From IMG/VR virus record IMGVR_UViG_3300025099_000028, positions 1 through 54,514 of that record: DNA of 54,514 nucleotides; one strand, given 5' to 3'. Positions 1-54,514 of the stretch are shown here, piece after piece. A program made the translations under genes and the position numbers. The number at the start of each line of letters is the position of its first letter. The stretch's first letter is position 1. The notes under the pieces are model-generated. The model had not been told where the DNA came from. It made no database searches and worked only from the letters and a program-made list of their open reading frames with translations. This stretch comes from a virus.

Positions 1-1
1 T

Positions 2-65
2 AGAGAGTGTCAAATTGGGAATAACAGCCCACGACTAGCCTCGCGGTTATAGTTCTCCACTCTCT
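2..65. repeat. Long stem-loop closing the left non-coding end
   Basis: An 8-bp perfect inverted repeat (AGAGAGTG at 2-9, CACTCTCT at 58-65) encloses about 48 nt with shorter internal complementarities. It lies just 3' of the minus-strand gene 85-231. If the window ends join in a circular map, it sits between that gene and the structured region at 54172-54514. No T-run follows on either strand, so a simple terminator is not well supported. The stem is read directly; its role is unknown. Confidence 0.5.
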
Positions 66-84
66 GGTACCCTTAGCGGATAGC

Positions 85-231
85 CTATGAAAATTCTTTT
101 TTATTCTTCTTCCACTTAATAATTGCATCAAGAGCTTCTTTTTGGGTTTTATAACCACCTTTTATTCTTAGCTCTTCTAATAGTTCAAGTCCTCTAATTT
201 GATCTTTTGAGAATATATTAGTTAGGTCCAT
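85..231 (-). CDS. Small early protein, unknown function (48 aa)
   Basis: A short, charged, mostly helical protein with a lysine-rich C-terminus (KWKKNKKEFS). The ATG at 231 is chosen because GGAGGC lies 3-8 nt upstream; a longer GTG-start reading to 285 has no such site. The middle (LELLEELRIKGGYKTQKEALDAI) has the spacing of a small ribbon-helix-helix or helix-turn-helix protein, but no family is recognised. It lies downstream of 334-552 on the same strand and may belong to the early block if the ends join. Confidence 0.65.
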   Translation of the reverse strand: MDLTNIFSKDQIRGLELLEELRIKGGYKTQKEALDAIIKWKKNKKEFS

Positions 232-333
232 ATTGCCTCCAATGATTGGTATAAGTTTATTATAATATGATACGTGAGTGTGCACACGCCAATGGTATAC
301 ACACCCCGATATTGCAGGTAAGAAAAGAGTTCG

Positions 334-552
334 TTAGAACTCTTCCCCATCAAATGCTTCCCACTCAGTAGCGAGCAGTGCATTGAGCTGCTTCTTAGTG
401 AAGTTGTACTGCTTCTTAGGGTCATCAGTACGTGCAAACTTCACACGCTTGACACCATTCTTCACCTTCTGCTCATCAAGCATTTCAATCTCTACTTCCC
501 ATAACATTCCATCAACGTCCCACTCTATGTTGCATGTATCACCTGGTTTCAT
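334..552 (-). CDS. Small protein, unknown function (72 aa)
   Basis: The ATG at 552 follows AAGGAG at good spacing, which favours it over an upstream non-ATG start at 627. The protein has a beta-rich first half (PGDTCNIEWDVDGMLWEVEIEML), a basic stretch (KVKNGVKRVKFARTDD) and an acidic end (FDGEEF). This resembles small phage SH3-like or OB-like nucleic-acid binders, but no family is recognised. It diverges from the plus-strand gene at 721, so the 553-720 gap should hold divergent promoters. Confidence 0.7.
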   Translation of the reverse strand: MKPGDTCNIEWDVDGMLWEVEIEMLDEQKVKNGVKRVKFARTDDPKKQYNFTKKQLNALLATEWEAFDGEEF

Positions 553-720
553 AATAAAACTCCTTTTTATTTGGTTTTTAACGTAAAAGGATAAGTGAAT
601 ATCCTTTCTCACCCGGATGGGTGACAAGTTTTACCCACACATACAAATTCTACAATTTTTGAAACCTCTTGCATTTTTAACTAAAACGATTTAAATTACT
701 TAGAGCAAAGGGGGGCCCTT
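553..720. promoter_or_regulatory. Divergent intergenic region with two hairpins
   Basis: This is the only gap between divergent gene blocks, so promoters for both directions are expected here (inference). Two structures are visible: a perfect inverted repeat TCACCC-GGAT-GGGTGA at 609-624, and AAGGG-GGG-CCCTT at 708-720 directly before the ATG at 721. The second overlaps the G-rich Shine-Dalgarno stretch of that gene and could mask it. I see no convincing -35/-10 pair in either direction. A relative of the first hairpin (CTCATCC-ggt-GGGTGAG) recurs at 1774-1790. Confidence 0.45.
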
Positions 721-912
721 ATGACATGGGACCATATAATTATAATTTTAGTAGCATTGCTACTTCCTATGGGGCTGAAACACCTAGACAAACAGATTAC
801 GTACAATTGTCCCCCTTATTGTGCCGCGGATCATATGCATTATTGCCCTGCGACCAAAGGAGCAGGGTTGGATTACCAATCCGATTATTATCAGGAATGT
901 GTAGAAAGGTAG
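721..912 (+). CDS. Small single-span membrane protein, Cys-containing (63 aa)
   Basis: The start is ATG at 721 with a G-rich SD-like stretch (710-715) that also pairs in a hairpin. The N-terminus has one hydrophobic segment (residues 5-20, IIIILVALLLPMGL). A polar tail with four Cys (about 29, 33, 42 and 60) follows, which could form disulfides or bind metal if periplasmic. It opens the plus-strand block. It is not a recognised holin or spanin; a lysis or superinfection role is possible but unsupported. Confidence 0.55.
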   Translation: MTWDHIIIILVALLLPMGLKHLDKQITYNCPPYCAADHMHYCPATKGAGLDYQSDYYQECVER

Positions 913-966
913 TGTTAAGCATTAAGTCCCTGGTTTTACAGGTAGTTACTAGAATAAAAAAATTTA

Positions 967-995
967 TTGCATTTTAAGTAGAAAGTATATAATAT
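967..995 (+). promoter_or_regulatory. Candidate sigma70-type promoter
   Basis: TTGCAT (967-972) and TAATAT (990-995) are separated by 17 nt inside a very AT-rich stretch; an overlapping TATAAT (988-993) gives 15-nt spacing. It lies 25 nt before the ATG of the next gene at 1020 and is a reasonable -35/-10 pair for host polymerase. AT-richness makes chance matches likely. Confidence 0.4.
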
Positions 996-1019
996 ATATG
1001 GTATAAATAGGAGGTGTTT

Positions 1020-1199
1020 ATGAAGACTTACATTTTGACTATTGAGTATAATGAAGAGACGGAAGAGATAGAATATCTTACCGAAGAGATACTTGAGGAT
1101 CATATGACCTTCCATTATGGAGATGTTGATGTATCAGAATACTGGGACGAAGAGACTCTAGAGCTACTTGCTAATGGGTACATTTTTGGGGAAACATAG
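1020..1199 (+). CDS. Small acidic protein, unknown function (59 aa)
   Basis: A highly acidic protein with runs of Glu and Asp throughout (YNEETEEIEYLTEEILEDH, YWDEETLELL). The ATG at 1020 lies 5 nt after GGAGG; an in-frame GTG at 1014 overlaps that SD and is not preferred. It is preceded by a possible promoter (967-995) and followed by two stem-loops, so it may be its own unit. Small acidic phage proteins are often DNA mimics or host-enzyme inhibitors, but nothing specific identifies this one. Confidence 0.65.
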   Translation: MKTYILTIEYNEETEEIEYLTEEILEDHMTFHYGDVDVSEYWDEETLELLANGYIFGET

Positions 1200-1259
1200 T
1201 AAACTCTGAGGAGTTTAATAATTTCTTCTTAACGCGAACAAGCGTTCGCTAAAGAAATT
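1200..1259 (+). terminator. Two consecutive stem-loops after the acidic gene
   Basis: The first hairpin, TAAACTC-TGAG-GAGTTTA (1200-1217), starts one base after the stop codon and is followed by ATAATTTCTTCTT, which resembles a weak intrinsic terminator. The second pairs AATTTCTT (1220-1227) with AAGAAATT (1252-1259) around an inner GCGAA/TTCGC stem (1234-1238 and 1245-1249). It ends 31 nt before the next start at 1291. The stems are read directly; termination is inferred. Confidence 0.5.
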
Positions 1260-1290
1260 GAAATAAACAGGTAAACGAAAGGATGCTTTG

Positions 1291-1446
1291 ATGGATCAAT
1301 ATGAGGTAGAACAGCTGGTAGGTAATCTTACTAGGTCTATTGAGGAGTTAACGTACAGGATATACACAATGGAGGACAGCCTTGCGCAAATTAATGCACA
1401 GGTTGAAGAACTTAAAGAACTACAACTGGAGGAAGAGAATGCCTAG
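1291..1446 (+). CDS. Small coiled-coil protein (51 aa)
   Basis: The ATG at 1291 follows AAAGGA at 8 nt. The protein is almost wholly helical and acidic with heptad-like spacing (IEELTYRIYTMEDSLAQIN, QVEELKELQLEEE), so it is probably a short dimeric coiled coil. Its last codons overlap the next gene's start (ATG at 1439) in another frame, indicating translational coupling. Position just ahead of the terminase genes fits a packaging or early-late accessory role. No family is recognised. Confidence 0.65.
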   Translation: MDQYEVEQLVGNLTRSIEELTYRIYTMEDSLAQINAQVEELKELQLEEENA

Positions 1447-1669
1447 TTTAGATGGATATAGTTTAAATGAAGAGATCAAGAAGCTAAGAAGTGACGTCTT
1501 TGAAGAACTTACATCAATGAGAGAAGCATTTAGAGAGCTCTATCACTATCTTGATAATATAGAAAAAAAGGAGAAGGCATGCCAAGCAAAGAAAAGTGCA
1601 GCAAAATCAAAGACCCCAAAGAAAGACAAAAGTGCCTTGACTACAAAGGAAAATATGGCAAAGGCGTAA
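1439..1669 (+). CDS. Small helical protein with Lys/Ala-rich tail (76 aa)
   Basis: The ATG at 1439 follows GGAGGAAGA inside the end of the previous gene. The first 45 residues are helical and charged (EEIKKLRSDVFEELTSMREAF), and the last 30 are Lys/Ala/Thr-rich. That basic tail is also read in another frame by the 50-aa gene at 1579-1731, so its composition may reflect overprinting rather than function. No family is recognised. Confidence 0.6.
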   Translation: MPSLDGYSLNEEIKKLRSDVFEELTSMREAFRELYHYLDNIEKKEKACQAKKSAAKSKTPKKDKSALTTKENMAKA

Positions 1670-1731
1670 AGAAGTCTGGCAAGAAAAGTAGTGGTATGGT
1701 CTCTAAAAAGGGTATCAACCCAGGCTATTAA
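1579..1731 (+). CDS. Very basic 50-aa protein overlapping the previous gene
   Basis: The ATG at 1579 has GGAGAAGG just upstream. The frame gives a Lys-rich peptide (begins MPSKEKCSKIKDPKERQKC, ends GINPGY), and the stop TAA overlaps the next ATG (TAATG at 1729-1733). It overlaps 91 bases of the 1439-1669 frame. The good SD and coupled end support real translation. It may bind nucleic acid. It is missed by length-limited gene callers. Confidence 0.55.
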   Translation: MPSKEKCSKIKDPKERQKCLDYKGKYGKGVKKSGKKSSGMVSKKGINPGY

Positions 1732-1886
1732 TGAAGAATCCTAAAACACATACATGACCATATAGTAATAAACCTCATCCGGTGGGTGAGAAGCATAAAT
1801 TGCCTAATGGCGATAGAATCCATGGGGAAGAGACTGGATCTATAGAGTATAGATATCCCAAAGGAATATATAAAGAGGGTAAATGA
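1731..1886 (+). pseudogene. 51-codon frame interrupted by TGA at codon 9
   Basis: The frame starts at ATG 1731 (TAATG overlap with the upstream stop) and ends at TGA 1884-1886 (ATGA overlap with the terminase small subunit start). It is open except for an in-frame TGA at 1755-1757. The remainder reads like a real basic protein (KHKLPNGDRIHGEETGS, IEYRYPKGIYKEGK). Coupling at both ends argues that it is, or recently was, a gene. It could be a broken gene, a sequence error, readthrough, or an internal start such as a GTG near 1782. Other genes here use TGA as stop and TGG for Trp, so a changed genetic code is not supported. Confidence 0.5.
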
Positions 1887-2611
1887 GAGTATACCGTGTT
1901 AACGGAATAGAGCATAAAGTATTTGATCCTGACGATATCCTTCCAGAAGGACTGATTGTTCGGTCGAACTGGAGAGAAGGCAAGGTCGGCGAGTGGGTTA
2001 AAGCTGATGATGATTGTGTCTTAGAGGTATTACGACAAGGCATTATGAAGCGTCAGAAGGGGAAAGAGCGAGAGGTTGCTTATGTTGGAACATGTACCGG
2101 GACATTCCCCGCTTATGGTAGTTCTAAGATGGATACTTCTCGTAGATTAAATATTTATTCATTTGGAGGTGGTAGGCTTGCAGATGACGTCTTAATAGAG
2201 AGGGAGAATCTGTCTAAGCTAGAACAGGTTTTTGTTGTATATTTAGCATCAGGGTTTAACCCTCAGGATGCTTATATGAAGGCTTATCCAACTAATGACC
2301 CTGGATACGCTAAATTTAAATCAGCACAGTTAGTTAAAACTAGCAGAATAAGGACAGCTATGAAAGAAGAATTAAAGCCGGTTTTGGAAGAGTTGGATAT
2401 AGACGAGAAGTTTATTCTTAATAACATCAAGGAGGTTATTCTCTCATCCGAAAAAGATGATACTCGCTTAAAGGCTCTTTTTAAGCTGGCTGATATTATG
2501 GATATGGAAGATAAGACTAAGACTAACACAACAACATTAGCCGTAGGCGCATTTAAAGGTTTTAGTGATAATATATTAGATGAGGCACAAAGACCCAAGG
2601 AGTTAAAATGA
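1883..2611 (+). CDS. Terminase small subunit (TerS-like, 242 aa)
   Basis: It probably recognises phage DNA and loads it onto the large terminase for packaging. The middle, about residues 110-160, matches the small-terminase helix-turn-helix pattern: a helix FVVYLASG, then NPQDAYMKAYP (the usual T-x-AA-x-x-AGY site), and spaced helices ending KTSRIRTAM. A helical C-terminal part (ELDIDEKFILNNIKEVIL) fits an oligomerisation region. An N-terminal beta-rich 90-residue extension is unusual for the family. The start ATG overlaps the upstream stop (ATGA), and its own end overlaps the next start. Position two genes before the large subunit supports the call. Confidence 0.75.
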   Translation: MRVYRVNGIEHKVFDPDDILPEGLIVRSNWREGKVGEWVKADDDCVLEVLRQGIMKRQKGKEREVAYVGTCTGTFPAYGSSKMDTSRRLNIYSFGGGRLADDVLIERENLSKLEQVFVVYLASGFNPQDAYMKAYPTNDPGYAKFKSAQLVKTSRIRTAMKEELKPVLEELDIDEKFILNNIKEVILSSEKDDTRLKALFKLADIMDMEDKTKTNTTTLAVGAFKGFSDNILDEAQRPKELK

Positions 2612-3006
2612 GTAATGAAAAAGAAGTACGTCAATTTGAAGATATCATAATGAATAAATTTATTAGTGACGAACTCCCTGTATTTGAGATAGAAGGCTTA
2701 TCGGGCGATTCTAAATATGACACATTGCCATCAGATAAAAAAGAAGCTTATGATCTTGCTATGTTTAAATACTTTCAGCAAGCTCAAACAGCTAAATCTG
2801 AAGCCAATGATAGATATGCTAGCATGGAATTTCCCAATTTTGTAAAGCTACATGATCCTAATCCTGGCTTCCATGAAGTATTAAGAGATAAAGATTCTGA
2901 GCCAGGAGCTGCTAATGTATGGCATGATATCTACAATAGAGATACAGCTCTTATGAAAGAGAGTGCATTAAAAGGATTGCGACGTATGATTGCGGCACAA
3001 ATGTAA
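2608..3006 (+). CDS. Unknown packaging-region protein (132 aa)
   Basis: A soluble, acidic-to-neutral protein with no recognised domain. It contains a Lys/Asp-rich region (DTLPSDKKEAYDLAMFKYF) followed by a helical half. Its start overlaps the small terminase stop (ATGA) and its stop overlaps the next ATG (TAATG), so it is made together with terminase. A packaging accessory role is inferred from position only. Confidence 0.6.
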   Translation: MSNEKEVRQFEDIIMNKFISDELPVFEIEGLSGDSKYDTLPSDKKEAYDLAMFKYFQQAQTAKSEANDRYASMEFPNFVKLHDPNPGFHEVLRDKDSEPGAANVWHDIYNRDTALMKESALKGLRRMIAAQM

Positions 3007-3203
3007 TGGATTTAAAGGGCTTGTCTGTCATGATAGGCGGGATGGTTGAAAAAGAAGTGTCTAGTAAAAGATTTGATATATGTAATGATTGTGATAGCTT
3101 AAGGGCTAATGATACATGTAAGGAATGTGGATGCTATATGAAGGCTAAGACAAAATTTAAGAAAGCATCTTGTCCATTGGGCAAGTGGGGCGCAACTGAG
3201 TAA
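3006..3203 (+). CDS. Small zinc-ribbon protein (65 aa)
   Basis: Cys pairs lie at C26-x2-C29 and C38-x2-C41-x-C43, with a further Cys in the final SCPLGKW. This CxxC...CxxCGC...CP pattern is typical of small phage zinc-binding proteins encoded beside terminase genes. Zinc binding is well supported by spacing; function is unknown. The ATG overlaps the previous stop. Confidence 0.7.
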   Translation: MDLKGLSVMIGGMVEKEVSSKRFDICNDCDSLRANDTCKECGCYMKAKTKFKKASCPLGKWGATE

Positions 3204-3228
3204 TATAAATTTAAATAATGTTTCTAAG

Positions 3229-4752
3229 ATGGAAGAGCAGTTATTGCTCGCCAAGAATGATCTTATTGCATTCGGGAAGTTATTTCTACCTGATGACTTT
3301 ATGCGTTCTGAAACTCCTTTTTTCCATTATGCTGTAGCTGATAAGCTAAATGATATATCAATAAAACAATTAGCTGTAGTATTGCCTCGTGGCCATGGAA
3401 AGACAGTATTAACTAAGTGTAGTCTTGTGCATGATTTTGTCTTTGCAAAAGACCCCTTATTCTATGGTTGGGTAGCAGCTAGTAGTAAAATTTCAGTCCC
3501 AAATCTAGATTATGTAAAATATCATTTGGAATATAATGAGAGGGTGTCGTATTATTTCGGCGACGTAAAAGGGAGAAAATGGACAGAAGATGATATCGAA
3601 CTTAAGAATGGCTGCAAACTTATTAGTAAATCTAACCTCTCGGGGATACGTGGAGGTGCTAAGCTACATAAAAGATACGATCTCATCGTCTTGGATGATT
3701 TTGAAGATGAGAATAATACCGGTACACCTGAGTCTAGGGCTAAAATCAGTAATCTTGTTACGGCTGTTGTGTTTCCTGCTCTTGAGCCTAGTACTGGTCG
3801 GCTTCGTATCAATGGTACACCTGTTCATTTCGATGCTTTTATTACCAACATACTTAATGGGTATAATAAAGCACAAGTTCAAGGGGAGCATTTTTCGTGG
3901 GATGTAGTAACCCACAAGGCAATTATGCCAGATGGGACTCCCTTATGGCCATCATGGTTTGGTCACAAGGAAATGGAGCGAAAGAAAAAGTTTTATGCGG
4001 ACAATGGAGTTCCGCAAAAGTTCTACCAAGAATATATGATGGAAGTTCAGAATGAAGCAGATTCAATCTTTAATAGACATCATATCAAGAATTGGGAAGG
4101 GACTTTTTATAAAGATGAAGACACTGGGATTTCGTATGTTAGAACGGCTGAAGGAGATGAATTACCCATTAATGTATTCGTCGGTGTTGACCCTGCTACA
4201 GATAGTACTCGTAGGGATAGTGACTTTAGTGTATTGCTCGCTTTGGGTGTCGATGCTCATAACAACTGTTATGTACTTGATTATCTGCGTAAGCGGTCTT
4301 TACCTGTCCTCGGGATACCAGGGGACGATAAGAAAGGAATTGTTGACTATATATTCGACTATAATAAAATCTATCAACCGAATTTATTCTGCATTGAAGA
4401 CACAACTATGTCAAAGCCAGTATTTCAAGCTATTAACGCAGAAATGCGAAGGCGCAATGACTTCACTGTTAAATATACTGCAGAGAAGCCGGGTAATAGA
4501 ATGTCTAAAAGGGATAGAATACAAGAAATATTGGCACAAAGGTTTGCAGTGGGTTCAATCAAAATTAAAAAAGATCATTACGATTTGCAACAAGAAATAA
4601 TAACATTTGGTCCGAGAATGGGTCATGATGACACTATTGATGCTCTCGCTTATTCTTGTAAGTATGCGCATCCACCAAAGTCACTTAAGCAGAACAAGCA
4701 AGGTGAATGGCACAAGCATAAACCTAAGGCACGTAATTGGATTACAGCATAA
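3229..4752 (+). CDS. terL: Terminase large subunit (ATPase/nuclease, 507 aa)
   Basis: The packaging motor. ATPase domain: Walker A PRGHGKTV at residues 53-60, Walker B DLIVLDDFED at 151-160 with catalytic acidic residues at its end, and a coupling-like segment LRINGTP near 192-198. Nuclease (RNase H-like) domain: D321 in VGVDPATD, E390 in FCIEDTT and D467/D468/D471 in GHDDTIDAL, the expected acidic cluster. Length is normal for the family. ATG 3229 is the first plausible start in frame, though its SD is weak. It is followed one base later by the lysozyme-like gene. Confidence 0.93.
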   Translation: MEEQLLLAKNDLIAFGKLFLPDDFMRSETPFFHYAVADKLNDISIKQLAVVLPRGHGKTVLTKCSLVHDFVFAKDPLFYGWVAASSKISVPNLDYVKYHLEYNERVSYYFGDVKGRKWTEDDIELKNGCKLISKSNLSGIRGGAKLHKRYDLIVLDDFEDENNTGTPESRAKISNLVTAVVFPALEPSTGRLRINGTPVHFDAFITNILNGYNKAQVQGEHFSWDVVTHKAIMPDGTPLWPSWFGHKEMERKKKFYADNGVPQKFYQEYMMEVQNEADSIFNRHHIKNWEGTFYKDEDTGISYVRTAEGDELPINVFVGVDPATDSTRRDSDFSVLLALGVDAHNNCYVLDYLRKRSLPVLGIPGDDKKGIVDYIFDYNKIYQPNLFCIEDTTMSKPVFQAINAEMRRRNDFTVKYTAEKPGNRMSKRDRIQEILAQRFAVGSIKIKKDHYDLQQEIITFGPRMGHDDTIDALAYSCKYAHPPKSLKQNKQGEWHKHKPKARNWITA

Positions 4753-4753
4753 T

Positions 4754-5404
4754 ATGAACGATAATGAGTTATATAATAATCTATTAAATAAGGCAGCTTC
4801 ATCTGCTGGATTAAAGCCTGAAGAGATAGAATATGCTATGGATGTTATTATTAATCACGAAAGCGCAGGAACATTTGACCCATATATTGAGCAGACAGGA
4901 GGGGGTCCTGGTAGGGGGCTATTCCAGTATGAGATAATGGGTGGCGATGGAAGTGGAGCAGGCAGAACTGCAATGAATTATTTACATAGAGTTTTAGGGG
5001 GTCAAGCTGGCTATGGGAGTGGTAGAGACCCAGTTAATTTCCCAACTTGGATGAAAGAATTTTTTCCAAAAGAAACTCAGAGTGGAACTCCTACAGAGTT
5101 TAGGCAGCCTGTTGGCGAGGTAGATGTTACGAAACTAAATGTAATTCAGCAAAAGATTTTGTTTTTGGGTGATAAGATAGGAGATGGCAGTATATCTAAA
5201 CTTGGAGATAAATCTTTAGCCTCATGGTGGAGCGATCATCATCACAAGGGGAATGAATTAGTAAGAAAGGTCAGTTTTATTAAAGACCAGACTATGTATG
5301 ATGTTAATAAGGTTTATGATCAAGGTGTATCTCTTGTCTCTAAATTTTTTAATGATGAATATACTGAAGATAAAAATAAATTAAATAAAATTATAGGAGA
5401 ATAG
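4754..5404 (+). CDS. Lysozyme-like/transglycosylase-fold protein (216 aa)
   Basis: Probably a peptidoglycan hydrolase, either virion-borne or the endolysin. Residues 32-60 carry NHESAGTFDPY with a candidate catalytic Glu (E36), then GGGPGRGLFQYE, which resembles the ES...GLFQ motifs of lysozyme-superfamily enzymes. No signal peptide is seen. The ATG at 4754 is chosen because it sits 1 nt after the terL stop; the frame extends further upstream only inside terL. No other endolysin candidate exists in the window, so a lysis role is possible, but the position among packaging and head genes suggests a virion lysin. Confidence 0.65.
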   Translation: MNDNELYNNLLNKAASSAGLKPEEIEYAMDVIINHESAGTFDPYIEQTGGGPGRGLFQYEIMGGDGSGAGRTAMNYLHRVLGGQAGYGSGRDPVNFPTWMKEFFPKETQSGTPTEFRQPVGEVDVTKLNVIQQKILFLGDKIGDGSISKLGDKSLASWWSDHHHKGNELVRKVSFIKDQTMYDVNKVYDQGVSLVSKFFNDEYTEDKNKLNKIIGE

Positions 5405-5405
5405 T

Positions 5406-5864
5406 ATGGCAAGTACAATAACATCAGCCCCATTAACAGTGAAGATTACAGAATCTTGCACTTTAAATGGAGTTCAGCAGGGTGGCACATATACAAAAAC
5501 AATTTCAGGCATTAATGAGATATCTAAAAGAATCGTTACTGCTACAACTACTTTATCTACTGTATTAGCTTTTGCCGCTGAAGTTGCAGCTGGAACATAT
5601 ATAATAGCAAATGTAAAATATATACGACTTAGCAATTTGGGAAGTGTAGATGTAACTGTTCAGATTAATAGCACGGCAGCCACTGAGGCTGCTGCTTTTC
5701 TTTTAGGGGCAGGTGAAAGCTTTATGTTATTTGATATTGATGATGCATTTGGAGCACATGATTCTTCCATAGGGGCATTAGCCGCAGATGCAGATATATC
5801 AGCAATTCAATTAGATACAGCATCAAGCACAGCTAATGTTGAAATTTTAGTCGCAAGTTCATAG
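5406..5864 (+). CDS. Beta-rich virion-type protein, paralogue 1 (152 aa)
   Basis: A Thr/Ser/Ala-rich, beta-strand-rich protein beginning with an ITSAPLTVKITES segment. It is clearly related to the next gene: both share an L-T-V-x-I-(T)-E/S-S start, a T-x-x-x-I-x-x-INEx-S-(K/R)-RIVT motif and a similar Gly/Asp-rich C-half. Tandem copies next to the portal gene suggest head decoration or neck fibre proteins. An SD (TAGGAG) lies 10-15 nt upstream. Function is inferred from composition and place only. Confidence 0.6.
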   Translation: MASTITSAPLTVKITESCTLNGVQQGGTYTKTISGINEISKRIVTATTTLSTVLAFAAEVAAGTYIIANVKYIRLSNLGSVDVTVQINSTAATEAAAFLLGAGESFMLFDIDDAFGAHDSSIGALAADADISAIQLDTASSTANVEILVASS

Positions 5865-5873
5865 GAGACAATA

Positions 5874-6320
5874 ATGGCAGATACTTTAACAGTAACAATA
5901 TCAGAATCACTAACAATGAATGGATCAGCTCAAGGATCCACAAACAAAATGACTATAACAGATATCAATGAAGTATCAAGGCGGATAGTCACATGTCCTA
6001 CTTCAGCAATAACATTATTAACATTTGGAGCTGCCTATGGTGCAGGAACATTTGTTGCGGGAGATGTTAGATATGTACGAATAACAAATAAAGATACAGT
6101 AAATTCTGTAATGATCACTACTTTAGCTGCTAGCAGTACAGATTGTTCGATAAGATTGGATCCTGGAGCTAGTTATTTAATACAAAGCGATACTACTGCA
6201 GCAACAGGGGTAGTGGATTATGCAGCTGATGACAGTGATACATTGGAAGACGTCACTAGTATTACAGGAATTGCAGATACTGCTGTAGTAGATTTAGAAA
6301 TATTTGTTGCCACCGCATAA
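5874..6320 (+). CDS. Beta-rich virion-type protein, paralogue 2 (148 aa)
   Basis: Tandem paralogue of the preceding gene, with similar length and the same opening (LTVTISESLTMNGSAQGST) and INEVSRRIVT motif. AGGAG sits just before ATG 5874. Together the two look like a duplicated structural subunit. No enzymatic motif is present, and no family is recognised. Confidence 0.6.
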   Translation: MADTLTVTISESLTMNGSAQGSTNKMTITDINEVSRRIVTCPTSAITLLTFGAAYGAGTFVAGDVRYVRITNKDTVNSVMITTLAASSTDCSIRLDPGASYLIQSDTTAATGVVDYAADDSDTLEDVTSITGIADTAVVDLEIFVATA

Positions 6321-6332
6321 TAGGAGAGATTA

Positions 6333-8633
6333 ATGGCTCGTAAAGATAAAACAGCTGATAGGATAAGACAGCTATTTAATAGAGTTAATGCAAGCACTAG
6401 GATTCAGTGGGAGTATATGAATCAAAAAGGCTTTGACTTCTCTAATGATAATCAATTATCAGAAAATGAAAGAATATCCCTTGAAGAACAAGGTATGCCT
6501 ACTTTCACTATTAATCGTATTATGCCTGTAGTAGAGATGCTAAACTTCTATGCTACAGCAAATACACCTAGATGGCAAGCTATTGCTGCTGAGGGTTCTG
6601 ATACTGATGTAGCTGCTGTATTCTCTGATATAGCTGATTATGTATGGTATGGATCAGATGGTGGCACTTTATACGCAAATGCAATTAATGATGCTATTAC
6701 AAAGTCTGTTGGATATTTAATGGTTACAGTAGACCCAGATTCAGATAATGGAATGGGAGATGTAAAAATCACTCAACCAGAACCATTTGATGTATATATA
6801 GATCCTAAATCTAGAGATAGTTTATTTAGAGATGCCGCATTCATTATGATTAGAAAGGTTCTGCCTGTAAGCCATGTTCAATCAATGTATCCTGATCATA
6901 AGCGTAAAATTGCAAATGCAGCTTCTTCTGAGAATGTAGATTATGTGTATACAGAAAAATCAATGGGGAATGATCAAAAAGATTTTTCATATAAAGATAT
7001 TACAGAGTCAGAAAGTATTGATCCATCTACTGGGGAGAATGATAAGCTTATAGAATTATTTGAAGTATATGAAAAAGATAGGATTGCGTATGTAAATGTA
7101 TTCTATCGTGTTCCGCCAGATAAAGAGACTTTAAATCAGATACAGAATCAAGTAGATGTTAAGATGAAAGAAATGTCTCAAGAGATGGCTGTTCAATTAA
7201 AAGAACAAGATCTTAAAATGCAACAAGCAGTTGAAGCAGGATCAATGATACCAGAGAGATATCAATTAGAATTGCAAAAAGCTCAAGATATGATGAAACA
7301 GCAGCTAGAAGCAGCTAGACAAGAGTATATGAGTCAAATGCAGGCTGAAGCATCTAAGATTGAGAATAGAATTATTAGTGAGAAAGAATTTAAGATATTA
7401 GCAAAAGATCAATTATTTATGAGTATGATTGTAGATAAGATTGATTTCTATGGGACTAGGATTAAGCAAAGTGTTGTTGTGGGTGATAAAACATTATATG
7501 AAAAGCATCTACCAGAAAAGATACAAGAATATCCTATTGTACCGTTTTCTTTTAAATGGACAGGCACTCCATTCCCTATTTCTGCTGTATCACCTCTTAT
7601 AGGTAAACAACGAGAATTAAATAAGGCTCATCAGCTAATGGTGCATAATGCATCTTTAGGCTCATCATTAAGATGGATGCATGAAGAAGGTAGTATAGAT
7701 ACTGATTATTGGGAGCAATATTCTAGCTCTCCAGGAGCATTACTTCCTATACGACCAGGCGCTACACCTCCAACACCTGTACAGCCCGCTCCATTATCTA
7801 ATGCATTCTTTGGCATAGTTAATGAAGGCAAACAGGATATGGAGTATTTAGCTGGTATATATGGAGCCATGCAAGGAGATACATCATCTCAGCATGAAAC
7901 ATATAGAGGTATGTTAGCTATGGATGAGTATGGTACTAGAAGAGTTAAGCAGTGGCTTAAGAACTCTATAGAGCCTGGATTAAAACAATTAGGGATTGTA
8001 ACATCACAGTTTACTCAATCTGTGTATACAGCACATAAAGTATTTAGAATAGTGCAGCCTAGTGCATTACAAGAAGATAGGCAAGTAGAAATAAATGTAC
8101 CTATCTATAATGACTTAGGTGAAGCTGTTGGTAAATTTAAAGACTACGCTACTGGTAAATTTGACATACGTGTAGTTGCAGGCTCAACATTGCCCGTTAA
8201 TAGATGGGCATATCTAGATGAGCTAAAATCATTAATGCAGCTAGGAGTTATTGATGATATCGCTCTGTTAGCAGAAACCGATATTAGAAATAAAGAACAA
8301 ATTGCTAAACGTAAGAGTATGTACTCGCAACTTAGAAGTCAGGCTGAGTCCGCTCAGAATCAACTGAAAGATGCTCAAGGTACAATAGAAACTCTAGAGC
8401 GACAATTAGTTCAAGCTGGCATTAAGAATAAAGTCATGCAAGCGACTGTTGAGGTTAACTCAAGCAGAGATAAAGCCAAGCTTCAGGTAGATAAAGAAGT
8501 TATGGAAACTAAAGCTCATCAGAAGCATCTCAGAAACGAAAGACTTAGACATAATCAAAGTGTAAACGATAGATTAAGTCAGTTTGAAGAAGAGAGAATA
8601 AAAAACTTGACTTCCAAGGAAGAGAATAAGTAA
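6333..8633 (+). CDS. Portal protein, P22-like (766 aa)
   Basis: The portal forms the ring through which DNA enters and leaves the capsid. The N-terminal pattern (FTINRIMPVVEMLNFYATANTPRW near residues 57-81; QPEPFDVYIDPKSRD near 148-162) fits long podovirus portals of the P22 type, and the length is close to theirs. An unusual Met/Gln-rich coiled coil (about 264-348) splits the core. A second long helix-rich region ends the protein (about 670-760), like the helical barrel of P22-type portals. An SD (AGGAGAG) precedes ATG 6333. The scaffold and capsid genes follow directly. Confidence 0.88.
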   Translation: MARKDKTADRIRQLFNRVNASTRIQWEYMNQKGFDFSNDNQLSENERISLEEQGMPTFTINRIMPVVEMLNFYATANTPRWQAIAAEGSDTDVAAVFSDIADYVWYGSDGGTLYANAINDAITKSVGYLMVTVDPDSDNGMGDVKITQPEPFDVYIDPKSRDSLFRDAAFIMIRKVLPVSHVQSMYPDHKRKIANAASSENVDYVYTEKSMGNDQKDFSYKDITESESIDPSTGENDKLIELFEVYEKDRIAYVNVFYRVPPDKETLNQIQNQVDVKMKEMSQEMAVQLKEQDLKMQQAVEAGSMIPERYQLELQKAQDMMKQQLEAARQEYMSQMQAEASKIENRIISEKEFKILAKDQLFMSMIVDKIDFYGTRIKQSVVVGDKTLYEKHLPEKIQEYPIVPFSFKWTGTPFPISAVSPLIGKQRELNKAHQLMVHNASLGSSLRWMHEEGSIDTDYWEQYSSSPGALLPIRPGATPPTPVQPAPLSNAFFGIVNEGKQDMEYLAGIYGAMQGDTSSQHETYRGMLAMDEYGTRRVKQWLKNSIEPGLKQLGIVTSQFTQSVYTAHKVFRIVQPSALQEDRQVEINVPIYNDLGEAVGKFKDYATGKFDIRVVAGSTLPVNRWAYLDELKSLMQLGVIDDIALLAETDIRNKEQIAKRKSMYSQLRSQAESAQNQLKDAQGTIETLERQLVQAGIKNKVMQATVEVNSSRDKAKLQVDKEVMETKAHQKHLRNERLRHNQSVNDRLSQFEEERIKNLTSKEENK

Positions 8634-8663
8634 ATTAATATATCTTGAAAGGAGATAAATATT

Positions 8664-9509
8664 ATGTCAAAAGACCAAGAAGGTAACCCTCAAGGAGGCT
8701 CTTCGGATTTTTTTGAAGCAATGGATCGCCAAGTTAATGGGGCGATTTTAGATGATCAGCCAGAACAGGTAACTCCACAAGCAAGTCAGGAACCCGTAAG
8801 GACAACCCCTGCAAAAGCTACGGACCCTACAAATAAAGCGGTTGATTGGGAGAAGAGGTATAAGGACTCAAGTCGCGAAGCTGTAAAGATGCGCGAGACT
8901 TTGAATGATTTAAAACCCTTTGTACCGGTTCTCGATGCGATGAAACGCGATAGTGGCCTTGTTGATCACGTGCGTGGATATTTGGTTAATGGTGGTGAAC
9001 CATCAAAGAACATTACTCAAAAGCTAGGACTAGATGAGGATTTTGTATATGATGCTGATGAAGCATTAAAAAATCCAGAGTCTGATTCTGCTAAAGTGTT
9101 TAATGCTCATGTAGATGGAGCCGTCGAAAAACGTGTCGGAGGCATTCTAGCTGGAGAGAAAAAGCAGGCAATGATGGCAAAAGCTAAACAAGCTCAATTG
9201 CAGGAAATTGCAGCTTTTAAAGAAAAGCATGGAATGGATGACGACCAAATCAATGAAATCATTAATGGGGCAAAACAACGTAAACTTAGCCTAGAAGATC
9301 TTTATTTCTTACAGAATAAAGGCAAGGCTAACGCTAATGTTGCTAATGCAACTAAAGAGGACATGATGAACCAAATGCGAAACGTAAGGAATATACCAAC
9401 AAGTGCCGGTAGTGTCAATAGTCCAAGAGCAGATAAATCAGCAGATGACCAAATCTTTGAGTCTATTGTTGGATCTGATACGGACTTTGACGACTTGTTC
9501 GGCGGGTAA
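8664..9509 (+). CDS. Scaffolding protein (281 aa)
   Basis: It probably guides capsid assembly and leaves before DNA fills the head. It lies between portal and major capsid genes, is acidic and Gln/Ala/Lys-rich, has a disordered N-terminus, a helical middle (AKQAQLQEIAAFKEKHGMDD) and an acidic end (SDTDFDDLFGG). These are standard features of scaffolds, whose sequences are poorly conserved. The SD AAAGGAGA lies before ATG 8664. Confidence 0.75.
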   Translation: MSKDQEGNPQGGSSDFFEAMDRQVNGAILDDQPEQVTPQASQEPVRTTPAKATDPTNKAVDWEKRYKDSSREAVKMRETLNDLKPFVPVLDAMKRDSGLVDHVRGYLVNGGEPSKNITQKLGLDEDFVYDADEALKNPESDSAKVFNAHVDGAVEKRVGGILAGEKKQAMMAKAKQAQLQEIAAFKEKHGMDDDQINEIINGAKQRKLSLEDLYFLQNKGKANANVANATKEDMMNQMRNVRNIPTSAGSVNSPRADKSADDQIFESIVGSDTDFDDLFGG

Positions 9510-9560
9510 CATTTTGTTATACTGCCATAATTAATAACCTAAAATAAAGGAGATAATCTC

Positions 9561-11048
9561 ATGGCAGATATCTTTAATTTAGGGACACCTACAGGTGCAA
9601 TTGCAGATAATGATCTGGGAGCAACCGGTGGCCGTTCGGGCACTGATCTTGATACCGGAAAACTGCGTCGAAGATTTAATTTCGGCGACAGAGTATCTGA
9701 ATTGATGATCTCACAGGATCCCTTTTTTCGATTCGTAAGTAAGGCTGCAAAGCAGTCAACAGACGATCCGGCTTTCAAATTTACTGAAAAGCGCGCATCG
9801 TGGCATAAACGGTACGGTTATGTAGAAGCTCATGGCTCTGCATTTGCAACTGCAGCTTCAGCTGCTGTTACAGCACAAGAAGCTGTGACAGATACTGTTT
9901 ATTTGAAGATCGGTACTGATTATTCAAATAGCGGTAATATGCAAAACGTACTTGGACAAACAATAGTGCATGACATTGGTGATGCTGATACACAACCTCA
10001 ATTTTTCTTGCCTGGTCAAGTAATTAAGGTTCCTGTATCTGCAACTCATAATGGTGCTGTAGCAGATTATCAGTTAGTTAAGATAACAGATGTTGATCTT
10101 AGTCTATCTGGATATGCTAAGTTAACAGGTACATGTATAAAAGGCTTTACCTCTGGGTATTTTTATAATCTTCCAGGTACAGTTGATGCTGGTTCAACGG
10201 CTGCAGGTGATGTTGCTGCTAATAATGAATCATTAGAAGCAGGTAGAGTATATGTAGTTGGTTCAGCTTATGCTGAAGGTTCTGGTTATCCTGAAACATG
10301 GAAAGATCAACCTTATGGTACAGGTTATGGGCAAACTCAGATCTGGAAAACATCAATGGCTATGACTAACTCAATGCGTGCTACTGCTCTTAAATATGAG
10401 CAGAATGAATGGTCACGTATTTGGCGTGAAAAGCTAGTTGAACATAAATGGGATATTGAACAATCTTTATTGTTTGGGTCTCAATATACTGATGCTGATG
10501 GCGTACAGTATACTCAAGGTGCAGTTGATTTTGCTCTTAACTTCGGTAATAAGTTTAGTCTTGATATCGCAACAAAGACAGCAGATGACTTCCTTGATGA
10601 TATGTCTGGATATTTAGATCCACGATATAATAATGGTAAAGGTACTATTTTCTTCTGTAACACAGAAGTTTATAACTGGCTCCATAAATTAGGTGGGTAT
10701 TTCAAGAACAATATTGAAATCTCTTCTAACTATCGTGCAGACATGGCTATCACAGGTAAAAAGAAGGTGTTTGGTGTAGATATTACTACAATCTCAACAC
10801 CTTATGGAGATATGAATGTAGCTCGTAACATCCATTTGGATGGTACTAATGTTAAGCTTCTTGGCTTAAACATGAGTCATTGTAAGTATCGTCCATTGGC
10901 AGGTAACGGCATTAATCGTGATACTTCTGTATACGTTGGTGTTCAAACATTAGAAAACAGCGGAATTGATCGTAGAGTAGATCTCATTCTTACCGAAGCC
11001 GGTATGCAGTGGGAAATGCCTGAATCACATGCTGTTTGGACAGCTTAA
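9561..11048 (+). CDS. Major capsid protein (495 aa)
   Basis: The main shell subunit, called from position after the scaffold, length, and general composition. The N-terminus (DTGKLRRRFNFGDRVSELM) resembles the N-arm and start region of large HK97-fold capsids. The core carries DIEQSLLFGSQYT, YLDPRYNNGKGTIFFCN and a C-terminal IDRRVDLILTEAGMQWEMP that fit a capsid family of environmental podoviruses. AAGGAGA before ATG 9561 is strong, as expected for the most abundant protein. Confidence 0.82.
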   Translation: MADIFNLGTPTGAIADNDLGATGGRSGTDLDTGKLRRRFNFGDRVSELMISQDPFFRFVSKAAKQSTDDPAFKFTEKRASWHKRYGYVEAHGSAFATAASAAVTAQEAVTDTVYLKIGTDYSNSGNMQNVLGQTIVHDIGDADTQPQFFLPGQVIKVPVSATHNGAVADYQLVKITDVDLSLSGYAKLTGTCIKGFTSGYFYNLPGTVDAGSTAAGDVAANNESLEAGRVYVVGSAYAEGSGYPETWKDQPYGTGYGQTQIWKTSMAMTNSMRATALKYEQNEWSRIWREKLVEHKWDIEQSLLFGSQYTDADGVQYTQGAVDFALNFGNKFSLDIATKTADDFLDDMSGYLDPRYNNGKGTIFFCNTEVYNWLHKLGGYFKNNIEISSNYRADMAITGKKKVFGVDITTISTPYGDMNVARNIHLDGTNVKLLGLNMSHCKYRPLAGNGINRDTSVYVGVQTLENSGIDRRVDLILTEAGMQWEMPESHAVWTA

Positions 11049-11060
11049 GGAGGTTTGATT

Positions 11061-11528
11061 ATGGCAATACCTTTTTACGGACAAAATAAAGATGGTGGCG
11101 TACTAGATGCTGTTGCAAGCGGTCTTACACGTGGTCATGAAGTAATGCCTTTAGCAGCTGATGCTACATTAAATGCGGCTGATAGCGGTAAAATTATAAT
11201 GGCGGATGCAACAGGTGCGGCTGGAGAAGTGGATATTGCACTTCCAGCTCCATCTGCAGGCCTTAATTATAAGTTCATCGTTAAGGAAAACACCCCAAGC
11301 CAAGACATTAAGATTGTTGCTACAGGTGCAATTGTCTATGGTGTTATCATGGTGTATTTTATTGAAGCAGGTACAACTGTAGATAACGTAGTTTTAGCTG
11401 CCGGATCAACTAATGTCTTAATTGATACAACAGCTAAAAAAGGTGACTGGCTAGACTTCTACTGTGATGGAACTAATTGGTTCATCAGAGGTGGCGGTTC
11501 TGTTACAGGTGCCTTTACAGTAAGTTAG
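11061..11528 (+). CDS. Capsid decoration-like protein A (155 aa)
   Basis: A beta-rich protein with ADSGKIIMADATG, a DIALPAPSAGLNYKF segment and a C-terminal WLDFYCDGTNWFIRG. It follows the capsid gene by 12 nt with AGGAGG before ATG 11061; a TTG at 11055 is in frame but less likely. The paralogous next gene shares the DSGKI...I.LP...G......F pattern and the DGT-W ending. Such proteins usually coat capsids or form small fibres; this role is inferred. Confidence 0.6.
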   Translation: MAIPFYGQNKDGGVLDAVASGLTRGHEVMPLAADATLNAADSGKIIMADATGAAGEVDIALPAPSAGLNYKFIVKENTPSQDIKIVATGAIVYGVIMVYFIEAGTTVDNVVLAAGSTNVLIDTTAKKGDWLDFYCDGTNWFIRGGGSVTGAFTVS

Positions 11529-11538
11529 GAGGTAACTG

Positions 11539-12003
11539 ATGGCTAACGCAAAACTAGGCAGTCAAGCTTCTTGGAACAATGATTATGCTGAATCAATAAC
11601 TACTACTAAGCAATTAGCACGTGGTGATTCTGGCAAAATATTCTTTGTTGATCAAGGATCTGGCGCTTATGTTATCAGCCTACCCAAACTGTCTAGCGAT
11701 ATTGCTGGATGGAATGCTGAGTTTATTCTAAGAACTGCAGGTGATGCAGTTGAGGTAAACTGTTATGGCGTTCCTCAAGGTGGTATAGCTGCTGCTGGTT
11801 CAACTACTGATGATAGCGATTTAATGTATGCTGTAGAAATAGGGCATACAGAAGACGTTGACTCTGCAACAGATGGAATATCATTTGGCGCAAGCGCAAC
11901 GAGTCTTGGCGCAAGAATCAGAGTTACTACAGATGGTACATCTTGGTATGCTATGGGATTTGGTGGCATTGCTGCTGATATCGTAGACCTAGATACTGAC
12001 TGA
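11539..12003 (+). CDS. Capsid decoration-like protein B (154 aa)
   Basis: Paralogue of the preceding gene (GDSGKIFFVDQGSGAYVISLP and TTDGTSWYAMG correspond to its motifs), again with an AGGAGG SD. The acidic C-terminus is DIVDLDTD. It is followed by the structure at 12030-12076, which probably ends the capsid transcription unit. Probably a second decoration or head-fibre subunit. Confidence 0.6.
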   Translation: MANAKLGSQASWNNDYAESITTTKQLARGDSGKIFFVDQGSGAYVISLPKLSSDIAGWNAEFILRTAGDAVEVNCYGVPQGGIAAAGSTTDDSDLMYAVEIGHTEDVDSATDGISFGASATSLGARIRVTTDGTSWYAMGFGGIAADIVDLDTD

Positions 12004-12029
12004 TAACTAGTTAAAACAAAATAAATCTG

Positions 12030-12076
12030 CCCCTTCCCAGGGATATTCTCTCCCCACGGAGGGGGTGGGTTTTATT
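12030..12076 (+). terminator. Stem-loop with short T-run after capsid genes
   Basis: CCCCTTCC (12030-12037) can pair with GGAGGGGG (12058-12065), with one G-T wobble, across a 20-nt loop. TGGGTTTTATT follows. This fits an intrinsic terminator after the highly expressed capsid genes. It also lies 22 nt before the next ATG (12088), the same arrangement seen before several other units. Confidence 0.55.
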
Positions 12077-12087
12077 AAAAGGATTAT

Positions 12088-12822
12088 ATGGCAAGACTAA
12101 CATTAAGTAGTAGAGTAGTAGCATTAACAGGGCTTAGTGATTCCACTAATATAGCTCAATATGTGTATGATGGATTATCTGATGTAGTAAAACATGTATT
12201 AAAAAAGATGCCTACTGATCTAGATCAATTTACAGTAACAGAGGAGTTTACAAAAGCTCCTTTTACTATTTCATCTGGGATTATTGCCTCCTTAAAAAGA
12301 AAGGCTGGAACTTTTGTTAATGATAAGGGTGTAACTGTAGATGATTATAGGACTGCATCAAAAGGCAATATTAGTAGTTTTACTAGAACTCAGGATACCT
12401 CCAGTCTATTATATCAATCAAAGTTTAATCCTGTATATGTTATAGACAAACCATTAAATACTCATGAGGGCAATGTATCGATTGATGTATCTCCAAGTAT
12501 ATCATCTGATGAACCTATAAAGGTTACATATGTTGATATGATTCCTTTAGGTTCAGTAAATGGACAGGCCTATGAGGAATTAAATCCATCTCTACATACA
12601 TACTTAGGTAATGTTCCTGATCAATATTTACATGTAATAATGTTATATGCAGGTATGAAAGTATTACAAAGAAAACTAGCATCTCTTATTCTTGATGAAG
12701 AAGATGTTGAATTAGAAGAGGCATTGCGAAGTAGGCTTGCAGATCTACTTAAAGAGTATCGAGAATATTTAGGTTTATCAGAGGCACCTCCACAACAAGC
12801 ACAACCATCTAGGAGAAGATAA
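12088..12822 (+). CDS. Neck/tail-region structural protein (244 aa)
   Basis: The N-terminus (LTGLSDSTNIAQYVYDGLSDVVKHVLKKMP) resembles phage head-completion or neck proteins that begin with helices holding the ring, and the middle is beta-rich. It ends in an acidic helix (DEEDVELEEALRSRLADLLKEYREYL) and a Pro/Gln/Arg tail. Its stop overlaps the next start (TAATG). Its place before the gp4-like connector supports a neck role; the exact family is uncertain. Confidence 0.6.
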   Translation: MARLTLSSRVVALTGLSDSTNIAQYVYDGLSDVVKHVLKKMPTDLDQFTVTEEFTKAPFTISSGIIASLKRKAGTFVNDKGVTVDDYRTASKGNISSFTRTQDTSSLLYQSKFNPVYVIDKPLNTHEGNVSIDVSPSISSDEPIKVTYVDMIPLGSVNGQAYEELNPSLHTYLGNVPDQYLHVIMLYAGMKVLQRKLASLILDEEDVELEEALRSRLADLLKEYREYLGLSEAPPQQAQPSRRR

Positions 12823-13097
12823 TGAAAGTACAAGAATTAATGGAAAGAGTTGGAAGTACTAATACAGGGCTAATGATAGCATATATTAAAGATGGATTAG
12901 AAGAAATGAATATTGACAATGAAACAAGTATAACTAATTCTAAGATTGATATTGTAAAGAATCAAAGGATGTATGATCTTCCTTCAGATGCCCTCCAGAT
13001 TACTGGAGTTAGAGTTAAGAATAATAATACTACTACAGGAGCTTATACCCCTGTAGGAAGAATAATGGGCAAAATATTTAAAGGTGATAATAGTTAA
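12822..13097 (+). CDS. Head-tail connector, P22 gp4-like part 1 (91 aa)
   Basis: The start MKVQELMERVGS, IAYIKDGLEEMN and KIDIVKNQRMYDLPSDALQITGV match the general pattern of podovirus head-tail connectors that bind below the portal. At 91 aa it looks like only the first half of a normal connector. The next gene, coupled by TAATG, has the C-terminal half features. Together they equal a full-length connector, so this may be a natural split or an old frameshift. Confidence 0.65.
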   Translation: MKVQELMERVGSTNTGLMIAYIKDGLEEMNIDNETSITNSKIDIVKNQRMYDLPSDALQITGVRVKNNNTTTGAYTPVGRIMGKIFKGDNS

Positions 13098-13543
13098 TGG
13101 CTGAATCAAAAAAATATGCATATTTTATAAAAGGTGGGAAGTTAGGGCTTGTTGAGTCTAGCACCAGTGAGGGCACTGGGCTTGAATATGCAGATGAATA
13201 CCCTAGAGTAACCCCTGGTAGTAGGACATCAGGATTAAGCGCTGTAATATCTGGATTTGATGGTTGGGTAAGCCCTAAGGCGGATTTAACTAATGGGATT
13301 GAGATAGAATATACATCTGTTGCCGGAGAGAACCTTTCAGATGAATCTTCAGAGATCCCAGTATCAGATTACTTAGCTAAAGCATTAATCTATTATATTA
13401 AAGCTAGATTATCAGAAGCTGAGAAAGATTTTCAAACGAGAGAATATTATATGAAACAATTTTACAAAGGTATAGAAAAGAATAATAATGCCAAGATTTA
13501 CGGAGCTCGAAGAGTTTCCCCTGGCAATCATAGAATTAAATAA
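13097..13543 (+). CDS. Head-tail connector-associated protein (148 aa)
   Basis: The C-terminal helix-rich part (DYLAKALIYYIKARLSEAEK, then FQTREYYMKQFYKGIEK) matches the end of connector-type proteins, which finish with a long helix carrying a mobile multi-residue tail (GARRVSPGNHRIK). The first half (FIKGGKLGLVESS) is beta-like. It is coupled to the preceding gene by TAATG and probably forms one ring with it. Confidence 0.6.
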   Translation: MAESKKYAYFIKGGKLGLVESSTSEGTGLEYADEYPRVTPGSRTSGLSAVISGFDGWVSPKADLTNGIEIEYTSVAGENLSDESSEIPVSDYLAKALIYYIKARLSEAEKDFQTREYYMKQFYKGIEKNNNAKIYGARRVSPGNHRIK

Positions 13544-13553
13544 CAATAAACGA

Positions 13554-13583
13554 GCCCATTCACGGACGGTCAGTCCTTAGGGC
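13554..13583 (+). promoter_or_regulatory. Nested stem-loop before the next SD
   Basis: GCCC (13554-13557) pairs with GGGC (13580-13583), and inside it GGAC (13564-13567) pairs with GTCC (13573-13576). AGGAGGT follows at once and the ATG is at 13596, 12 nt past the stem. It may terminate the connector unit, protect the 5' end of the next message, or regulate its translation. Confidence 0.45.
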
Positions 13584-13595
13584 AGGAGGTTAAAT

Positions 13596-13940
13596 ATGGC
13601 AAACTTACATAAATTAACAGTACAAGAAGCACTAAATGCATCAACCGGTAATTCTGGTAATTGGAGTGTAAACTCAAGGCAAACGATTAATGCAACTGGT
13701 GGGACAACAATTCATCTTGAATTAAATTCTGGTACTCATATTCTTTTATTACAACCAACAGTTGATACTCAAATTAGTTTTACTATAGCAGAAACAGATA
13801 TTGTTGCAAATGATGATATATCAATTCCAGGAGGTACTTTAACATCAATGCAAGTACCAAGGGGCATAGGGAATACTATTATTCTTAATATGCTTAGTAA
13901 TAGTGCTGCTACCGGTACTATGAGAGTAGTGGAGGTATAA
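13596..13940 (+). CDS. Beta-rich structural protein (114 aa)
   Basis: A Thr/Asn/Ile-rich, beta-strand-rich protein without enzyme motifs (TTIHLELNSGTHILLLQP, GGTLTSMQVPRGIGNTIIL). It lies 2 nt before the repeat fibre and may be its base or collar partner. AGGAGG lies before ATG 13596. No family is recognised. Confidence 0.55.
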   Translation: MANLHKLTVQEALNASTGNSGNWSVNSRQTINATGGTTIHLELNSGTHILLLQPTVDTQISFTIAETDIVANDDISIPGGTLTSMQVPRGIGNTIILNMLSNSAATGTMRVVEV

Positions 13941-13941
13941 T

Positions 13942-16116
13942 ATGCTGAATGGAATGATAAACTCAATATCTGGAGCAAGTGTTTCTGGTGGAAGTTCTGC
14001 TGAAATACATTCAGATAAAACTAGAGATAATTATGGAATGGGTGAAAATCTAGTATTTAATACTAATTCTACTAACAATATAGCTATTGGTGAAGATGCT
14101 TTAAATAGTACTGGTAATGCTGCTCACTATAATATTGCTCTTGGTACTGAGGCTTTAACTGCAAATGCTACAGGCGATGGTAATGTAGGTATAGGTCATG
14201 GTGCTGGAAAGATGCTTGTAACAGGTATTAATAATGTTATAATAGGTTATGGGGCTATGGATGCAGCAGCTGGAAGTGAGGAATATAATGTAGTTATAGG
14301 TAGTGATGCTATGGGTGCAGTTGATGAAGGCACAGGTGGAGGTTCGGCTAATTCTAATATTGCCATAGGGCATGAAGCTGCAAAAGGTGCTGATTTTGCT
14401 GGGGCTAATAGAAGTTTTATTGGTCATGTTGCTATTGGTCATCAAGCATTAGCAACAGGTAGTACAACTACTTCTACCACAGGAAATGTAGCTATAGGGT
14501 ATCAGGCTCTTACTGCAAGTGAAGGAGTAGGTGGTCAAGTAGCTATTGGCTATCAAGCTGGAAAAGCTTTAACAGATGGAGTTGCCAATCTAGCCATTGG
14601 TTATAATGCTATGCTAGAGCATACTACAGGTGGATACAATATAGCTATTGGTTATGGGGCTATGGATGATACAGGGGCGAATGATTGCCCTGAATCTACA
14701 GATAATGTATTTATAGGTTATCATTCTGGTGGTGGTACATGGACTACAGATGATTCCAATTACAATGTAGGTGTAGGAAACTATACTATGGATTTCCAAA
14801 TGAATGGGGCTATACATAATTCAGCTCTAGGGTATCATGCATTAGGGGGAATAACAAGTGGGACTAATAATACAGCTCTTGGTAGTAATGCTGGATTGTC
14901 TGTTAGTACAGGGATAAATAATACATTCGTTGGTAGTGGCTGTGGAGATGCAGTTACTACTACAAACAATAATACAGCTGTTGGTTATGCTGCTTTATCG
15001 GCAGGAGCTGGAGTTGGAAATACTGCTATGGGATATTCAGCAGGGACTAATCTTACTTCTGGTACATATAATACTGCTATAGGCTATAACGCTATGCAGA
15101 CTTCTGCAGCTACACACAACGCTGTTGCTATAGGCTCACACGCACTATATAGTGCTAGTGCAGATGATACTAATGGCACAGTTGCTATTGGTCAAGCTGC
15201 CGCATACAAGTATGCTCCTACTTCTGGAGGTACTTATACTGGAGCATCTACTATCATCGGATACCATGCTGGATATGATGATACTGGGGCTGGAGGAGGA
15301 CTAACAACAGGAATACAAAATACTGCTGTAGGGCATGAAACTTTAGGTGCTAATGCAGGAGATGGAGTTGCCTTAACAGGTAGTGGTAATACTGTAATGG
15401 GATATAGGGCTGGGTATGGGCTGAATGGTAGTTCCTCTTATAATACATTGATTGGTCGTCAAGCAGGAGATGCCGTGACTACAGGTGCAGGGAATACTGC
15501 TGTTGGTTATAATGCAGATGTACCAGCTCAAGGAACTTATCAAACAGCTATAGGTTATGCTGCTGTATCTCAAAATAACAATGAAACTCGTGTAGGAATG
15601 CATGGTGGGTTTCAATTTTACAGCAGAGAGATTACCTGTGATTTAGGGGGGGGTGCTGAAAATGACCCTGCCCACGCAACTCCTATAGGTAAAATCCCAC
15701 GATATGCCGTTATCACAAGAGCAACAGCAGTAGTGATTGGATTAAGTTCTGATGCTAATCATACTTTAAAGCTTGTACTAGCTACAGATGGAACTGGTGC
15801 AGATAATACTGCATTAAGCGGAGTGCAAGAGGTCATTGGAGCAGGTGCATCTAACTCATGGAGTTCTACAGGTGCAGCTGGAGCAGCCGCTGATATAAAT
15901 GTCGCAAGTGGAGCTGTTGAAAAAACAGCATATACAGCAATCCCTTATGACCCAGCAGGGGCAACAGATTCAGGTCTTGCAGCCTTAGATACAACTGGAG
16001 GAGATTTATCTCTATACTTAGCTTTTGCAGATACTAATTACACTAATGGTGATTCATCTAACCCAAGTACAGCACCTATAGTTAGAGTATATATAGAGTT
16101 CGCAGGTCAAGATTAA
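13942..16116 (+). CDS. Tail fibre with YadA-head-like repeats (724 aa)
   Basis: Residues about 46-555 hold some 28 copies of a short motif, N-(T/I/V)-A-(I/V)-G-Y-x-A-x, separated by 7-16 residues rich in Gly, Thr and Ser. This is the pattern of the left-handed beta-roll in YadA/Hia-type trimeric adhesin heads, also used in phage fibres. The first 45 residues probably attach to the virion, and the last 170 (from FYSREITCDLGGG) form a separate beta-rich tip. Probably a trimeric receptor-binding fibre. It follows the preceding gene by 1 nt. Confidence 0.8.
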   Translation: MLNGMINSISGASVSGGSSAEIHSDKTRDNYGMGENLVFNTNSTNNIAIGEDALNSTGNAAHYNIALGTEALTANATGDGNVGIGHGAGKMLVTGINNVIIGYGAMDAAAGSEEYNVVIGSDAMGAVDEGTGGGSANSNIAIGHEAAKGADFAGANRSFIGHVAIGHQALATGSTTTSTTGNVAIGYQALTASEGVGGQVAIGYQAGKALTDGVANLAIGYNAMLEHTTGGYNIAIGYGAMDDTGANDCPESTDNVFIGYHSGGGTWTTDDSNYNVGVGNYTMDFQMNGAIHNSALGYHALGGITSGTNNTALGSNAGLSVSTGINNTFVGSGCGDAVTTTNNNTAVGYAALSAGAGVGNTAMGYSAGTNLTSGTYNTAIGYNAMQTSAATHNAVAIGSHALYSASADDTNGTVAIGQAAAYKYAPTSGGTYTGASTIIGYHAGYDDTGAGGGLTTGIQNTAVGHETLGANAGDGVALTGSGNTVMGYRAGYGLNGSSSYNTLIGRQAGDAVTTGAGNTAVGYNADVPAQGTYQTAIGYAAVSQNNNETRVGMHGGFQFYSREITCDLGGGAENDPAHATPIGKIPRYAVITRATAVVIGLSSDANHTLKLVLATDGTGADNTALSGVQEVIGAGASNSWSSTGAAGAAADINVASGAVEKTAYTAIPYDPAGATDSGLAALDTTGGDLSLYLAFADTNYTNGDSSNPSTAPIVRVYIEFAGQD

Positions 16117-16145
16117 ATAAAACTTAAATAAAAAGGAAAGTAACG

Positions 16146-16463
16146 ATGCGATATAAAGACTGGAGCACATTAAAAGCTGCTGGTAAAGTATCTTTTAAAG
16201 AGATAGCAGCAGTAGCACAAGTAGACGAAGTGCTTAATAAAGATGGAAGCATTAAGACAGCTGGCGTTTCATCTCAAAAAGCATATACTGTGCTTGAAAG
16301 GAAATCTTACGATCCAGATACAGGGGCAGAATCTACTGTTGAAGAGAGATTAAGTCAAGTTGATTTGGAACGTAGAAAGTCAGAACTTACAGCTGAACTA
16401 GCAAAAGTACAAGCCGAACTTACGGAAGTTGGCAAAATGATAACTGCAATCAAAAAGGTATAA
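16146..16463 (+). CDS. Small fibre-associated protein with coiled coil (105 aa)
   Basis: The N-terminal half is mixed (VSFKEIAAVAQVDEVLNKDG); the last 35 residues form a clear coiled coil (LERRKSELTAELAKVQAELT). AAAGGAAAG lies before ATG 16146. Its place after the fibre suggests an assembly chaperone or small structural part. No family is recognised. Confidence 0.6.
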   Translation: MRYKDWSTLKAAGKVSFKEIAAVAQVDEVLNKDGSIKTAGVSSQKAYTVLERKSYDPDTGAESTVEERLSQVDLERRKSELTAELAKVQAELTEVGKMITAIKKV

Positions 16464-16465
16464 TA

Positions 16466-16687
16466 ATGAAAACTAAAAAGGTAACATCTAAAGAAGTAAC
16501 TGATTCTAAAGTATCTGAAAATGGAACAATAGATAAACCAACTCCTGAAGAAGAGTTAGAATCTATTAAGTTGCAATATCAAGATTCAATAGAAAAGCAG
16601 CAACAATACGCTGCTATTGCTCAAAGATGTTTGGGAGCGATTGAAATTCTCGAGAGATTAATCGGAATCGAGGATACTAGTGAGTGA
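16466..16687 (+). CDS. Small helical protein (73 aa)
   Basis: A Lys/Glu-rich N-terminus is followed by a helix (EEELESIKLQYQDSIEKQQQ) and AIEILERLIGIED. It is coupled to the previous gene (2-nt gap) and overlapped at its end by the holin-like gene starting GTG at 16680. No family is recognised; its size and place resemble small proteins in phage lysis regions. Confidence 0.6.
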   Translation: MKTKKVTSKEVTDSKVSENGTIDKPTPEEELESIKLQYQDSIEKQQQYAAIAQRCLGAIEILERLIGIEDTSE

Positions 16688-16826
16688 TTCACTTAAAGCT
16701 ATAGGGACTAGTGCCGGAACTATATTAGTTAATGTATGGGAGCTAGTCCCTGAGGCACTAGGAGTTGTATTGATCGTAATGAATATAATCTATATATGGC
16801 TCAAAATCAAGAGATTATCTAAATAA
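16680..16826 (+). CDS. Holin-like small membrane protein (48 aa)
   Basis: The GTG start at 16680 overlaps the end of the previous gene and follows GAGG at 7 nt. One strong membrane segment (LGVVLIVMNIIYIWL, about residues 28-42) is followed by a basic tail KIKRLSK, after a partly hydrophobic N-half (GTILVNVWELVPEA). That layout fits a small holin or pinholin-type protein. Holins vary too much in sequence for certainty, and the gene is short enough to be missed by automatic callers. Confidence 0.5.
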   Translation: MSDSLKAIGTSAGTILVNVWELVPEALGVVLIVMNIIYIWLKIKRLSK

Positions 16827-16844
16827 ACTAATCAGGGAGAGAAG

Positions 16845-17630
16845 ATGGGTAGATGGAAAAAGGGAACTGTTAAAAGGGCAATTGTAACCCCAGACAAACA
16901 TTTCCCCCTTGCAGATAAACCAGCAATGAATTGTTTAACACAAGCAATCGAAATAGTTAAACCAGATATATATATTGATCTGGGTGATGTGGGAGAATGG
17001 AGTGGCTGCTCCCATTGGCAATGGAATAGAAAGAAGAGGCCACCACTAGAGTATCAAATGCCATTTATTGATGAAGATATACATGATGTTAATGAGGGTA
17101 TGGATCAGGTGGACAAGGCTTTAGATAAGGCCAAGTGCAGGCAGAGGCATATGATCGAAGGAAATCATGATGCTTGGATGAATGCCTTTGTTGCAGAAAA
17201 TCCCTTCTTAAAGAGCGACTACTTATTTAAGAATGCGGTCAGGCTTAAAGAGAGAAAGTATAATTATCATAAAAATGGTGATTTTTTAACAATAGGGAAG
17301 TTAAACTTTTATCATGGGAATCATTACGCTACTATCAATCATGCTCGCAATCACTTAGCTAAGCTTGGTACTAATGTAATGTATGGGCATCACCATGATA
17401 TACAGCAGGCTAGTGTCACTCACTTAGGTGGGCAGAAATCTGCTTGGAGTATTGGATGCTTAAAAGATATGAGCAAAGAGAAAAATGCATGGTTAGGTGG
17501 AAGACAGCACAATTGGTCTCATGCCTTTGCCGTAGTAGACTTCTATGATAAGGGACTGTTTACTGTCCATGTCGTACAGATAGTAAATGGAAAGACAAGT
17601 TTATGGGGAGAAGTACTGGATGGTAATTAA
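16845..17630 (+). CDS. Metallophosphoesterase (calcineurin-like, 261 aa)
   Basis: A two-metal phosphoesterase that could act on nucleic acids, nucleotides or phosphoproteins. The motifs are in order: D17-x-H19 (TPDKHF), D45-x-x-D48 (DLGDVGEW), G106-N-H-D109 (EGNHDAW), H157-x-x-H160 (YHGNHY) and H182-x-H184 (GHHHD). All metal ligands of the family are present, so it is likely active. GGGAGAG precedes ATG 16845, and its stop overlaps the next start (TAATG). Its place between holin-like genes is unusual for this enzyme; the substrate is unknown. Confidence 0.85.
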   Translation: MGRWKKGTVKRAIVTPDKHFPLADKPAMNCLTQAIEIVKPDIYIDLGDVGEWSGCSHWQWNRKKRPPLEYQMPFIDEDIHDVNEGMDQVDKALDKAKCRQRHMIEGNHDAWMNAFVAENPFLKSDYLFKNAVRLKERKYNYHKNGDFLTIGKLNFYHGNHYATINHARNHLAKLGTNVMYGHHHDIQQASVTHLGGQKSAWSIGCLKDMSKEKNAWLGGRQHNWSHAFAVVDFYDKGLFTVHVVQIVNGKTSLWGEVLDGN

Positions 17631-17893
17631 TGGATATATTTGCAATAGTAGAGAAGTTTGGAATACCGGTAGCTGTTGCTATGGCTTTCGGTTTCTTTAT
17701 ATGGAAGCAAAACAAATTCATTCAAGATACCTTGATGGAGGAATTAGAAGAGAGTTTTAAAAGATTGGAAGGCATTATCATACAGTTGATCAATCAACAA
17801 AAGTTAATGCAAATAGAGCAAAAAGGGATTGAAAAATCCTTTAAGTCAATAGTAACAATAATATCAAAGTTAATGAAAAAGGATACAAAATGA
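17630..17893 (+). CDS. Holin-like protein, BhlA/UviB type (87 aa)
   Basis: One N-terminal membrane segment (about residues 8-24, KFGIPVAVAMAFGFFIW) leads into a charged, coiled-coil-like cytoplasmic tail. This is the layout of BhlA/UviB-type holin-like proteins. It is coupled at both ends (TAATG upstream, ATGA downstream). A lysis role is plausible but not proven by sequence. Confidence 0.55.
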   Translation: MDIFAIVEKFGIPVAVAMAFGFFIWKQNKFIQDTLMEELEESFKRLEGIIIQLINQQKLMQIEQKGIEKSFKSIVTIISKLMKKDTK

Positions 17894-18087
17894 GTATATT
17901 TAGCAAATTAGGGGATGACATTATAGATGAAGTATTTAATGATGAACTACAAAAAGAAGTAGTAAAGGCATTAAATGACAGTGTTGATATTCCTTTCTTA
18001 TCAGAGAAGACAGAAGAGAAGATTATGAATGCAGTATATGATACTGTTGAAGGCGTAATAAAGGCGGCGTTAAAGAAAGCATTATAA
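17890..18087 (+). CDS. Small helical protein, unknown (65 aa)
   Basis: Acidic first half (LGDDIIDEVFNDELQKEVV), then an amphipathic helix ending VIKAALKKAL. The start and stop overlap neighbours (ATGA and TAATG), so it is co-translated with the holin-like gene. Possibly a lysis or tail accessory protein. No family is recognised. Confidence 0.6.
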   Translation: MSIFSKLGDDIIDEVFNDELQKEVVKALNDSVDIPFLSEKTEEKIMNAVYDTVEGVIKAALKKAL

Positions 18088-18218
18088 TGCATAAAGAAAA
18101 GAAAGATCCTCGTGTTGAAGATTGGGAAAGATATGAGGGGAATGGCGATGAGTTATATTCATATTTAAAGAAAAAAGGGAAGCATCAACGTGCCGAAAAA
18201 AAGCCTAAAAATAGATAA
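18087..18218 (+). CDS. Short charged protein (43 aa)
   Basis: The ATG overlaps the previous stop (TAATG). The protein is very polar (begins MHKEKKDPRVEDWERYEG) and Lys-rich at the end. It overlaps the first 29 bases of the 1403-aa gene in another frame. Coupling supports it; function is unknown. Confidence 0.5.
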   Translation: MHKEKKDPRVEDWERYEGNGDELYSYLKKKGKHQRAEKKPKNR

Positions 18219-21200
18219 ATTTGAAGGGGGATTAGTAAATCACTACAACTCTCGAGATATCCCTGATAACTCTCTAGTAGAAGCACAAGATGTTATGGTA
18301 GATATATTGGGCAAGATACGTCTTATGGGATCTCATAATATATATGTTGATGGAGATCTTCCTTTAGATAATTTATTGGCTCAATGTTCTCCTGGATATG
18401 GATTATATGCATTTTCTGCCGATTACAATATGGCGGATGAAAGTGAAGAAATAGAAATGCTAGCCCTACAAAGGGCTGGGTCTATTGGGATATTTGATAG
18501 AACATTAAATTCAGATCAAATTATCCTCACAAATGATAATAGCCCTAGCATGGGACACAAATGTAAGCCAACATTCTTTTATATTAATGGAGCATTAAGA
18601 GTATCAGACGGGTATATTGAAGATGTAGATTCTGCAGGGGCTCAATCTCATGATGAGATAGATAATAAATGGTTTGGATATATAAATAGGACTTTATTTC
18701 CAGGGCTAGCTGAGCCGGATCCCACGGTAGATAGGAATTTAGGTTGGACTGATGAGATTCAAGAGTTGGTTACTCCAGCAGCAAGTGCATTAGCATCTGC
18801 GACAACCCCTGCTGCAGGAAGCTTAGGTATAGTAACTTCATGGGTTACAGATAATTCAGAGGGGGAATGGCATAGCGGCCAATTGGATACTTTAACATTC
18901 GGATATTCATGGCTATATGATGATGAAAAGCAAGAATCTAAGATAGTCCTGTGTACCGGATCAGATAATGTAGATGGGACTGAAGACCAGGCATTAAGAT
19001 TACAAGTATACATTAATAATACAGACTTTTCTGGTGTTCCCAATAGAGTAACTGGATTTAGAATTTACTGGATGGGTGAAGGTGGTGATTTATTTGAAGA
19101 TCCATTCCAATTAGCTGAGGGGAGTTTTGTTGATGGCACTATGACAGGGCATAATAATACTGTTGTTAATTTTTCAGTCAGCGGTGATTACTATATAACT
19201 CCGGCAGCAGGAAGTGCTTTAACCTTGCCAACCCAGCCAGCATTAACTTTTAGATTAGTTAATGGATATAAGCATGATGTAGACTCTATTATAGCTAGGT
19301 ATAAAACTGCTGTAATAGCTAATGGAGTAGCTTACATTGGGAATTTACGGCAAAATGGTAGAAACTATCATGATCGAATGATTAAGTCTGCAATTGGTCC
19401 TGATGGAAAGGGATTCTTTGATGTATTCCCTTCTGATAATTTCTTAGATGTAGCCGTACAAGATGGGGATGCAATAACCGCATTAGAGGAATTTTCCGAT
19501 AGATTACTACAGTTTAAGCGAAAAAGCTTATATATTATTAATATCTCTGGAGACTTTGAATATATAGAGGCTCATCATCTTCATATGGGAGTAGATAATG
19601 CCTCGGCTGTAACAAAAGTAGCAGAAGGAATAGCATGGGTTAATACTAGTGGATGCTATCTTTTTAATGGCGAGGGGGTTATTAATCTTATTACTAATAA
19701 AATTAATCCTTTTGAATGGAAAAAGTTTATAGGTACTACTGGAATGATTGGCTATATTGGCACAAGACAGCAACTTGTTATTGCAGGGACCTTTAGTGCT
19801 ACAGAGGGGCCTCAAGATATATACATATATGATATTCGGACAGGATCGTGGACTATTGGAAGAGATAAGCTTCCTTCTAATACTAAATCAAATTTTATTA
19901 GCAGCTATAAAAATACATTATTGTTTGCATCAAATGATACTAATGATGAAGAATCTCTAGATATAAGGACTCTTTCTGCAGTAACATCCTATATAGACGG
20001 AGTATGGGAAATTCCTGATTTAGAAAATCTTGACTTTATAAATACTACATTAAATATTAATAGTATTCCTGTAACTAATACTTTTTCCTACTCTAACGAA
20101 GGGGCAGACCAAAGCCCCCAAGAAAAAATAGCTACTGAAATCGCTACTGGGCCTTATAGTAATAGACTTAACTGCAATCCAAGTGGGAATCCACTGCCTT
20201 TAGTTGTTACTATGGATGGCCATTTAACTGATGATTGTAGTGATAATATATCTGGTCCGATGGTCTTTAGCGTCCCTCCTGTTAGGTCTGCTGCAACTCA
20301 AGTTTTTACTGGATCTTTAAATCAAAATATTAGCAATACTTCAGGCAGCCCAGATTCATCAACTATGGATTTTACATTAACTGCATTGTCTGATTTCGGT
20401 GATAGACCTCACTTTGCTGCGGTAACAACAGAGCAGGGATATAGTGACACGACTAATGGGCAAGAAGTGCATATAGAGATGGACTGGGGAGCTGCAATGT
20501 GGAACGGAAGTGTCCAGAATAGCTCTAGAGATGGCTATTATGTGGCAGAGGGATCAGGTTATTGGTGTGGATTGCGTGCTGCAAGACAGGATGGATATTA
20601 TCTGCGAGCAATTCAGCCTGGTAAAACGTCTGGTATAAAATTATCTGGATTTACTTATACTACTTCTTATTTGGGAAATACTATAAATTCCTCTTTATTG
20701 AATGACTCTATGTTTTATCCAGTATTACGTTTTGATGAAAACGGTGGGGGTCAGGGTGAAGAAATAGTAAGGGCCGGCATGCTTCAGGCTGTGAATATGA
20801 CATGGGGTGCATATGCGTCTCTATATACTGCTGCTCATAGGGTTCAACTTTGGGGGATAATAACTGAGGATATTGGTTTAGGATATGGAGATAAGATTGT
20901 AGACGATAATATTGATTCAGATCTTGGATTTCAGATGAGCTCTTTAAGGCTAGATAGTATGTTCGAGCCAATTAATAACGATTTTTTACTAGCTATATCT
21001 TTTCCTCACCAAGTCGGGGGAGATATAGCCTCTCAATATACAAACACGGGCAATTATTACGATGTATGTGTATCTATTGCTGCCGTAGGTACAGAGTGGA
21101 CGTTAACAATCACAGGGACTGATTCGATCGTAAATGAAAAAACCCTTATAACTGTTGCTAGCTATATAGATGACTGGGGGGCTGCGTGGAACTCCCCATA

Positions 21201-22401
21201 TTTTGATAATAATGGAGGTGGTAGTCTAGATTATTATAGGGATCAATATCTGACAAATGGTCAAGCTTGGTATAAACCTCATACAATTATAGTAAAAGAT
21301 GCTAATCATACCCCAGGACTTGATTGGTCTCCTCTAGAAGATATTGAAAAGTCTCAAACCTATCATGAATCATACACAATAACTAGTGCTGCGGGAAGTT
21401 TTACTGTGGAGCCCCCTAATACCGTAAGTCTTCCAAGTGAAGGAGCAGGAGGAAGAAAAATTATAGTTCCTAAAAGAGGTGCAGCACAGGATGGGGGGAT
21501 TGTTTTTAAGGCTACAGTCGAATCTTCTTCTGGAGTGGATACAGACTTAATCTATACTACTAATACTGATGACAATCCTTTAGAAATAGTAGAGGGATTT
21601 GACCAGGCGATTGCAGGAGAGAATACGAGCGATATGAATATTACAAGTGCTACTAAGGTTGAAGTAACCGATCTAAATATAGATGTTAAAGTTGATACTG
21701 GTGTCTATACTATAGAGGGGCCTGGACTTATTGCTGCAGGATTTACAGATGATATGGAAGTAGAATTAGTAGCTGGCGCAACTGGTGCTGCTGGCAGTAA
21801 TGATGGCAGTAGGTTCTTAATAACAAAGGTAGAGGCTACCGCATCGAGCGATGATATATTAACTATTAATCCAGCTGTCAATAATCCTTATAGCGGACTG
21901 TCAGCGCCTGCAGCACAGGATAACAAACATTATGATCTTAAGGGTGGAGCTATAATTATTGAAGATATGCCCCCACAGCCTAATAGCTCATCAGATTTTT
22001 CAGTTACAGGATCGGTGGAAAGTGGTAAAATAATTCTGCATGAGTTTACCAATAGTTCACATGATGATGAATTGTCAGTTAATAATACTTCCAGTGAAGT
22101 TAAAATTTTAACAAAAGAATTTGATTTTGGAGATTTAACTAAAAAGAAAAATATTATAGCACTATATATTACTCATAATAATCATGATAAGATAAAGGTT
22201 CAGTATATCATCAATAATGAGGCATCTGAAGAGATATCTCCTGAGGTTGTAGGTTCAAATATTAATATGCATACAGTAAAATATCCAATATTTGCAAAAA
22301 ACATTAGAACATTCCAAGTCTTATTAACTTCTAGAGAATCTATAACTAATTATGAGATAAACGATATTTCAGTTGTGTATAGAGAAAAACCTTCCAGATA
22401 A
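18190..22401 (+). CDS. Large tail (nozzle/hub-like) protein (1403 aa)
   Basis: The N-terminus (LKIDKFEGGLVNHYNSRDI, then NSLVEAQDVMVDILGKIR) has the 'F-GG-L...a-N-v...G-iR' pattern seen at the start of podovirus tail-tube or nozzle proteins, where it binds the connector. A beta-rich body follows, with many Asp/Gly/Ser loops and no enzyme motif. The start is GTG at 18190, preceded by AAGGGAAG; no better start is in frame. It is about twice the length of T7 or P22 equivalents, so it may carry additional adhesin domains in its C-half. Confidence 0.6.
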   Translation: MPKKSLKIDKFEGGLVNHYNSRDIPDNSLVEAQDVMVDILGKIRLMGSHNIYVDGDLPLDNLLAQCSPGYGLYAFSADYNMADESEEIEMLALQRAGSIGIFDRTLNSDQIILTNDNSPSMGHKCKPTFFYINGALRVSDGYIEDVDSAGAQSHDEIDNKWFGYINRTLFPGLAEPDPTVDRNLGWTDEIQELVTPAASALASATTPAAGSLGIVTSWVTDNSEGEWHSGQLDTLTFGYSWLYDDEKQESKIVLCTGSDNVDGTEDQALRLQVYINNTDFSGVPNRVTGFRIYWMGEGGDLFEDPFQLAEGSFVDGTMTGHNNTVVNFSVSGDYYITPAAGSALTLPTQPALTFRLVNGYKHDVDSIIARYKTAVIANGVAYIGNLRQNGRNYHDRMIKSAIGPDGKGFFDVFPSDNFLDVAVQDGDAITALEEFSDRLLQFKRKSLYIINISGDFEYIEAHHLHMGVDNASAVTKVAEGIAWVNTSGCYLFNGEGVINLITNKINPFEWKKFIGTTGMIGYIGTRQQLVIAGTFSATEGPQDIYIYDIRTGSWTIGRDKLPSNTKSNFISSYKNTLLFASNDTNDEESLDIRTLSAVTSYIDGVWEIPDLENLDFINTTLNINSIPVTNTFSYSNEGADQSPQEKIATEIATGPYSNRLNCNPSGNPLPLVVTMDGHLTDDCSDNISGPMVFSVPPVRSAATQVFTGSLNQNISNTSGSPDSSTMDFTLTALSDFGDRPHFAAVTTEQGYSDTTNGQEVHIEMDWGAAMWNGSVQNSSRDGYYVAEGSGYWCGLRAARQDGYYLRAIQPGKTSGIKLSGFTYTTSYLGNTINSSLLNDSMFYPVLRFDENGGGQGEEIVRAGMLQAVNMTWGAYASLYTAAHRVQLWGIITEDIGLGYGDKIVDDNIDSDLGFQMSSLRLDSMFEPINNDFLLAISFPHQVGGDIASQYTNTGNYYDVCVSIAAVGTEWTLTITGTDSIVNEKTLITVASYIDDWGAAWNSPYFDNNGGGSLDYYRDQYLTNGQAWYKPHTIIVKDANHTPGLDWSPLEDIEKSQTYHESYTITSAAGSFTVEPPNTVSLPSEGAGGRKIIVPKRGAAQDGGIVFKATVESSSGVDTDLIYTTNTDDNPLEIVEGFDQAIAGENTSDMNITSATKVEVTDLNIDVKVDTGVYTIEGPGLIAAGFTDDMEVELVAGATGAAGSNDGSRFLITKVEATASSDDILTINPAVNNPYSGLSAPAAQDNKHYDLKGGAIIIEDMPPQPNSSSDFSVTGSVESGKIILHEFTNSSHDDELSVNNTSSEVKILTKEFDFGDLTKKKNIIALYITHNNHDKIKVQYIINNEASEEISPEVVGSNINMHTVKYPIFAKNIRTFQVLLTSRESITNYEINDISVVYREKPSR

Positions 22402-24293
22402 TGGCTAGAAATTCCAGAGAGCTTCAGCATTTAAAGTCGTCTAGGACTACAACCAAGAAAGGGATTCCTCGTCATGATGAAGGTTCTGATGGAGATCTTA
22501 CTCTAAGGTTAACTAATACAGGGCTGAAGTTATTTGCTAAATATCAAAATAGATGGTATATAGTTGGTGAGTATATGAAAGAAGCTGTCTTAGACGAAAG
22601 AAGAATGTCTCACCATCAAGTTCATGCGCAATCTCCGGCATCACTTACTCGCAATGGAGATTTAAGTCTTCAAAGCGGAAGGGCTGTATCTTTTGATGGA
22701 GATAAGGGAAAGGTAAGTATTGGTGGCGATCCTGACACATCCGGGAACAATCGTGATATTCTAGTAAAAGTACAATCTGGAGCATTGAAAATAGAAGATG
22801 ATGGCGTAGCAACTGGTACTCCTCAGTTGCTACTTAAGTCTAACAGTGATACAGGGTCAGGAGGATTTTTAGGTTTTATTAAGGACAGAGATGGAGTTGG
22901 AGGCACTGCAAATGATGATGGAGATACCATTGGAGGTATAATATGGCAGGGTTTCGATTCGGCCACTCCACCTAACCCAACACAATTCGTGAATATATCT
23001 GGATATGCTTTGGATACCACTAGTGACACTGAGGCGGGGAAATTAATGCTTAGTGTAGCAACAAAGACTTCGGGAGGTTCTACTATTGCCGATGGCATTA
23101 TACTATTAGGCTCAGATACAAACAATGAAGTAGATGTATCAATTGGGAAGGGGACAGCATCTATGACTACTATTGCTGGGAACTTAGATATAGATGGGAA
23201 TAAGATAACCTCAGCAGGAGCATTAGAAATAGAGACTGGTGGGAGTGGTGGTTTAACTTTAGATGTCGCTGGCAATGTAACAATAGATGCTGATGGTGGC
23301 TATGTATATATTAACGATACTTCTCCAGCAGCTTTTAGCCCTTCTCTTTGGTTAAAATCAACTGATACTGGAAATGAAGGCCCTTATATTTTCTTTCAGC
23401 AAGATACTAGTGATAATAGCCCGGCTGCAGGCGATGTATTAGGTGGGCTTGCATTTTATGGAGATGATGTTGGCGGTGCTATTACTAACTATACAAGCAT
23501 ACTATCTAAAATTTCATCCACTGCAGCTGGCGCAGAAGAAGGTCAAATGATCTTTATGTGTGTAGCTGGTGGGGCCATTCGTGAAGGCTATAAGATGACA
23601 GCCAATGGCAGTAATATTGATGTTCAAGTTGGTTATGGGGCTACCTCTACAACTACTATAACAGGTAATTTAGATATAGATGGGGCAAAGATTACAAGTG
23701 TAGGGGCTTTAGAGATAGACCCAGGTGGACAATTATCCGTTACAGGTCAAGACATGAGTGTTGACTCAACTAAAAAAGTTATATTTGGAGATGCTGGTGA
23801 ATATATAGTTGGGGACGGAACTGACTTGAATATTGTTTCAAGTGGGCATGTAGAGTTTGATGGTTGTGGAGTAGGGTTTGATAAGGAAACTACAGCATTT
23901 ACTGCTGCTGCTGTAACATCTGAAGGTAATGATTCAACTGATATTGACTTTAGACTTGGAAATAAGCATGAATTAACACTTTCTGATAATATTGCAGGAT
24001 CAGGCGAGCATATAAATATGATATTCCCAGCTACTTCAGGTAATTTTATATTAGCATTAATACAAGATTCTTCTGGGAGTCGAACAGTTCATAGTGATGG
24101 ATGGAAGGCTTATGCTTCTGATGCAAGTTTATGTGATAATACTTTAGGGGCAAATGGTACAGATGGAGAGGTAAGATGGCCAGGAGGAACCGCTCCTACG
24201 TTAACAACAGGAGCAAGAAAAACAGATATAATTTCAATATATTGGGATGCAGATAATCAAACTGCTTGTTGCGTAGCGAGTTTAAATTTCTAA
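22401..24293 (+). CDS. Tail fibre with internal duplication (630 aa)
   Basis: The first 85 residues (basic, LTLRLTNTGLKLFAKYQNRWY) form an attachment-like region. Two related modules of about 150 residues follow (about 139-300 and 313-455); each opens with L-L-K-S-x-x-DTG and ends with GNLDIDG-x-KIT-S-x-GALEI. The C-terminus is a beta-rich tip containing SGEHINMIFPATSGNFILAL. Probably a trimeric receptor-binding or bridging fibre. It is coupled at both ends by TAATG. Confidence 0.72.
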   Translation: MARNSRELQHLKSSRTTTKKGIPRHDEGSDGDLTLRLTNTGLKLFAKYQNRWYIVGEYMKEAVLDERRMSHHQVHAQSPASLTRNGDLSLQSGRAVSFDGDKGKVSIGGDPDTSGNNRDILVKVQSGALKIEDDGVATGTPQLLLKSNSDTGSGGFLGFIKDRDGVGGTANDDGDTIGGIIWQGFDSATPPNPTQFVNISGYALDTTSDTEAGKLMLSVATKTSGGSTIADGIILLGSDTNNEVDVSIGKGTASMTTIAGNLDIDGNKITSAGALEIETGGSGGLTLDVAGNVTIDADGGYVYINDTSPAAFSPSLWLKSTDTGNEGPYIFFQQDTSDNSPAAGDVLGGLAFYGDDVGGAITNYTSILSKISSTAAGAEEGQMIFMCVAGGAIREGYKMTANGSNIDVQVGYGATSTTTITGNLDIDGAKITSVGALEIDPGGQLSVTGQDMSVDSTKKVIFGDAGEYIVGDGTDLNIVSSGHVEFDGCGVGFDKETTAFTAAAVTSEGNDSTDIDFRLGNKHELTLSDNIAGSGEHINMIFPATSGNFILALIQDSSGSRTVHSDGWKAYASDASLCDNTLGANGTDGEVRWPGGTAPTLTTGARKTDIISIYWDADNQTACCVASLNF

Positions 24294-24841
24294 TGGCTTT
24301 TAAAGACACAACATTAACCTTTGAAGATGATAAAATCCTAACTGATGATGGTGGAGAGGTTATGATGTCTTGGGAAGCTTCAATAATGGAAAAGAGTGCT
24401 GAATATATATGCCATAATAGTGGAGATGTTTTAGAGATAGGTTTTGGTATGGGTATCTGTGCTGATTATATACAAGCACAAGGAGTTAATTCACATACTA
24501 TTGTTGAGATACATCCACAGGTTATTGAAAGGTTAAATACGTGGGCAAGTGGTAAATCTAATGTTACTGTAATAGAGGGTGATTGGAATAGTGTTAGTGG
24601 ATTAGGAACTTATGATGGAATATTTATAGATACATTTGGTGATGATGATTGGTTTAGTTTTAAAGACTTTGCTACTTCAAAGGCTAAATCAGGAGCAAAG
24701 ATAACTTATTGGAATAACTTTACAGATAATAGAAATGAGCATAATTTTGATTCTGTTAGTTTTGAAAACATATCAGTAACACCTGATGATAACAGTTATT
24801 TTACATCAAATACTTATAATATGCCAAAGGTAGAACTATAA
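24293..24841 (+). CDS. SAM-dependent methyltransferase (182 aa)
   Basis: Class I methyltransferase fold. Motif I VLEIGFGMG at residues 46-54, the acidic ribose-binding site IVEIHP (E72), the motif II/III area IEGDW (95-98) and YDGIFIDTFGDDDW (107-120). The arrangement resembles guanidinoacetate or arginine N-methyltransferase-like enzymes, which also have the MMSWEASIME type N-helix. It starts at ATG 24293, overlapping the fibre stop (TAATG). Lying between fibre genes, it may modify a virion protein or a host target. The substrate is unknown. Confidence 0.78.
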   Translation: MAFKDTTLTFEDDKILTDDGGEVMMSWEASIMEKSAEYICHNSGDVLEIGFGMGICADYIQAQGVNSHTIVEIHPQVIERLNTWASGKSNVTVIEGDWNSVSGLGTYDGIFIDTFGDDDWFSFKDFATSKAKSGAKITYWNNFTDNRNEHNFDSVSFENISVTPDDNSYFTSNTYNMPKVEL

Positions 24842-25518
24842 TGGCTACGATATATGCACATGCAAATGATGGATATGTAGTAAGATATAATCAATCAAGT
24901 TGGTCTGATGCAAGAGCAAATACAGCTGGAACAAGTGCTAGTAGTACTGGAAGTGGTTATTTTTCAGCAATCCAAGCAGATAGAACTGCTGCAAGAGGTG
25001 GTGGGTATGTTTTTTCTATTAGAAGGTCTTTCTTTTTCTTTGATACATCAGGAATATCAGCAAATGTAGATAGTGCAACATTAAAAATTCGTGGTTATAG
25101 TCAGGGAGGAGGAGATTTAATTGCAGTAAAATCAAATTCAGATATAGAAACATTAGGAACAGCAGATTTTGGGTCAATAGTAGGTTGGAATACAACAACA
25201 GATGGAAGTGGTGGGGGTGATAATGAAAGCAATGTCACTAAATATTCTAGTGAAATAACAAGTTGGAGTACATCAGGTTATAATGATATAACTTTAAATG
25301 CACAGGCATTGGCTGATATGAGAGATGATGATACTGTTTATATATGCCTACTTAATTATGATTATGACTTAAAAGATGTAGCACCAATAGGTTATACTTA
25401 TCATAGAAATGGGCTGTATTATACAAATTATACAGGAACAAGTAGAGACCCATATATAGACTATACAGTAGCAGTAGCAAGTACAGACAACGCAATATTT
25501 TTTGGAACAAATTTTTAA
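24841..25518 (+). CDS. Beta-sandwich adhesin-like virion protein (225 aa)
   Basis: A Ser/Gly/Asp/Tyr-rich protein with the segments RRSFFFFDTSGI and VDSATLKIRGYS, a pattern of beta-sandwich (carbohydrate-binding-like) domains found in surface and fibre proteins. The end (YTGTSRDPYIDYTVA) matches the last strands of that fold. Coupled by TAATG to the methyltransferase. Probably a fibre tip or accessory adhesin. Confidence 0.55.
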   Translation: MATIYAHANDGYVVRYNQSSWSDARANTAGTSASSTGSGYFSAIQADRTAARGGGYVFSIRRSFFFFDTSGISANVDSATLKIRGYSQGGGDLIAVKSNSDIETLGTADFGSIVGWNTTTDGSGGGDNESNVTKYSSEITSWSTSGYNDITLNAQALADMRDDDTVYICLLNYDYDLKDVAPIGYTYHRNGLYYTNYTGTSRDPYIDYTVAVASTDNAIFFGTNF

Positions 25519-25576
25519 TAGTTGGAAAAATATACAATAAAGAATTATATTACAAGCATTTACCAAGGAGTAATAG

Positions 25577-26284
25577 ATGAGTAATGCATTAAACGCAAGT
25601 ATAGCAAACGCTTGGTTCTCAGCAGATATAGCCGCGAATAAGTTTGAGTTATACAATTTAAAGCGTGAAAAAGAAAAAGAATACCAGACTGTATTAGATA
25701 GCGTAACAGATGCTCAAGAAAGCGCTGCGAAAGGTGAATCAGATGCTAGTTTATTTGGGAGTATTGTTGGGGCTGCTATAGGATTTTATGTTGGGGGTCC
25801 TGCAGGAGCTGTTAGTGGTTGGAAAATTGGTGGAGGCGTTGGTGAATTTGGGTATGATATTACTCATGATGAAAGTGACTTACAGTACTTAGAAGATGAA
25901 ATTGCTGAATTTGATTGGGACTTAGGACAAGTTGGAGATAGATATCAAGCATTAGAATCTGCGAAGTATGAAGATACAGGTGAGGACTTGAACAAAAAAA
26001 CAGCTAAAGCTTTTGATGATTGGCAAGATGATTTCTACGATCCATGGTATGAAGATTTAATCAATGATGTAGCTATCCCTATTGCTAGTCAATTTACTAT
26101 GAGTCAAATATCCGGATTTGTAGATCAAAATATTATGGGTAACTTAGGGTTGGACTGGTATGATGACATGATGTTACCAAAAGATATGGCTAATATTAAT
26201 CCAAACACAGGATTGCCTTATGTATATAGTACTGAACCTACTGGGTCTTCTTTATTTTCACACTATTATACCGGGGGTATATAA
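25577..26284 (+). CDS. Putative ejection protein with Gly-rich segment (235 aa)
   Basis: A helical N-terminus is followed by a Gly/Ala-rich hydrophobic stretch (about residues 60-90, SIVGAAIGFYVGGPAGAVSG) of glycine-zipper type that could insert in membrane. The tail is acidic and helical. AGGAG lies before ATG 25577. It opens a run of seven ejection-type proteins, and the Gly-zipper segment suggests a role in making the DNA channel. Confidence 0.5.
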   Translation: MSNALNASIANAWFSADIAANKFELYNLKREKEKEYQTVLDSVTDAQESAAKGESDASLFGSIVGAAIGFYVGGPAGAVSGWKIGGGVGEFGYDITHDESDLQYLEDEIAEFDWDLGQVGDRYQALESAKYEDTGEDLNKKTAKAFDDWQDDFYDPWYEDLINDVAIPIASQFTMSQISGFVDQNIMGNLGLDWYDDMMLPKDMANINPNTGLPYVYSTEPTGSSLFSHYYTGGI

Positions 26285-27324
26285 TGAATCAAGCAGAATG
26301 CGAAGCACAAGGAGGTGAGTGGTTTGGCCCATCAGGTGACTGTAATATGGAAGGAGATCCTAATGTAGGGGGGACTAACGATACAACAGATGAAGGAGAT
26401 AGTACATTAGAAGGAGGAACCTTCAACAATGATTGGCAATTTGAAGGATTAGATCTAGACGATATTGAACATACACCTACAACCTGGGAGACAGGCTCTT
26501 CATGGAATGTTACTGATGAGTTCTTAGCTCAAGATGGTATACACACCTTTAATTCAGAAGAAATATTAGCATGGCTTGGACAAGAAGGTTTTGGAGACGA
26601 TATAACACAAGCACAGTCTGATTACATGCAAACATTTGGAGATATTGGGGAGCATTTAGCATTTGATCAGTCTCAAATTGATGAACTCGGTATTGGCTTT
26701 GCTATGCAAGAAGATGCTATGGTTAGTGAGTATGCAGCATGGGAAGAAGGAGCTCATGCTATGCTATTTGGAGAGGGTTGGAATGCAAGTATGGGTTCAG
26801 ATGCAATAGGTGGTGCGATAGGTAACATGAAAGCCTTAGCTCAACAAGAGTTAGATGCATTTGAATTAGCCAATACAGAGCGTAGAAGCCAGGAAAAGAA
26901 AGCTACTGCAGATTTAAGGCGATCAGCATTACAAGGTCTTGCCACAACAAGGAGAGCATCAGCTAGAAGTGGGATATCTTCTGGGATGGGGTCTACAAAA
27001 GGATTAGATAGTTTTGTGAGTAAATCTCGAGAACAATCAGTAGGGTCTAGAGCTGCACAAAAAGACTATTTAGCCTCTGTAACTTCTATTGAAACACAAC
27101 GAAATTTTAATGTTCAGTCAGCTATAGATACTTTTACAAATGAGCAAAGTGCTAAACGATTGGCAAATGAGAATGCAATGACGCAGATGAACTATGATTT
27201 TGCAGCACAAGCTTCTTCTGCATACGATGACTGGTATAGTAGTCTAGTTGGAATGGCGGGGGCTTACTTCCAAACTGCAGCATCTGATGGTGAAAATTTC
27301 GATTTATTTGGAACAGGAGGATAA
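26284..27324 (+). CDS. Putative internal virion protein (346 aa)
   Basis: The acidic first half begins with a Cys-containing MNQAECEAQGGEW segment. A helical second half contains RRASARSGISSGMGSTKGL and many Gln/Ala. The R-SG-(I/L)-SSG motif recurs in the next gene (AGRSGLSSGSMMSS), linking the two proteins. Coupled by TAATG to the previous gene. Related ejection-type proteins in podoviruses have similar Ala/Gln-rich helices. Confidence 0.5.
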   Translation: MNQAECEAQGGEWFGPSGDCNMEGDPNVGGTNDTTDEGDSTLEGGTFNNDWQFEGLDLDDIEHTPTTWETGSSWNVTDEFLAQDGIHTFNSEEILAWLGQEGFGDDITQAQSDYMQTFGDIGEHLAFDQSQIDELGIGFAMQEDAMVSEYAAWEEGAHAMLFGEGWNASMGSDAIGGAIGNMKALAQQELDAFELANTERRSQEKKATADLRRSALQGLATTRRASARSGISSGMGSTKGLDSFVSKSREQSVGSRAAQKDYLASVTSIETQRNFNVQSAIDTFTNEQSAKRLANENAMTQMNYDFAAQASSAYDDWYSSLVGMAGAYFQTAASDGENFDLFGTGG

Positions 27325-27325
27325 G

Positions 27326-28402
27326 ATGTCTACTTATACAGACTCACAATCAGATTTATTTTGGGATCCATTTGCCTCTCATTGGGAGCAATTAGGCTTT
27401 ACTGGGGCAGATGAAGTTTATGAGCGTTATGGAAAATTATTTCCTGGATATGACCCGCATGAAGAGAATATGTTATACGCGCAAACTGATGCTCAGACTT
27501 CTGGAGAATTAGCGGCCTATAATTTAATGGCCTCTAATGAAAGCAATCGAATAGCTCTTAATGTAGAAAATAGACAGACTATGTCTGAACTTGGTCTAGA
27601 TAGTTTATATAGAAATCAAGGTGCTAATGAGGAATTAAATTCCTTAAAGAAAGACTCTATTACAAGAGCTGCTATTGAGTCTATTGATAAAGCTAAATCT
27701 GCTGCAGGTCGATCTGGATTGAGTTCTGGTTCTATGATGAGTAGTATGGATATGGCTGTTGATACTGTTAAATCAAAGATTAATGCAGCTAATGCCTCAC
27801 AATCATTTTCTCGTAAAAAAACAAATCAATCTATTGAAAATTTAAAGGCTAATGTTGGTTATTTAGACGCTAACAGAAACTGGGTACAAGGTTCACAAGG
27901 GAAACTAGAGCAATTAAAATCAGAAACCAGTTTAGGTATGGCAAATCTTAAAATGGAGAATAGACATGGTATTAGAGATTTTGATACTGAAATGAAGGCT
28001 GGCGACATGTATGAAGCATGGCAGCAAGATATTATTGAGTCTGTAGGGAAAATGTTTAGAATGGATCCACGTGGAGAGAATGCAACAAACTGTACGGATA
28101 GTTATGGTGAAGGCGCTTGGGATGTTGCTACAGCGACATGTACAGGAGCTCCTCCTCCTCCCGTTAGCTGCTATGAAGCTTGTATAAATGCCGGTGGACT
28201 TCCAACGCATTGCGGGCAAGATTGTGCTGAGGAAGAGGCGCAACAAGATCAAGGTGATGCTTCTGGAGATGATTATGATTCAGGCTATGGCGATGAAGGA
28301 GATGAACAAGGAGGTGGTGATTGGGATTATGGTGACTCTGACTATGATGACTATGGTGACTATGACTATGGCGATGAAGGCGATTATTATGACGGCCCTT
28401 GA
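27326..28402 (+). CDS. Internal virion protein with Asp/Gly/Tyr-rich tail (358 aa)
   Basis: The first 240 residues are helical and share the RSGLSSGS motif with the preceding protein. A Cys-rich stretch (VSCYEACINAGG, THCGQDCAEEE) follows, then about 60 residues of Asp, Gly and Tyr (for example DDYGDYDYGDEGDYYDG). The start is ATG 27326, just after AGGAGGATA. The tail is strongly acidic, low-complexity and probably disordered, and might keep DNA away from the ejection proteins in the capsid or bind cations. Confidence 0.55.
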   Translation: MSTYTDSQSDLFWDPFASHWEQLGFTGADEVYERYGKLFPGYDPHEENMLYAQTDAQTSGELAAYNLMASNESNRIALNVENRQTMSELGLDSLYRNQGANEELNSLKKDSITRAAIESIDKAKSAAGRSGLSSGSMMSSMDMAVDTVKSKINAANASQSFSRKKTNQSIENLKANVGYLDANRNWVQGSQGKLEQLKSETSLGMANLKMENRHGIRDFDTEMKAGDMYEAWQQDIIESVGKMFRMDPRGENATNCTDSYGEGAWDVATATCTGAPPPPVSCYEACINAGGLPTHCGQDCAEEEAQQDQGDASGDDYDSGYGDEGDEQGGGDWDYGDSDYDDYGDYDYGDEGDYYDGP

Positions 28403-28479
28403 TGCTTGTTTGGTGGCGGGTAATCAATACTATAGTAGAAAACCTATCAAGATAAAAGATAGAAAAAGGAATTATTAAT

Positions 28480-29736
28480 ATGGGTTCAGGAAGTTTACAA
28501 GAGTCATTAGGAAAACTATTAGAACTGTCATATAAAGGATATGCTGAAGAACAGGCTAGTCTTTTAACTGCTATGGATACTTTAGCTACAGCTTCTAGTA
28601 AGTTTACTACTGAGGAACAATATGCCAAAGCATTAAGTTTAGCAGGGGAGACTATGGCTAAGGTCAGAGGATCTGCGAATGAAAAAGTTGCTGATGCATA
28701 TAATAATGCATTACAAGATAGTTTCATTAACTTTGAAACAGATAGAAGCATTGCTCAGTCTATTGGAGCATCAGAAGCTGCTATAGCTAATTTAATGGAT
28801 GAATATAAAACATCAGAAATGCAAGATATCCTGGGAGCCTTACATAAAGTAGCGGGTGAATACAGGGGGAATGCATCTGCTGCTACTATGGGTAAATTGC
28901 AAACTCAGATCAAGAGAGCCCATGATATAGCAGATCTTGCAGAAGAGTTTAAGAAATATGATTCTGAGAAAACAGTTTATCATGATGCTCCAGCACTAAC
29001 AAATGAGCAAGTAGAGGCTATGACTACAGACGAATATGATGCATACTTAGAGGATCATTTAACGGCTGAGAGCCCTAAAGGATCGTTTGTTACTGGAGAA
29101 GGCATTCAGCTTGTAAATGAAGATTTAAAAGATGCCTATAATAAATTATCAAGACTAGACCTTAAGGGGGCTACAACAGAATTTGATAAAGCTGAAAAAG
29201 CTTATGTAAAGGATACTTGGTCTGGTAGTGGTAGAGTATTGGCATCTGTTATTTCTAGAGCTAATTCTCATATTGCAGATACCTATGATAAGAAGGTTGA
29301 CTATCAAGCCATCCCTACTGAAGGTCTAGCCAACCTAGATCCTTTATTATTAAAACAAACTGAAGAAAATATCAATAACGCATTAGTTGATTTTATCGAG
29401 AGTAACGAGGGTATCAGAGAGGGAACTGGAAAATTAGGCAAGGCTTATAAGGCTGATGGAGTTCGTGGATTAGCTGCAGAAATGAAAAAACAAATGGATG
29501 CTAAATCAGCTACTGATCATTCATTTGCATCTAAAACAGATTATGCAAAAATAAAACACATTAGCGGCACTGTCAACTGGAGTGATTTCGGTCCATGGAC
29601 TGGTGGTCGCGGTGGATTCTTCGGTGGAGATAAAGCTGGAACCAATGAGGCTTTTGCAAGTCTAATGGAAGCAATGTATGAAATTGGCAAAGTAGAAGCT
29701 AATGTCTCATCCGCATTAAACTTAGATATATTTTAA
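28480..29736 (+). CDS. Helical internal virion protein (418 aa)
   Basis: Almost entirely helical, rich in Ala, Lys, Glu and Asp, with no recognised domain (LGKLLELSYKGYAEEQASLL; KVRGSANEKVADAYNNAL). It ends with a Gly/Trp-rich turn (WSDFGPWTGGRGGFFGG). AAAAGGAATT precedes ATG 28480. Its place directly before the three giant proteins supports an ejection-complex role. Confidence 0.5.
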   Translation: MGSGSLQESLGKLLELSYKGYAEEQASLLTAMDTLATASSKFTTEEQYAKALSLAGETMAKVRGSANEKVADAYNNALQDSFINFETDRSIAQSIGASEAAIANLMDEYKTSEMQDILGALHKVAGEYRGNASAATMGKLQTQIKRAHDIADLAEEFKKYDSEKTVYHDAPALTNEQVEAMTTDEYDAYLEDHLTAESPKGSFVTGEGIQLVNEDLKDAYNKLSRLDLKGATTEFDKAEKAYVKDTWSGSGRVLASVISRANSHIADTYDKKVDYQAIPTEGLANLDPLLLKQTEENINNALVDFIESNEGIREGTGKLGKAYKADGVRGLAAEMKKQMDAKSATDHSFASKTDYAKIKHISGTVNWSDFGPWTGGRGGFFGGDKAGTNEAFASLMEAMYEIGKVEANVSSALNLDIF

Positions 29737-29737
29737 T

Positions 29738-32700
29738 ATGAGCGTAAATAAGTATGATAGCGAAGGATTTGCAGCTAGGCTACGTGAACACTTTCCTACT
29801 CTATATGGTAGTACTCAATGGACTGATGATGAAATAAATGAAAATTGGATACAATCCCACCCTGAAGATATAGCACACCTATCACAAGAAGCTCAAAATA
29901 AATACTTAGATTATGATGTTGCATCTGGTAATTATGGCTATAAGCATACTGCTACCCAAGCTATTATGGATGATAGTTATGATGATACAGCGTATGCTTT
30001 TGCAAATAGAATAGTCCATGGGATGAAGCAATTCCCGTCAATGATGGTAGAGGGAGCATTAGGAATCCCAAATAGTACGAGGCAGTGGATAAAGTCTTAT
30101 GATGAAGCTGTTAAGAGTGGGCTTCTTAAGCGTGGCAGTCAACTTGGGGTTGGGTCTAAATTTATCAGAGATGAGCCATACAGGCCTGATTATGAAGAAC
30201 TAGATGAAGCCGGAGTCAATTACCTTGAAAAAGAAGATGTTCCTGGTTTAACTACCGCAATGACGGGATTGAATATGATTGCAGATGGTTCATTTCATGC
30301 GTCTGAGTATGTACGAGAATGGACAAATAAAAAGGCTGATGAATGGATAGCTAATGATGTAGAGCTACAATCATATTATGCATGGAAAGAAGATAACCCT
30401 TATACCATAAAAGATTTTATAGCCCACCCATTTAGAGCGATGAAGAACGGGATTGCAGATATGGCCCCAAGCGTAATTATGATGCTATCTCCTGGATGGC
30501 TAGCAAAGGCAGGCGGATATGCGGCTAAGGTAGGAATGGCCGGGAAAAAAGCTCAAGCATTAAGTGAGGCTGGTAAGGTAGGCAATTGGGCTAAACTAGA
30601 CAAGGCCTCTACATCTCTATATAATGCTAGTAATAGCGTTGGGCTTGGTTTAATGTTTGCTTTAGAGGGTGGCAGTCAATATCATGAGGCAATGAATTAC
30701 CTTGTTGATGAACAGGGTATGGATGCAAAAGAAGCTGCTGGCTTAGCTGGTCTTTCAGCAGCCATGTATGCTCCTGTATCTACATACTTAGAAAAATTAC
30801 AATTCAATTCTATGCTTAGAATGCTTGGATTAAGTAAACGAGCAGATAAGGTTATGTTAAGTGCTATTATGAATAAAGTAGCAGGTAAAGGTGGGGTCAA
30901 GTCTTTCGTGCAAACAGCCAGAAGAGATGCATGGAAGAAATTCGGCCTAGGAGCATTAGACATATCAATCAATGCGTTTGAGCAAGGGGTTGTTGAGGGT
31001 TGGCAAGAAACATGGGGAAGTGTTATAGAGGAGTCTATGAAGCAAGGCTATGGAACTGACCCTGACAGTGCAATAAATGGTATGTTTAGTGCAATGCATG
31101 ATAAGATGGCTGAAGGGGGGCTTGGAGGGATAGCGAAGGGATTAGCCCCTTGGGCATCCGATGATAAGCATGTAAGAGAATCATTCTTCTCTGCCTTGTT
31201 TGGCTCTATAATGCCTGGTGGATTTAATTTGGCTGGAACGGGTAGAAAGGCTTATAAAAGATATCTACAAGGATTAGAAGCTGGAGAAGGTGGTGGATTT
31301 AAGGTTGAAGTTAAGGGGACAAGGGTAACTGTCTTTGATAAAAAGGGTAAGCTTGTATCTGTATATGAAGCAGGTAGTGAAGAAGACGCACAAAGATCTG
31401 CAACAGAGTATGAGCAAGCAATACAAGAAGAGGCTATAACTCATTATGTAGAAACTATGGAAGATATAGATGATCTTGATGAGATGCTTGATAATCTGGA
31501 CATAGATATAACTACTGATAGTTTTGATACTGTTGAAGGTTACGCTAGGAATCTAGCGACTCAAATAGAAAATGGATTTGATGAAATTAATTCTAGCATG
31601 ACCCCTGCAGATAAGTCTAAGCTTAGTGAGATAGAGCAATTAGTCAAGGATGGAGAGGCTCATGATGATAATGTAGGGCTTAAAGCATTAAATCTTATTA
31701 AATATTCAGGAAATGCAAATATATTTAGAAAAGCTGGAGTTTCTTCTGGGACTATTGATGCTATCGAAGCTGCTGCTGTAGTTGCTATTAATGCTATGAC
31801 TGCTAATTCTTTATTAAAAAGATTAAAGTCTGGTAAAAAGGTTAGCAAGGGGGCTATGGATAAAGCACTCTCTAAGGCATCAACAGTAGAAGTGTTGGCT
31901 CATATAGCCAATGGAACTTATATGGATGTTTTAGTGCCTAGCTTGCTTAAAGAAGCCAAGATAGAGGTGAAACCCCGCAAGAAGCGTAAAAAGGTTACTA
32001 AAGAAACCGCAGAAGAGTTCAATCAAGCATTAGAAGATGAAATAAACGATAAGATAAACTCTGAGCCTGATATTACTCCAGGCCCACAAACTTCTATGAA
32101 AGATTCATTAGAGAAAAAGATAAAAGGAAAAGATTTCTCTAAGATTAATAGTAAGAAATTAACTGCAAAAAATATTACAGACCACTTAAAATATACTTTT
32201 CTTAAAAGTGGTAGCACTAAACTTGCAAATATATTACGAACTCTAAATAAGACTAATATTTATAAAATATCTAAGTCTCTTGGTATCAAGATGACTAAAA
32301 AGGATATATCTACTAATCAAACAGCTGCATTAGAGGCTATAGCTAGAAAAATTATGTCTCAAACTGATCCTATTAGTGTGGCTGCCAATGCAGTTGACAC
32401 ACAAACAGTTGATGAAGATGGAGACTGGAAGGATACTGAAGAGCCTAAGCCTAAAAAGAAGGCTACTAAAAGAACTACCAAAAAGAAGCCTGCTCCTAAG
32501 CAAAAGCGAAAAGCTACCAAAACTACTAAAGCTATTGATGAAACTATTGAGTCTGAAGAAGCTCTCAGTGATGACCCAGTAGTACTTAAAAAGCAAATAG
32601 CTGCTATCAAGAGAAATCTAGCACGCAATCAAAAGATTGCTGATAAGCCTGCAGCCAAGAAAGAAATAAAGCGTTTAAAGACTTTATTAGGCTCGCTTGA

Positions 32701-32998
32701 AGTGAAGCTTAGTGCTATAGAAGCAGCTGCTGAATTTGAGCAAGAAGCTGAAGAACACTTAAGCGATCCTAGTCCTCCTGAAAAAGAGGTTGAAAAGTTT
32801 GTTGAAGAGGGAGAAGATGATGGATGGGGAGTCCCTAGTAAAACAGCCCTAACTGCAGAAGAATTAGCAGAGCTACAAAAAGAAATGGGCACACCTGGTA
32901 AAGGTAGTTTAAAAAGCAAGGGTGCTAAATCTAAAAAGGCAGGGGAGTCTGCCGCTAAAAAGGCAGAGGATAAAATTGATGATGAATTATGTTGGTAG
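29738..32998 (+). CDS. Giant internal virion protein with basic tail (1086 aa)
   Basis: Residues about 245-475 hold several Ala/Gly-rich hydrophobic helices (SVIMMLSPGWLAKAGGYAAK, GLAGLSAAMYAPVST) that could span or line a membrane channel. Around 900-935 is a histone-H1-like stretch of Lys, Thr, Ala and Pro (KKKATKRTTKKKPAPKQK). Acidic helices follow, ending DDELCW. Such proteins are packaged and ejected with DNA; the basic tail probably binds DNA. It starts 1 nt after the previous stop. Confidence 0.6.
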   Translation: MSVNKYDSEGFAARLREHFPTLYGSTQWTDDEINENWIQSHPEDIAHLSQEAQNKYLDYDVASGNYGYKHTATQAIMDDSYDDTAYAFANRIVHGMKQFPSMMVEGALGIPNSTRQWIKSYDEAVKSGLLKRGSQLGVGSKFIRDEPYRPDYEELDEAGVNYLEKEDVPGLTTAMTGLNMIADGSFHASEYVREWTNKKADEWIANDVELQSYYAWKEDNPYTIKDFIAHPFRAMKNGIADMAPSVIMMLSPGWLAKAGGYAAKVGMAGKKAQALSEAGKVGNWAKLDKASTSLYNASNSVGLGLMFALEGGSQYHEAMNYLVDEQGMDAKEAAGLAGLSAAMYAPVSTYLEKLQFNSMLRMLGLSKRADKVMLSAIMNKVAGKGGVKSFVQTARRDAWKKFGLGALDISINAFEQGVVEGWQETWGSVIEESMKQGYGTDPDSAINGMFSAMHDKMAEGGLGGIAKGLAPWASDDKHVRESFFSALFGSIMPGGFNLAGTGRKAYKRYLQGLEAGEGGGFKVEVKGTRVTVFDKKGKLVSVYEAGSEEDAQRSATEYEQAIQEEAITHYVETMEDIDDLDEMLDNLDIDITTDSFDTVEGYARNLATQIENGFDEINSSMTPADKSKLSEIEQLVKDGEAHDDNVGLKALNLIKYSGNANIFRKAGVSSGTIDAIEAAAVVAINAMTANSLLKRLKSGKKVSKGAMDKALSKASTVEVLAHIANGTYMDVLVPSLLKEAKIEVKPRKKRKKVTKETAEEFNQALEDEINDKINSEPDITPGPQTSMKDSLEKKIKGKDFSKINSKKLTAKNITDHLKYTFLKSGSTKLANILRTLNKTNIYKISKSLGIKMTKKDISTNQTAALEAIARKIMSQTDPISVAANAVDTQTVDEDGDWKDTEEPKPKKKATKRTTKKKPAPKQKRKATKTTKAIDETIESEEALSDDPVVLKKQIAAIKRNLARNQKIADKPAAKKEIKRLKTLLGSLEVKLSAIEAAAEFEQEAEEHLSDPSPPEKEVEKFVEEGEDDGWGVPSKTALTAEELAELQKEMGTPGKGSLKSKGAKSKKAGESAAKKAEDKIDDELCW

Positions 32999-33006
32999 GA
33001 GAATAA

Positions 33007-36000
33007 ATGGCTAATAGTTGCGTCCCAAGACATATTATAGACAAGCAAATTAAGCGTATTGCTACTTTACTTAAAAATGCTGTAGTTGTAGAGATTGATA
33101 AGGTAAAGAAGACTGGTGTAGAATTAGATCCTGGCGAAATAGTTGCTAGCATAAGATCTAATATATTAGATATGCCTGGCAGAGAATGGCTTGCTCCTCT
33201 TATAGATGAAGCTATTGAAATGGCATGGCCAGGTGATAACTTTGTATCTTATTCCTATCATCACGCAATAACTGATATGAACTTTAAGCCTATAACTGTG
33301 GCAACTTTTACAGCCGATGAGTTTGTTAGTAGGGTTGATGAGTTGAAAGAGACTGAAGGTTTTGAAGAAACAAAGGAATATGGAGAAGACCTTGTGGGGT
33401 ATTCATCCCAGAAGTTTGGTGATACTGGGATGGATGCATTTGATGTTAATTTTGACATGGTTATTGGGAAGCGTATATCTGATAAAGACAGACGATTAAA
33501 CGAGACTAGAGCTAGAGAATTTGATAGTTTTGATGACTATCTAGATTGGGTTAAAGATTATTTTGGTTTAGAAACTATATATGATGTTCATATCCCAATG
33601 TTTTATGATAAGGCCCATAAAGATGATACCGGAGATAATAGAGATGTATGGGTAGTCCCGACACTAGAAGATGCTCAGCTGCAATTAGATTCTATTAAGG
33701 CTGGGCTCGGGGGAGGAAAGAATTTTGCTAATAAAATTACTAGATATGGTGATCACTATATTATCTTACATGATAAAGGAGATCATAAGCATATATACCT
33801 AGAGGGTTCAGAACCTACAACCTTAAAACCAGATAAGAAGAGAGAGCCTGGAAAGTCATACAAAAAAGAAATGACTCTTACACAAAAAACAAATCTTCTT
33901 ATATATTGGAACACCCATAATGCAAAGAACTCTATGGAATTTGAAAAAAGGATGCAATATGTATGGACTAATATGGATCCGAATATGGCTATGGAAGATA
34001 TGGAAGATATTGTAAATGCTATTGTAATAGATGGAGATAAGGGAATTATTGGGAAGCCTAATTTCTCATTAAACAACGAGAGGAAAGAGCCTAGATTCCT
34101 AGCAAAGAATTATATCGACAATCTCAAGAGAACAATAAGAGAAAAGCAAGTCGGGAGAATGACACAATATCACCCGATGAAAGAGGCTGGCACTATGATT
34201 CCAAAGAAAGATGGTTCATGGTGGATGAAGCCAGATCAAAATAGATTCAGTAGAAAAGATTTATTGCGATTTGAATATGATTTATCTCAAAACACTAAAG
34301 GTGGTACGCCTGCTCCTATGGTAATGGTAGGGATGACTCCAGGAGATACTGGCACTATTATTACTACTCTAGTTCATCCTGATCATGTAAAAGATTTATT
34401 TGATCCTAAGGAAGCATTAAACACAATGATAAATCTTGGTTTCCCTGATAAAATCATTAATGAATTTAAAGCTCATATAGCTAAGGGTGGCTCTGTTGCT
34501 AAATATCTAATGAAGATGGATAAAGAGCAGCAAGAATTTGACAAGGCTAGAAGAGTTTCAGAGGTTAAGTATAGCGAAGACGCCATAGAGCAGATGGATG
34601 AGCTTAGAACTAAGATAAAAGATATGGATGGCGTTGAGGGTATGGAGGCTGAGCTAAAAGAGGCTAAAATGCTTCTTAAAACTTTGCGTAAAACTGGCAA
34701 AAAGACTAAAGCTCCAAAGATTACTCCTATTGTAGCTGCTCGTATACAGCAAAATAAAGCGTTCCATGCTGCAATGTGGGGACATGGAGCCTCTAAGCTT
34801 CAAGAGTATTTGCAGATAGAAGTTAATGATGGCAATATGACAGCTGAAGATGCTAAGAAGATATATGATGATGCAATAACCTCTATGGCTAAAACTAATA
34901 TGGGAGAGTTAGTTACTCCTTATACAGTGCATTTAGGTGGAGTTATAGCTAGAATAGAATGGCTTAAAGCTGTTCGTGGTGATGATTTCATGCAATATGG
35001 AGCTGAAAAGGATGGTATAAAGAAAGGGGCTAATGCATTTAATGTATTTGATCGTCTCAGAATAGCATTAACTAAAGGAATTTCTCTGTCTGAGATTTCA
35101 GATAGAAGAACTTTTATCATTGATAATAATAGAGTAGAATACTGGCTTGATGGAGAGAAGCTAGACCATGGGCATTTAACTGAAAAGTTAACTGAAATAG
35201 AGAATATTTTTGATGGCGGGTCTATGTCTGGGACTGAAAGCCTAGACTTAATCGCAGAGAAAAATGGCTCTCAAAAAATTAAAGGTAAGGATCATAATCT
35301 CAGAGAGATAAAGACTACAGAGTTTCATGTCGGTGAAGAAGGGATGTTTGAAAAGAAACATGCATTATTTGCTGCTATTGCAGGCCTTGAGATTAGAGAG
35401 ATTGGGAAAAAGGGAGAGCAAGGAGACTTAATCGTTCAAGTAAAAGAAGAAGATGGTCATATAAGGATGAAAGATATAAATGGTAGGATTGTACATCAAA
35501 TATCAGATATGGATGCTACAAAGACTGCTACAGGAGAATATAATTTATTACCAAAAGAAGGTAAAGATGGAAAGGTAAGGCAGTCTAAAGCACCTTATGT
35601 AGAAGCTATGCTTAGCATGGATGACTTTAAAATTGTTATCAGCCCTCATCCTAAATCTTCAGAGACTACATATGGGGCTGTTCAATACTTATCTAATCTT
35701 AATTTTGATTTAAATGAGCTCACACCAGAAGAACGAACATCACTAGAGAAATATCAAAAAGTAATGGAGGATATGATAGGAGAGCAATCTGATATATATA
35801 TTGAGCTGCTATTAGAAGCATCATCTAACCCTAGTGTTTTATGGGATATCATTAAGCATTCATACAGCGATAAGGCTGAGGCCAAGCATGCATTAAAATC
35901 TATACTTAGTACCACTGGCGGTGCAGGACTCTATCACCCTAATAATTTGTCCATGATTAAGCCATTAATATTAAATATGCTAGTCAAAAGAGGTTCAATG

Positions 36001-38058
36001 CAGGCAAGAACTACTGATGATAGGCTGATTAATAAAATTACCAACCCAGTTCTTAAAAAGAAGCTACAGAAAATGGCTAAACATGGGTCTCATTATATCT
36101 TAAAGCCAGGTAGACGTGTTGAAAAAGGTTCTGTTATTTTGTCTGCTGATAATCATGTAATATTTGATCAAATAGTAAAGAAAATATATGATACTGGATA
36201 TTGGAAGGCATGGCGTCTAGCCACCGCACAAGTTACAGGTGACAATACAGCGCCTACCTTTGATCAGTTAAGTGACGAAAAGAAAGCTGAAGTTATGTCT
36301 GCCTTTTTAGAAGAGTTTCCTCAACATGTATTAACCTATAGGTCTCCTATTGGTCAATCAGCCGCTGTTGAGCCCAGAAGGATACAAGCATTTACTTATG
36401 ATGAAGGTAATGCTATATATCACCATCCAGACGATACTTTTGACAGACTTGTTGGTGACCATGATATTGATGAGGCTGGTGTGGTTATGATTACTGATAA
36501 ACAATTGAAAGATATACAAGAATTTCAAAATACTGATCTATATAAGCAGTTCCAAAGCCTTAATGCAGATATTAGCATCTTTAAGCGTGGTGAATCTAAG
36601 CATGTTGGTAGTATTGAAGATACAAGGGATACTATATTAGCCCTTTTAAATGCTACACATGTGCAAGGGCAAGCTGTTAATGCAAAGACTGTTGCATCAG
36701 CCCTGTCTACTAAGTTTGAAGAGATTGAATTGTCTACGGGATTAAAATTAAAACCCAAGAAACTATTCTCTCATAAGAAGAAACATAAGGTTATTATGAA
36801 TTATGCTCCTTTAAGAGAAGGGTTTAATCCAAAAGATTTACCGCCACATGCAAGAGCGGTTGGATATAATAAGAAGGTTAGGAAATGGGAAGACTGGACT
36901 CCAGCTCATGGTAATATGTATATAGAGACAAGTGCAGAGCATGAGTTCTTACTTATTATGAATGCCGCTGTAGATGTAGGTAAAGACGGCATGATGATGA
37001 ATATGTGGGGAGCTTCAGCAGAAAATTGGTTTATAGATAGGATGTTTACCTTTAATAAAAAAGCTCCAGATAAACTTGAATACAAAGCAATAAAAGAAAT
37101 ATTAAGAAAATTTAAAAATAGTAGCCTAAGAAAACTTAGGACTGATAAAACTCAAAAGCCAATGGATATGGGTTTATTGTTTTATATTTTAGGAGAAAAG
37201 CGTAAATTATTAAACTTGAATAGCTCCCAATTAGCAGATTATATAAAGAAGATGCCTGAAGTAAGCTATAGTCAAGGTGAAGGTGAAAATCCTACGAAAA
37301 AGATGGGGGTTACTGTTAAAAATGTTATCATGGTTAATGATGCTAGGATTAATGAGCTCAAATCACAAGAGAAATTAACTAAAGCAGAAAAGAATGAGCT
37401 AAAGAAGCTTGAAGAAGGTACGGTTGAGACACTGGAAGAGAAGTTTATAATGCGCTTGTATGATAAGTTTCAAGAGAAGTTCCCTCAAGGAGAAGGTCAA
37501 CTCGTTGAAGCTCCTCTTATTTTTAATCCCGACAGACAAGATATAGCGCATTCATATGCCCGCAATGAACTCCATGCAGAAATAAAGAGGCGGACCGACG
37601 ATGGGGAAATCTCTGTAGAAGAAATAGAAGAGGGCACTAAATTGGCAGAGAAATTTGCCGATGAATTTTATCCAAATATTGAAGATCTAGAGCCAGCAAA
37701 TGATTCAGATGATACTAAAGAAGAAGCTCGTGAACGATATATTAAGACTAAGCAGGTTGAATTTGATGAAATATTATATGATCTAACTGAAAAGTACAAC
37801 AAAGAGATAGCAAAATTAGAGTCTGAATATGGAGATGCTGTAAGAACTATATTTACTGACAAAATGTTATTTGGAGTAGGTGATAAGAAAAAAATTAGAT
37901 ATATCCCTCCTGTTGAATTACTATCGCCAGATTTAGTCCGTCAATATTTTGAATCTTGGGATAATCATTTTCTAGATAAATCTATATCTAAAGGTGTATT
38001 AGACCAGTCTCAATATGCTTATGATGAGTTAATTAAAATTGCAAGGGAGAAATGTTAA
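33007..38058 (+). CDS. Giant virion protein, candidate virion RNA polymerase (1683 aa)
   Basis: Packaged RNA polymerases of phages enter the cell with DNA to transcribe early genes. Here residues 1148-1160 read LVGDHDIDEAGVV, giving D1151-x-D1153-x-D1155. This is the spacing of the metal-binding DxDxD motif of double-psi-barrel RNA polymerases. It is preceded by TYRSPIGQSAAVEPRRIQAF, like the R-x-P segment before that motif. About 165 residues later comes MNAAVDVGKDGMMMN, like the 'N-A-DNaK' segment in crAss-like virion RNAPs. The second barrel's Lys pair is not identified, so this is an inference. AGGAG precedes ATG 33007. Confidence 0.5.
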   Translation: MANSCVPRHIIDKQIKRIATLLKNAVVVEIDKVKKTGVELDPGEIVASIRSNILDMPGREWLAPLIDEAIEMAWPGDNFVSYSYHHAITDMNFKPITVATFTADEFVSRVDELKETEGFEETKEYGEDLVGYSSQKFGDTGMDAFDVNFDMVIGKRISDKDRRLNETRAREFDSFDDYLDWVKDYFGLETIYDVHIPMFYDKAHKDDTGDNRDVWVVPTLEDAQLQLDSIKAGLGGGKNFANKITRYGDHYIILHDKGDHKHIYLEGSEPTTLKPDKKREPGKSYKKEMTLTQKTNLLIYWNTHNAKNSMEFEKRMQYVWTNMDPNMAMEDMEDIVNAIVIDGDKGIIGKPNFSLNNERKEPRFLAKNYIDNLKRTIREKQVGRMTQYHPMKEAGTMIPKKDGSWWMKPDQNRFSRKDLLRFEYDLSQNTKGGTPAPMVMVGMTPGDTGTIITTLVHPDHVKDLFDPKEALNTMINLGFPDKIINEFKAHIAKGGSVAKYLMKMDKEQQEFDKARRVSEVKYSEDAIEQMDELRTKIKDMDGVEGMEAELKEAKMLLKTLRKTGKKTKAPKITPIVAARIQQNKAFHAAMWGHGASKLQEYLQIEVNDGNMTAEDAKKIYDDAITSMAKTNMGELVTPYTVHLGGVIARIEWLKAVRGDDFMQYGAEKDGIKKGANAFNVFDRLRIALTKGISLSEISDRRTFIIDNNRVEYWLDGEKLDHGHLTEKLTEIENIFDGGSMSGTESLDLIAEKNGSQKIKGKDHNLREIKTTEFHVGEEGMFEKKHALFAAIAGLEIREIGKKGEQGDLIVQVKEEDGHIRMKDINGRIVHQISDMDATKTATGEYNLLPKEGKDGKVRQSKAPYVEAMLSMDDFKIVISPHPKSSETTYGAVQYLSNLNFDLNELTPEERTSLEKYQKVMEDMIGEQSDIYIELLLEASSNPSVLWDIIKHSYSDKAEAKHALKSILSTTGGAGLYHPNNLSMIKPLILNMLVKRGSMQARTTDDRLINKITNPVLKKKLQKMAKHGSHYILKPGRRVEKGSVILSADNHVIFDQIVKKIYDTGYWKAWRLATAQVTGDNTAPTFDQLSDEKKAEVMSAFLEEFPQHVLTYRSPIGQSAAVEPRRIQAFTYDEGNAIYHHPDDTFDRLVGDHDIDEAGVVMITDKQLKDIQEFQNTDLYKQFQSLNADISIFKRGESKHVGSIEDTRDTILALLNATHVQGQAVNAKTVASALSTKFEEIELSTGLKLKPKKLFSHKKKHKVIMNYAPLREGFNPKDLPPHARAVGYNKKVRKWEDWTPAHGNMYIETSAEHEFLLIMNAAVDVGKDGMMMNMWGASAENWFIDRMFTFNKKAPDKLEYKAIKEILRKFKNSSLRKLRTDKTQKPMDMGLLFYILGEKRKLLNLNSSQLADYIKKMPEVSYSQGEGENPTKKMGVTVKNVIMVNDARINELKSQEKLTKAEKNELKKLEEGTVETLEEKFIMRLYDKFQEKFPQGEGQLVEAPLIFNPDRQDIAHSYARNELHAEIKRRTDDGEISVEEIEEGTKLAEKFADEFYPNIEDLEPANDSDDTKEEARERYIKTKQVEFDEILYDLTEKYNKEIAKLESEYGDAVRTIFTDKMLFGVGDKKKIRYIPPVELLSPDLVRQYFESWDNHFLDKSISKGVLDQSQYAYDELIKIAREKC

Positions 38059-41000
38059 TGGCAACTGCATGTCAAATAGGTGAAGAAATGGGTGATAAGC
38101 TTAGTGCAAATAAGGCTAGGCTAGAGCAGACTTATATTAAAACCTTTGGTATACCATTCCTCAATAAGAATGCATTAGGCTTAAGCTTAAAGAGATTAGC
38201 CGCTAAACGCAAGATCCTTAAAAAAGAAATTGGATTCATTAATAAGCAAATGTCTGAGAAAAAAGCTGTAGCTGATGAAAAGTATGGTAGAATGCTTATT
38301 GAATTGCAAGAAGTAGAAGATAAAATTAAGCAATACAGACGTGATTTCATATTTAACGATAAAAAGAATGCTTCTTTAAGAAAGATTCATGATCTTATAC
38401 TTGGAAGATTATCAAAGTATCAGCATGACACTCTATACTCATTAGATCCAGAAACTCAGTTCCCAGTTATATTTGAATACATACAGGGGCAATATACATT
38501 ACCATTTACTAGCTTAAGAGATCTGCCTGCACAAGATTTAGCATCTATTGCTAACAAAATAGAGGCTGTATTCAAAACTGCTGATAAAAAAGCAGCTCAA
38601 AAGAATAGAGGTGAGCTTACTGCGTTTGAGAATACCGTTATGGATCCTGCGCTTGCTATGATGGAGTCTGATGTATCTACGTTAGGATTTCAAATTATTA
38701 ATAAATCTCGTAAGATTATAGATGATGCTAATTCACAAGCAGCTCCATTAAAGAGGAGATTAACTAATGCATTATCTGAGATTGATATGCATGCTAAAAG
38801 CCGTATAGAATTAAATGATTCAGAGAAAGATGCTCTCAAGGTAGAATTAGTAGCTCAAGTGCATAGAATCCTTGATGGAGAAGAAAGACATTTCAAGCCT
38901 ATGCCTGTTATCCAATGGGATAAAAAGGGTAGGGCTAGGTATACCTTTAAAAGCAAGGAAGTTAAGAACTTATACAATAAAATTTTAAGAGACAATATAG
39001 ATAATGATTGGAACGAAGGTGGAGCCATACAGAAGATAGAAATAGATGGCAGGATATCATATTTTATTCCTATTAGGGAGCCTGGAACAGAGGTATTTAA
39101 TGCATATGAGGTTCCATATCAAGTAGGGGCTAATGGCAGGCATAGCCTTTTATACCCCATGACTAGACGTAACCAACAGCAATGGATGGATTTCTTTGCT
39201 AGCGAAGGATTAGCCTCGCATATTGATATATATGGTAATAGAAATGCTGGTATGATGAAGGAGGGTAGATATAGAGCTACTGAAAATGCTCCACGTCAAG
39301 GTCAAAATAAAAAGGGTAAAGAGATTACTGTCCGCTCATATAGTAAGTATGAAATGATTGATGACCAAGCTGCTCCAATCAGTCAAGTAGAGAACTTAGT
39401 AACAGAAGCTCGGGCTGTTTTCAAGGAAATTAGGGAAGTAACAAATCAGAGGGTCCTTGATCAAAAAGGTTTAATGACAGAGGCTGTTCGTACTATGGCA
39501 AATCACCATGGAGTAACTGTGAAGAAGTTTATGGCCAGTGATGAGTTAAATGCAGAATTTATGAAGGTTACTGGCTTAGATAGCTTGAATCTTAATTTCT
39601 CATTATATAATGGCAGAGCTATTAGTATGAATCAATTCTTTAATGAGATGCATGATTATGTTCCCTATAGATATTCAGCTACTGATATGCTTATTGGTGC
39701 TGTAAGAGCTCGTGATGAGATTGCTACAAAGATTGCTAATAAAACCTCTAAACTTAAAGCATTAAATGAAACTGCTGGAGTTGAACGTGGTGTTGATAAA
39801 ATTGCAATAAGGAAAGAGATAAAAGAATTATCAGAGCAGATGAAGATACAAGATGATAATGTTAATGTTATATCTGGTGTAAAACAAAAGCATCAAGTGG
39901 ATAGTGGCAAGATTAATGAGACCACTAAGATGAATGCAGTTAAGCATAGAGGCACAATGATGGAACCTATGCCTTTATATAGAAATGAGCATGGCTTACC
40001 TACTTTTGAGAAGATTGATGCATATGGGCGTGAAAGAGAAATGATATCTCATGGTCGTCGTACTGACTTTGGTGTATTTACTGAGTATATTGATGATGCA
40101 TTCAGACAGATAGAACAAAATGATCTTAAGATTGATCTATTGCATGGGACTTTACAAATGAGTAAAGCTACAAACGACTTTGTTATTGATCATGTAAAAG
40201 CATCCATGGGGAGGCTTGACGTTAAAGCTGGGTTCTTTAATTTAGATTACAGTGATTCTAAATGGGCAAAGATGTTGACTGGTGTTACTAAAAAATTCTG
40301 GGGAAATGAAGACTTTGAGGTAACTGAAGAAATGGTATATAGAAGTGCTAAGTTCCATAGCATGGTTATCTCAGGTTCACTATTGGGATATACATCAGCA
40401 TTAAATAACTACTTTCAACGTCTAAGTGCATGGATAGAAGGCACTGCTAATGGATACTCAGAAGCTAAGAAGTTTATTGATGATTATCCAGTGCTGGCAG
40501 AACAAATCGCTGATGCTGCGGGTGTAACTGACACATTAAACGCTATGGCTGATGCTCTTATGGGTGCATCTGATGGAGCATATACTAAAGGTAGCGGAAT
40601 GCTTGCATTAGGTAGTTATGCTATATTAAAGTTAGATAAGCAGAAGTTCCTAGAAAGTGCATTAGATAATCAATGGTGGCGCAATAGAGTTAATGGTATG
40701 ATTGCCCGTAAAGACCCCAGTAAAAAAATTGATCTAACAACAATGAGGCAGGCATTAAGCGCTATACATGATGCAACTCATGGGGCTCAAGCTTTTATGG
40801 CTAAGAATGAGTTATCTAAGTTAAGCCCAAAACAACTTAAGTCTTTTACTAAAAAGCTAGAAACTATTATGGAAGTAGAAGAGATTAATAAGTATGTGGG
40901 TTGGAAATTGAATGGTGGTTTTTTGGCTGAAACTAAAGCTGGTACTAAATTGCTTGGATTTCAGCCTAGTGAATTAGAGATGCGTAAGCAAATTGCAGTT

Positions 41001-41771
41001 CAAGGAGTACTTGAAGCTGAAAAAGCTGGCATGATTCCTTCCACATGGAGAGAAACATTTGCCGATAATACATTTAAAAGATTAACACATCCTAATGCTA
41101 TTGCATATTCAAGATTATTAGTATATAATACATTATTCGGATTATCTCCTGCATATTTACCTAAAATGTTTAGAGGTGCTTGGGGTACATTCTTATGGAA
41201 ATTCAAGCCATATCAATGGCATCAAGCTAGAAATGAAATGCGTACTATGGAAAACTGGTGGAGAGGAGTTCCTGAAGGCCAAAAAACCAAGGAATTAGTT
41301 AGAATAATAGGCCTTTCTGTTAAGGAATCCCCTTATCTGCCAGGGAAACCAGATTCAAGCTTATCTAATACAGAGCGTAAAATGGCTAGGTTTATAATAT
41401 CTCGCGGATTAATTTCATTACTTACCACAGGGCTTGTGCATACTCCAATGTTTAATTGGGCAATTAATGCCATGAAATATAAAGTATTTAATCGTCAGGT
41501 ATCAGGAGCTGTTCAACGTGGTGGTGAATCAGTACTAGTAAGTGGAATGTTGCAACTATTATTAACAGGAGTTGCTATAACAGGAATGGGATTTGGTGAT
41601 GATGATGAGAGAGGTGATATTTATCAAGGGGCTTATAGATATTTCTTGCCTATCTTTGCGAATGTGCTTATAGACACCTTTACCGGTGAAGATCCAACTA
41701 AAGCTTTACAGATCTATAGTAAAGGTGCCCATACAGCGGTTAACCTTGTATCTGATATAGTATCAGATTAG
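38058..41771 (+). CDS. Giant internal virion protein with C-terminal membrane segments (1237 aa)
   Basis: A long N-terminal coiled-coil region (RLAAKRKILKKEIGFINKQ and on) precedes a mixed body with YTSALNNYFQRLSAWIEGTA and FRGAWGTFLWKFKPYQWHQA. The last 120 residues contain hydrophobic segments (LISLLTTGLVHTPMFNW; VSGMLQLLLTGVAITGMGF). Probably an ejection protein that helps form the channel across the envelope. ATG 38058 is preferred over ATG 38052 because the SD GGGAGA lies only 1-2 nt from the latter. Its stop overlaps the convergent gene at 41763. Confidence 0.6.
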   Translation: MATACQIGEEMGDKLSANKARLEQTYIKTFGIPFLNKNALGLSLKRLAAKRKILKKEIGFINKQMSEKKAVADEKYGRMLIELQEVEDKIKQYRRDFIFNDKKNASLRKIHDLILGRLSKYQHDTLYSLDPETQFPVIFEYIQGQYTLPFTSLRDLPAQDLASIANKIEAVFKTADKKAAQKNRGELTAFENTVMDPALAMMESDVSTLGFQIINKSRKIIDDANSQAAPLKRRLTNALSEIDMHAKSRIELNDSEKDALKVELVAQVHRILDGEERHFKPMPVIQWDKKGRARYTFKSKEVKNLYNKILRDNIDNDWNEGGAIQKIEIDGRISYFIPIREPGTEVFNAYEVPYQVGANGRHSLLYPMTRRNQQQWMDFFASEGLASHIDIYGNRNAGMMKEGRYRATENAPRQGQNKKGKEITVRSYSKYEMIDDQAAPISQVENLVTEARAVFKEIREVTNQRVLDQKGLMTEAVRTMANHHGVTVKKFMASDELNAEFMKVTGLDSLNLNFSLYNGRAISMNQFFNEMHDYVPYRYSATDMLIGAVRARDEIATKIANKTSKLKALNETAGVERGVDKIAIRKEIKELSEQMKIQDDNVNVISGVKQKHQVDSGKINETTKMNAVKHRGTMMEPMPLYRNEHGLPTFEKIDAYGREREMISHGRRTDFGVFTEYIDDAFRQIEQNDLKIDLLHGTLQMSKATNDFVIDHVKASMGRLDVKAGFFNLDYSDSKWAKMLTGVTKKFWGNEDFEVTEEMVYRSAKFHSMVISGSLLGYTSALNNYFQRLSAWIEGTANGYSEAKKFIDDYPVLAEQIADAAGVTDTLNAMADALMGASDGAYTKGSGMLALGSYAILKLDKQKFLESALDNQWWRNRVNGMIARKDPSKKIDLTTMRQALSAIHDATHGAQAFMAKNELSKLSPKQLKSFTKKLETIMEVEEINKYVGWKLNGGFLAETKAGTKLLGFQPSELEMRKQIAVQGVLEAEKAGMIPSTWRETFADNTFKRLTHPNAIAYSRLLVYNTLFGLSPAYLPKMFRGAWGTFLWKFKPYQWHQARNEMRTMENWWRGVPEGQKTKELVRIIGLSVKESPYLPGKPDSSLSNTERKMARFIISRGLISLLTTGLVHTPMFNWAINAMKYKVFNRQVSGAVQRGGESVLVSGMLQLLLTGVAITGMGFGDDDERGDIYQGAYRYFLPIFANVLIDTFTGEDPTKALQIYSKGAHTAVNLVSDIVSD

Positions 41772-41939
41772 TTCTTTGGCAGCTTCTCTTTCTACCATAT
41801 AGGATAATTCTTTCATCCTAGTTTCTAATTGCCGAAACTTTTTATAGATATCAGCATTTGTATGAGAAGGGTGATCATCGTATTGAGCAGCATCAAATAC
41901 AATATCCCTGCAGCGTTTGCATAAATCATTCTTTTTCAT
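41763..41939 (-). CDS. Small helical early protein (58 aa)
   Basis: ATG at 41939, stop at 41763. It overlaps the last 9 bases of the convergent giant-protein gene. The protein begins MKKNDLCKRCRDIVFDAAQ, with one CxxC, and then forms a charged helix (KFRQLETRMKELSYM). Some of the SD may lie in the upstream gene. It is the last gene of the early block. Function is unknown. Confidence 0.55.
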   Translation of the reverse strand: MKKNDLCKRCRDIVFDAAQYDDHPSHTNADIYKKFRQLETRMKELSYMVEREAAKELI

Positions 41940-42276
41940 CAATCAACTCCAAGAATTTATTATATTCAAATGCTACATATGTTTTAGTTCTATTACGCTT
42001 AAAGACTAGCACAGGAGTTCTATCTTCACAATTACTATCTGCTTGCTCCAATGACTTCCATAAATCTAATCTCTCTACGTTCTTACACTCAAAGCTATAA
42101 GGTATTAACTTCTTTGCTGCCGGAGACAATACTACATCTTCTCCTGTCATACCCATAGTTTGAGACTTTATGTCGTCATCCTCCAGGCGAGAGGAGTACA
42201 TTTCACGTAAACTATCTCTTACATGATTCTGCAATCTCCTCCCCTTAGCCTTTGAGGACTTTACGTTAACTCCCAT
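41926..42276 (-). CDS. Hjc-like PD-(D/E)xK nuclease, probable Holliday junction resolvase (116 aa)
   Basis: It probably resolves branched replication or recombination intermediates before packaging. Motifs: basic N-terminus with GRRLQNHVRDSL (residues 12-23), D47 in MTGEDVVLS, E63-x-K65 in YSFECKN, then a helix WKSLEQADSN. This is the PD-(D/E)xK arrangement of archaeal Hjc-type resolvases. The strand VLVFKRNRTKTYVAFEY follows as expected. The length fits the family. The SD before ATG 42276 is weak. Its co-location with SSB, ERF and primase supports a recombination role. Confidence 0.75.
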   Translation of the reverse strand: MGVNVKSSKAKGRRLQNHVRDSLREMYSSRLEDDDIKSQTMGMTGEDVVLSPAAKKLIPYSFECKNVERLDLWKSLEQADSNCEDRTPVLVFKRNRTKTYVAFEYNKFLELIDEKE

Positions 42277-42285
42277 AAGGAAAAT

Positions 42286-42498
42286 CTACCATTCTTCACC
42301 TGGGTCCATGGGCTCCCAAGCGCTTTCTCTTAATGCTCTTGCATCTTCAATAATATCATCAAGCACCATATGTGATGCTGGAAGATCTTCATAAGATAGA
42401 ATCTTTCTTACAAATGCTTCTAGATTCTTTATCTCTTCCTCTAATAGGTCTACTTTTGAAGCTTTCATAATTAGCTCTTCTTTTGTTGCCTTGTTCAT
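42286..42498 (-). CDS. Small acidic helical protein (70 aa)
   Basis: AAAGGAATAAT precedes ATG 42498, the same spacing as at the ERF gene. The protein is helical and acidic (KVDLLEEEIKNLEAFVRKIL; DDIIEDARALRES), possibly dimeric. No family is recognised. It sits between the resolvase and a group of tiny genes. Confidence 0.6.
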   Translation of the reverse strand: MNKATKEELIMKASKVDLLEEEIKNLEAFVRKILSYEDLPASHMVLDDIIEDARALRESAWEPMDPGEEW

Positions 42499-42499
42499 A

Positions 42500-42625
42500 T
42501 TATTCCTTTATTGTGATTAGCCATGTATTAATATCCATGGCATCTTTTTCTACTAATAGCTTATTAAAGTCCTTATGCGCAGTTGATCCCACAAGTGCAT
42601 ACGCTACAAGGCTCGCTATCTTCAT
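42500..42625 (-). CDS. Possible tiny overlapping gene (41 aa)
   Basis: The frame starts MKIASLVAYALVGSTAHKD and overlaps the end of the 104-aa gene in another frame, filling the gap before the next gene. No clear SD precedes the ATG at 42625. It may be real by virtue of the tight packing, or chance. Confidence 0.35.
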   Translation of the reverse strand: MKIASLVAYALVGSTAHKDFNKLLVEKDAMDINTWLITIKE

Positions 42626-42887
42626 TGTCATCGAGTGACTTATTTTCACTTTGTAATCTTTTGATTGCTTTTGCAATAATTTGATTCCTTTCATTAGATG
42701 TTAATAATATTTTGTTTAAACGCTCTTCTTTGATCTTTTGTTCCTGATTATTTACATCAAGGACGAACTCTAGGGCTTCTATCCACCCCTGGTTACAAGC
42801 CCAATCCATTTCATCCATTGGCTTTGTTCCATCTCGATCATCATATTCTTTTTGTAATACCTCCTCTATAGTCTCCTTATTCTTCAT
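42573..42887 (-). CDS. Small helical protein with Cys-rich end (104 aa)
   Basis: Acidic N-half (IEEVLQKEYDDRDGTKPMDE), central helix, and a C-terminus with CSVCTCGINC (four Cys). The start at ATG 42887 overlaps the end of the upstream zinc-ribbon gene; longer non-ATG starts are less likely. The Cys cluster may bind zinc. No family is recognised. Confidence 0.55.
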   Translation of the reverse strand: MKNKETIEEVLQKEYDDRDGTKPMDEMDWACNQGWIEALEFVLDVNNQEQKIKEERLNKILLTSNERNQIIAKAIKRLQSENKSLDDNEDSEPCSVCTCGINCA

Positions 42888-43104
42888 CGAAAAACCACTT
42901 TCTCTTTTTATTTTTATTGCCAATCTCTTTAATGGCACATTTTTTACATATTTTCTTTTCATAATCAGGCACAAGTGCGGCTATGGCAGGATGTGGCCTA
43001 CGAATATAGAAATTCACAGGCCTAATCCATGATGTCTTACAGCCGTCACATTTAAAGCTAGCCTTCTTCTGATCTGGATTTTGTAGTGTTGGCAAGTTCT
43101 TCAA
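42877..43104 (-). CDS. Zinc-ribbon protein, TTG start (75 aa)
   Basis: A TTG start at 43104 lies 7 nt after GGAG. The pattern FKCDGCKTSW...ICKKCAIKE gives two CxxC knuckles about 34 residues apart, so a zinc ribbon is likely. A basic tail (NKNKKRKWFFDEE) could bind nucleic acid. It overlaps both neighbours, as is usual in this block. Confidence 0.6.
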   Translation of the reverse strand: MKNLPTLQNPDQKKASFKCDGCKTSWIRPVNFYIRRPHPAIAALVPDYEKKICKKCAIKEIGNKNKKRKWFFDEE

Positions 43105-43258
43105 TAATTAACTCCAATTCATTAATTTGGCGGAATAAATCAAGCATTCTTTTTGTTGTCTCATCTCTGAATGCATTTATTCCATCTCTCCAATCAGCAT
43201 CTTCTGTGAGTTTATCCTTATATCTTTCTCCAATATTTCCCATATTCTCTCTACTCAT
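43058..43258 (-). CDS. Small helical protein (66 aa)
   Basis: ATG 43258 overlaps the stop of the upstream gene (ATGA). It is charged and helical, with a leucine-rich coiled-coil second half (MLDLFRQINELELIIEEL). No family is recognised. It lies downstream of the MazG-like gene and is probably co-translated with it. Confidence 0.6.
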   Translation of the reverse strand: MSRENMGNIGERYKDKLTEDADWRDGINAFRDETTKRMLDLFRQINELELIIEELANTTKSRSEEG

Positions 43259-43674
43259 ACTGTTTCATCTCCTAATGATTGATACGTTACCTCTCCAGTA
43301 TCTTGGTTAAATTTATTGCTATTGACAAATCCGCTGTCAGCCAAGAACTCTTCCGTGCCCCATTCAACATTGGCTTCAGCTTCAGCCATTGCCCATAACA
43401 GGGTAAGGTATACAATGGCATCTTTAATTCTGCCTCGTACATCTTCTCTTTGAGATGTGTGCCCATTTACATGAGCTATAATTCCATCCATATGCTTTAT
43501 TAAGAATGTCATTAACACCTTATCTCTCGTTGTACCTAATTGCTTTGCTGTTCTTTCAAAGTTTGCAAATACATTAATTACATCATGAGCATACTCCTTT
43601 TGTCCTTCATCTCTTGTTTGTTTGATATCATTAATGATTTCTGTGAAGAACTCATCAAATTGATCTTTTGTCAT
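43255..43674 (-). CDS. All-alpha MazG-like/Nmad1-like protein (139 aa)
   Basis: A helical protein with KEYAHDVINVFANFERTAKQ, LIKHMDGIIAHVNG and RGRIKDAIVYLTLLWAM. This is the pattern of phage proteins related to the all-alpha NTP pyrophosphohydrolase fold (MazG-like; Pfam Nmad1/DUF1599 type), which may act on nucleotides during phage DNA synthesis. The metal-binding ExxE/D signature is not obvious, so activity is uncertain. It lies directly downstream of the primase-helicase (TAATG). Confidence 0.5.
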   Translation of the reverse strand: MTKDQFDEFFTEIINDIKQTRDEGQKEYAHDVINVFANFERTAKQLGTTRDKVLMTFLIKHMDGIIAHVNGHTSQREDVRGRIKDAIVYLTLLWAMAEAEANVEWGTEEFLADSGFVNSNKFNQDTGEVTYQSLGDETV

Positions 43675-45461
43675 TAATACTCTCCAATCTCTACTATTTC
43701 ATTTTTAATTAACTTATTATTGATTACTTCTAACCTCATATCTACATGCTCACGTTCACGATTAGCCTCACATCTAATACGTAGTTCTTCAATTAACCCT
43801 GTAACTTTACTTTTTGAAGGGATAACTGATAATAATTTATTAGTATTATATGCGGTTCTAAATGAACCTTTAGCTGAAGCTACATTCATATTACCTTCAT
43901 GAAATGCACCTTTTGTTATTTCGCTAACTGTAAATACCACTATATTATGCTTAACAGCTACTTCCATTAGTGCCTGAGATGCTTCTTCAGTCTTCATATT
44001 TGGATCTCTATGTTTAGATTTAAATAAACCCATATGATCAACTACTACTATTTCTGGCTTAGAAGATAGCATTGATATACGTTTATCTAATTCGTTAGCA
44101 TAAGGACAAGAATAATCGACTGTAAGCCATCCAAACCTTTCATCCATGCCATTTTTACCTTTAGCATAATGCTGTCGTAATTGATCTTCGCTCCATCCCA
44201 TTTCTATTTGAACAAACCTAGACCATATTTGTCTTGGAGACATTTCCATCTCTATAAAGTATGTAGGTCTTTTAAATCCATTCATTAGATTCTGTAAGAA
44301 CATAGTCTTCATGCTCTTTGGAGGTGCTTGAACAACTACTACTTCACCTGGATATATGGGAAAGTTCTCACCAGTCCATATGTCTCCAAAGTCAAGAGGC
44401 TTTTGATTGCTTGTTAAGAAATTAATTAGTGATGTTTCCATGGTATTGGAATCCATAACTGTCTGGTTTTTCTTAGACTTATAGAGTTTGCATGTATTTT
44501 TACAATGGTTATCCATTATCTTATCACCACATCCATATCTATTCCCAGATCCTCCATGAGCATCATATGAGCTATTTACTATGCTTTCCATTTCTTTCAT
44601 TGTAAATGGACTGCTAGGATCGTCTACTTGTTGTCTCCATCGCTCCATAACCGTACAAACAATAGACTCAGGATAAAGCCAACGAAACCAAGCAGAGAGC
44701 CGTAAAGCAGTTGCATGTCGTTCTCCGTGGGCATTAGATGCAAGCATACTAGATATACAAGGGTAATTAACTGGATCAGGATTCCTACCTTGATTGATAA
44801 ATTCTGGCGTACTTTGTTCTTCATATTTATTCCTTTTCATTACATCGAATACGGGATCGCATTCTAATTCAAATTCAGATACTGGCCCTGGTTTTTTACC
44901 TATGCTTTGCATATGAGCAGTTATATCTTTTGTATCTAAATCTTTACGACTTATTTCTCTTTTCCATAATTGAGCTTTAAGATTCATGGTATTAACTACA
45001 CGTATTAATCTAATCTTATCTGTAACCGATGGATCTGCATAGTCAAATATTCCAGCATTAGTTAAAGCATCTTTTACTTTTAAATGTAATAAAGGATCTG
45101 GTTTCCACCTAAAAGCTGTGGCAGGGATCCCTACATGGAAGCCTTTATTACCGCTAAAATAAAGCTTATAAGGTATAGATAGATCGTCCAACAGTAACAA
45201 TAATCCTATTGTTTTCTGTCTAGCATTTTCTAAATCATTTTTATCTTTACCATCTACATCTAATATAAATTCATCAGGTATATAAACTAGTCCATCAAAT
45301 CCAGATAATGTATGCTTCTTAGCAAAAAAGTCTTTAATTTCATCGTCAAATTCATATAAAGACATATAAGTATCTTTATCTATGTTCATCCAGTCACATA
45401 TACTGGAACTGTCTTGAAAATAATGTCTTTGAGTTAATCCAAAGGCAAATTCTTTTATCAT
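43674..45461 (-). CDS. Archaeal-type primase / Fe-S / RecA-helicase fusion (595 aa)
   Basis: It probably unwinds DNA and makes primers at the fork. N-terminus: archaeo-eukaryotic primase core with FILDVDGKD (D68, D70; metal motif) and FSGNKGFHVGIP (residues 102-113, His109; nucleotide motif). Middle: PriL-like cluster C234 (NYPCISSML), C310, C319 and C323 (YGCGDKIMDNHCKNTCK), a likely 4Fe-4S site. C-terminus: RecA/SF4 helicase with a variant Walker A APPKSMKT (378-385) and Walker B VVVDH (D474). AAGGAG precedes ATG 45461. Small and large primase subunit parts fused to a helicase is uncommon. Confidence 0.8.
   Translation of the reverse strand: MIKEFAFGLTQRHYFQDSSSICDWMNIDKDTYMSLYEFDDEIKDFFAKKHTLSGFDGLVYIPDEFILDVDGKDKNDLENARQKTIGLLLLLDDLSIPYKLYFSGNKGFHVGIPATAFRWKPDPLLHLKVKDALTNAGIFDYADPSVTDKIRLIRVVNTMNLKAQLWKREISRKDLDTKDITAHMQSIGKKPGPVSEFELECDPVFDVMKRNKYEEQSTPEFINQGRNPDPVNYPCISSMLASNAHGERHATALRLSAWFRWLYPESIVCTVMERWRQQVDDPSSPFTMKEMESIVNSSYDAHGGSGNRYGCGDKIMDNHCKNTCKLYKSKKNQTVMDSNTMETSLINFLTSNQKPLDFGDIWTGENFPIYPGEVVVVQAPPKSMKTMFLQNLMNGFKRPTYFIEMEMSPRQIWSRFVQIEMGWSEDQLRQHYAKGKNGMDERFGWLTVDYSCPYANELDKRISMLSSKPEIVVVDHMGLFKSKHRDPNMKTEEASQALMEVAVKHNIVVFTVSEITKGAFHEGNMNVASAKGSFRTAYNTNKLLSVIPSKSKVTGLIEELRIRCEANREREHVDMRLEVINNKLIKNEIVEIGEY
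44624..44824 (-). CDS. Overprinted two-span membrane ORF inside the primase (66 aa)
   Basis: In another frame of the primase-helicase gene, ATG 44824 follows AAAAGGAATAAAT, the SD spacing used by other genes here. The product has two hydrophobic segments (GILIQLITLVYLVCLHL; LLGFVGFILSLLFVRLW) and a charged end, like a small class II holin. It could be chance, since the SD-like bases encode Lys-Arg-Asn in the main frame. It overlaps residues about 210-280 of the main protein. Confidence 0.25.
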   Translation of the reverse strand: MKNKVRQNLSIKVGILIQLITLVYLVCLHLMPTENDMQLLYGSLLGFVGFILSLLFVRLWSDGDNK

Positions 45462-45482
45462 TTGTTACTCCTTATTAAAATA

Positions 45483-45560
45483 TAAAAGCCTACTTAGAAC
45501 CTTGGCATGTGCTCGCAAACTGATAAGTCATATAACACGGATTCATTTAGCAGGCTTTTA
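45483..45560 (-). promoter_or_regulatory. Long stem-loop between SSB and primase genes
   Basis: TAAAAGCCT (45483-45491) pairs perfectly with AGGCTTTTA (45552-45560) across a 60-nt loop with partial inner pairing. The minus-strand 3' side is T-rich, so it may terminate the SSB transcript. It lies 22 nt before the primase ATG, like other upstream hairpins in this genome. No tRNA cloverleaf can be formed. Confidence 0.5.
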
Positions 45561-45573
45561 TATATTTATCTAT

Positions 45574-46107
45574 TTAGAAAGGAATGTCATCAGTCACAGT
45601 ATCTGCTGTAGCAGCCGGCTCATGAGGTTCATCTTTCAATTTAGGTTCTACCCATTTAGCAAAGAATGCTTCTGCTTTACCTTTAAAGTAAGTAACATCT
45701 TTCTCAGTAAACTCTTCCACTATATTCTTAAATGGAACTGGAGCTACATTTTGTAAGATTTTATTAAACTTACCATCTTTATAAAACATAACATTAATAG
45801 TTTTACCTGCTAATGCTTCTTCACTATCATCTATCTTAAGAACAGTTTCACCTTCTGCACTTTCTAATGCATCTGTAATACCAGCATTAGCAAAACGATA
45901 TAGATTGCCTATTGCAAATTCTTCACCATCTTTACCAACTTTAGCATATATACGCATATTAAAGTTTTCTGGATATCCATCAAACCATACGTCAATGAAC
46001 TTAGTTCCTGTCCATTCACCATAAGTGGCTTTAGATATTGTTAGTGTGTGCCAACCTTCTGACCAGTTGCCTGATCCTTTTTTTGGTAATGTAAACGTTC
46101 TTGCCAT
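45574..46107 (-). CDS. ssb: Single-stranded DNA-binding protein (177 aa)
   Basis: Protects ssDNA and recruits partner proteins. It has a beta-rich OB-like N-half (GWHTLTISKATYGEWTG; FIDVWFDGYPENFNMRIY), a linker and an acidic tail ending DTVTDDIPF, the classical SSB C-terminal tip used to bind partners. The length is typical. AAAGG lies before ATG 46107. It lies next to the ERF gene, a common pairing in phages. The overall family is one of the phage OB proteins rather than standard bacterial SSB. Confidence 0.75.
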   Translation of the reverse strand: MARTFTLPKKGSGNWSEGWHTLTISKATYGEWTGTKFIDVWFDGYPENFNMRIYAKVGKDGEEFAIGNLYRFANAGITDALESAEGETVLKIDDSEEALAGKTINVMFYKDGKFNKILQNVAPVPFKNIVEEFTEKDVTYFKGKAEAFFAKWVEPKLKDEPHEPAATADTVTDDIPF

Positions 46108-46111
46108 TTAA

Positions 46112-46621
46112 TTAACCTTTCTTATTTACTTGATCACTCGGACGTGGAGCACGCTTAATACCTGCATTCCCATCGTCGTCTGCTTGTGCTATACCTACCA
46201 TTGAACTCAGTAAGTATCGTCTTCCATATGTAGTAGCTGCACCTATACCATGAGCATCTTTCTTTGCTATTGGCATACGTATTTCACTTTTAATCCATTC
46301 ACCTGAACTATGCATTAGTGTTGAGGTAATATAAAACCCATTATCACTAGGATCCCATCGATTACCTTGTACTAATGCAATACCATATTTATTTAATGCA
46401 GGCATTGCAGTCTCTAGCACTGATGCTAAGGATGCATACTTACTATTAAAGAATGGATTAGTGCTTTTAGCTTCTACCATTGTCATCTCACCTTGGGCTT
46501 TAGCTAATGCTCCAGCTATTGCTCCAATAGTTTTAGATGTATTTTCTTCGACCATCATATAATCAAATGGTCCTTCACTGGGGTCGATGTAATCTTCCAC
46601 AGTTGTGGTTCCTTCTTCCAT
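46112..46621 (-). CDS. ERF-family ssDNA annealing protein (169 aa)
   Basis: An Erf-type recombinase anneals complementary single strands during phage recombination and genome circularisation. The motifs fit well: NPFFNSKYASL at residues 55-65 and GIGAATTYGRRYLLSSMVGI at 125-144, followed by acidic DDDGN, the hallmark of the family. AAAGGAATAAT precedes ATG 46621. The acidic N-terminus (residues 1-25) is an extension. It overlaps no neighbour and precedes the SSB gene. Confidence 0.88.
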   Translation of the reverse strand: MEEGTTTVEDYIDPSEGPFDYMMVEENTSKTIGAIAGALAKAQGEMTMVEAKSTNPFFNSKYASLASVLETAMPALNKYGIALVQGNRWDPSDNGFYITSTLMHSSGEWIKSEIRMPIAKKDAHGIGAATTYGRRYLLSSMVGIAQADDDGNAGIKRAPRPSDQVNKKG

Positions 46622-46649
46622 ATTATTCCTTTTGGTTTAGAGTTGAGAA

Positions 46650-46677
46650 GGGGGCAAATTCATAAGAATCTACCCCC
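46650..46677 (-). promoter_or_regulatory. GC-clamped stem-loop upstream of the ERF gene
   Basis: GGGGG (46650-46654) pairs with CCCCC (46673-46677); the inside has an ATTC/GAAT pairing. It lies between the E1-like gene and the ERF start, 29 nt before the ATG on the minus strand. No T-run follows on the minus strand. It may protect a processed 5' end or act as a terminator with weak release. Confidence 0.5.
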
Positions 46678-46727
46678 AGGGTTTACACACGAATAAGGAG
46701 TATCAGTGTTGTAATTATGACTATAAT

Positions 46728-47387
46728 TTACACTACCATCGCTGACTTTTCCAATAACATATTGGGGAAGTTAAACGAAAATTCCTTATTATAAGGCTGT
46801 CCTGTTGCTAGTTTACGTACTGCATTTGCTATAAAACTACCACTCATAAATGCGCAGTATGCCGTTGCTTTTGCAGCACAAGGTTCAGGAGATCCTTCAT
46901 TATCTGAGTACCATGTCTTCTTGTATTTACTTACAGTAGGTTTATCAAAAATATACTGTTGATAGTGCTCTGCCCCCATCCTGCCGTCTATTAAATGTAT
47001 TGGCTTAATAGTTGGGTTAGAGCATAAAGCCTCTACTGCTTGTAATCTTGCTTCCATAGAATCAAAGCCTAATATTGCAATATCTGATTCACCTTGAGGA
47101 TAAAACTCTGTAAATCTTTCGTTATACATGTTAACATGATTAACACCTATAGATTCTAAATGCCCTTTTAATGCATCTACTTTAGACTTATCTATATCTT
47201 CAAGTATATATTGAGATACTCCAATATTTACATCTTCTACTTTATCCATATCATATAGACAAAATTTATTAGCTCCCATTCTCGCTAATTGCATGGCAGT
47301 GGAGCTACCTATAGCCCCACAACCAAGAATGTGAAAATGAAAATCCTCTAAATTGTTTACCAATCCACTTGATCTTTCATTAATCAT
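46728..47387 (-). CDS. E1/ThiF-like adenylyltransferase (219 aa)
   Basis: It would activate the C-terminal glycine of a ubiquitin-like protein by adenylation. Rossmann motif: HILGCGAIGSSTAMQLARMG (residues 19-38). Acidic nucleotide site: CLYDMDKVEDVN (D46, D48, N54). KSKVDAL gives the conserved Lys (K69). DGRMGAEHYQQYIF (134-147) matches the conserved D-x-R strand. C170 in SPEPCAAKA is a candidate catalytic Cys, as in ThiF-type 'PC' sites. There are no CxxC zinc pairs and no fused domain. It is shorter than ThiF. AAAGGAGA precedes ATG 47387, and the upstream 49-aa gene ends in a TAATG overlap. Confidence 0.82.
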   Translation of the reverse strand: MINERSSGLVNNLEDFHFHILGCGAIGSSTAMQLARMGANKFCLYDMDKVEDVNIGVSQYILEDIDKSKVDALKGHLESIGVNHVNMYNERFTEFYPQGESDIAILGFDSMEARLQAVEALCSNPTIKPIHLIDGRMGAEHYQQYIFDKPTVSKYKKTWYSDNEGSPEPCAAKATAYCAFMSGSFIANAVRKLATGQPYNKEFSFNFPNMLLEKSAMVV

Positions 47388-47536
47388 TAGTCTCCTTTCA
47401 TAGTATGATTTTCTTTAACCCATAATGATATATTTAGCAAAGAGTGAAATATATGATCTTCAGAAGGGTTTTCTTCATAATGTCTTTGCTCTTCATCTAA
47501 ATACATATCAACTATCTTTATTAAATCATTGATCAT
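47387..47536 (-). CDS. 49-aa protein between JAB and E1-like genes
   Basis: The ATG at 47536 overlaps the JAB stop (TAATG), and its own stop overlaps the E1 ATG (TAATG); GGAGG lies upstream. It is acidic and helical (IKIVDMYLDEEQRHYEENP; IFHSLLNISLWVKEN). Coupling at both ends makes it a likely structural partner of the system. It is not long enough to be a beta-grasp or E2 domain. No family is recognised, and it is easy to miss by length cut-offs. Confidence 0.65.
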   Translation of the reverse strand: MINDLIKIVDMYLDEEQRHYEENPSEDHIFHSLLNISLWVKENHTMKGD

Positions 47537-48438
47537 TAATATATACCTCCATAACTTTGATTAAAATACCATTCATCTTTTTTATCGTCTGCATCTTTAT
47601 TTTCTCCCCATACAGCCATATCTTCTGGGCTATATAAAGGTTCAATAAAGTCTTCAGATTTACGATGAATAACATCTTTCTTCAGCTTTTCTTCACTTGT
47701 AACATCATCAATATACCAGTCATTCAGCTTTAAATTAAATGCTGCAACAATTCTTTCCCATTCATTGAATGTGATTTCACCTGCTGCAAATCTATAATTT
47801 AATGAAGTGATTAATTGAATAGCATTTTTAGCTTCTTGATCTGAATCTATATTAGTAGCCTTAATCAAAGATGTTTGATTTGGATTAGGTTTAACATATG
47901 CTTTTCCATATTGATAAGCAGTATATTTACGTTTACTACATAGCTTTTCAACATCATTCAAGATCTTCTTGGGCACTTTTCTTTCTTCACCTTCAAGTAA
48001 TTCAACCTTTGTATCTATATGCATCTCAAATGGTTTCCAGCAAGAAACCCTGAATATATGCTTACCTTTAAGGTTTATTACAAGCGCAAAGCTAAAGTCA
48101 CCATCAGAATATTCTTTAATGGCAGTTAAGTCTGTTCCTGACCAAAAAGCATCCATTGTGTGATGACTATGCCACCATACAAATCTAAAGTTAGAGTCCT
48201 TATGCTTGACCCCAGCCTTAGTATAGTATAATGCTAAGGCATCTTTATCTAGTATGCAATTAGATCCAGATATTTCTTGCTTCAATATAACAGGATCTTC
48301 TAGTATCCAGTCGCCATCTTTATCTTCTACAGCTACTAACATACCTCCTATTTCTGATTTATGCTTATCATATGCTACTTGTGCATAATCATGCAATTTT
48401 TGCCAGTTTGCCTCTGATGTGTAAAATGATTGATTCAT
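47536..48438 (-). CDS. JAB/JAMM metalloprotease (300 aa)
   Basis: A zinc isopeptidase/peptidase of the JAB/MPN+ type that could trim or remove a ubiquitin-like modifier. The motif is complete: E29 (SEIGGML), H90-x-H92 (WWHSHH), seven residues, S100, two residues, D103 (SGTDLTA). It is followed by the usual FSFALVINLKG strand. Residues about 150-300 form a helical extension of unknown function ending YFNQSYGGIY. ATG 48438 is chosen over a GTG at 48444 because AAAGGGG lies 6-7 nt upstream. It is coupled to the 49-aa gene (TAATG). Confidence 0.85.
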   Translation of the reverse strand: MNQSFYTSEANWQKLHDYAQVAYDKHKSEIGGMLVAVEDKDGDWILEDPVILKQEISGSNCILDKDALALYYTKAGVKHKDSNFRFVWWHSHHTMDAFWSGTDLTAIKEYSDGDFSFALVINLKGKHIFRVSCWKPFEMHIDTKVELLEGEERKVPKKILNDVEKLCSKRKYTAYQYGKAYVKPNPNQTSLIKATNIDSDQEAKNAIQLITSLNYRFAAGEITFNEWERIVAAFNLKLNDWYIDDVTSEEKLKKDVIHRKSEDFIEPLYSPEDMAVWGENKDADDKKDEWYFNQSYGGIY

Positions 48439-48461
48439 TTTCACCCCTTTCTCTTATTAGT

Positions 48462-50141
48462 TTAAAATGGTAAGTCAGCGTCAGCAGACTCTCTAGTTTC
48501 GGTAACCTGTATTGGTATACCTCTACCTGAGGCTGAATAACTTTCCAGTAATTCTCTTTCTAGTTCACTAGTAGTATTATGCTCTGATGTTTCTGTTTCC
48601 ATTGGTATTATCTGAGGGGTTATAGTTCTATCATGATAGTAACTATCTAACCATGAATAAAAGCCATCAGCTCCCATTTCATAATCTTCCATATGATCTA
48701 TAGTCTCAGCAAAACTTATCTCTCTAACTAAAGATGCCATAATATATAACATAGACTCAGAATCAACATTTATTGCAAAGTATGTATGAATATTGCGTAC
48801 CATTCTGTTAATATGGTCCTCTGCGGCACTCCAATTATCATTCATTTGAACTAAAGCTCTGTCCATTCGGCTAGAATATATAGCCTCATCACTTAGTGTC
48901 TCAAAGTTGTGTCCTCTAGATATCATATAGTTTGCTAATATTTGCTCTCTCATGGCTAATATTGCATCATCAACAACAGTATATGCATTTTCGTATTTAC
49001 GGCAGACACTCCTCATTGTACATTCATAAGCATCACAATAAGACTCAGATTGTATTAATGGCAAATTATATTCACAGCTTCCTGATGTGCGATGACTAAG
49101 CAAGCCATCCATATCCCCATCATATAGTGCGCTTGGAGAACCATAATACATTTTGGTGTAATTATTTAATGGTCCAGTTGTATTGATATTATAGAAACTA
49201 CCCCAACTATTCAGCCAAAACATTACTTCATCAAGTCTACCTTTAGACATTGGCTTTAAGATTCTATCTTTTAAGTCACCGAAACATAAAGAAGTGTATC
49301 CATCTTTATTTGATCCTTCATATGTATTTGCACTTGTTTCGTCCATTCTAGTATAACTTTGGACTTCATTATAATTAATAACCCTTGATGAATATCCTCT
49401 GCCACTACTAATATATGGAAATTCTAATCCTTTATTTAATGGGACATATTGACCACCTAAATGATAACCATGATGCTGATATCTATTATCAAAGCGTAAT
49501 TCATTACCTGATATAGCTCCTCCAATTATTTGAACTAAATCTAATGCAATGAACATCTTAACTTTGCCGGTTTTAATAGGAGCATATAATGTACTTTTAC
49601 CTATATTCATATTAAAACTGTCTACTTCTATGATAAATACAATATAATCTTTATTCATATCATCATTTCCTTGAGCATGATAAACTTTAAAATTATATTC
49701 ATTATCGGTATTATTAATAACTTCAGTAGTACTCATGATGTTATTAAACCATTCATGTGTACTTTCTATTACTGATTCAGAATTATCCTGAAATGTTATT
49801 CTATTAGACCTTAACCTATATAGCATTGAATCTATAGAAGTAACATCTCGATTTAATTGCCTTGCATACCATTCATTATTAGATATTCTATTAAATGCTG
49901 TTTTTACATTCTTAGGAAATGTAGTAAGCTTCATAACCTTTAGCTGTAATGCATGTAATTTCTTATAGAAACCAGGTTCCCATCTGAATGTCTTTGTACA
50001 TCTAATATCTGAACCAAATCTAAAATTAAATGCATTAATCTTAGATAAAACTTCCTCTTGTGGACCTACTATTACTCTCTCAGCTATATCATTTAAGTCT
50101 ATAGAATGGTCGGTAATCTCTGATTTTAAATTGAATTGCAT
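48462..50141 (-). CDS. 559-aa protein, candidate E2-like partner of the JAB/E1 set
   Basis: A large protein of unrecognised family. Residues 190-320 hold beta-rich segments (GKVKMFIALDLVQIIGGAI), a His cluster YQHHGYHLGG (221-230) and GYTSLCFGDL with Cys286, followed by a helix LDEVMFWLNSWGSFYN. In prokaryotic E2-like families a reactive Cys in a short 'C-x-G' motif follows a His motif and precedes a helix, so a divergent E2 role is possible, but an insert of about 60 residues separates the motifs. Cys at 356, 369, 374 and 380 may bind metal. It ends ADADLPF, like an SSB tip. AAGGAGA precedes ATG 50141. It lies upstream of the JAB gene (23-nt gap). Confidence 0.5.
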   Translation of the reverse strand: MQFNLKSEITDHSIDLNDIAERVIVGPQEEVLSKINAFNFRFGSDIRCTKTFRWEPGFYKKLHALQLKVMKLTTFPKNVKTAFNRISNNEWYARQLNRDVTSIDSMLYRLRSNRITFQDNSESVIESTHEWFNNIMSTTEVINNTDNEYNFKVYHAQGNDDMNKDYIVFIIEVDSFNMNIGKSTLYAPIKTGKVKMFIALDLVQIIGGAISGNELRFDNRYQHHGYHLGGQYVPLNKGLEFPYISSGRGYSSRVINYNEVQSYTRMDETSANTYEGSNKDGYTSLCFGDLKDRILKPMSKGRLDEVMFWLNSWGSFYNINTTGPLNNYTKMYYGSPSALYDGDMDGLLSHRTSGSCEYNLPLIQSESYCDAYECTMRSVCRKYENAYTVVDDAILAMREQILANYMISRGHNFETLSDEAIYSSRMDRALVQMNDNWSAAEDHINRMVRNIHTYFAINVDSESMLYIMASLVREISFAETIDHMEDYEMGADGFYSWLDSYYHDRTITPQIIPMETETSEHNTTSELERELLESYSASGRGIPIQVTETRESADADLPF

Positions 50142-50322
50142 TTTTCATCTCCTTTATACAATATAAACACCTTTCTCGTTCTATGCCAGCTTGTGGAAAA
50201 TCTGCGTAAAATTCGGTACCATATTGAGCACCATAACACCAATATTCCCAAGTTCTTTTACAAGATTGACACACTTTAACATTTCTTGTCGGATTCTTTT
50301 CTTCTTCTCTAAATCGCCCCAT
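50089..50322 (-). CDS. Zinc-ribbon protein (77 aa)
   Basis: C18-x2-C21 (VCQSCKRTW) and C52-x2-C55 (CLYCIKE) are typical zinc knuckles. GGAGG lies 6 nt before ATG 50322. It overlaps the start of the 559-aa gene in another frame, so translation is probably coupled. Function is unknown. Confidence 0.6.
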   Translation of the reverse strand: MGRFREEEKNPTRNVKVCQSCKRTWEYWCYGAQYGTEFYADFPQAGIERERCLYCIKEMKNAIQFKIRDYRPFYRLK

Positions 50323-50428
50323 CTAAAGCCTCCTGACAGTCGCTACATACTTTTTGTTTATGCTTTAGTGGAAATCCAGCTAAATATTCACCACATTCTA
50401 CGCATACAGGCTCATCAACTTGATTCAT
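50309..50428 (-). CDS. Short zinc-ribbon protein (39 aa)
   Basis: The frame reads MNQVDEPVCVECGEYLAGF and ends KVCSDCQEALDGAI, giving two CxxC pairs in 39 residues, the minimum for a zinc ribbon. It overlaps both neighbours, and AAAGGA lies upstream. Composition and packing support it; it is below most length cut-offs. Confidence 0.55.
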   Translation of the reverse strand: MNQVDEPVCVECGEYLAGFPLKHKQKVCSDCQEALDGAI

Positions 50429-50747
50429 ATATAAATAATCCTTTCGTATTTGCTTCTACTTCACGACCTACAGCTATAACTTCAGCTTTAGCCATATTAA
50501 TAGCATTAATTACCTTATTTTCATCCCAATCATCAACAAGAGCTCTGAATCTTTTAAATAATAAGGCTGTTAAGAATGCTTCTATATCTTTATAGAAATA
50601 TCTTTCACCTCTTTTAATCATTGCCTCTTCAGTTGAATGGGGTGGGCCAGTTATCAATATCCATTGATGTTCATCTTTGGTTAAAATGCATCTACGTTTA
50701 CCAACATTTGAATTTACTATAATTGTTTTGTCAAGTATTTTAAGCAT
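50415..50747 (-). CDS. Unknown early protein (110 aa)
   Basis: A soluble protein with a beta-rich start (LDKTIIVNSNVGKRRCILT, WILITGPP) and a helical end (FLTALLFKRFRALVDDWDEN; VINAINMAKAEVIAVGREVE). GGAGA precedes ATG 50747, overlapping the wHTH gene end. No family is recognised. Confidence 0.6.
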   Translation of the reverse strand: MLKILDKTIIVNSNVGKRRCILTKDEHQWILITGPPHSTEEAMIKRGERYFYKDIEAFLTALLFKRFRALVDDWDENKVINAINMAKAEVIAVGREVEANTKGLFIYESS

Positions 50748-51030
50748 TTAATCTCCAGATATGTGTGTTTTTACCATAGCTACTCTTCTGTAACTCATCG
50801 GTTTTAGTTAACTTATCAGCTTTAGTTAAAGTATTTATGGCTCGTCTAATACTAGTAATTGGCCATGTCTTACCTAAATCTAAGCATCGTAATTCTATAT
50901 CTTCAGGTGAAAATCCTCGTCCTGGGTTCCATATAAATATTTGATATATTAACTCTTCTTGTTTTGCGGTTTGTATCCATGATGACCTTAGTTGAGGTCC
51001 AGTTTCATTGGTCGTATTATAATATGTCAT
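50740..51030 (-). CDS. Winged helix-turn-helix protein (96 aa)
   Basis: The order of helices and strands (LIYQIFIWNPGRGFSPEDI; WPITSIRRAINTLTKADKL; HIWRLNA) is that of a winged-helix DNA-binding domain, possibly a phage regulator or a replication-initiation accessory. ATG 51030 overlaps the upstream stop (ATGA). Confidence in the fold is moderate; the target is unknown. Confidence 0.6.
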   Translation of the reverse strand: MTYYNTTNETGPQLRSSWIQTAKQEELIYQIFIWNPGRGFSPEDIELRCLDLGKTWPITSIRRAINTLTKADKLTKTDELQKSSYGKNTHIWRLNA

Positions 51031-51176
51031 TTTTTATCCTTCTTTAAATCATTTAAGCTTTTAAATGCTACAATCTTACCTTTAACCATTTTGGCAAATT
51101 TCATTGCTTGATGTCTTATATTAAAAGATTTAGATATCTTTTCTTTACCCATCTTAAACTTAACTATATATCTCAT
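51027..51176 (-). CDS. Short basic protein (49 aa)
   Basis: A Lys-rich peptide (starts MRYIVKFKMGKEKISKSFN, ends DLKKDKK) with a beta-rich core. AAGGAG precedes ATG 51176, and the stop overlaps the wHTH start (ATGA). Possibly nucleic-acid binding. It was not in the size range of ordinary gene callers. Confidence 0.55.
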   Translation of the reverse strand: MRYIVKFKMGKEKISKSFNIRHQAMKFAKMVKGKIVAFKSLNDLKKDKK

Positions 51177-51422
51177 GTGTTCTCCTTGTTTGTTCTATAG
51201 CCACACTCCTTGAAAATCACGTGGTCAGACGCAAAACCCATAGAATGTGGCTTTAGAATTAATAATATATAGTAGAATTTATGCAGTTTCAGTGACCTTC
51301 GTGGTTTGAACCCACCTGATTTCTCCCGTTGTTTAATAGCAGGCACTATTAAAGACTACATATTATTGGTCTTGTTATCAATATTTGGGTGTGTTATACT
51401 CCCACCCAAGAGTACTGAGGAC
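51177..51422 (-). promoter_or_regulatory. Non-coding region with three stem-loops after the Ubl gene
   Basis: Perfect stems are seen at 51385-51409 (TTGGGTG/CACCCAA), 51333-51352 (TTAATAG/CTATTAA, 6-nt loop) and 51199-51252 (AGCCACA/TGTGGCT). A shorter GTGG/CCAC hairpin with a T-arm-like loop lies at 51301-51315. No ORF with an SD is seen in the gap. The first stem may end the Ubl transcript, and the last lies 23 nt before ATG 51176. No whole tRNA could be folded. Confidence 0.45.
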
Positions 51423-51629
51423 TTACTTCTCTCCACCAGTTTTATCATTGCTAACAGCAGCTACTAGATCACCATCTTGTAAGCTATATGAATTAGATTT
51501 ATTAGATCCATTCACTGCTACAGATGCACTAGAGCTAATATCAAGCTCTTCTCTAAGCTCACATATTGTTTCTGCTCTAACTTCTTGCTCTACGAAGCCG
51601 CCACCGGCTAACACTTTTATACTTGGCAT
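51423..51629 (-). CDS. Ubiquitin-like (ThiS/MoaD-type beta-grasp) protein (68 aa)
   Basis: A small beta-grasp modifier candidate. SIKVLAG and FVEQEVRAE look like strands 1 and 2, TICELREELDI like the helix, and VAVNG...SYSLQDGDLVAAVS like the last strands. ThiS/MoaD proteins share the vNG...L-DGD-V pattern. It ends DKTGGEK: Gly-Gly at 65-66 followed by two residues. ThiS and MoaD end in GG exactly, so the EK extension would need proteolysis before activation, and a JAB protease and an E1-like enzyme are encoded in the same block. AAAGGAG precedes ATG 51629. Sulfur transfer is an alternative role. Confidence 0.72.
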   Translation of the reverse strand: MPSIKVLAGGGFVEQEVRAETICELREELDISSSASVAVNGSNKSNSYSLQDGDLVAAVSNDKTGGEK

Positions 51630-51640
51630 TTGATACTCCT

Positions 51641-51838
51641 TTAACTAGTTAACTTATGAATTGCAGTTCTCACCTTCAGCCATATCGGGTGATCTGCTTT
51701 GTATTGCTTTTCGCAATTTTGTACTGTCCCAATTGAGACTTTATAGATATCTGCTACAAATCTATACTTAAATCCATCAAGTATTCGCATTAATGCTATC
51801 TTTTTTCTTAACTTTTTTGGAAATGGCTTTCTTCCCAT
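51641..51838 (-). CDS. Small helix-turn-helix protein (65 aa)
   Basis: Basic N-terminus (MGRKPFPKKLRKKIALM) and a clear HTH (FKYRFVADIYKVSIGTVQNC) like those of Mor/resolvase-type or terminase-type DNA readers. AGGAG precedes ATG 51838. It lies 11 nt upstream of the Ubl gene and may control the cluster. The exact family is not recognised. Confidence 0.6.
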   Translation of the reverse strand: MGRKPFPKKLRKKIALMRILDGFKYRFVADIYKVSIGTVQNCEKQYKADHPIWLKVRTAIHKLTS

Positions 51839-52052
51839 TGTTTTCTTCTCCTATTTTAGCTATTCTAAACATACCTCTTACTTCATCGGGTTTATTGTCA
51901 TCGGTATGATTAATAATTGCATCAACATACCCTGTTAAATACATTTCTGCCTCTATTTCTAATTCAAAAGGACGAAGAGGGTGATCTTGGACCACCCCAG
52001 CTTCATCTTTACAGGAGAACAAAACAGTATATCGATAATTAAATTCTTCCAT
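51777..52052 (-). CDS. Unknown early protein (91 aa)
   Basis: The start is ATG 52052 after GGAGAAG, within the end of the upstream gene. It is beta-rich (YRYTVLFSCKDEAG; PFELEIEAEMYLTGYVDAII) with a Lys-rich tail. It overlaps the HTH gene start. No family is recognised. Confidence 0.55.
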   Translation of the reverse strand: MEEFNYRYTVLFSCKDEAGVVQDHPLRPFELEIEAEMYLTGYVDAIINHTDDNKPDEVRGMFRIAKIGEENNGKKAISKKVKKKDSINANT

Positions 52053-52260
52053 TAGCTTCTCCATTCTTAGAAACAGGTTTATCAAATATAGCAATAGTTA
52101 AGCTTGATTTAAGCTCATTAAGTCTACGTTCTGTAGCTCCTATTAATACATCTGATATTCTAGCCCCAAACTCAGTATAATGTATATTCTTTGCTTGAAG
52201 CTTTCTAAACTTTACTAATTGCAATTGATAAAAGCGAATAATTTCATGCTTATTCATCAT
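52039..52260 (-). CDS. Small helical protein (73 aa)
   Basis: An amphipathic helical protein (EIIRFYQLQLVKFRKLQAK; VLIGATERRLNELKSSL) with a polar end. GGAG lies before ATG 52260 within the preceding gene. Coupled overlaps at both ends; unknown function. Confidence 0.55.
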   Translation of the reverse strand: MMNKHEIIRFYQLQLVKFRKLQAKNIHYTEFGARISDVLIGATERRLNELKSSLTIAIFDKPVSKNGEANGRI

Positions 52261-52549
52261 AATCTATTTCTCCTTCCATTATTTGACGGAATATTTCTTC
52301 CATATTAATATCTTCAGTAGTATTATCAGCTATCCAATTGCTTGCCTTAGCTGCACCTAAAACTTTATATAGTTCCCTGTATTGATCTTCCCTATTTGGT
52401 TCTTCTATTGGTGCATTGTGCTTAACTGGATATTTCTTTGCATCCATTTTAGGATCATCATACTTATCGATCATCCTAGTTTCATAGCATTTCTTGTGAT
52501 AATCTATCCCTTCTTGGACAGGTTTATCACATCCTTTACATTTATACAT
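52250..52549 (-). CDS. Zinc-finger-like protein (99 aa)
   Basis: The start is ATG 52549 after AAGGAG. The first 25 residues carry MYKCKGCDKP and DYHKKC, forming a CxxC...HxxxC treble-clef-like site. An acidic helical C-terminus follows. Possibly a nucleic-acid or protein adaptor. No family is recognised. Confidence 0.55.
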   Translation of the reverse strand: MYKCKGCDKPVQEGIDYHKKCYETRMIDKYDDPKMDAKKYPVKHNAPIEEPNREDQYRELYKVLGAAKASNWIADNTTEDINMEEIFRQIMEGEIDYDE

Positions 52550-53306
52550 GAGCGTTCTCCTTCTCATTAGTGGTTAAGTAGTATTTACCTATATCTTTAT
52601 TAAAACCTATAATGCCAGTTTGCATTAATGTTTCTACAATAGGATTTATAGATCCGTGAGCTTTACTGTGTGTAGATACATTGCATAAATATAAATTTTC
52701 AAGACGGTTGTCTTTCTTATTCATGTTAATATGATGTACCGATTCAGTAGGTAATAATGGTCTACCTAAATGCTCTTCCATAATAACTCTATGTTCAAAG
52801 ATAGTTTTCACTGCATATCCATCTTTACGACCATTCTTTTTATACTGTTGTATAAAATTACCATTTTCATCCAGTTTTCTTTCAGTCCATCCAATATAAT
52901 CAGAAATTAAAGTAGGGTTATTTCTTGTGTATTTAGTTTTACTATGTCGTATTTCTAGCCCAATTGAATCAATCGTTTTTTTACATTCACTATGGCCTTT
53001 AATATCTTGACCACAAGTCATACTACCATCTTCTGTTTTGCATTTACTTGGATGTCTAGTAGTTAAAGCTTCCTTACCACATACTTTACAGTTATATTTA
53101 TAGAAAAATATATTACTAACGTTTTTAAAGTCAGATCTCCTACCATAAACAGGTGTTCCTTTAACTATTCTTACCTTTAAATCATTCTCAGGATTATATG
53201 GTAATTGTTTAGTCATTCTTATATCACTCTTGCCATTAATTACATCAAAAGGACCTTCATAACCAGTATTTTCATTATAAGTTGCATTAAAATATGCGTA
53301 TGTCAT
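52542..53306 (-). CDS. HNH homing-type endonuclease (254 aa)
   Basis: The C-half holds an HNH motif with EHRVIMEEHLGRPLLPTE, then VHHINMNKKDNRLENLYL, the pattern of free-standing phage homing endonucleases. The N-half has Cys pairs (CKVCGKE; CKTEDGSMTCGQD; CKK) that form a likely zinc region. AGGAGAG precedes ATG 53306. It is probably a mobile gene inserted in the early block. Confidence 0.82.
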   Translation of the reverse strand: MTYAYFNATYNENTGYEGPFDVINGKSDIRMTKQLPYNPENDLKVRIVKGTPVYGRRSDFKNVSNIFFYKYNCKVCGKEALTTRHPSKCKTEDGSMTCGQDIKGHSECKKTIDSIGLEIRHSKTKYTRNNPTLISDYIGWTERKLDENGNFIQQYKKNGRKDGYAVKTIFEHRVIMEEHLGRPLLPTESVHHINMNKKDNRLENLYLCNVSTHSKAHGSINPIVETLMQTGIIGFNKDIGKYYLTTNEKENAHV

Positions 53307-53323
53307 TTGTTCTCTCCTGTTAT

Positions 53324-53357
53324 GTAAAGAGGCAAGACCTGCATCCTGCCTCGTTAC
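53324..53357 (-). promoter_or_regulatory. Stem-loop before the HNH gene
   Basis: GAGGCA (53329-53334) pairs with TGCCTC (53347-53352), extended by GTAA/TTAC (53324-53327 and 53354-53357) with one mismatch. It starts 3 nt after the upstream gene's stop and lies 18 nt before the HNH ATG. Probably a terminator-like or mRNA-protecting hairpin; no T-run is visible. Confidence 0.5.
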
Positions 53358-53359
53358 GT

Positions 53360-53860
53360 TTAAAGTGGTGTAGTGCAGCTTCTGACTATTGTGTCTGGAT
53401 CTCCTAATCCATCACCGTCACTGTCAACAAACCAAGTTTTTATACCTTCTCCTCCACACACACCACATTCATCAATATAGTTCTCTGGGCAATAGAAGTT
53501 ATCATTTACATCATCTCCTACTTGTATCCAATTCTTAGGTATTTCTGATTCTAATAATGTAGTATATGTTGCACTATGCCATATGAATGTTTCATCTTTA
53601 CCTTTCATACGACGCATTAGGTTAAATGCTTCATCAAAGGTTAGGTCGTCAATATCAATATGAATTTCATTATTGTATCTACGCTCTTCTTCAAGCATTG
53701 CTTTCCATAATACTACTTCATCCTCTACCCCGTGTTGTTGGGATAGAGTTTCAGGTTCAGTTGGTGCTGGGCAATCTCTACCCATATAAGCTATAGCTAC
53801 TAGCATTAAGCCCATTAAAACCATTGCTATGAGCATTTTATGCTCTTTTATTGCTTTCAT
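53360..53860 (-). CDS. Membrane-anchored Ca-loop protein (166 aa)
   Basis: One N-terminal hydrophobic span (about residues 8-26) suggests membrane anchoring with a periplasmic or external domain. The C-half has CPENYIDECGVCGGEG and VDSDGDGLGDPDT (145-157), a thrombospondin-3-like calcium loop. A lipobox is not well formed. AAGGAGT precedes ATG 53860. Such motifs are common in secreted proteins of environmental bacteria, so it may be host-derived, possibly a surface or exclusion protein. Confidence 0.6.
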   Translation of the reverse strand: MKAIKEHKMLIAMVLMGLMLVAIAYMGRDCPAPTEPETLSQQHGVEDEVVLWKAMLEEERRYNNEIHIDIDDLTFDEAFNLMRRMKGKDETFIWHSATYTTLLESEIPKNWIQVGDDVNDNFYCPENYIDECGVCGGEGIKTWFVDSDGDGLGDPDTIVRSCTTPL

Positions 53861-53861
53861 G

Positions 53862-54032
53862 TTACTCCTTTTTGTGTTTTACTGTTGTTAATATGAATCT
53901 TTTTGTTGATATTGTTCTTAAAGATCCATTAGTTAATTGCATTCTAACTCTATGTCCTTGAACTCCAAGGCGATTTACTTCGTAATAAGATAATTCACCT
54001 GTTTGAGTGTCTACTAGTTCAAGTGCAATCAT
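53862..54032 (-). CDS. Small beta-rich protein (56 aa)
   Basis: The start is taken as ATG 54032 because the alternative at 54065 is TTG without advantage. The protein (LELVDTQTGELSYYEVNRLG; QLTNGSLRTISTKRF) looks like a small SH3- or OB-like fold. Its start overlaps the end of the upstream 50-aa gene. Unknown function. Confidence 0.5.
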   Translation of the reverse strand: MIALELVDTQTGELSYYEVNRLGVQGHRVRMQLTNGSLRTISTKRFILTTVKHKKE

Positions 54033-54171
54033 GATATAAGTAATCCATAATAGCCTCTCCAACAAATGACTCTCGCTCAGATTTATATACTATTAATTTG
54101 ACATTAGGATGTGTCTTACATTTATCCTCTTTGATTATATGTCCACATTCAGAGCATATTTTTGTTATCAT
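54019..54171 (-). CDS. Short zinc-ribbon protein, first right-end gene (50 aa)
   Basis: ATG 54171 follows AAGGAG at 9 nt. The peptide starts MITKICSECGHIIKEDKCK with a CxxC pair and a nearby Cys/His (CKTHPN), a small zinc-binding site. It is the first gene after the structured leader (54172-54514). It is short, so it is easily missed. Confidence 0.55.
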   Translation of the reverse strand: MITKICSECGHIIKEDKCKTHPNVKLIVYKSERESFVGEAIMDYLYHDCT

Positions 54172-54514
54172 TATCTTTTCTCCTTATTTAATTTTGAGGG
54201 AGACATAGCTATCTCCCTATGGTAATCTCACGCTTGCAAGCCATGGTGAGTAGTTCACTAACTACCTAGTCGGGTCGACTAATAATGAAAGCACGTCCTA
54301 ATCTCCCCCTCTCAGACCATTGGAAGTATTAAAGATATTCTAAGGTATAAGGGTGCGACCCCTATTTCATGTTATAGCTTCATGAGCTAACCACTTATTC
54401 GGTACCTTTGTCAGACATGCCACGATATCCCCGAAGTTGGTCTTGGGATATACTTTTAATATTATATATCGGTAGAATGAATCATAAGCGAACTGTTATC
54501 ATTCTTACTGGCTA
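54172..54514 (-). promoter_or_regulatory. Structured non-coding leader of the early block
   Basis: No credible gene is seen on either strand. Predicted stems: 54197-54218 (AGGGAGA/TCTCCCT), 54227-54250 (CTCAC/GTGAG), 54250-54265 (GTAGTT/AACTAC), 54267-54281 (TAGTCG-ggt-CGACTA), 54342-54408 (AAGGTA/TACCTT around two inner hairpins) and 54425-54451 (ATATCCC/GGGATAT). On the minus strand a TATAAT lies at 54461-54466, without a clear -35, and could start the early message. A complete canonical tRNA could not be folded. Confidence 0.5.

Follow-up and report, generated by a model that had tools for sequence, protein, structure and literature searches.

Gene set and organisation of the cassette

Does a phage of the ocean encode a complete machinery to tag proteins with a ubiquitin-like modifier? 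The question is raised by a gene cluster in IMG/VR record IMGVR_UViG_3300025099_000028, a marine bacterial virus, of which the 54,514 nt analysed here are referred to as the window. A sequence-only reading had proposed such a system, and the open reading frames it named were all found in place on the minus strand. The overall observation was confirmed, is stronger than first seen and lies well beyond chance. The modifier gene, Ubl (51423..51629, minus strand), codes for a beta-grasp protein of 68 aa with the C-terminal residues K63-T-G65-G66 and a two-residue tail, EK. The second gene, X (48462..50141, minus strand, 559 aa), codes for a probable E2-like conjugating enzyme, judged by its conservation, E2-fold matches and position between Ubl and JAB. 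The JAB/JAMM metalloprotease (47536..48444, minus strand) has 302 aa from a GTG start and carries E31, H92-S-H94, S102 and D105. The E1-like activating enzyme of the ThiF fold (46728..47387, minus strand, 219 aa) presents GCGAIG, D46-x-D48, K69, D109 and a cysteine in the crossover loop, C170. A 49-aa open reading frame (47387..47536, minus strand) joins the genes of JAB and E1 by TAATG overlaps, as had been described; the overlap is a single base at both junctions (TTAATG, CTAATG). As a cassette member this small gene was ruled out, because most relatives (e.g., locus L012) do not have it; it is an optional passenger outside the conserved set. The conserved cassette comprises four genes, Ubl-X-JAB-E1. 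In the window, about 1.3 kb separates X from Ubl on its upstream side; in relatives the two genes are usually directly adjacent. The cassette adjoins the ERF, SSB and primase genes of a replication module. tRNA genes were not found in the window, and a search of GTDB genomes with the window E1 yielded no match.

Conservation among marine relatives

Relatives of the E1 were present on 221 viral contigs, the best 80 of which were kept. All 41 loci of uncultured marine phages that extend 4.5 kb or more upstream of E1 had the order Ubl>X>JAB>E1 on one strand, and JAB was present in all 71 loci that extend 1 kb or more. JAB and E1, on whose co-occurrence with Ubl in relatives the sequence-only reading had staked its case, were always present. 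All four genes are under purifying selection, with dN/dS values of 0.06 for Ubl, 0.29 for X, 0.14 for JAB and 0.14 for E1. The active-site residues were invariant or nearly so: K-x-G-G in Ubl, Cys286 in X, E/H/H/S/D in JAB and Cys170 in E1. One relative, G001, with a primase 78 % identical to that of the window, had ERF, SSB and primase but none of the four cassette genes. The cassette is thus accessory and is lost as a unit, and replication is independent of it. A target in DNA metabolism, earlier suggested from the gene neighbourhood only, is disfavoured by the same genome. Two long contigs (G009, G010) were considered as further cassette-less cases and set aside as fragments, their SSB and primase genes being missing as well.

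Modifier, activating enzyme and protease

The AF2 model of Ubl (pLDDT 82) has the beta-grasp of ThiS, MoaD and ubiquitin, which bears out the fold expected from the sequence. Among solved structures, ThiS (2lek) was the best match with a Z-score of 8.9, and the ThiS of the ThiS-ThiF complex reached 8.0; the Ubl profile found MoaD as best match, at an E-value of 0.1. The terminus K-T-G-G-E-K had been read correctly and its Gly-Gly is kept across homologues, with KxGG present in 100 % of 41 sequences.

The E1 matched the Pfam family ThiF (PF00899) with an E-value of 8e-18, and its key residues were invariant in 66 homologues, in agreement with the earlier assignment as an E1/ThiF-like enzyme with GCGAIG and C170. 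The latter cysteine, itself invariant, aligns across the E1s of phages and of the plasmid-borne PRTRC systems and is absent from a thiamine ThiF. The phage E1 lacks the arginine of the ThiF/MoeB NxxRQ motif, a residue that contacts ATP in MoeB and ThiF. Scores were 63 bits against the ThiF equivalog (cut-off 159) and 24 bits against the PRTRC E1 model (cut-off 145), and the E1-E2 models of PADLOC were matched at about 1e-12. Membership in the thiamine ThiF/ThiS system was ruled out on the equivalog score.

The JAB protein matched Prok-JAB at 2e-4, slightly short of the score demanded by the curated cut-off, and the PADLOC JAB model at 8e-5; its JAMM residues are all present. Its motif residues were conserved to 98-100 % in 63 homologues; the C-terminal half is uncharacterised. 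The metal residues had been reported complete, as E29, H90, H92, S100 and D103; counted from the GTG start instead of the third codon, an ATG, the same residues are E31, H92, H94, S102 and D105. In 14 genomes Ubl has no residues after GG, and all 14 have an intact JAB. This retention where Ubl needs no trimming implies a role in deconjugation.

X as candidate conjugating enzyme

The gene at 48462-50141 had been put forward as a candidate E2. X starts with a helical part containing an invariant GPQ, followed by an E2-like domain at about residues 121-335 with the motif P242-[YF]-[IVL] ... C286 ... W313 ... [TS]-x-P324-x-N and by a C-terminal cluster of four cysteines (C356, C369, C374, C380). 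Cys286, P242, W313 and P324 were invariant in 43 proteins, with the cysteine 14-50 residues from the HP motif. Where the eukaryotic HPN motif has Asn, X has Tyr or Phe, and in the window protein Phe also replaces the His. In the marine loci X always lies between Ubl and JAB. Re-alignment of the X model with VIA gave Z-scores of 5.1 for UBE2W, 4.4 for the UEV domain of TSG101 and 4.1 for Cap2; the rows spanning residues 128-330 were E2/UEV proteins, while most other rows were helical proteins on residues 25-117. Plain Foldseek searches of the PDB with the model gave no match at E < 0.9, the E2 models of Pfam and NCBIfam were not matched, and the X profile met solved structures by chance matches only. 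With HMMER, neither whole X nor its E2 domain separated the E2s of crAss-like phages, PRTRC systems and jumbo phages significantly from decoys. In hhalign, the E2s of crAss-like phages, PRTRC systems and a third group ranked above all decoys, although weakly (E-values of 0.008-0.07 versus 0.19-0.62). The earlier proposal stands with regard to the invariant cysteine in an E2-like motif, the E2-fold matches and the gene context; the fold score is low and a match in the family libraries is missing. X is probably an E2.

Alternative functions and proposed mechanism

A function of the parts in sulfur transfer has to be considered, since the fold of Ubl is nearest to ThiS and MoaD and the best curated matches of E1 are ThiF models, though far below the cut-off. 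Ubl would then be a sulfur carrier like ThiS, MoaD or Urm1, E1 would form its thiocarboxylate, the product would thiolate a tRNA, a nucleotide or a cofactor, and JAB would only trim, as in the CysO/Mec type. Such a function is improbable: among the cassette genes none was recognised as coding for a rhodanese, a cysteine desulfurase or another protein of sulfur metabolism, JAB is retained where trimming is needless, the middle of the cassette is occupied by a further conserved protein, whose cysteine in an E2-like motif is invariant, and C170 is shared with PRTRC E1s, not with thiamine ThiF. Conjugation might also proceed directly with E1, Ubl and JAB, as in archaeal samp-ylation, with X as substrate or adaptor. 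The weak E2 fold score, the missing E2 family match, the long helical N-terminus and the four-cysteine cluster would fit this arrangement, but we consider it unlikely in view of the P-[YF]-[IVL]...C...W...[TS]-x-P-x-N motif with its 100 % conserved cysteine 14-50 residues from the HP motif, the E2/UEV folds in the rows over the E2-like domain and the HSH...CxG proteins at the same gene position in crAss-type phages.

Ubl-type conjugation serves bacteria as a defence against phages (PMC10097602, PMC11153139, PMC11354881), and an accessory cassette with X as its fastest-evolving protein could serve as decoy or antagonist of such a system in the host (Bil, CBASS Cap2/Cap3, Bub). Ubl, X and JAB would then jam or reverse host conjugation with no cycle of their own. 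An E1 with conserved ATP site and catalytic cysteine would be needless for this purpose, and separate groups of phages have all retained the active sites as a set; a decoy or antagonist is improbable. Ubl, X, JAB and E1 together are likely a phage-encoded ubiquitin-like conjugation-deconjugation system, most likely acting on host or phage proteins. We infer all its catalytic steps. JAB would trim any residues after the Gly-Gly of Ubl. With ATP, E1 would adenylate the Gly-Gly carboxylate and then hold Ubl as a thioester, probably on C170, from where it would be handed to Cys286 of X, acting as E2. In the infected cell, X would join Ubl to proteins; as no E3 gene was seen, it is probably X itself that selects the targets. 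JAB would also take Ubl off the conjugates. We infer further a role in helping the phage against its host, by takeover or counter-defence, rather than in core replication or virion building.

Relation to known systems

The PRTRC systems of plasmids and ICEs (operon type 6d of Iyer 2006) consist of protein C (Ubl), protein B (E2, PF14460), protein A (JAB) and a ThiF protein (E1). As in the window, a small standalone Ubl is accompanied by separate E2, JAB and E1 proteins, and the order Ubl-(F)-E2-JAB-E1 is that of the phage cassette. In the PRTRC E2 the cysteine is part of [IVL]-C-x-G, with W and often [TS]-H-P after it, a likeness to X, and the E1 cysteines align. The PRTRC E1s keep the arginine of NxxRQ, whereas the phage E1s lack it; moreover, the phage Ubl ends in GG and the cassette is carried by tailed phages. 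No match of the phage cassette to PRTRC B, C or the PF14460/PF14454 models occurred at the curated cut-off, while positive controls matched; despite the shared gene order, the cassette does not qualify as PRTRC. ParB and PRTRC proteins E and F were not recognised in the part of the listed open reading frames scanned for them. A distant relation of the phage cassettes to those of plasmids is slightly favoured, as part of the wider reading of viral tagging given below.

The earlier comparison with Bil (BilABCD) holds for the four-part set of Ubl, E2, JAB and E1, not for system identity. BilA has two Ubl domains, BilD two adenylation domains (IAD, AAD) and a Cys domain, and BilB a CEHH motif, defined as C, E at +6, H at +8 and H at +13 (PMC11354881). 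The window has one Ubl domain and a single-domain E1 of 219 aa, and the residues after C286 of X, FGDLKDRILKPMS, place D, I and S at these three positions; it is phage-carried, whereas Bil is host-carried. Membership in Bil was ruled out by E1 architecture, Ubl domain number and the missing E2 motif. Type II CBASS Cap2/Cap3 shares the E1/E2/JAB chemistry, and Cap2 is among the E2-fold matches of X, but in the window E1 (219 aa) and E2 are separate, a Ubl gene is present and no nucleotidyltransferase was seen; lacking the E2-E1 fusion of Cap2, the cassette does not belong to this type. In the lambda-type tail proteins TAPI and TAPK (Ubl and JAB/NlpC) a phage Ubl also adjoins a JAB (PMC1779556). 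They belong to a tail assembly module without E1 or E2, in contrast to the window with both in a replication module. Membership was ruled out by the location beside ERF, SSB and primase and by the JAB protein, which gave no NlpC match.

Counterparts in cultured phages

Among cultured phages, the carriers are crAss-like gut phages (crAss001 gp79-76) and the FpV phages of Flavobacterium, which infect fish pathogens. About 27 loci of the two groups present the order Ubl>E2-like(HSH...CxG)>JAB>E1, and comparison of their profiles with the marine ones gave 100 % for E1 and 97-98 % for JAB. The window X itself found no match in cultured phages by tblastn. crAss001 gp79-gp76 and Flavobacterium phage FpV4 (phrog_15560, 15310, 16107, 15670) share gene order and active sites with the window, with clearly homologous E1 and JAB; they differ in a C-terminal extension of Ubl after K-x-S-G and in the E2 motif HSH...CxG. 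On balance, we lean towards the view that several lineages of tailed phages (marine podovirus-like, crAss-like with Flavobacterium, and a third gut group) possess complete and self-sufficient Ubl tagging of host or phage proteins during infection. If true, this would mirror bacterial Ubl immunity on the viral side; a whole E1-E2-Ubl-JAB cassette in phages would mean that viruses themselves run the tagging while they infect, at sea as well as in the human gut. A literature search, mostly of openly readable papers, found no description of the phage cassette as a Ubl system, nor was it mentioned in the crAss papers examined. Experiments can already address the question, since the bacteria infected by crAss001, DAC15/DAC17 and the FpV phages are named and cultured. 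Existing annotations would have to be revised: PHROGs lists all four cassette proteins as of unknown function, and the labels in cultured crAss-like phages are 'thiamine biosynthesis', 'metalloprotease' and hypothetical.

Gene content of the phage and its cassette

The window of 54,514 bases contains genes for a P22-type portal, a terminase, ERF, SSB and a primase-helicase, thus the virus is, judged by its gene set, a podovirus-like tailed phage. The sequence-only reading had proposed a ubiquitin-like system, and an ORF listing of the window confirmed all of its genes: the modifier Ubl (51423-51629, minus strand), the 559-aa candidate E2, here named X (48462-50141), the protease JAB (47536-48444, minus strand; Prok-JAB 2e-4, slightly under the curated cut-off), a 49-aa ORF (47387-47536, minus strand) and the activating enzyme E1 (46728-47387, minus strand), a ThiF family member (PF00899, 8e-18). 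The two TAATG overlaps described for the joints of the 49-aa ORF are real. Searches with X in Pfam, NCBIfam, PADLOC and PHROGs yielded no meaningful match. An HNH endonuclease (52542-53306, 1e-9) is located near the cassette. A 166-aa protein (53360-53860) looks membrane-anchored and carries a calcium-binding-like tail, CGVCGGEG...DSDGDGLGDP, of a type found in surface proteins. No Pfam match was obtained for it, nor for a 724-aa protein (13942-16116) built from NxAIGxxA-type repeats similar to those in the heads of bacterial trimeric adhesins. The primase-helicase (43674-45461) is an archaeo-eukaryotic-type primase fused to a DnaB-like helicase, with distant relatives among named phages only in Thermus, Bacillus and Moorella phages. 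A small methyltransferase-like gene (24266-24841) lies within the virion module.

Conservation in related phages

In an IMG/VR scan, an E1 relative was encoded on 221 contigs, and profiles were built from the 80 best of them. With these profiles, the order Ubl, X, JAB, E1 on one strand was present in all 41 loci whose flank upstream of E1 measures 4.5 kb or more, and JAB in 71 of 71 loci where it measures 1 kb or more; as the loci were chosen by E1, these counts show the companions of E1 rather than the frequency of the cassette. The co-occurrence of Ubl, JAB and E1 on which the proposal had depended was thus observed wherever the flank sufficed. X and Ubl are usually adjacent with gaps near 100 bases, while about 1.3 kb of small genes separate them in the window. 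The 49-aa gene is a passenger, present in only a few loci. From their source, rather than from per-contig habitats, we read the relatives as marine phages. One contig of 104,488 bases (G004, locus L131) begins with a partial E1 and carries a complete one 53.3 kb further on; it therefore appears to contain the same genome unit twice, each about 53 kb and near the window's length.

Ubl, JAB and E1

The proposed beta-grasp fold and Gly-Gly motif of Ubl were both borne out. K63, G65 and G66 were invariant in 41 sequences. The AlphaFold2 model from the alignment (pLDDT 82) was closest to ThiS (Z 8.9), ThiF-bound ThiS (Z 8.0), MoaD (Z 7.6) and ubiquitin (about Z 6.9), with matches spanning nearly the entire chain. 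Ubl ends exactly at GG in 14 genomes; in the other 27 it extends past GG by 1 to about 60 residues. JAB homologues keep E31 (98 %), H92, H94, S102 and D105, and the motif is intact in all 14 genomes in which Ubl needs no trimming; on the simplest reading, JAB is required for taking Ubl off targets, beyond maturation. E1 homologues keep R5, GCGAIG, D46/D48, K69, D109 and C170. The Arg of the ThiF/MoeB motif NxxRQ (residues 54-59) is lost in every aligned phage E1 group, whereas PRTRC E1 and thiamine ThiF retain it.

The candidate E2

P242, C286, W313, P324 and the C-terminal C374 were present in 43 of 43 X proteins, and GPQ at 26-28 is conserved. At position 241, 30 of the 43 have His and the remainder, including the window, Phe or Tyr. 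Behind the E2-like domain, about 41 of 43 proteins carry a four-Cys cluster (residues 356-380), most of which is missing from two relatives; the cluster may form a Zn or Fe-S site. The AlphaFold2 model (pLDDT 73) places a helix, a strand run, a long loop with P242 and C286, and helices in the order of an E2. In a comparison with solved structures, the rows spanning 128-330 belonged to the E2 superfamily: UBE2W (Z 5.1, 112 residues, 3.6 Å), the TSG101 UEV (Z 4.4) and the E2 domain of the CBASS protein Cap2 (Z 4.1), all low values; Foldseek alone found nothing among solved structures. By its model, X likely has an E2 fold. Among predicted viral proteins, six strong matches (E 1e-19 or better) were followed by A0A1B0WLX5 (420 aa; E 0.002, probability 0.97), probably a Flavobacterium phage protein since the E2-like protein of Flavobacterium phage FpV4 likewise has 420 aa. 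In hhalign, the E2-like domain of X gave better E values with other E2 families than with decoys: 0.008 with the E2 of a third, gut phage group, 0.028 with the crAss E2 and 0.07 with PRTRC-B, versus 0.19-0.62 for eight decoys, with the Cys in register in the matches.

Counterparts in cultured and gut phages

A tblastn search with E1 against named phages retrieved crAss-like and Flavobacterium psychrophilum phages, the gene being mostly annotated as 'thiamine biosynthesis protein'. Upstream are, in order, Ubl, an HSH...C-x-G protein and a JAB with full motif, an order kept in about 27 loci; in this Ubl, SG is invariant within a K-x-S-G context and followed by a C-terminal extension. In profile comparisons with the marine set, E1s (100 %) and JABs (97-98 %) were clearly homologous by sequence; E2s and Ubls had diverged too far for sequence proof of homology. 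The PHROGs families of the four proteins (15560, 15310, 16107, 15670) are annotated as unknown function, and relatives of crAss001 gp78 found by tblastn, including those in the Bacteroides thetaiotaomicron phages DAC15 and DAC17, as hypothetical proteins. The third group, from the gut (L088, L113, L116), has the same order of Ubl, [HQ]PH[IL]...C protein, JAB and E1, its Ubl-like protein having 75-78 aa and no GG; in L114 of this group, Ubl and JAB were not recognised. Xanthomonas phage PhiXhv-12 (L229, about 228 kb) encodes an 892-aa protein (2238-4916) with a classic E2-like motif, HPHM...SHGSLCLGSF, and a Cys-rich tail, directly followed by a ThiF-like E1 (4929-5612), with topoisomerase genes beside. 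This pair, without recognised JAB or GG-Ubl, is possibly a jumbo-phage version of the cassette.

Relation to known systems

The cassette has the gene order of the plasmid PRTRC cassette, ParB-E-C(Ubl)-F-B(E2)-A(JAB)-ThiF. We equate the plasmid PRTRC cassettes with operon type 6d of Iyer et al. 2006 (PMC1779556). Membership in PRTRC was rejected: none of the cassette proteins reached the cut-offs of the PRTRC models, and the phage E1s are without the NxxRQ Arg. The antiphage Bil system, named in the sequence-only reading, is also excluded, as it differs in the architecture of E1, the number of Ubl domains and the motif of E2. By analogy, the cassette would work like PRTRC and Bil, but it belongs to none of the families tested. 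A phage-encoded E1-E2-JAB-Ubl set is not described in the literature searched, which left most subscription papers outside, nor is the cassette mentioned in two crAss papers checked.

Natural absence and proposed role

A second contig sample was picked by the major capsid protein instead of E1. Among its ten long contigs, seven had E1, X and Ubl and three had none of these. Two of the three also miss SSB and primase and were discarded as uninformative fragments. In the third, G001, primase and SSB share 78 % and 72 % identity with those of the window, and ERF and two small neighbour genes are retained; Ubl, X, JAB and E1 were all absent from the six frames of the 20 kb inspected, and whole-record searches likewise found no E1, X or Ubl. 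One retained small gene sits between the expected sites of Ubl and X-JAB-E1, therefore two separate stretches are missing, which suggests that the four genes behave as a functional unit. This one genome gives modest evidence that the unit is dispensable to the phage, and speaks against a role on which replication or the virion would depend.

The cassette probably acts by reversible tagging: JAB would mature Ubl, E1 would activate it with ATP on C170, X would take it on C286 and attach it to targets, and JAB would reverse the tag. X evolves fastest (dN/dS 0.29; 0.06-0.21 for six other genes compared). Together with the accessory status, this fits a host-facing role, be it counter-defence, takeover or target competition.

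In the cassette-less relative (locus L224), a DUF932 protein (11983-12978; PF06067, 2e-48) and other genes fill the expected Ubl region.
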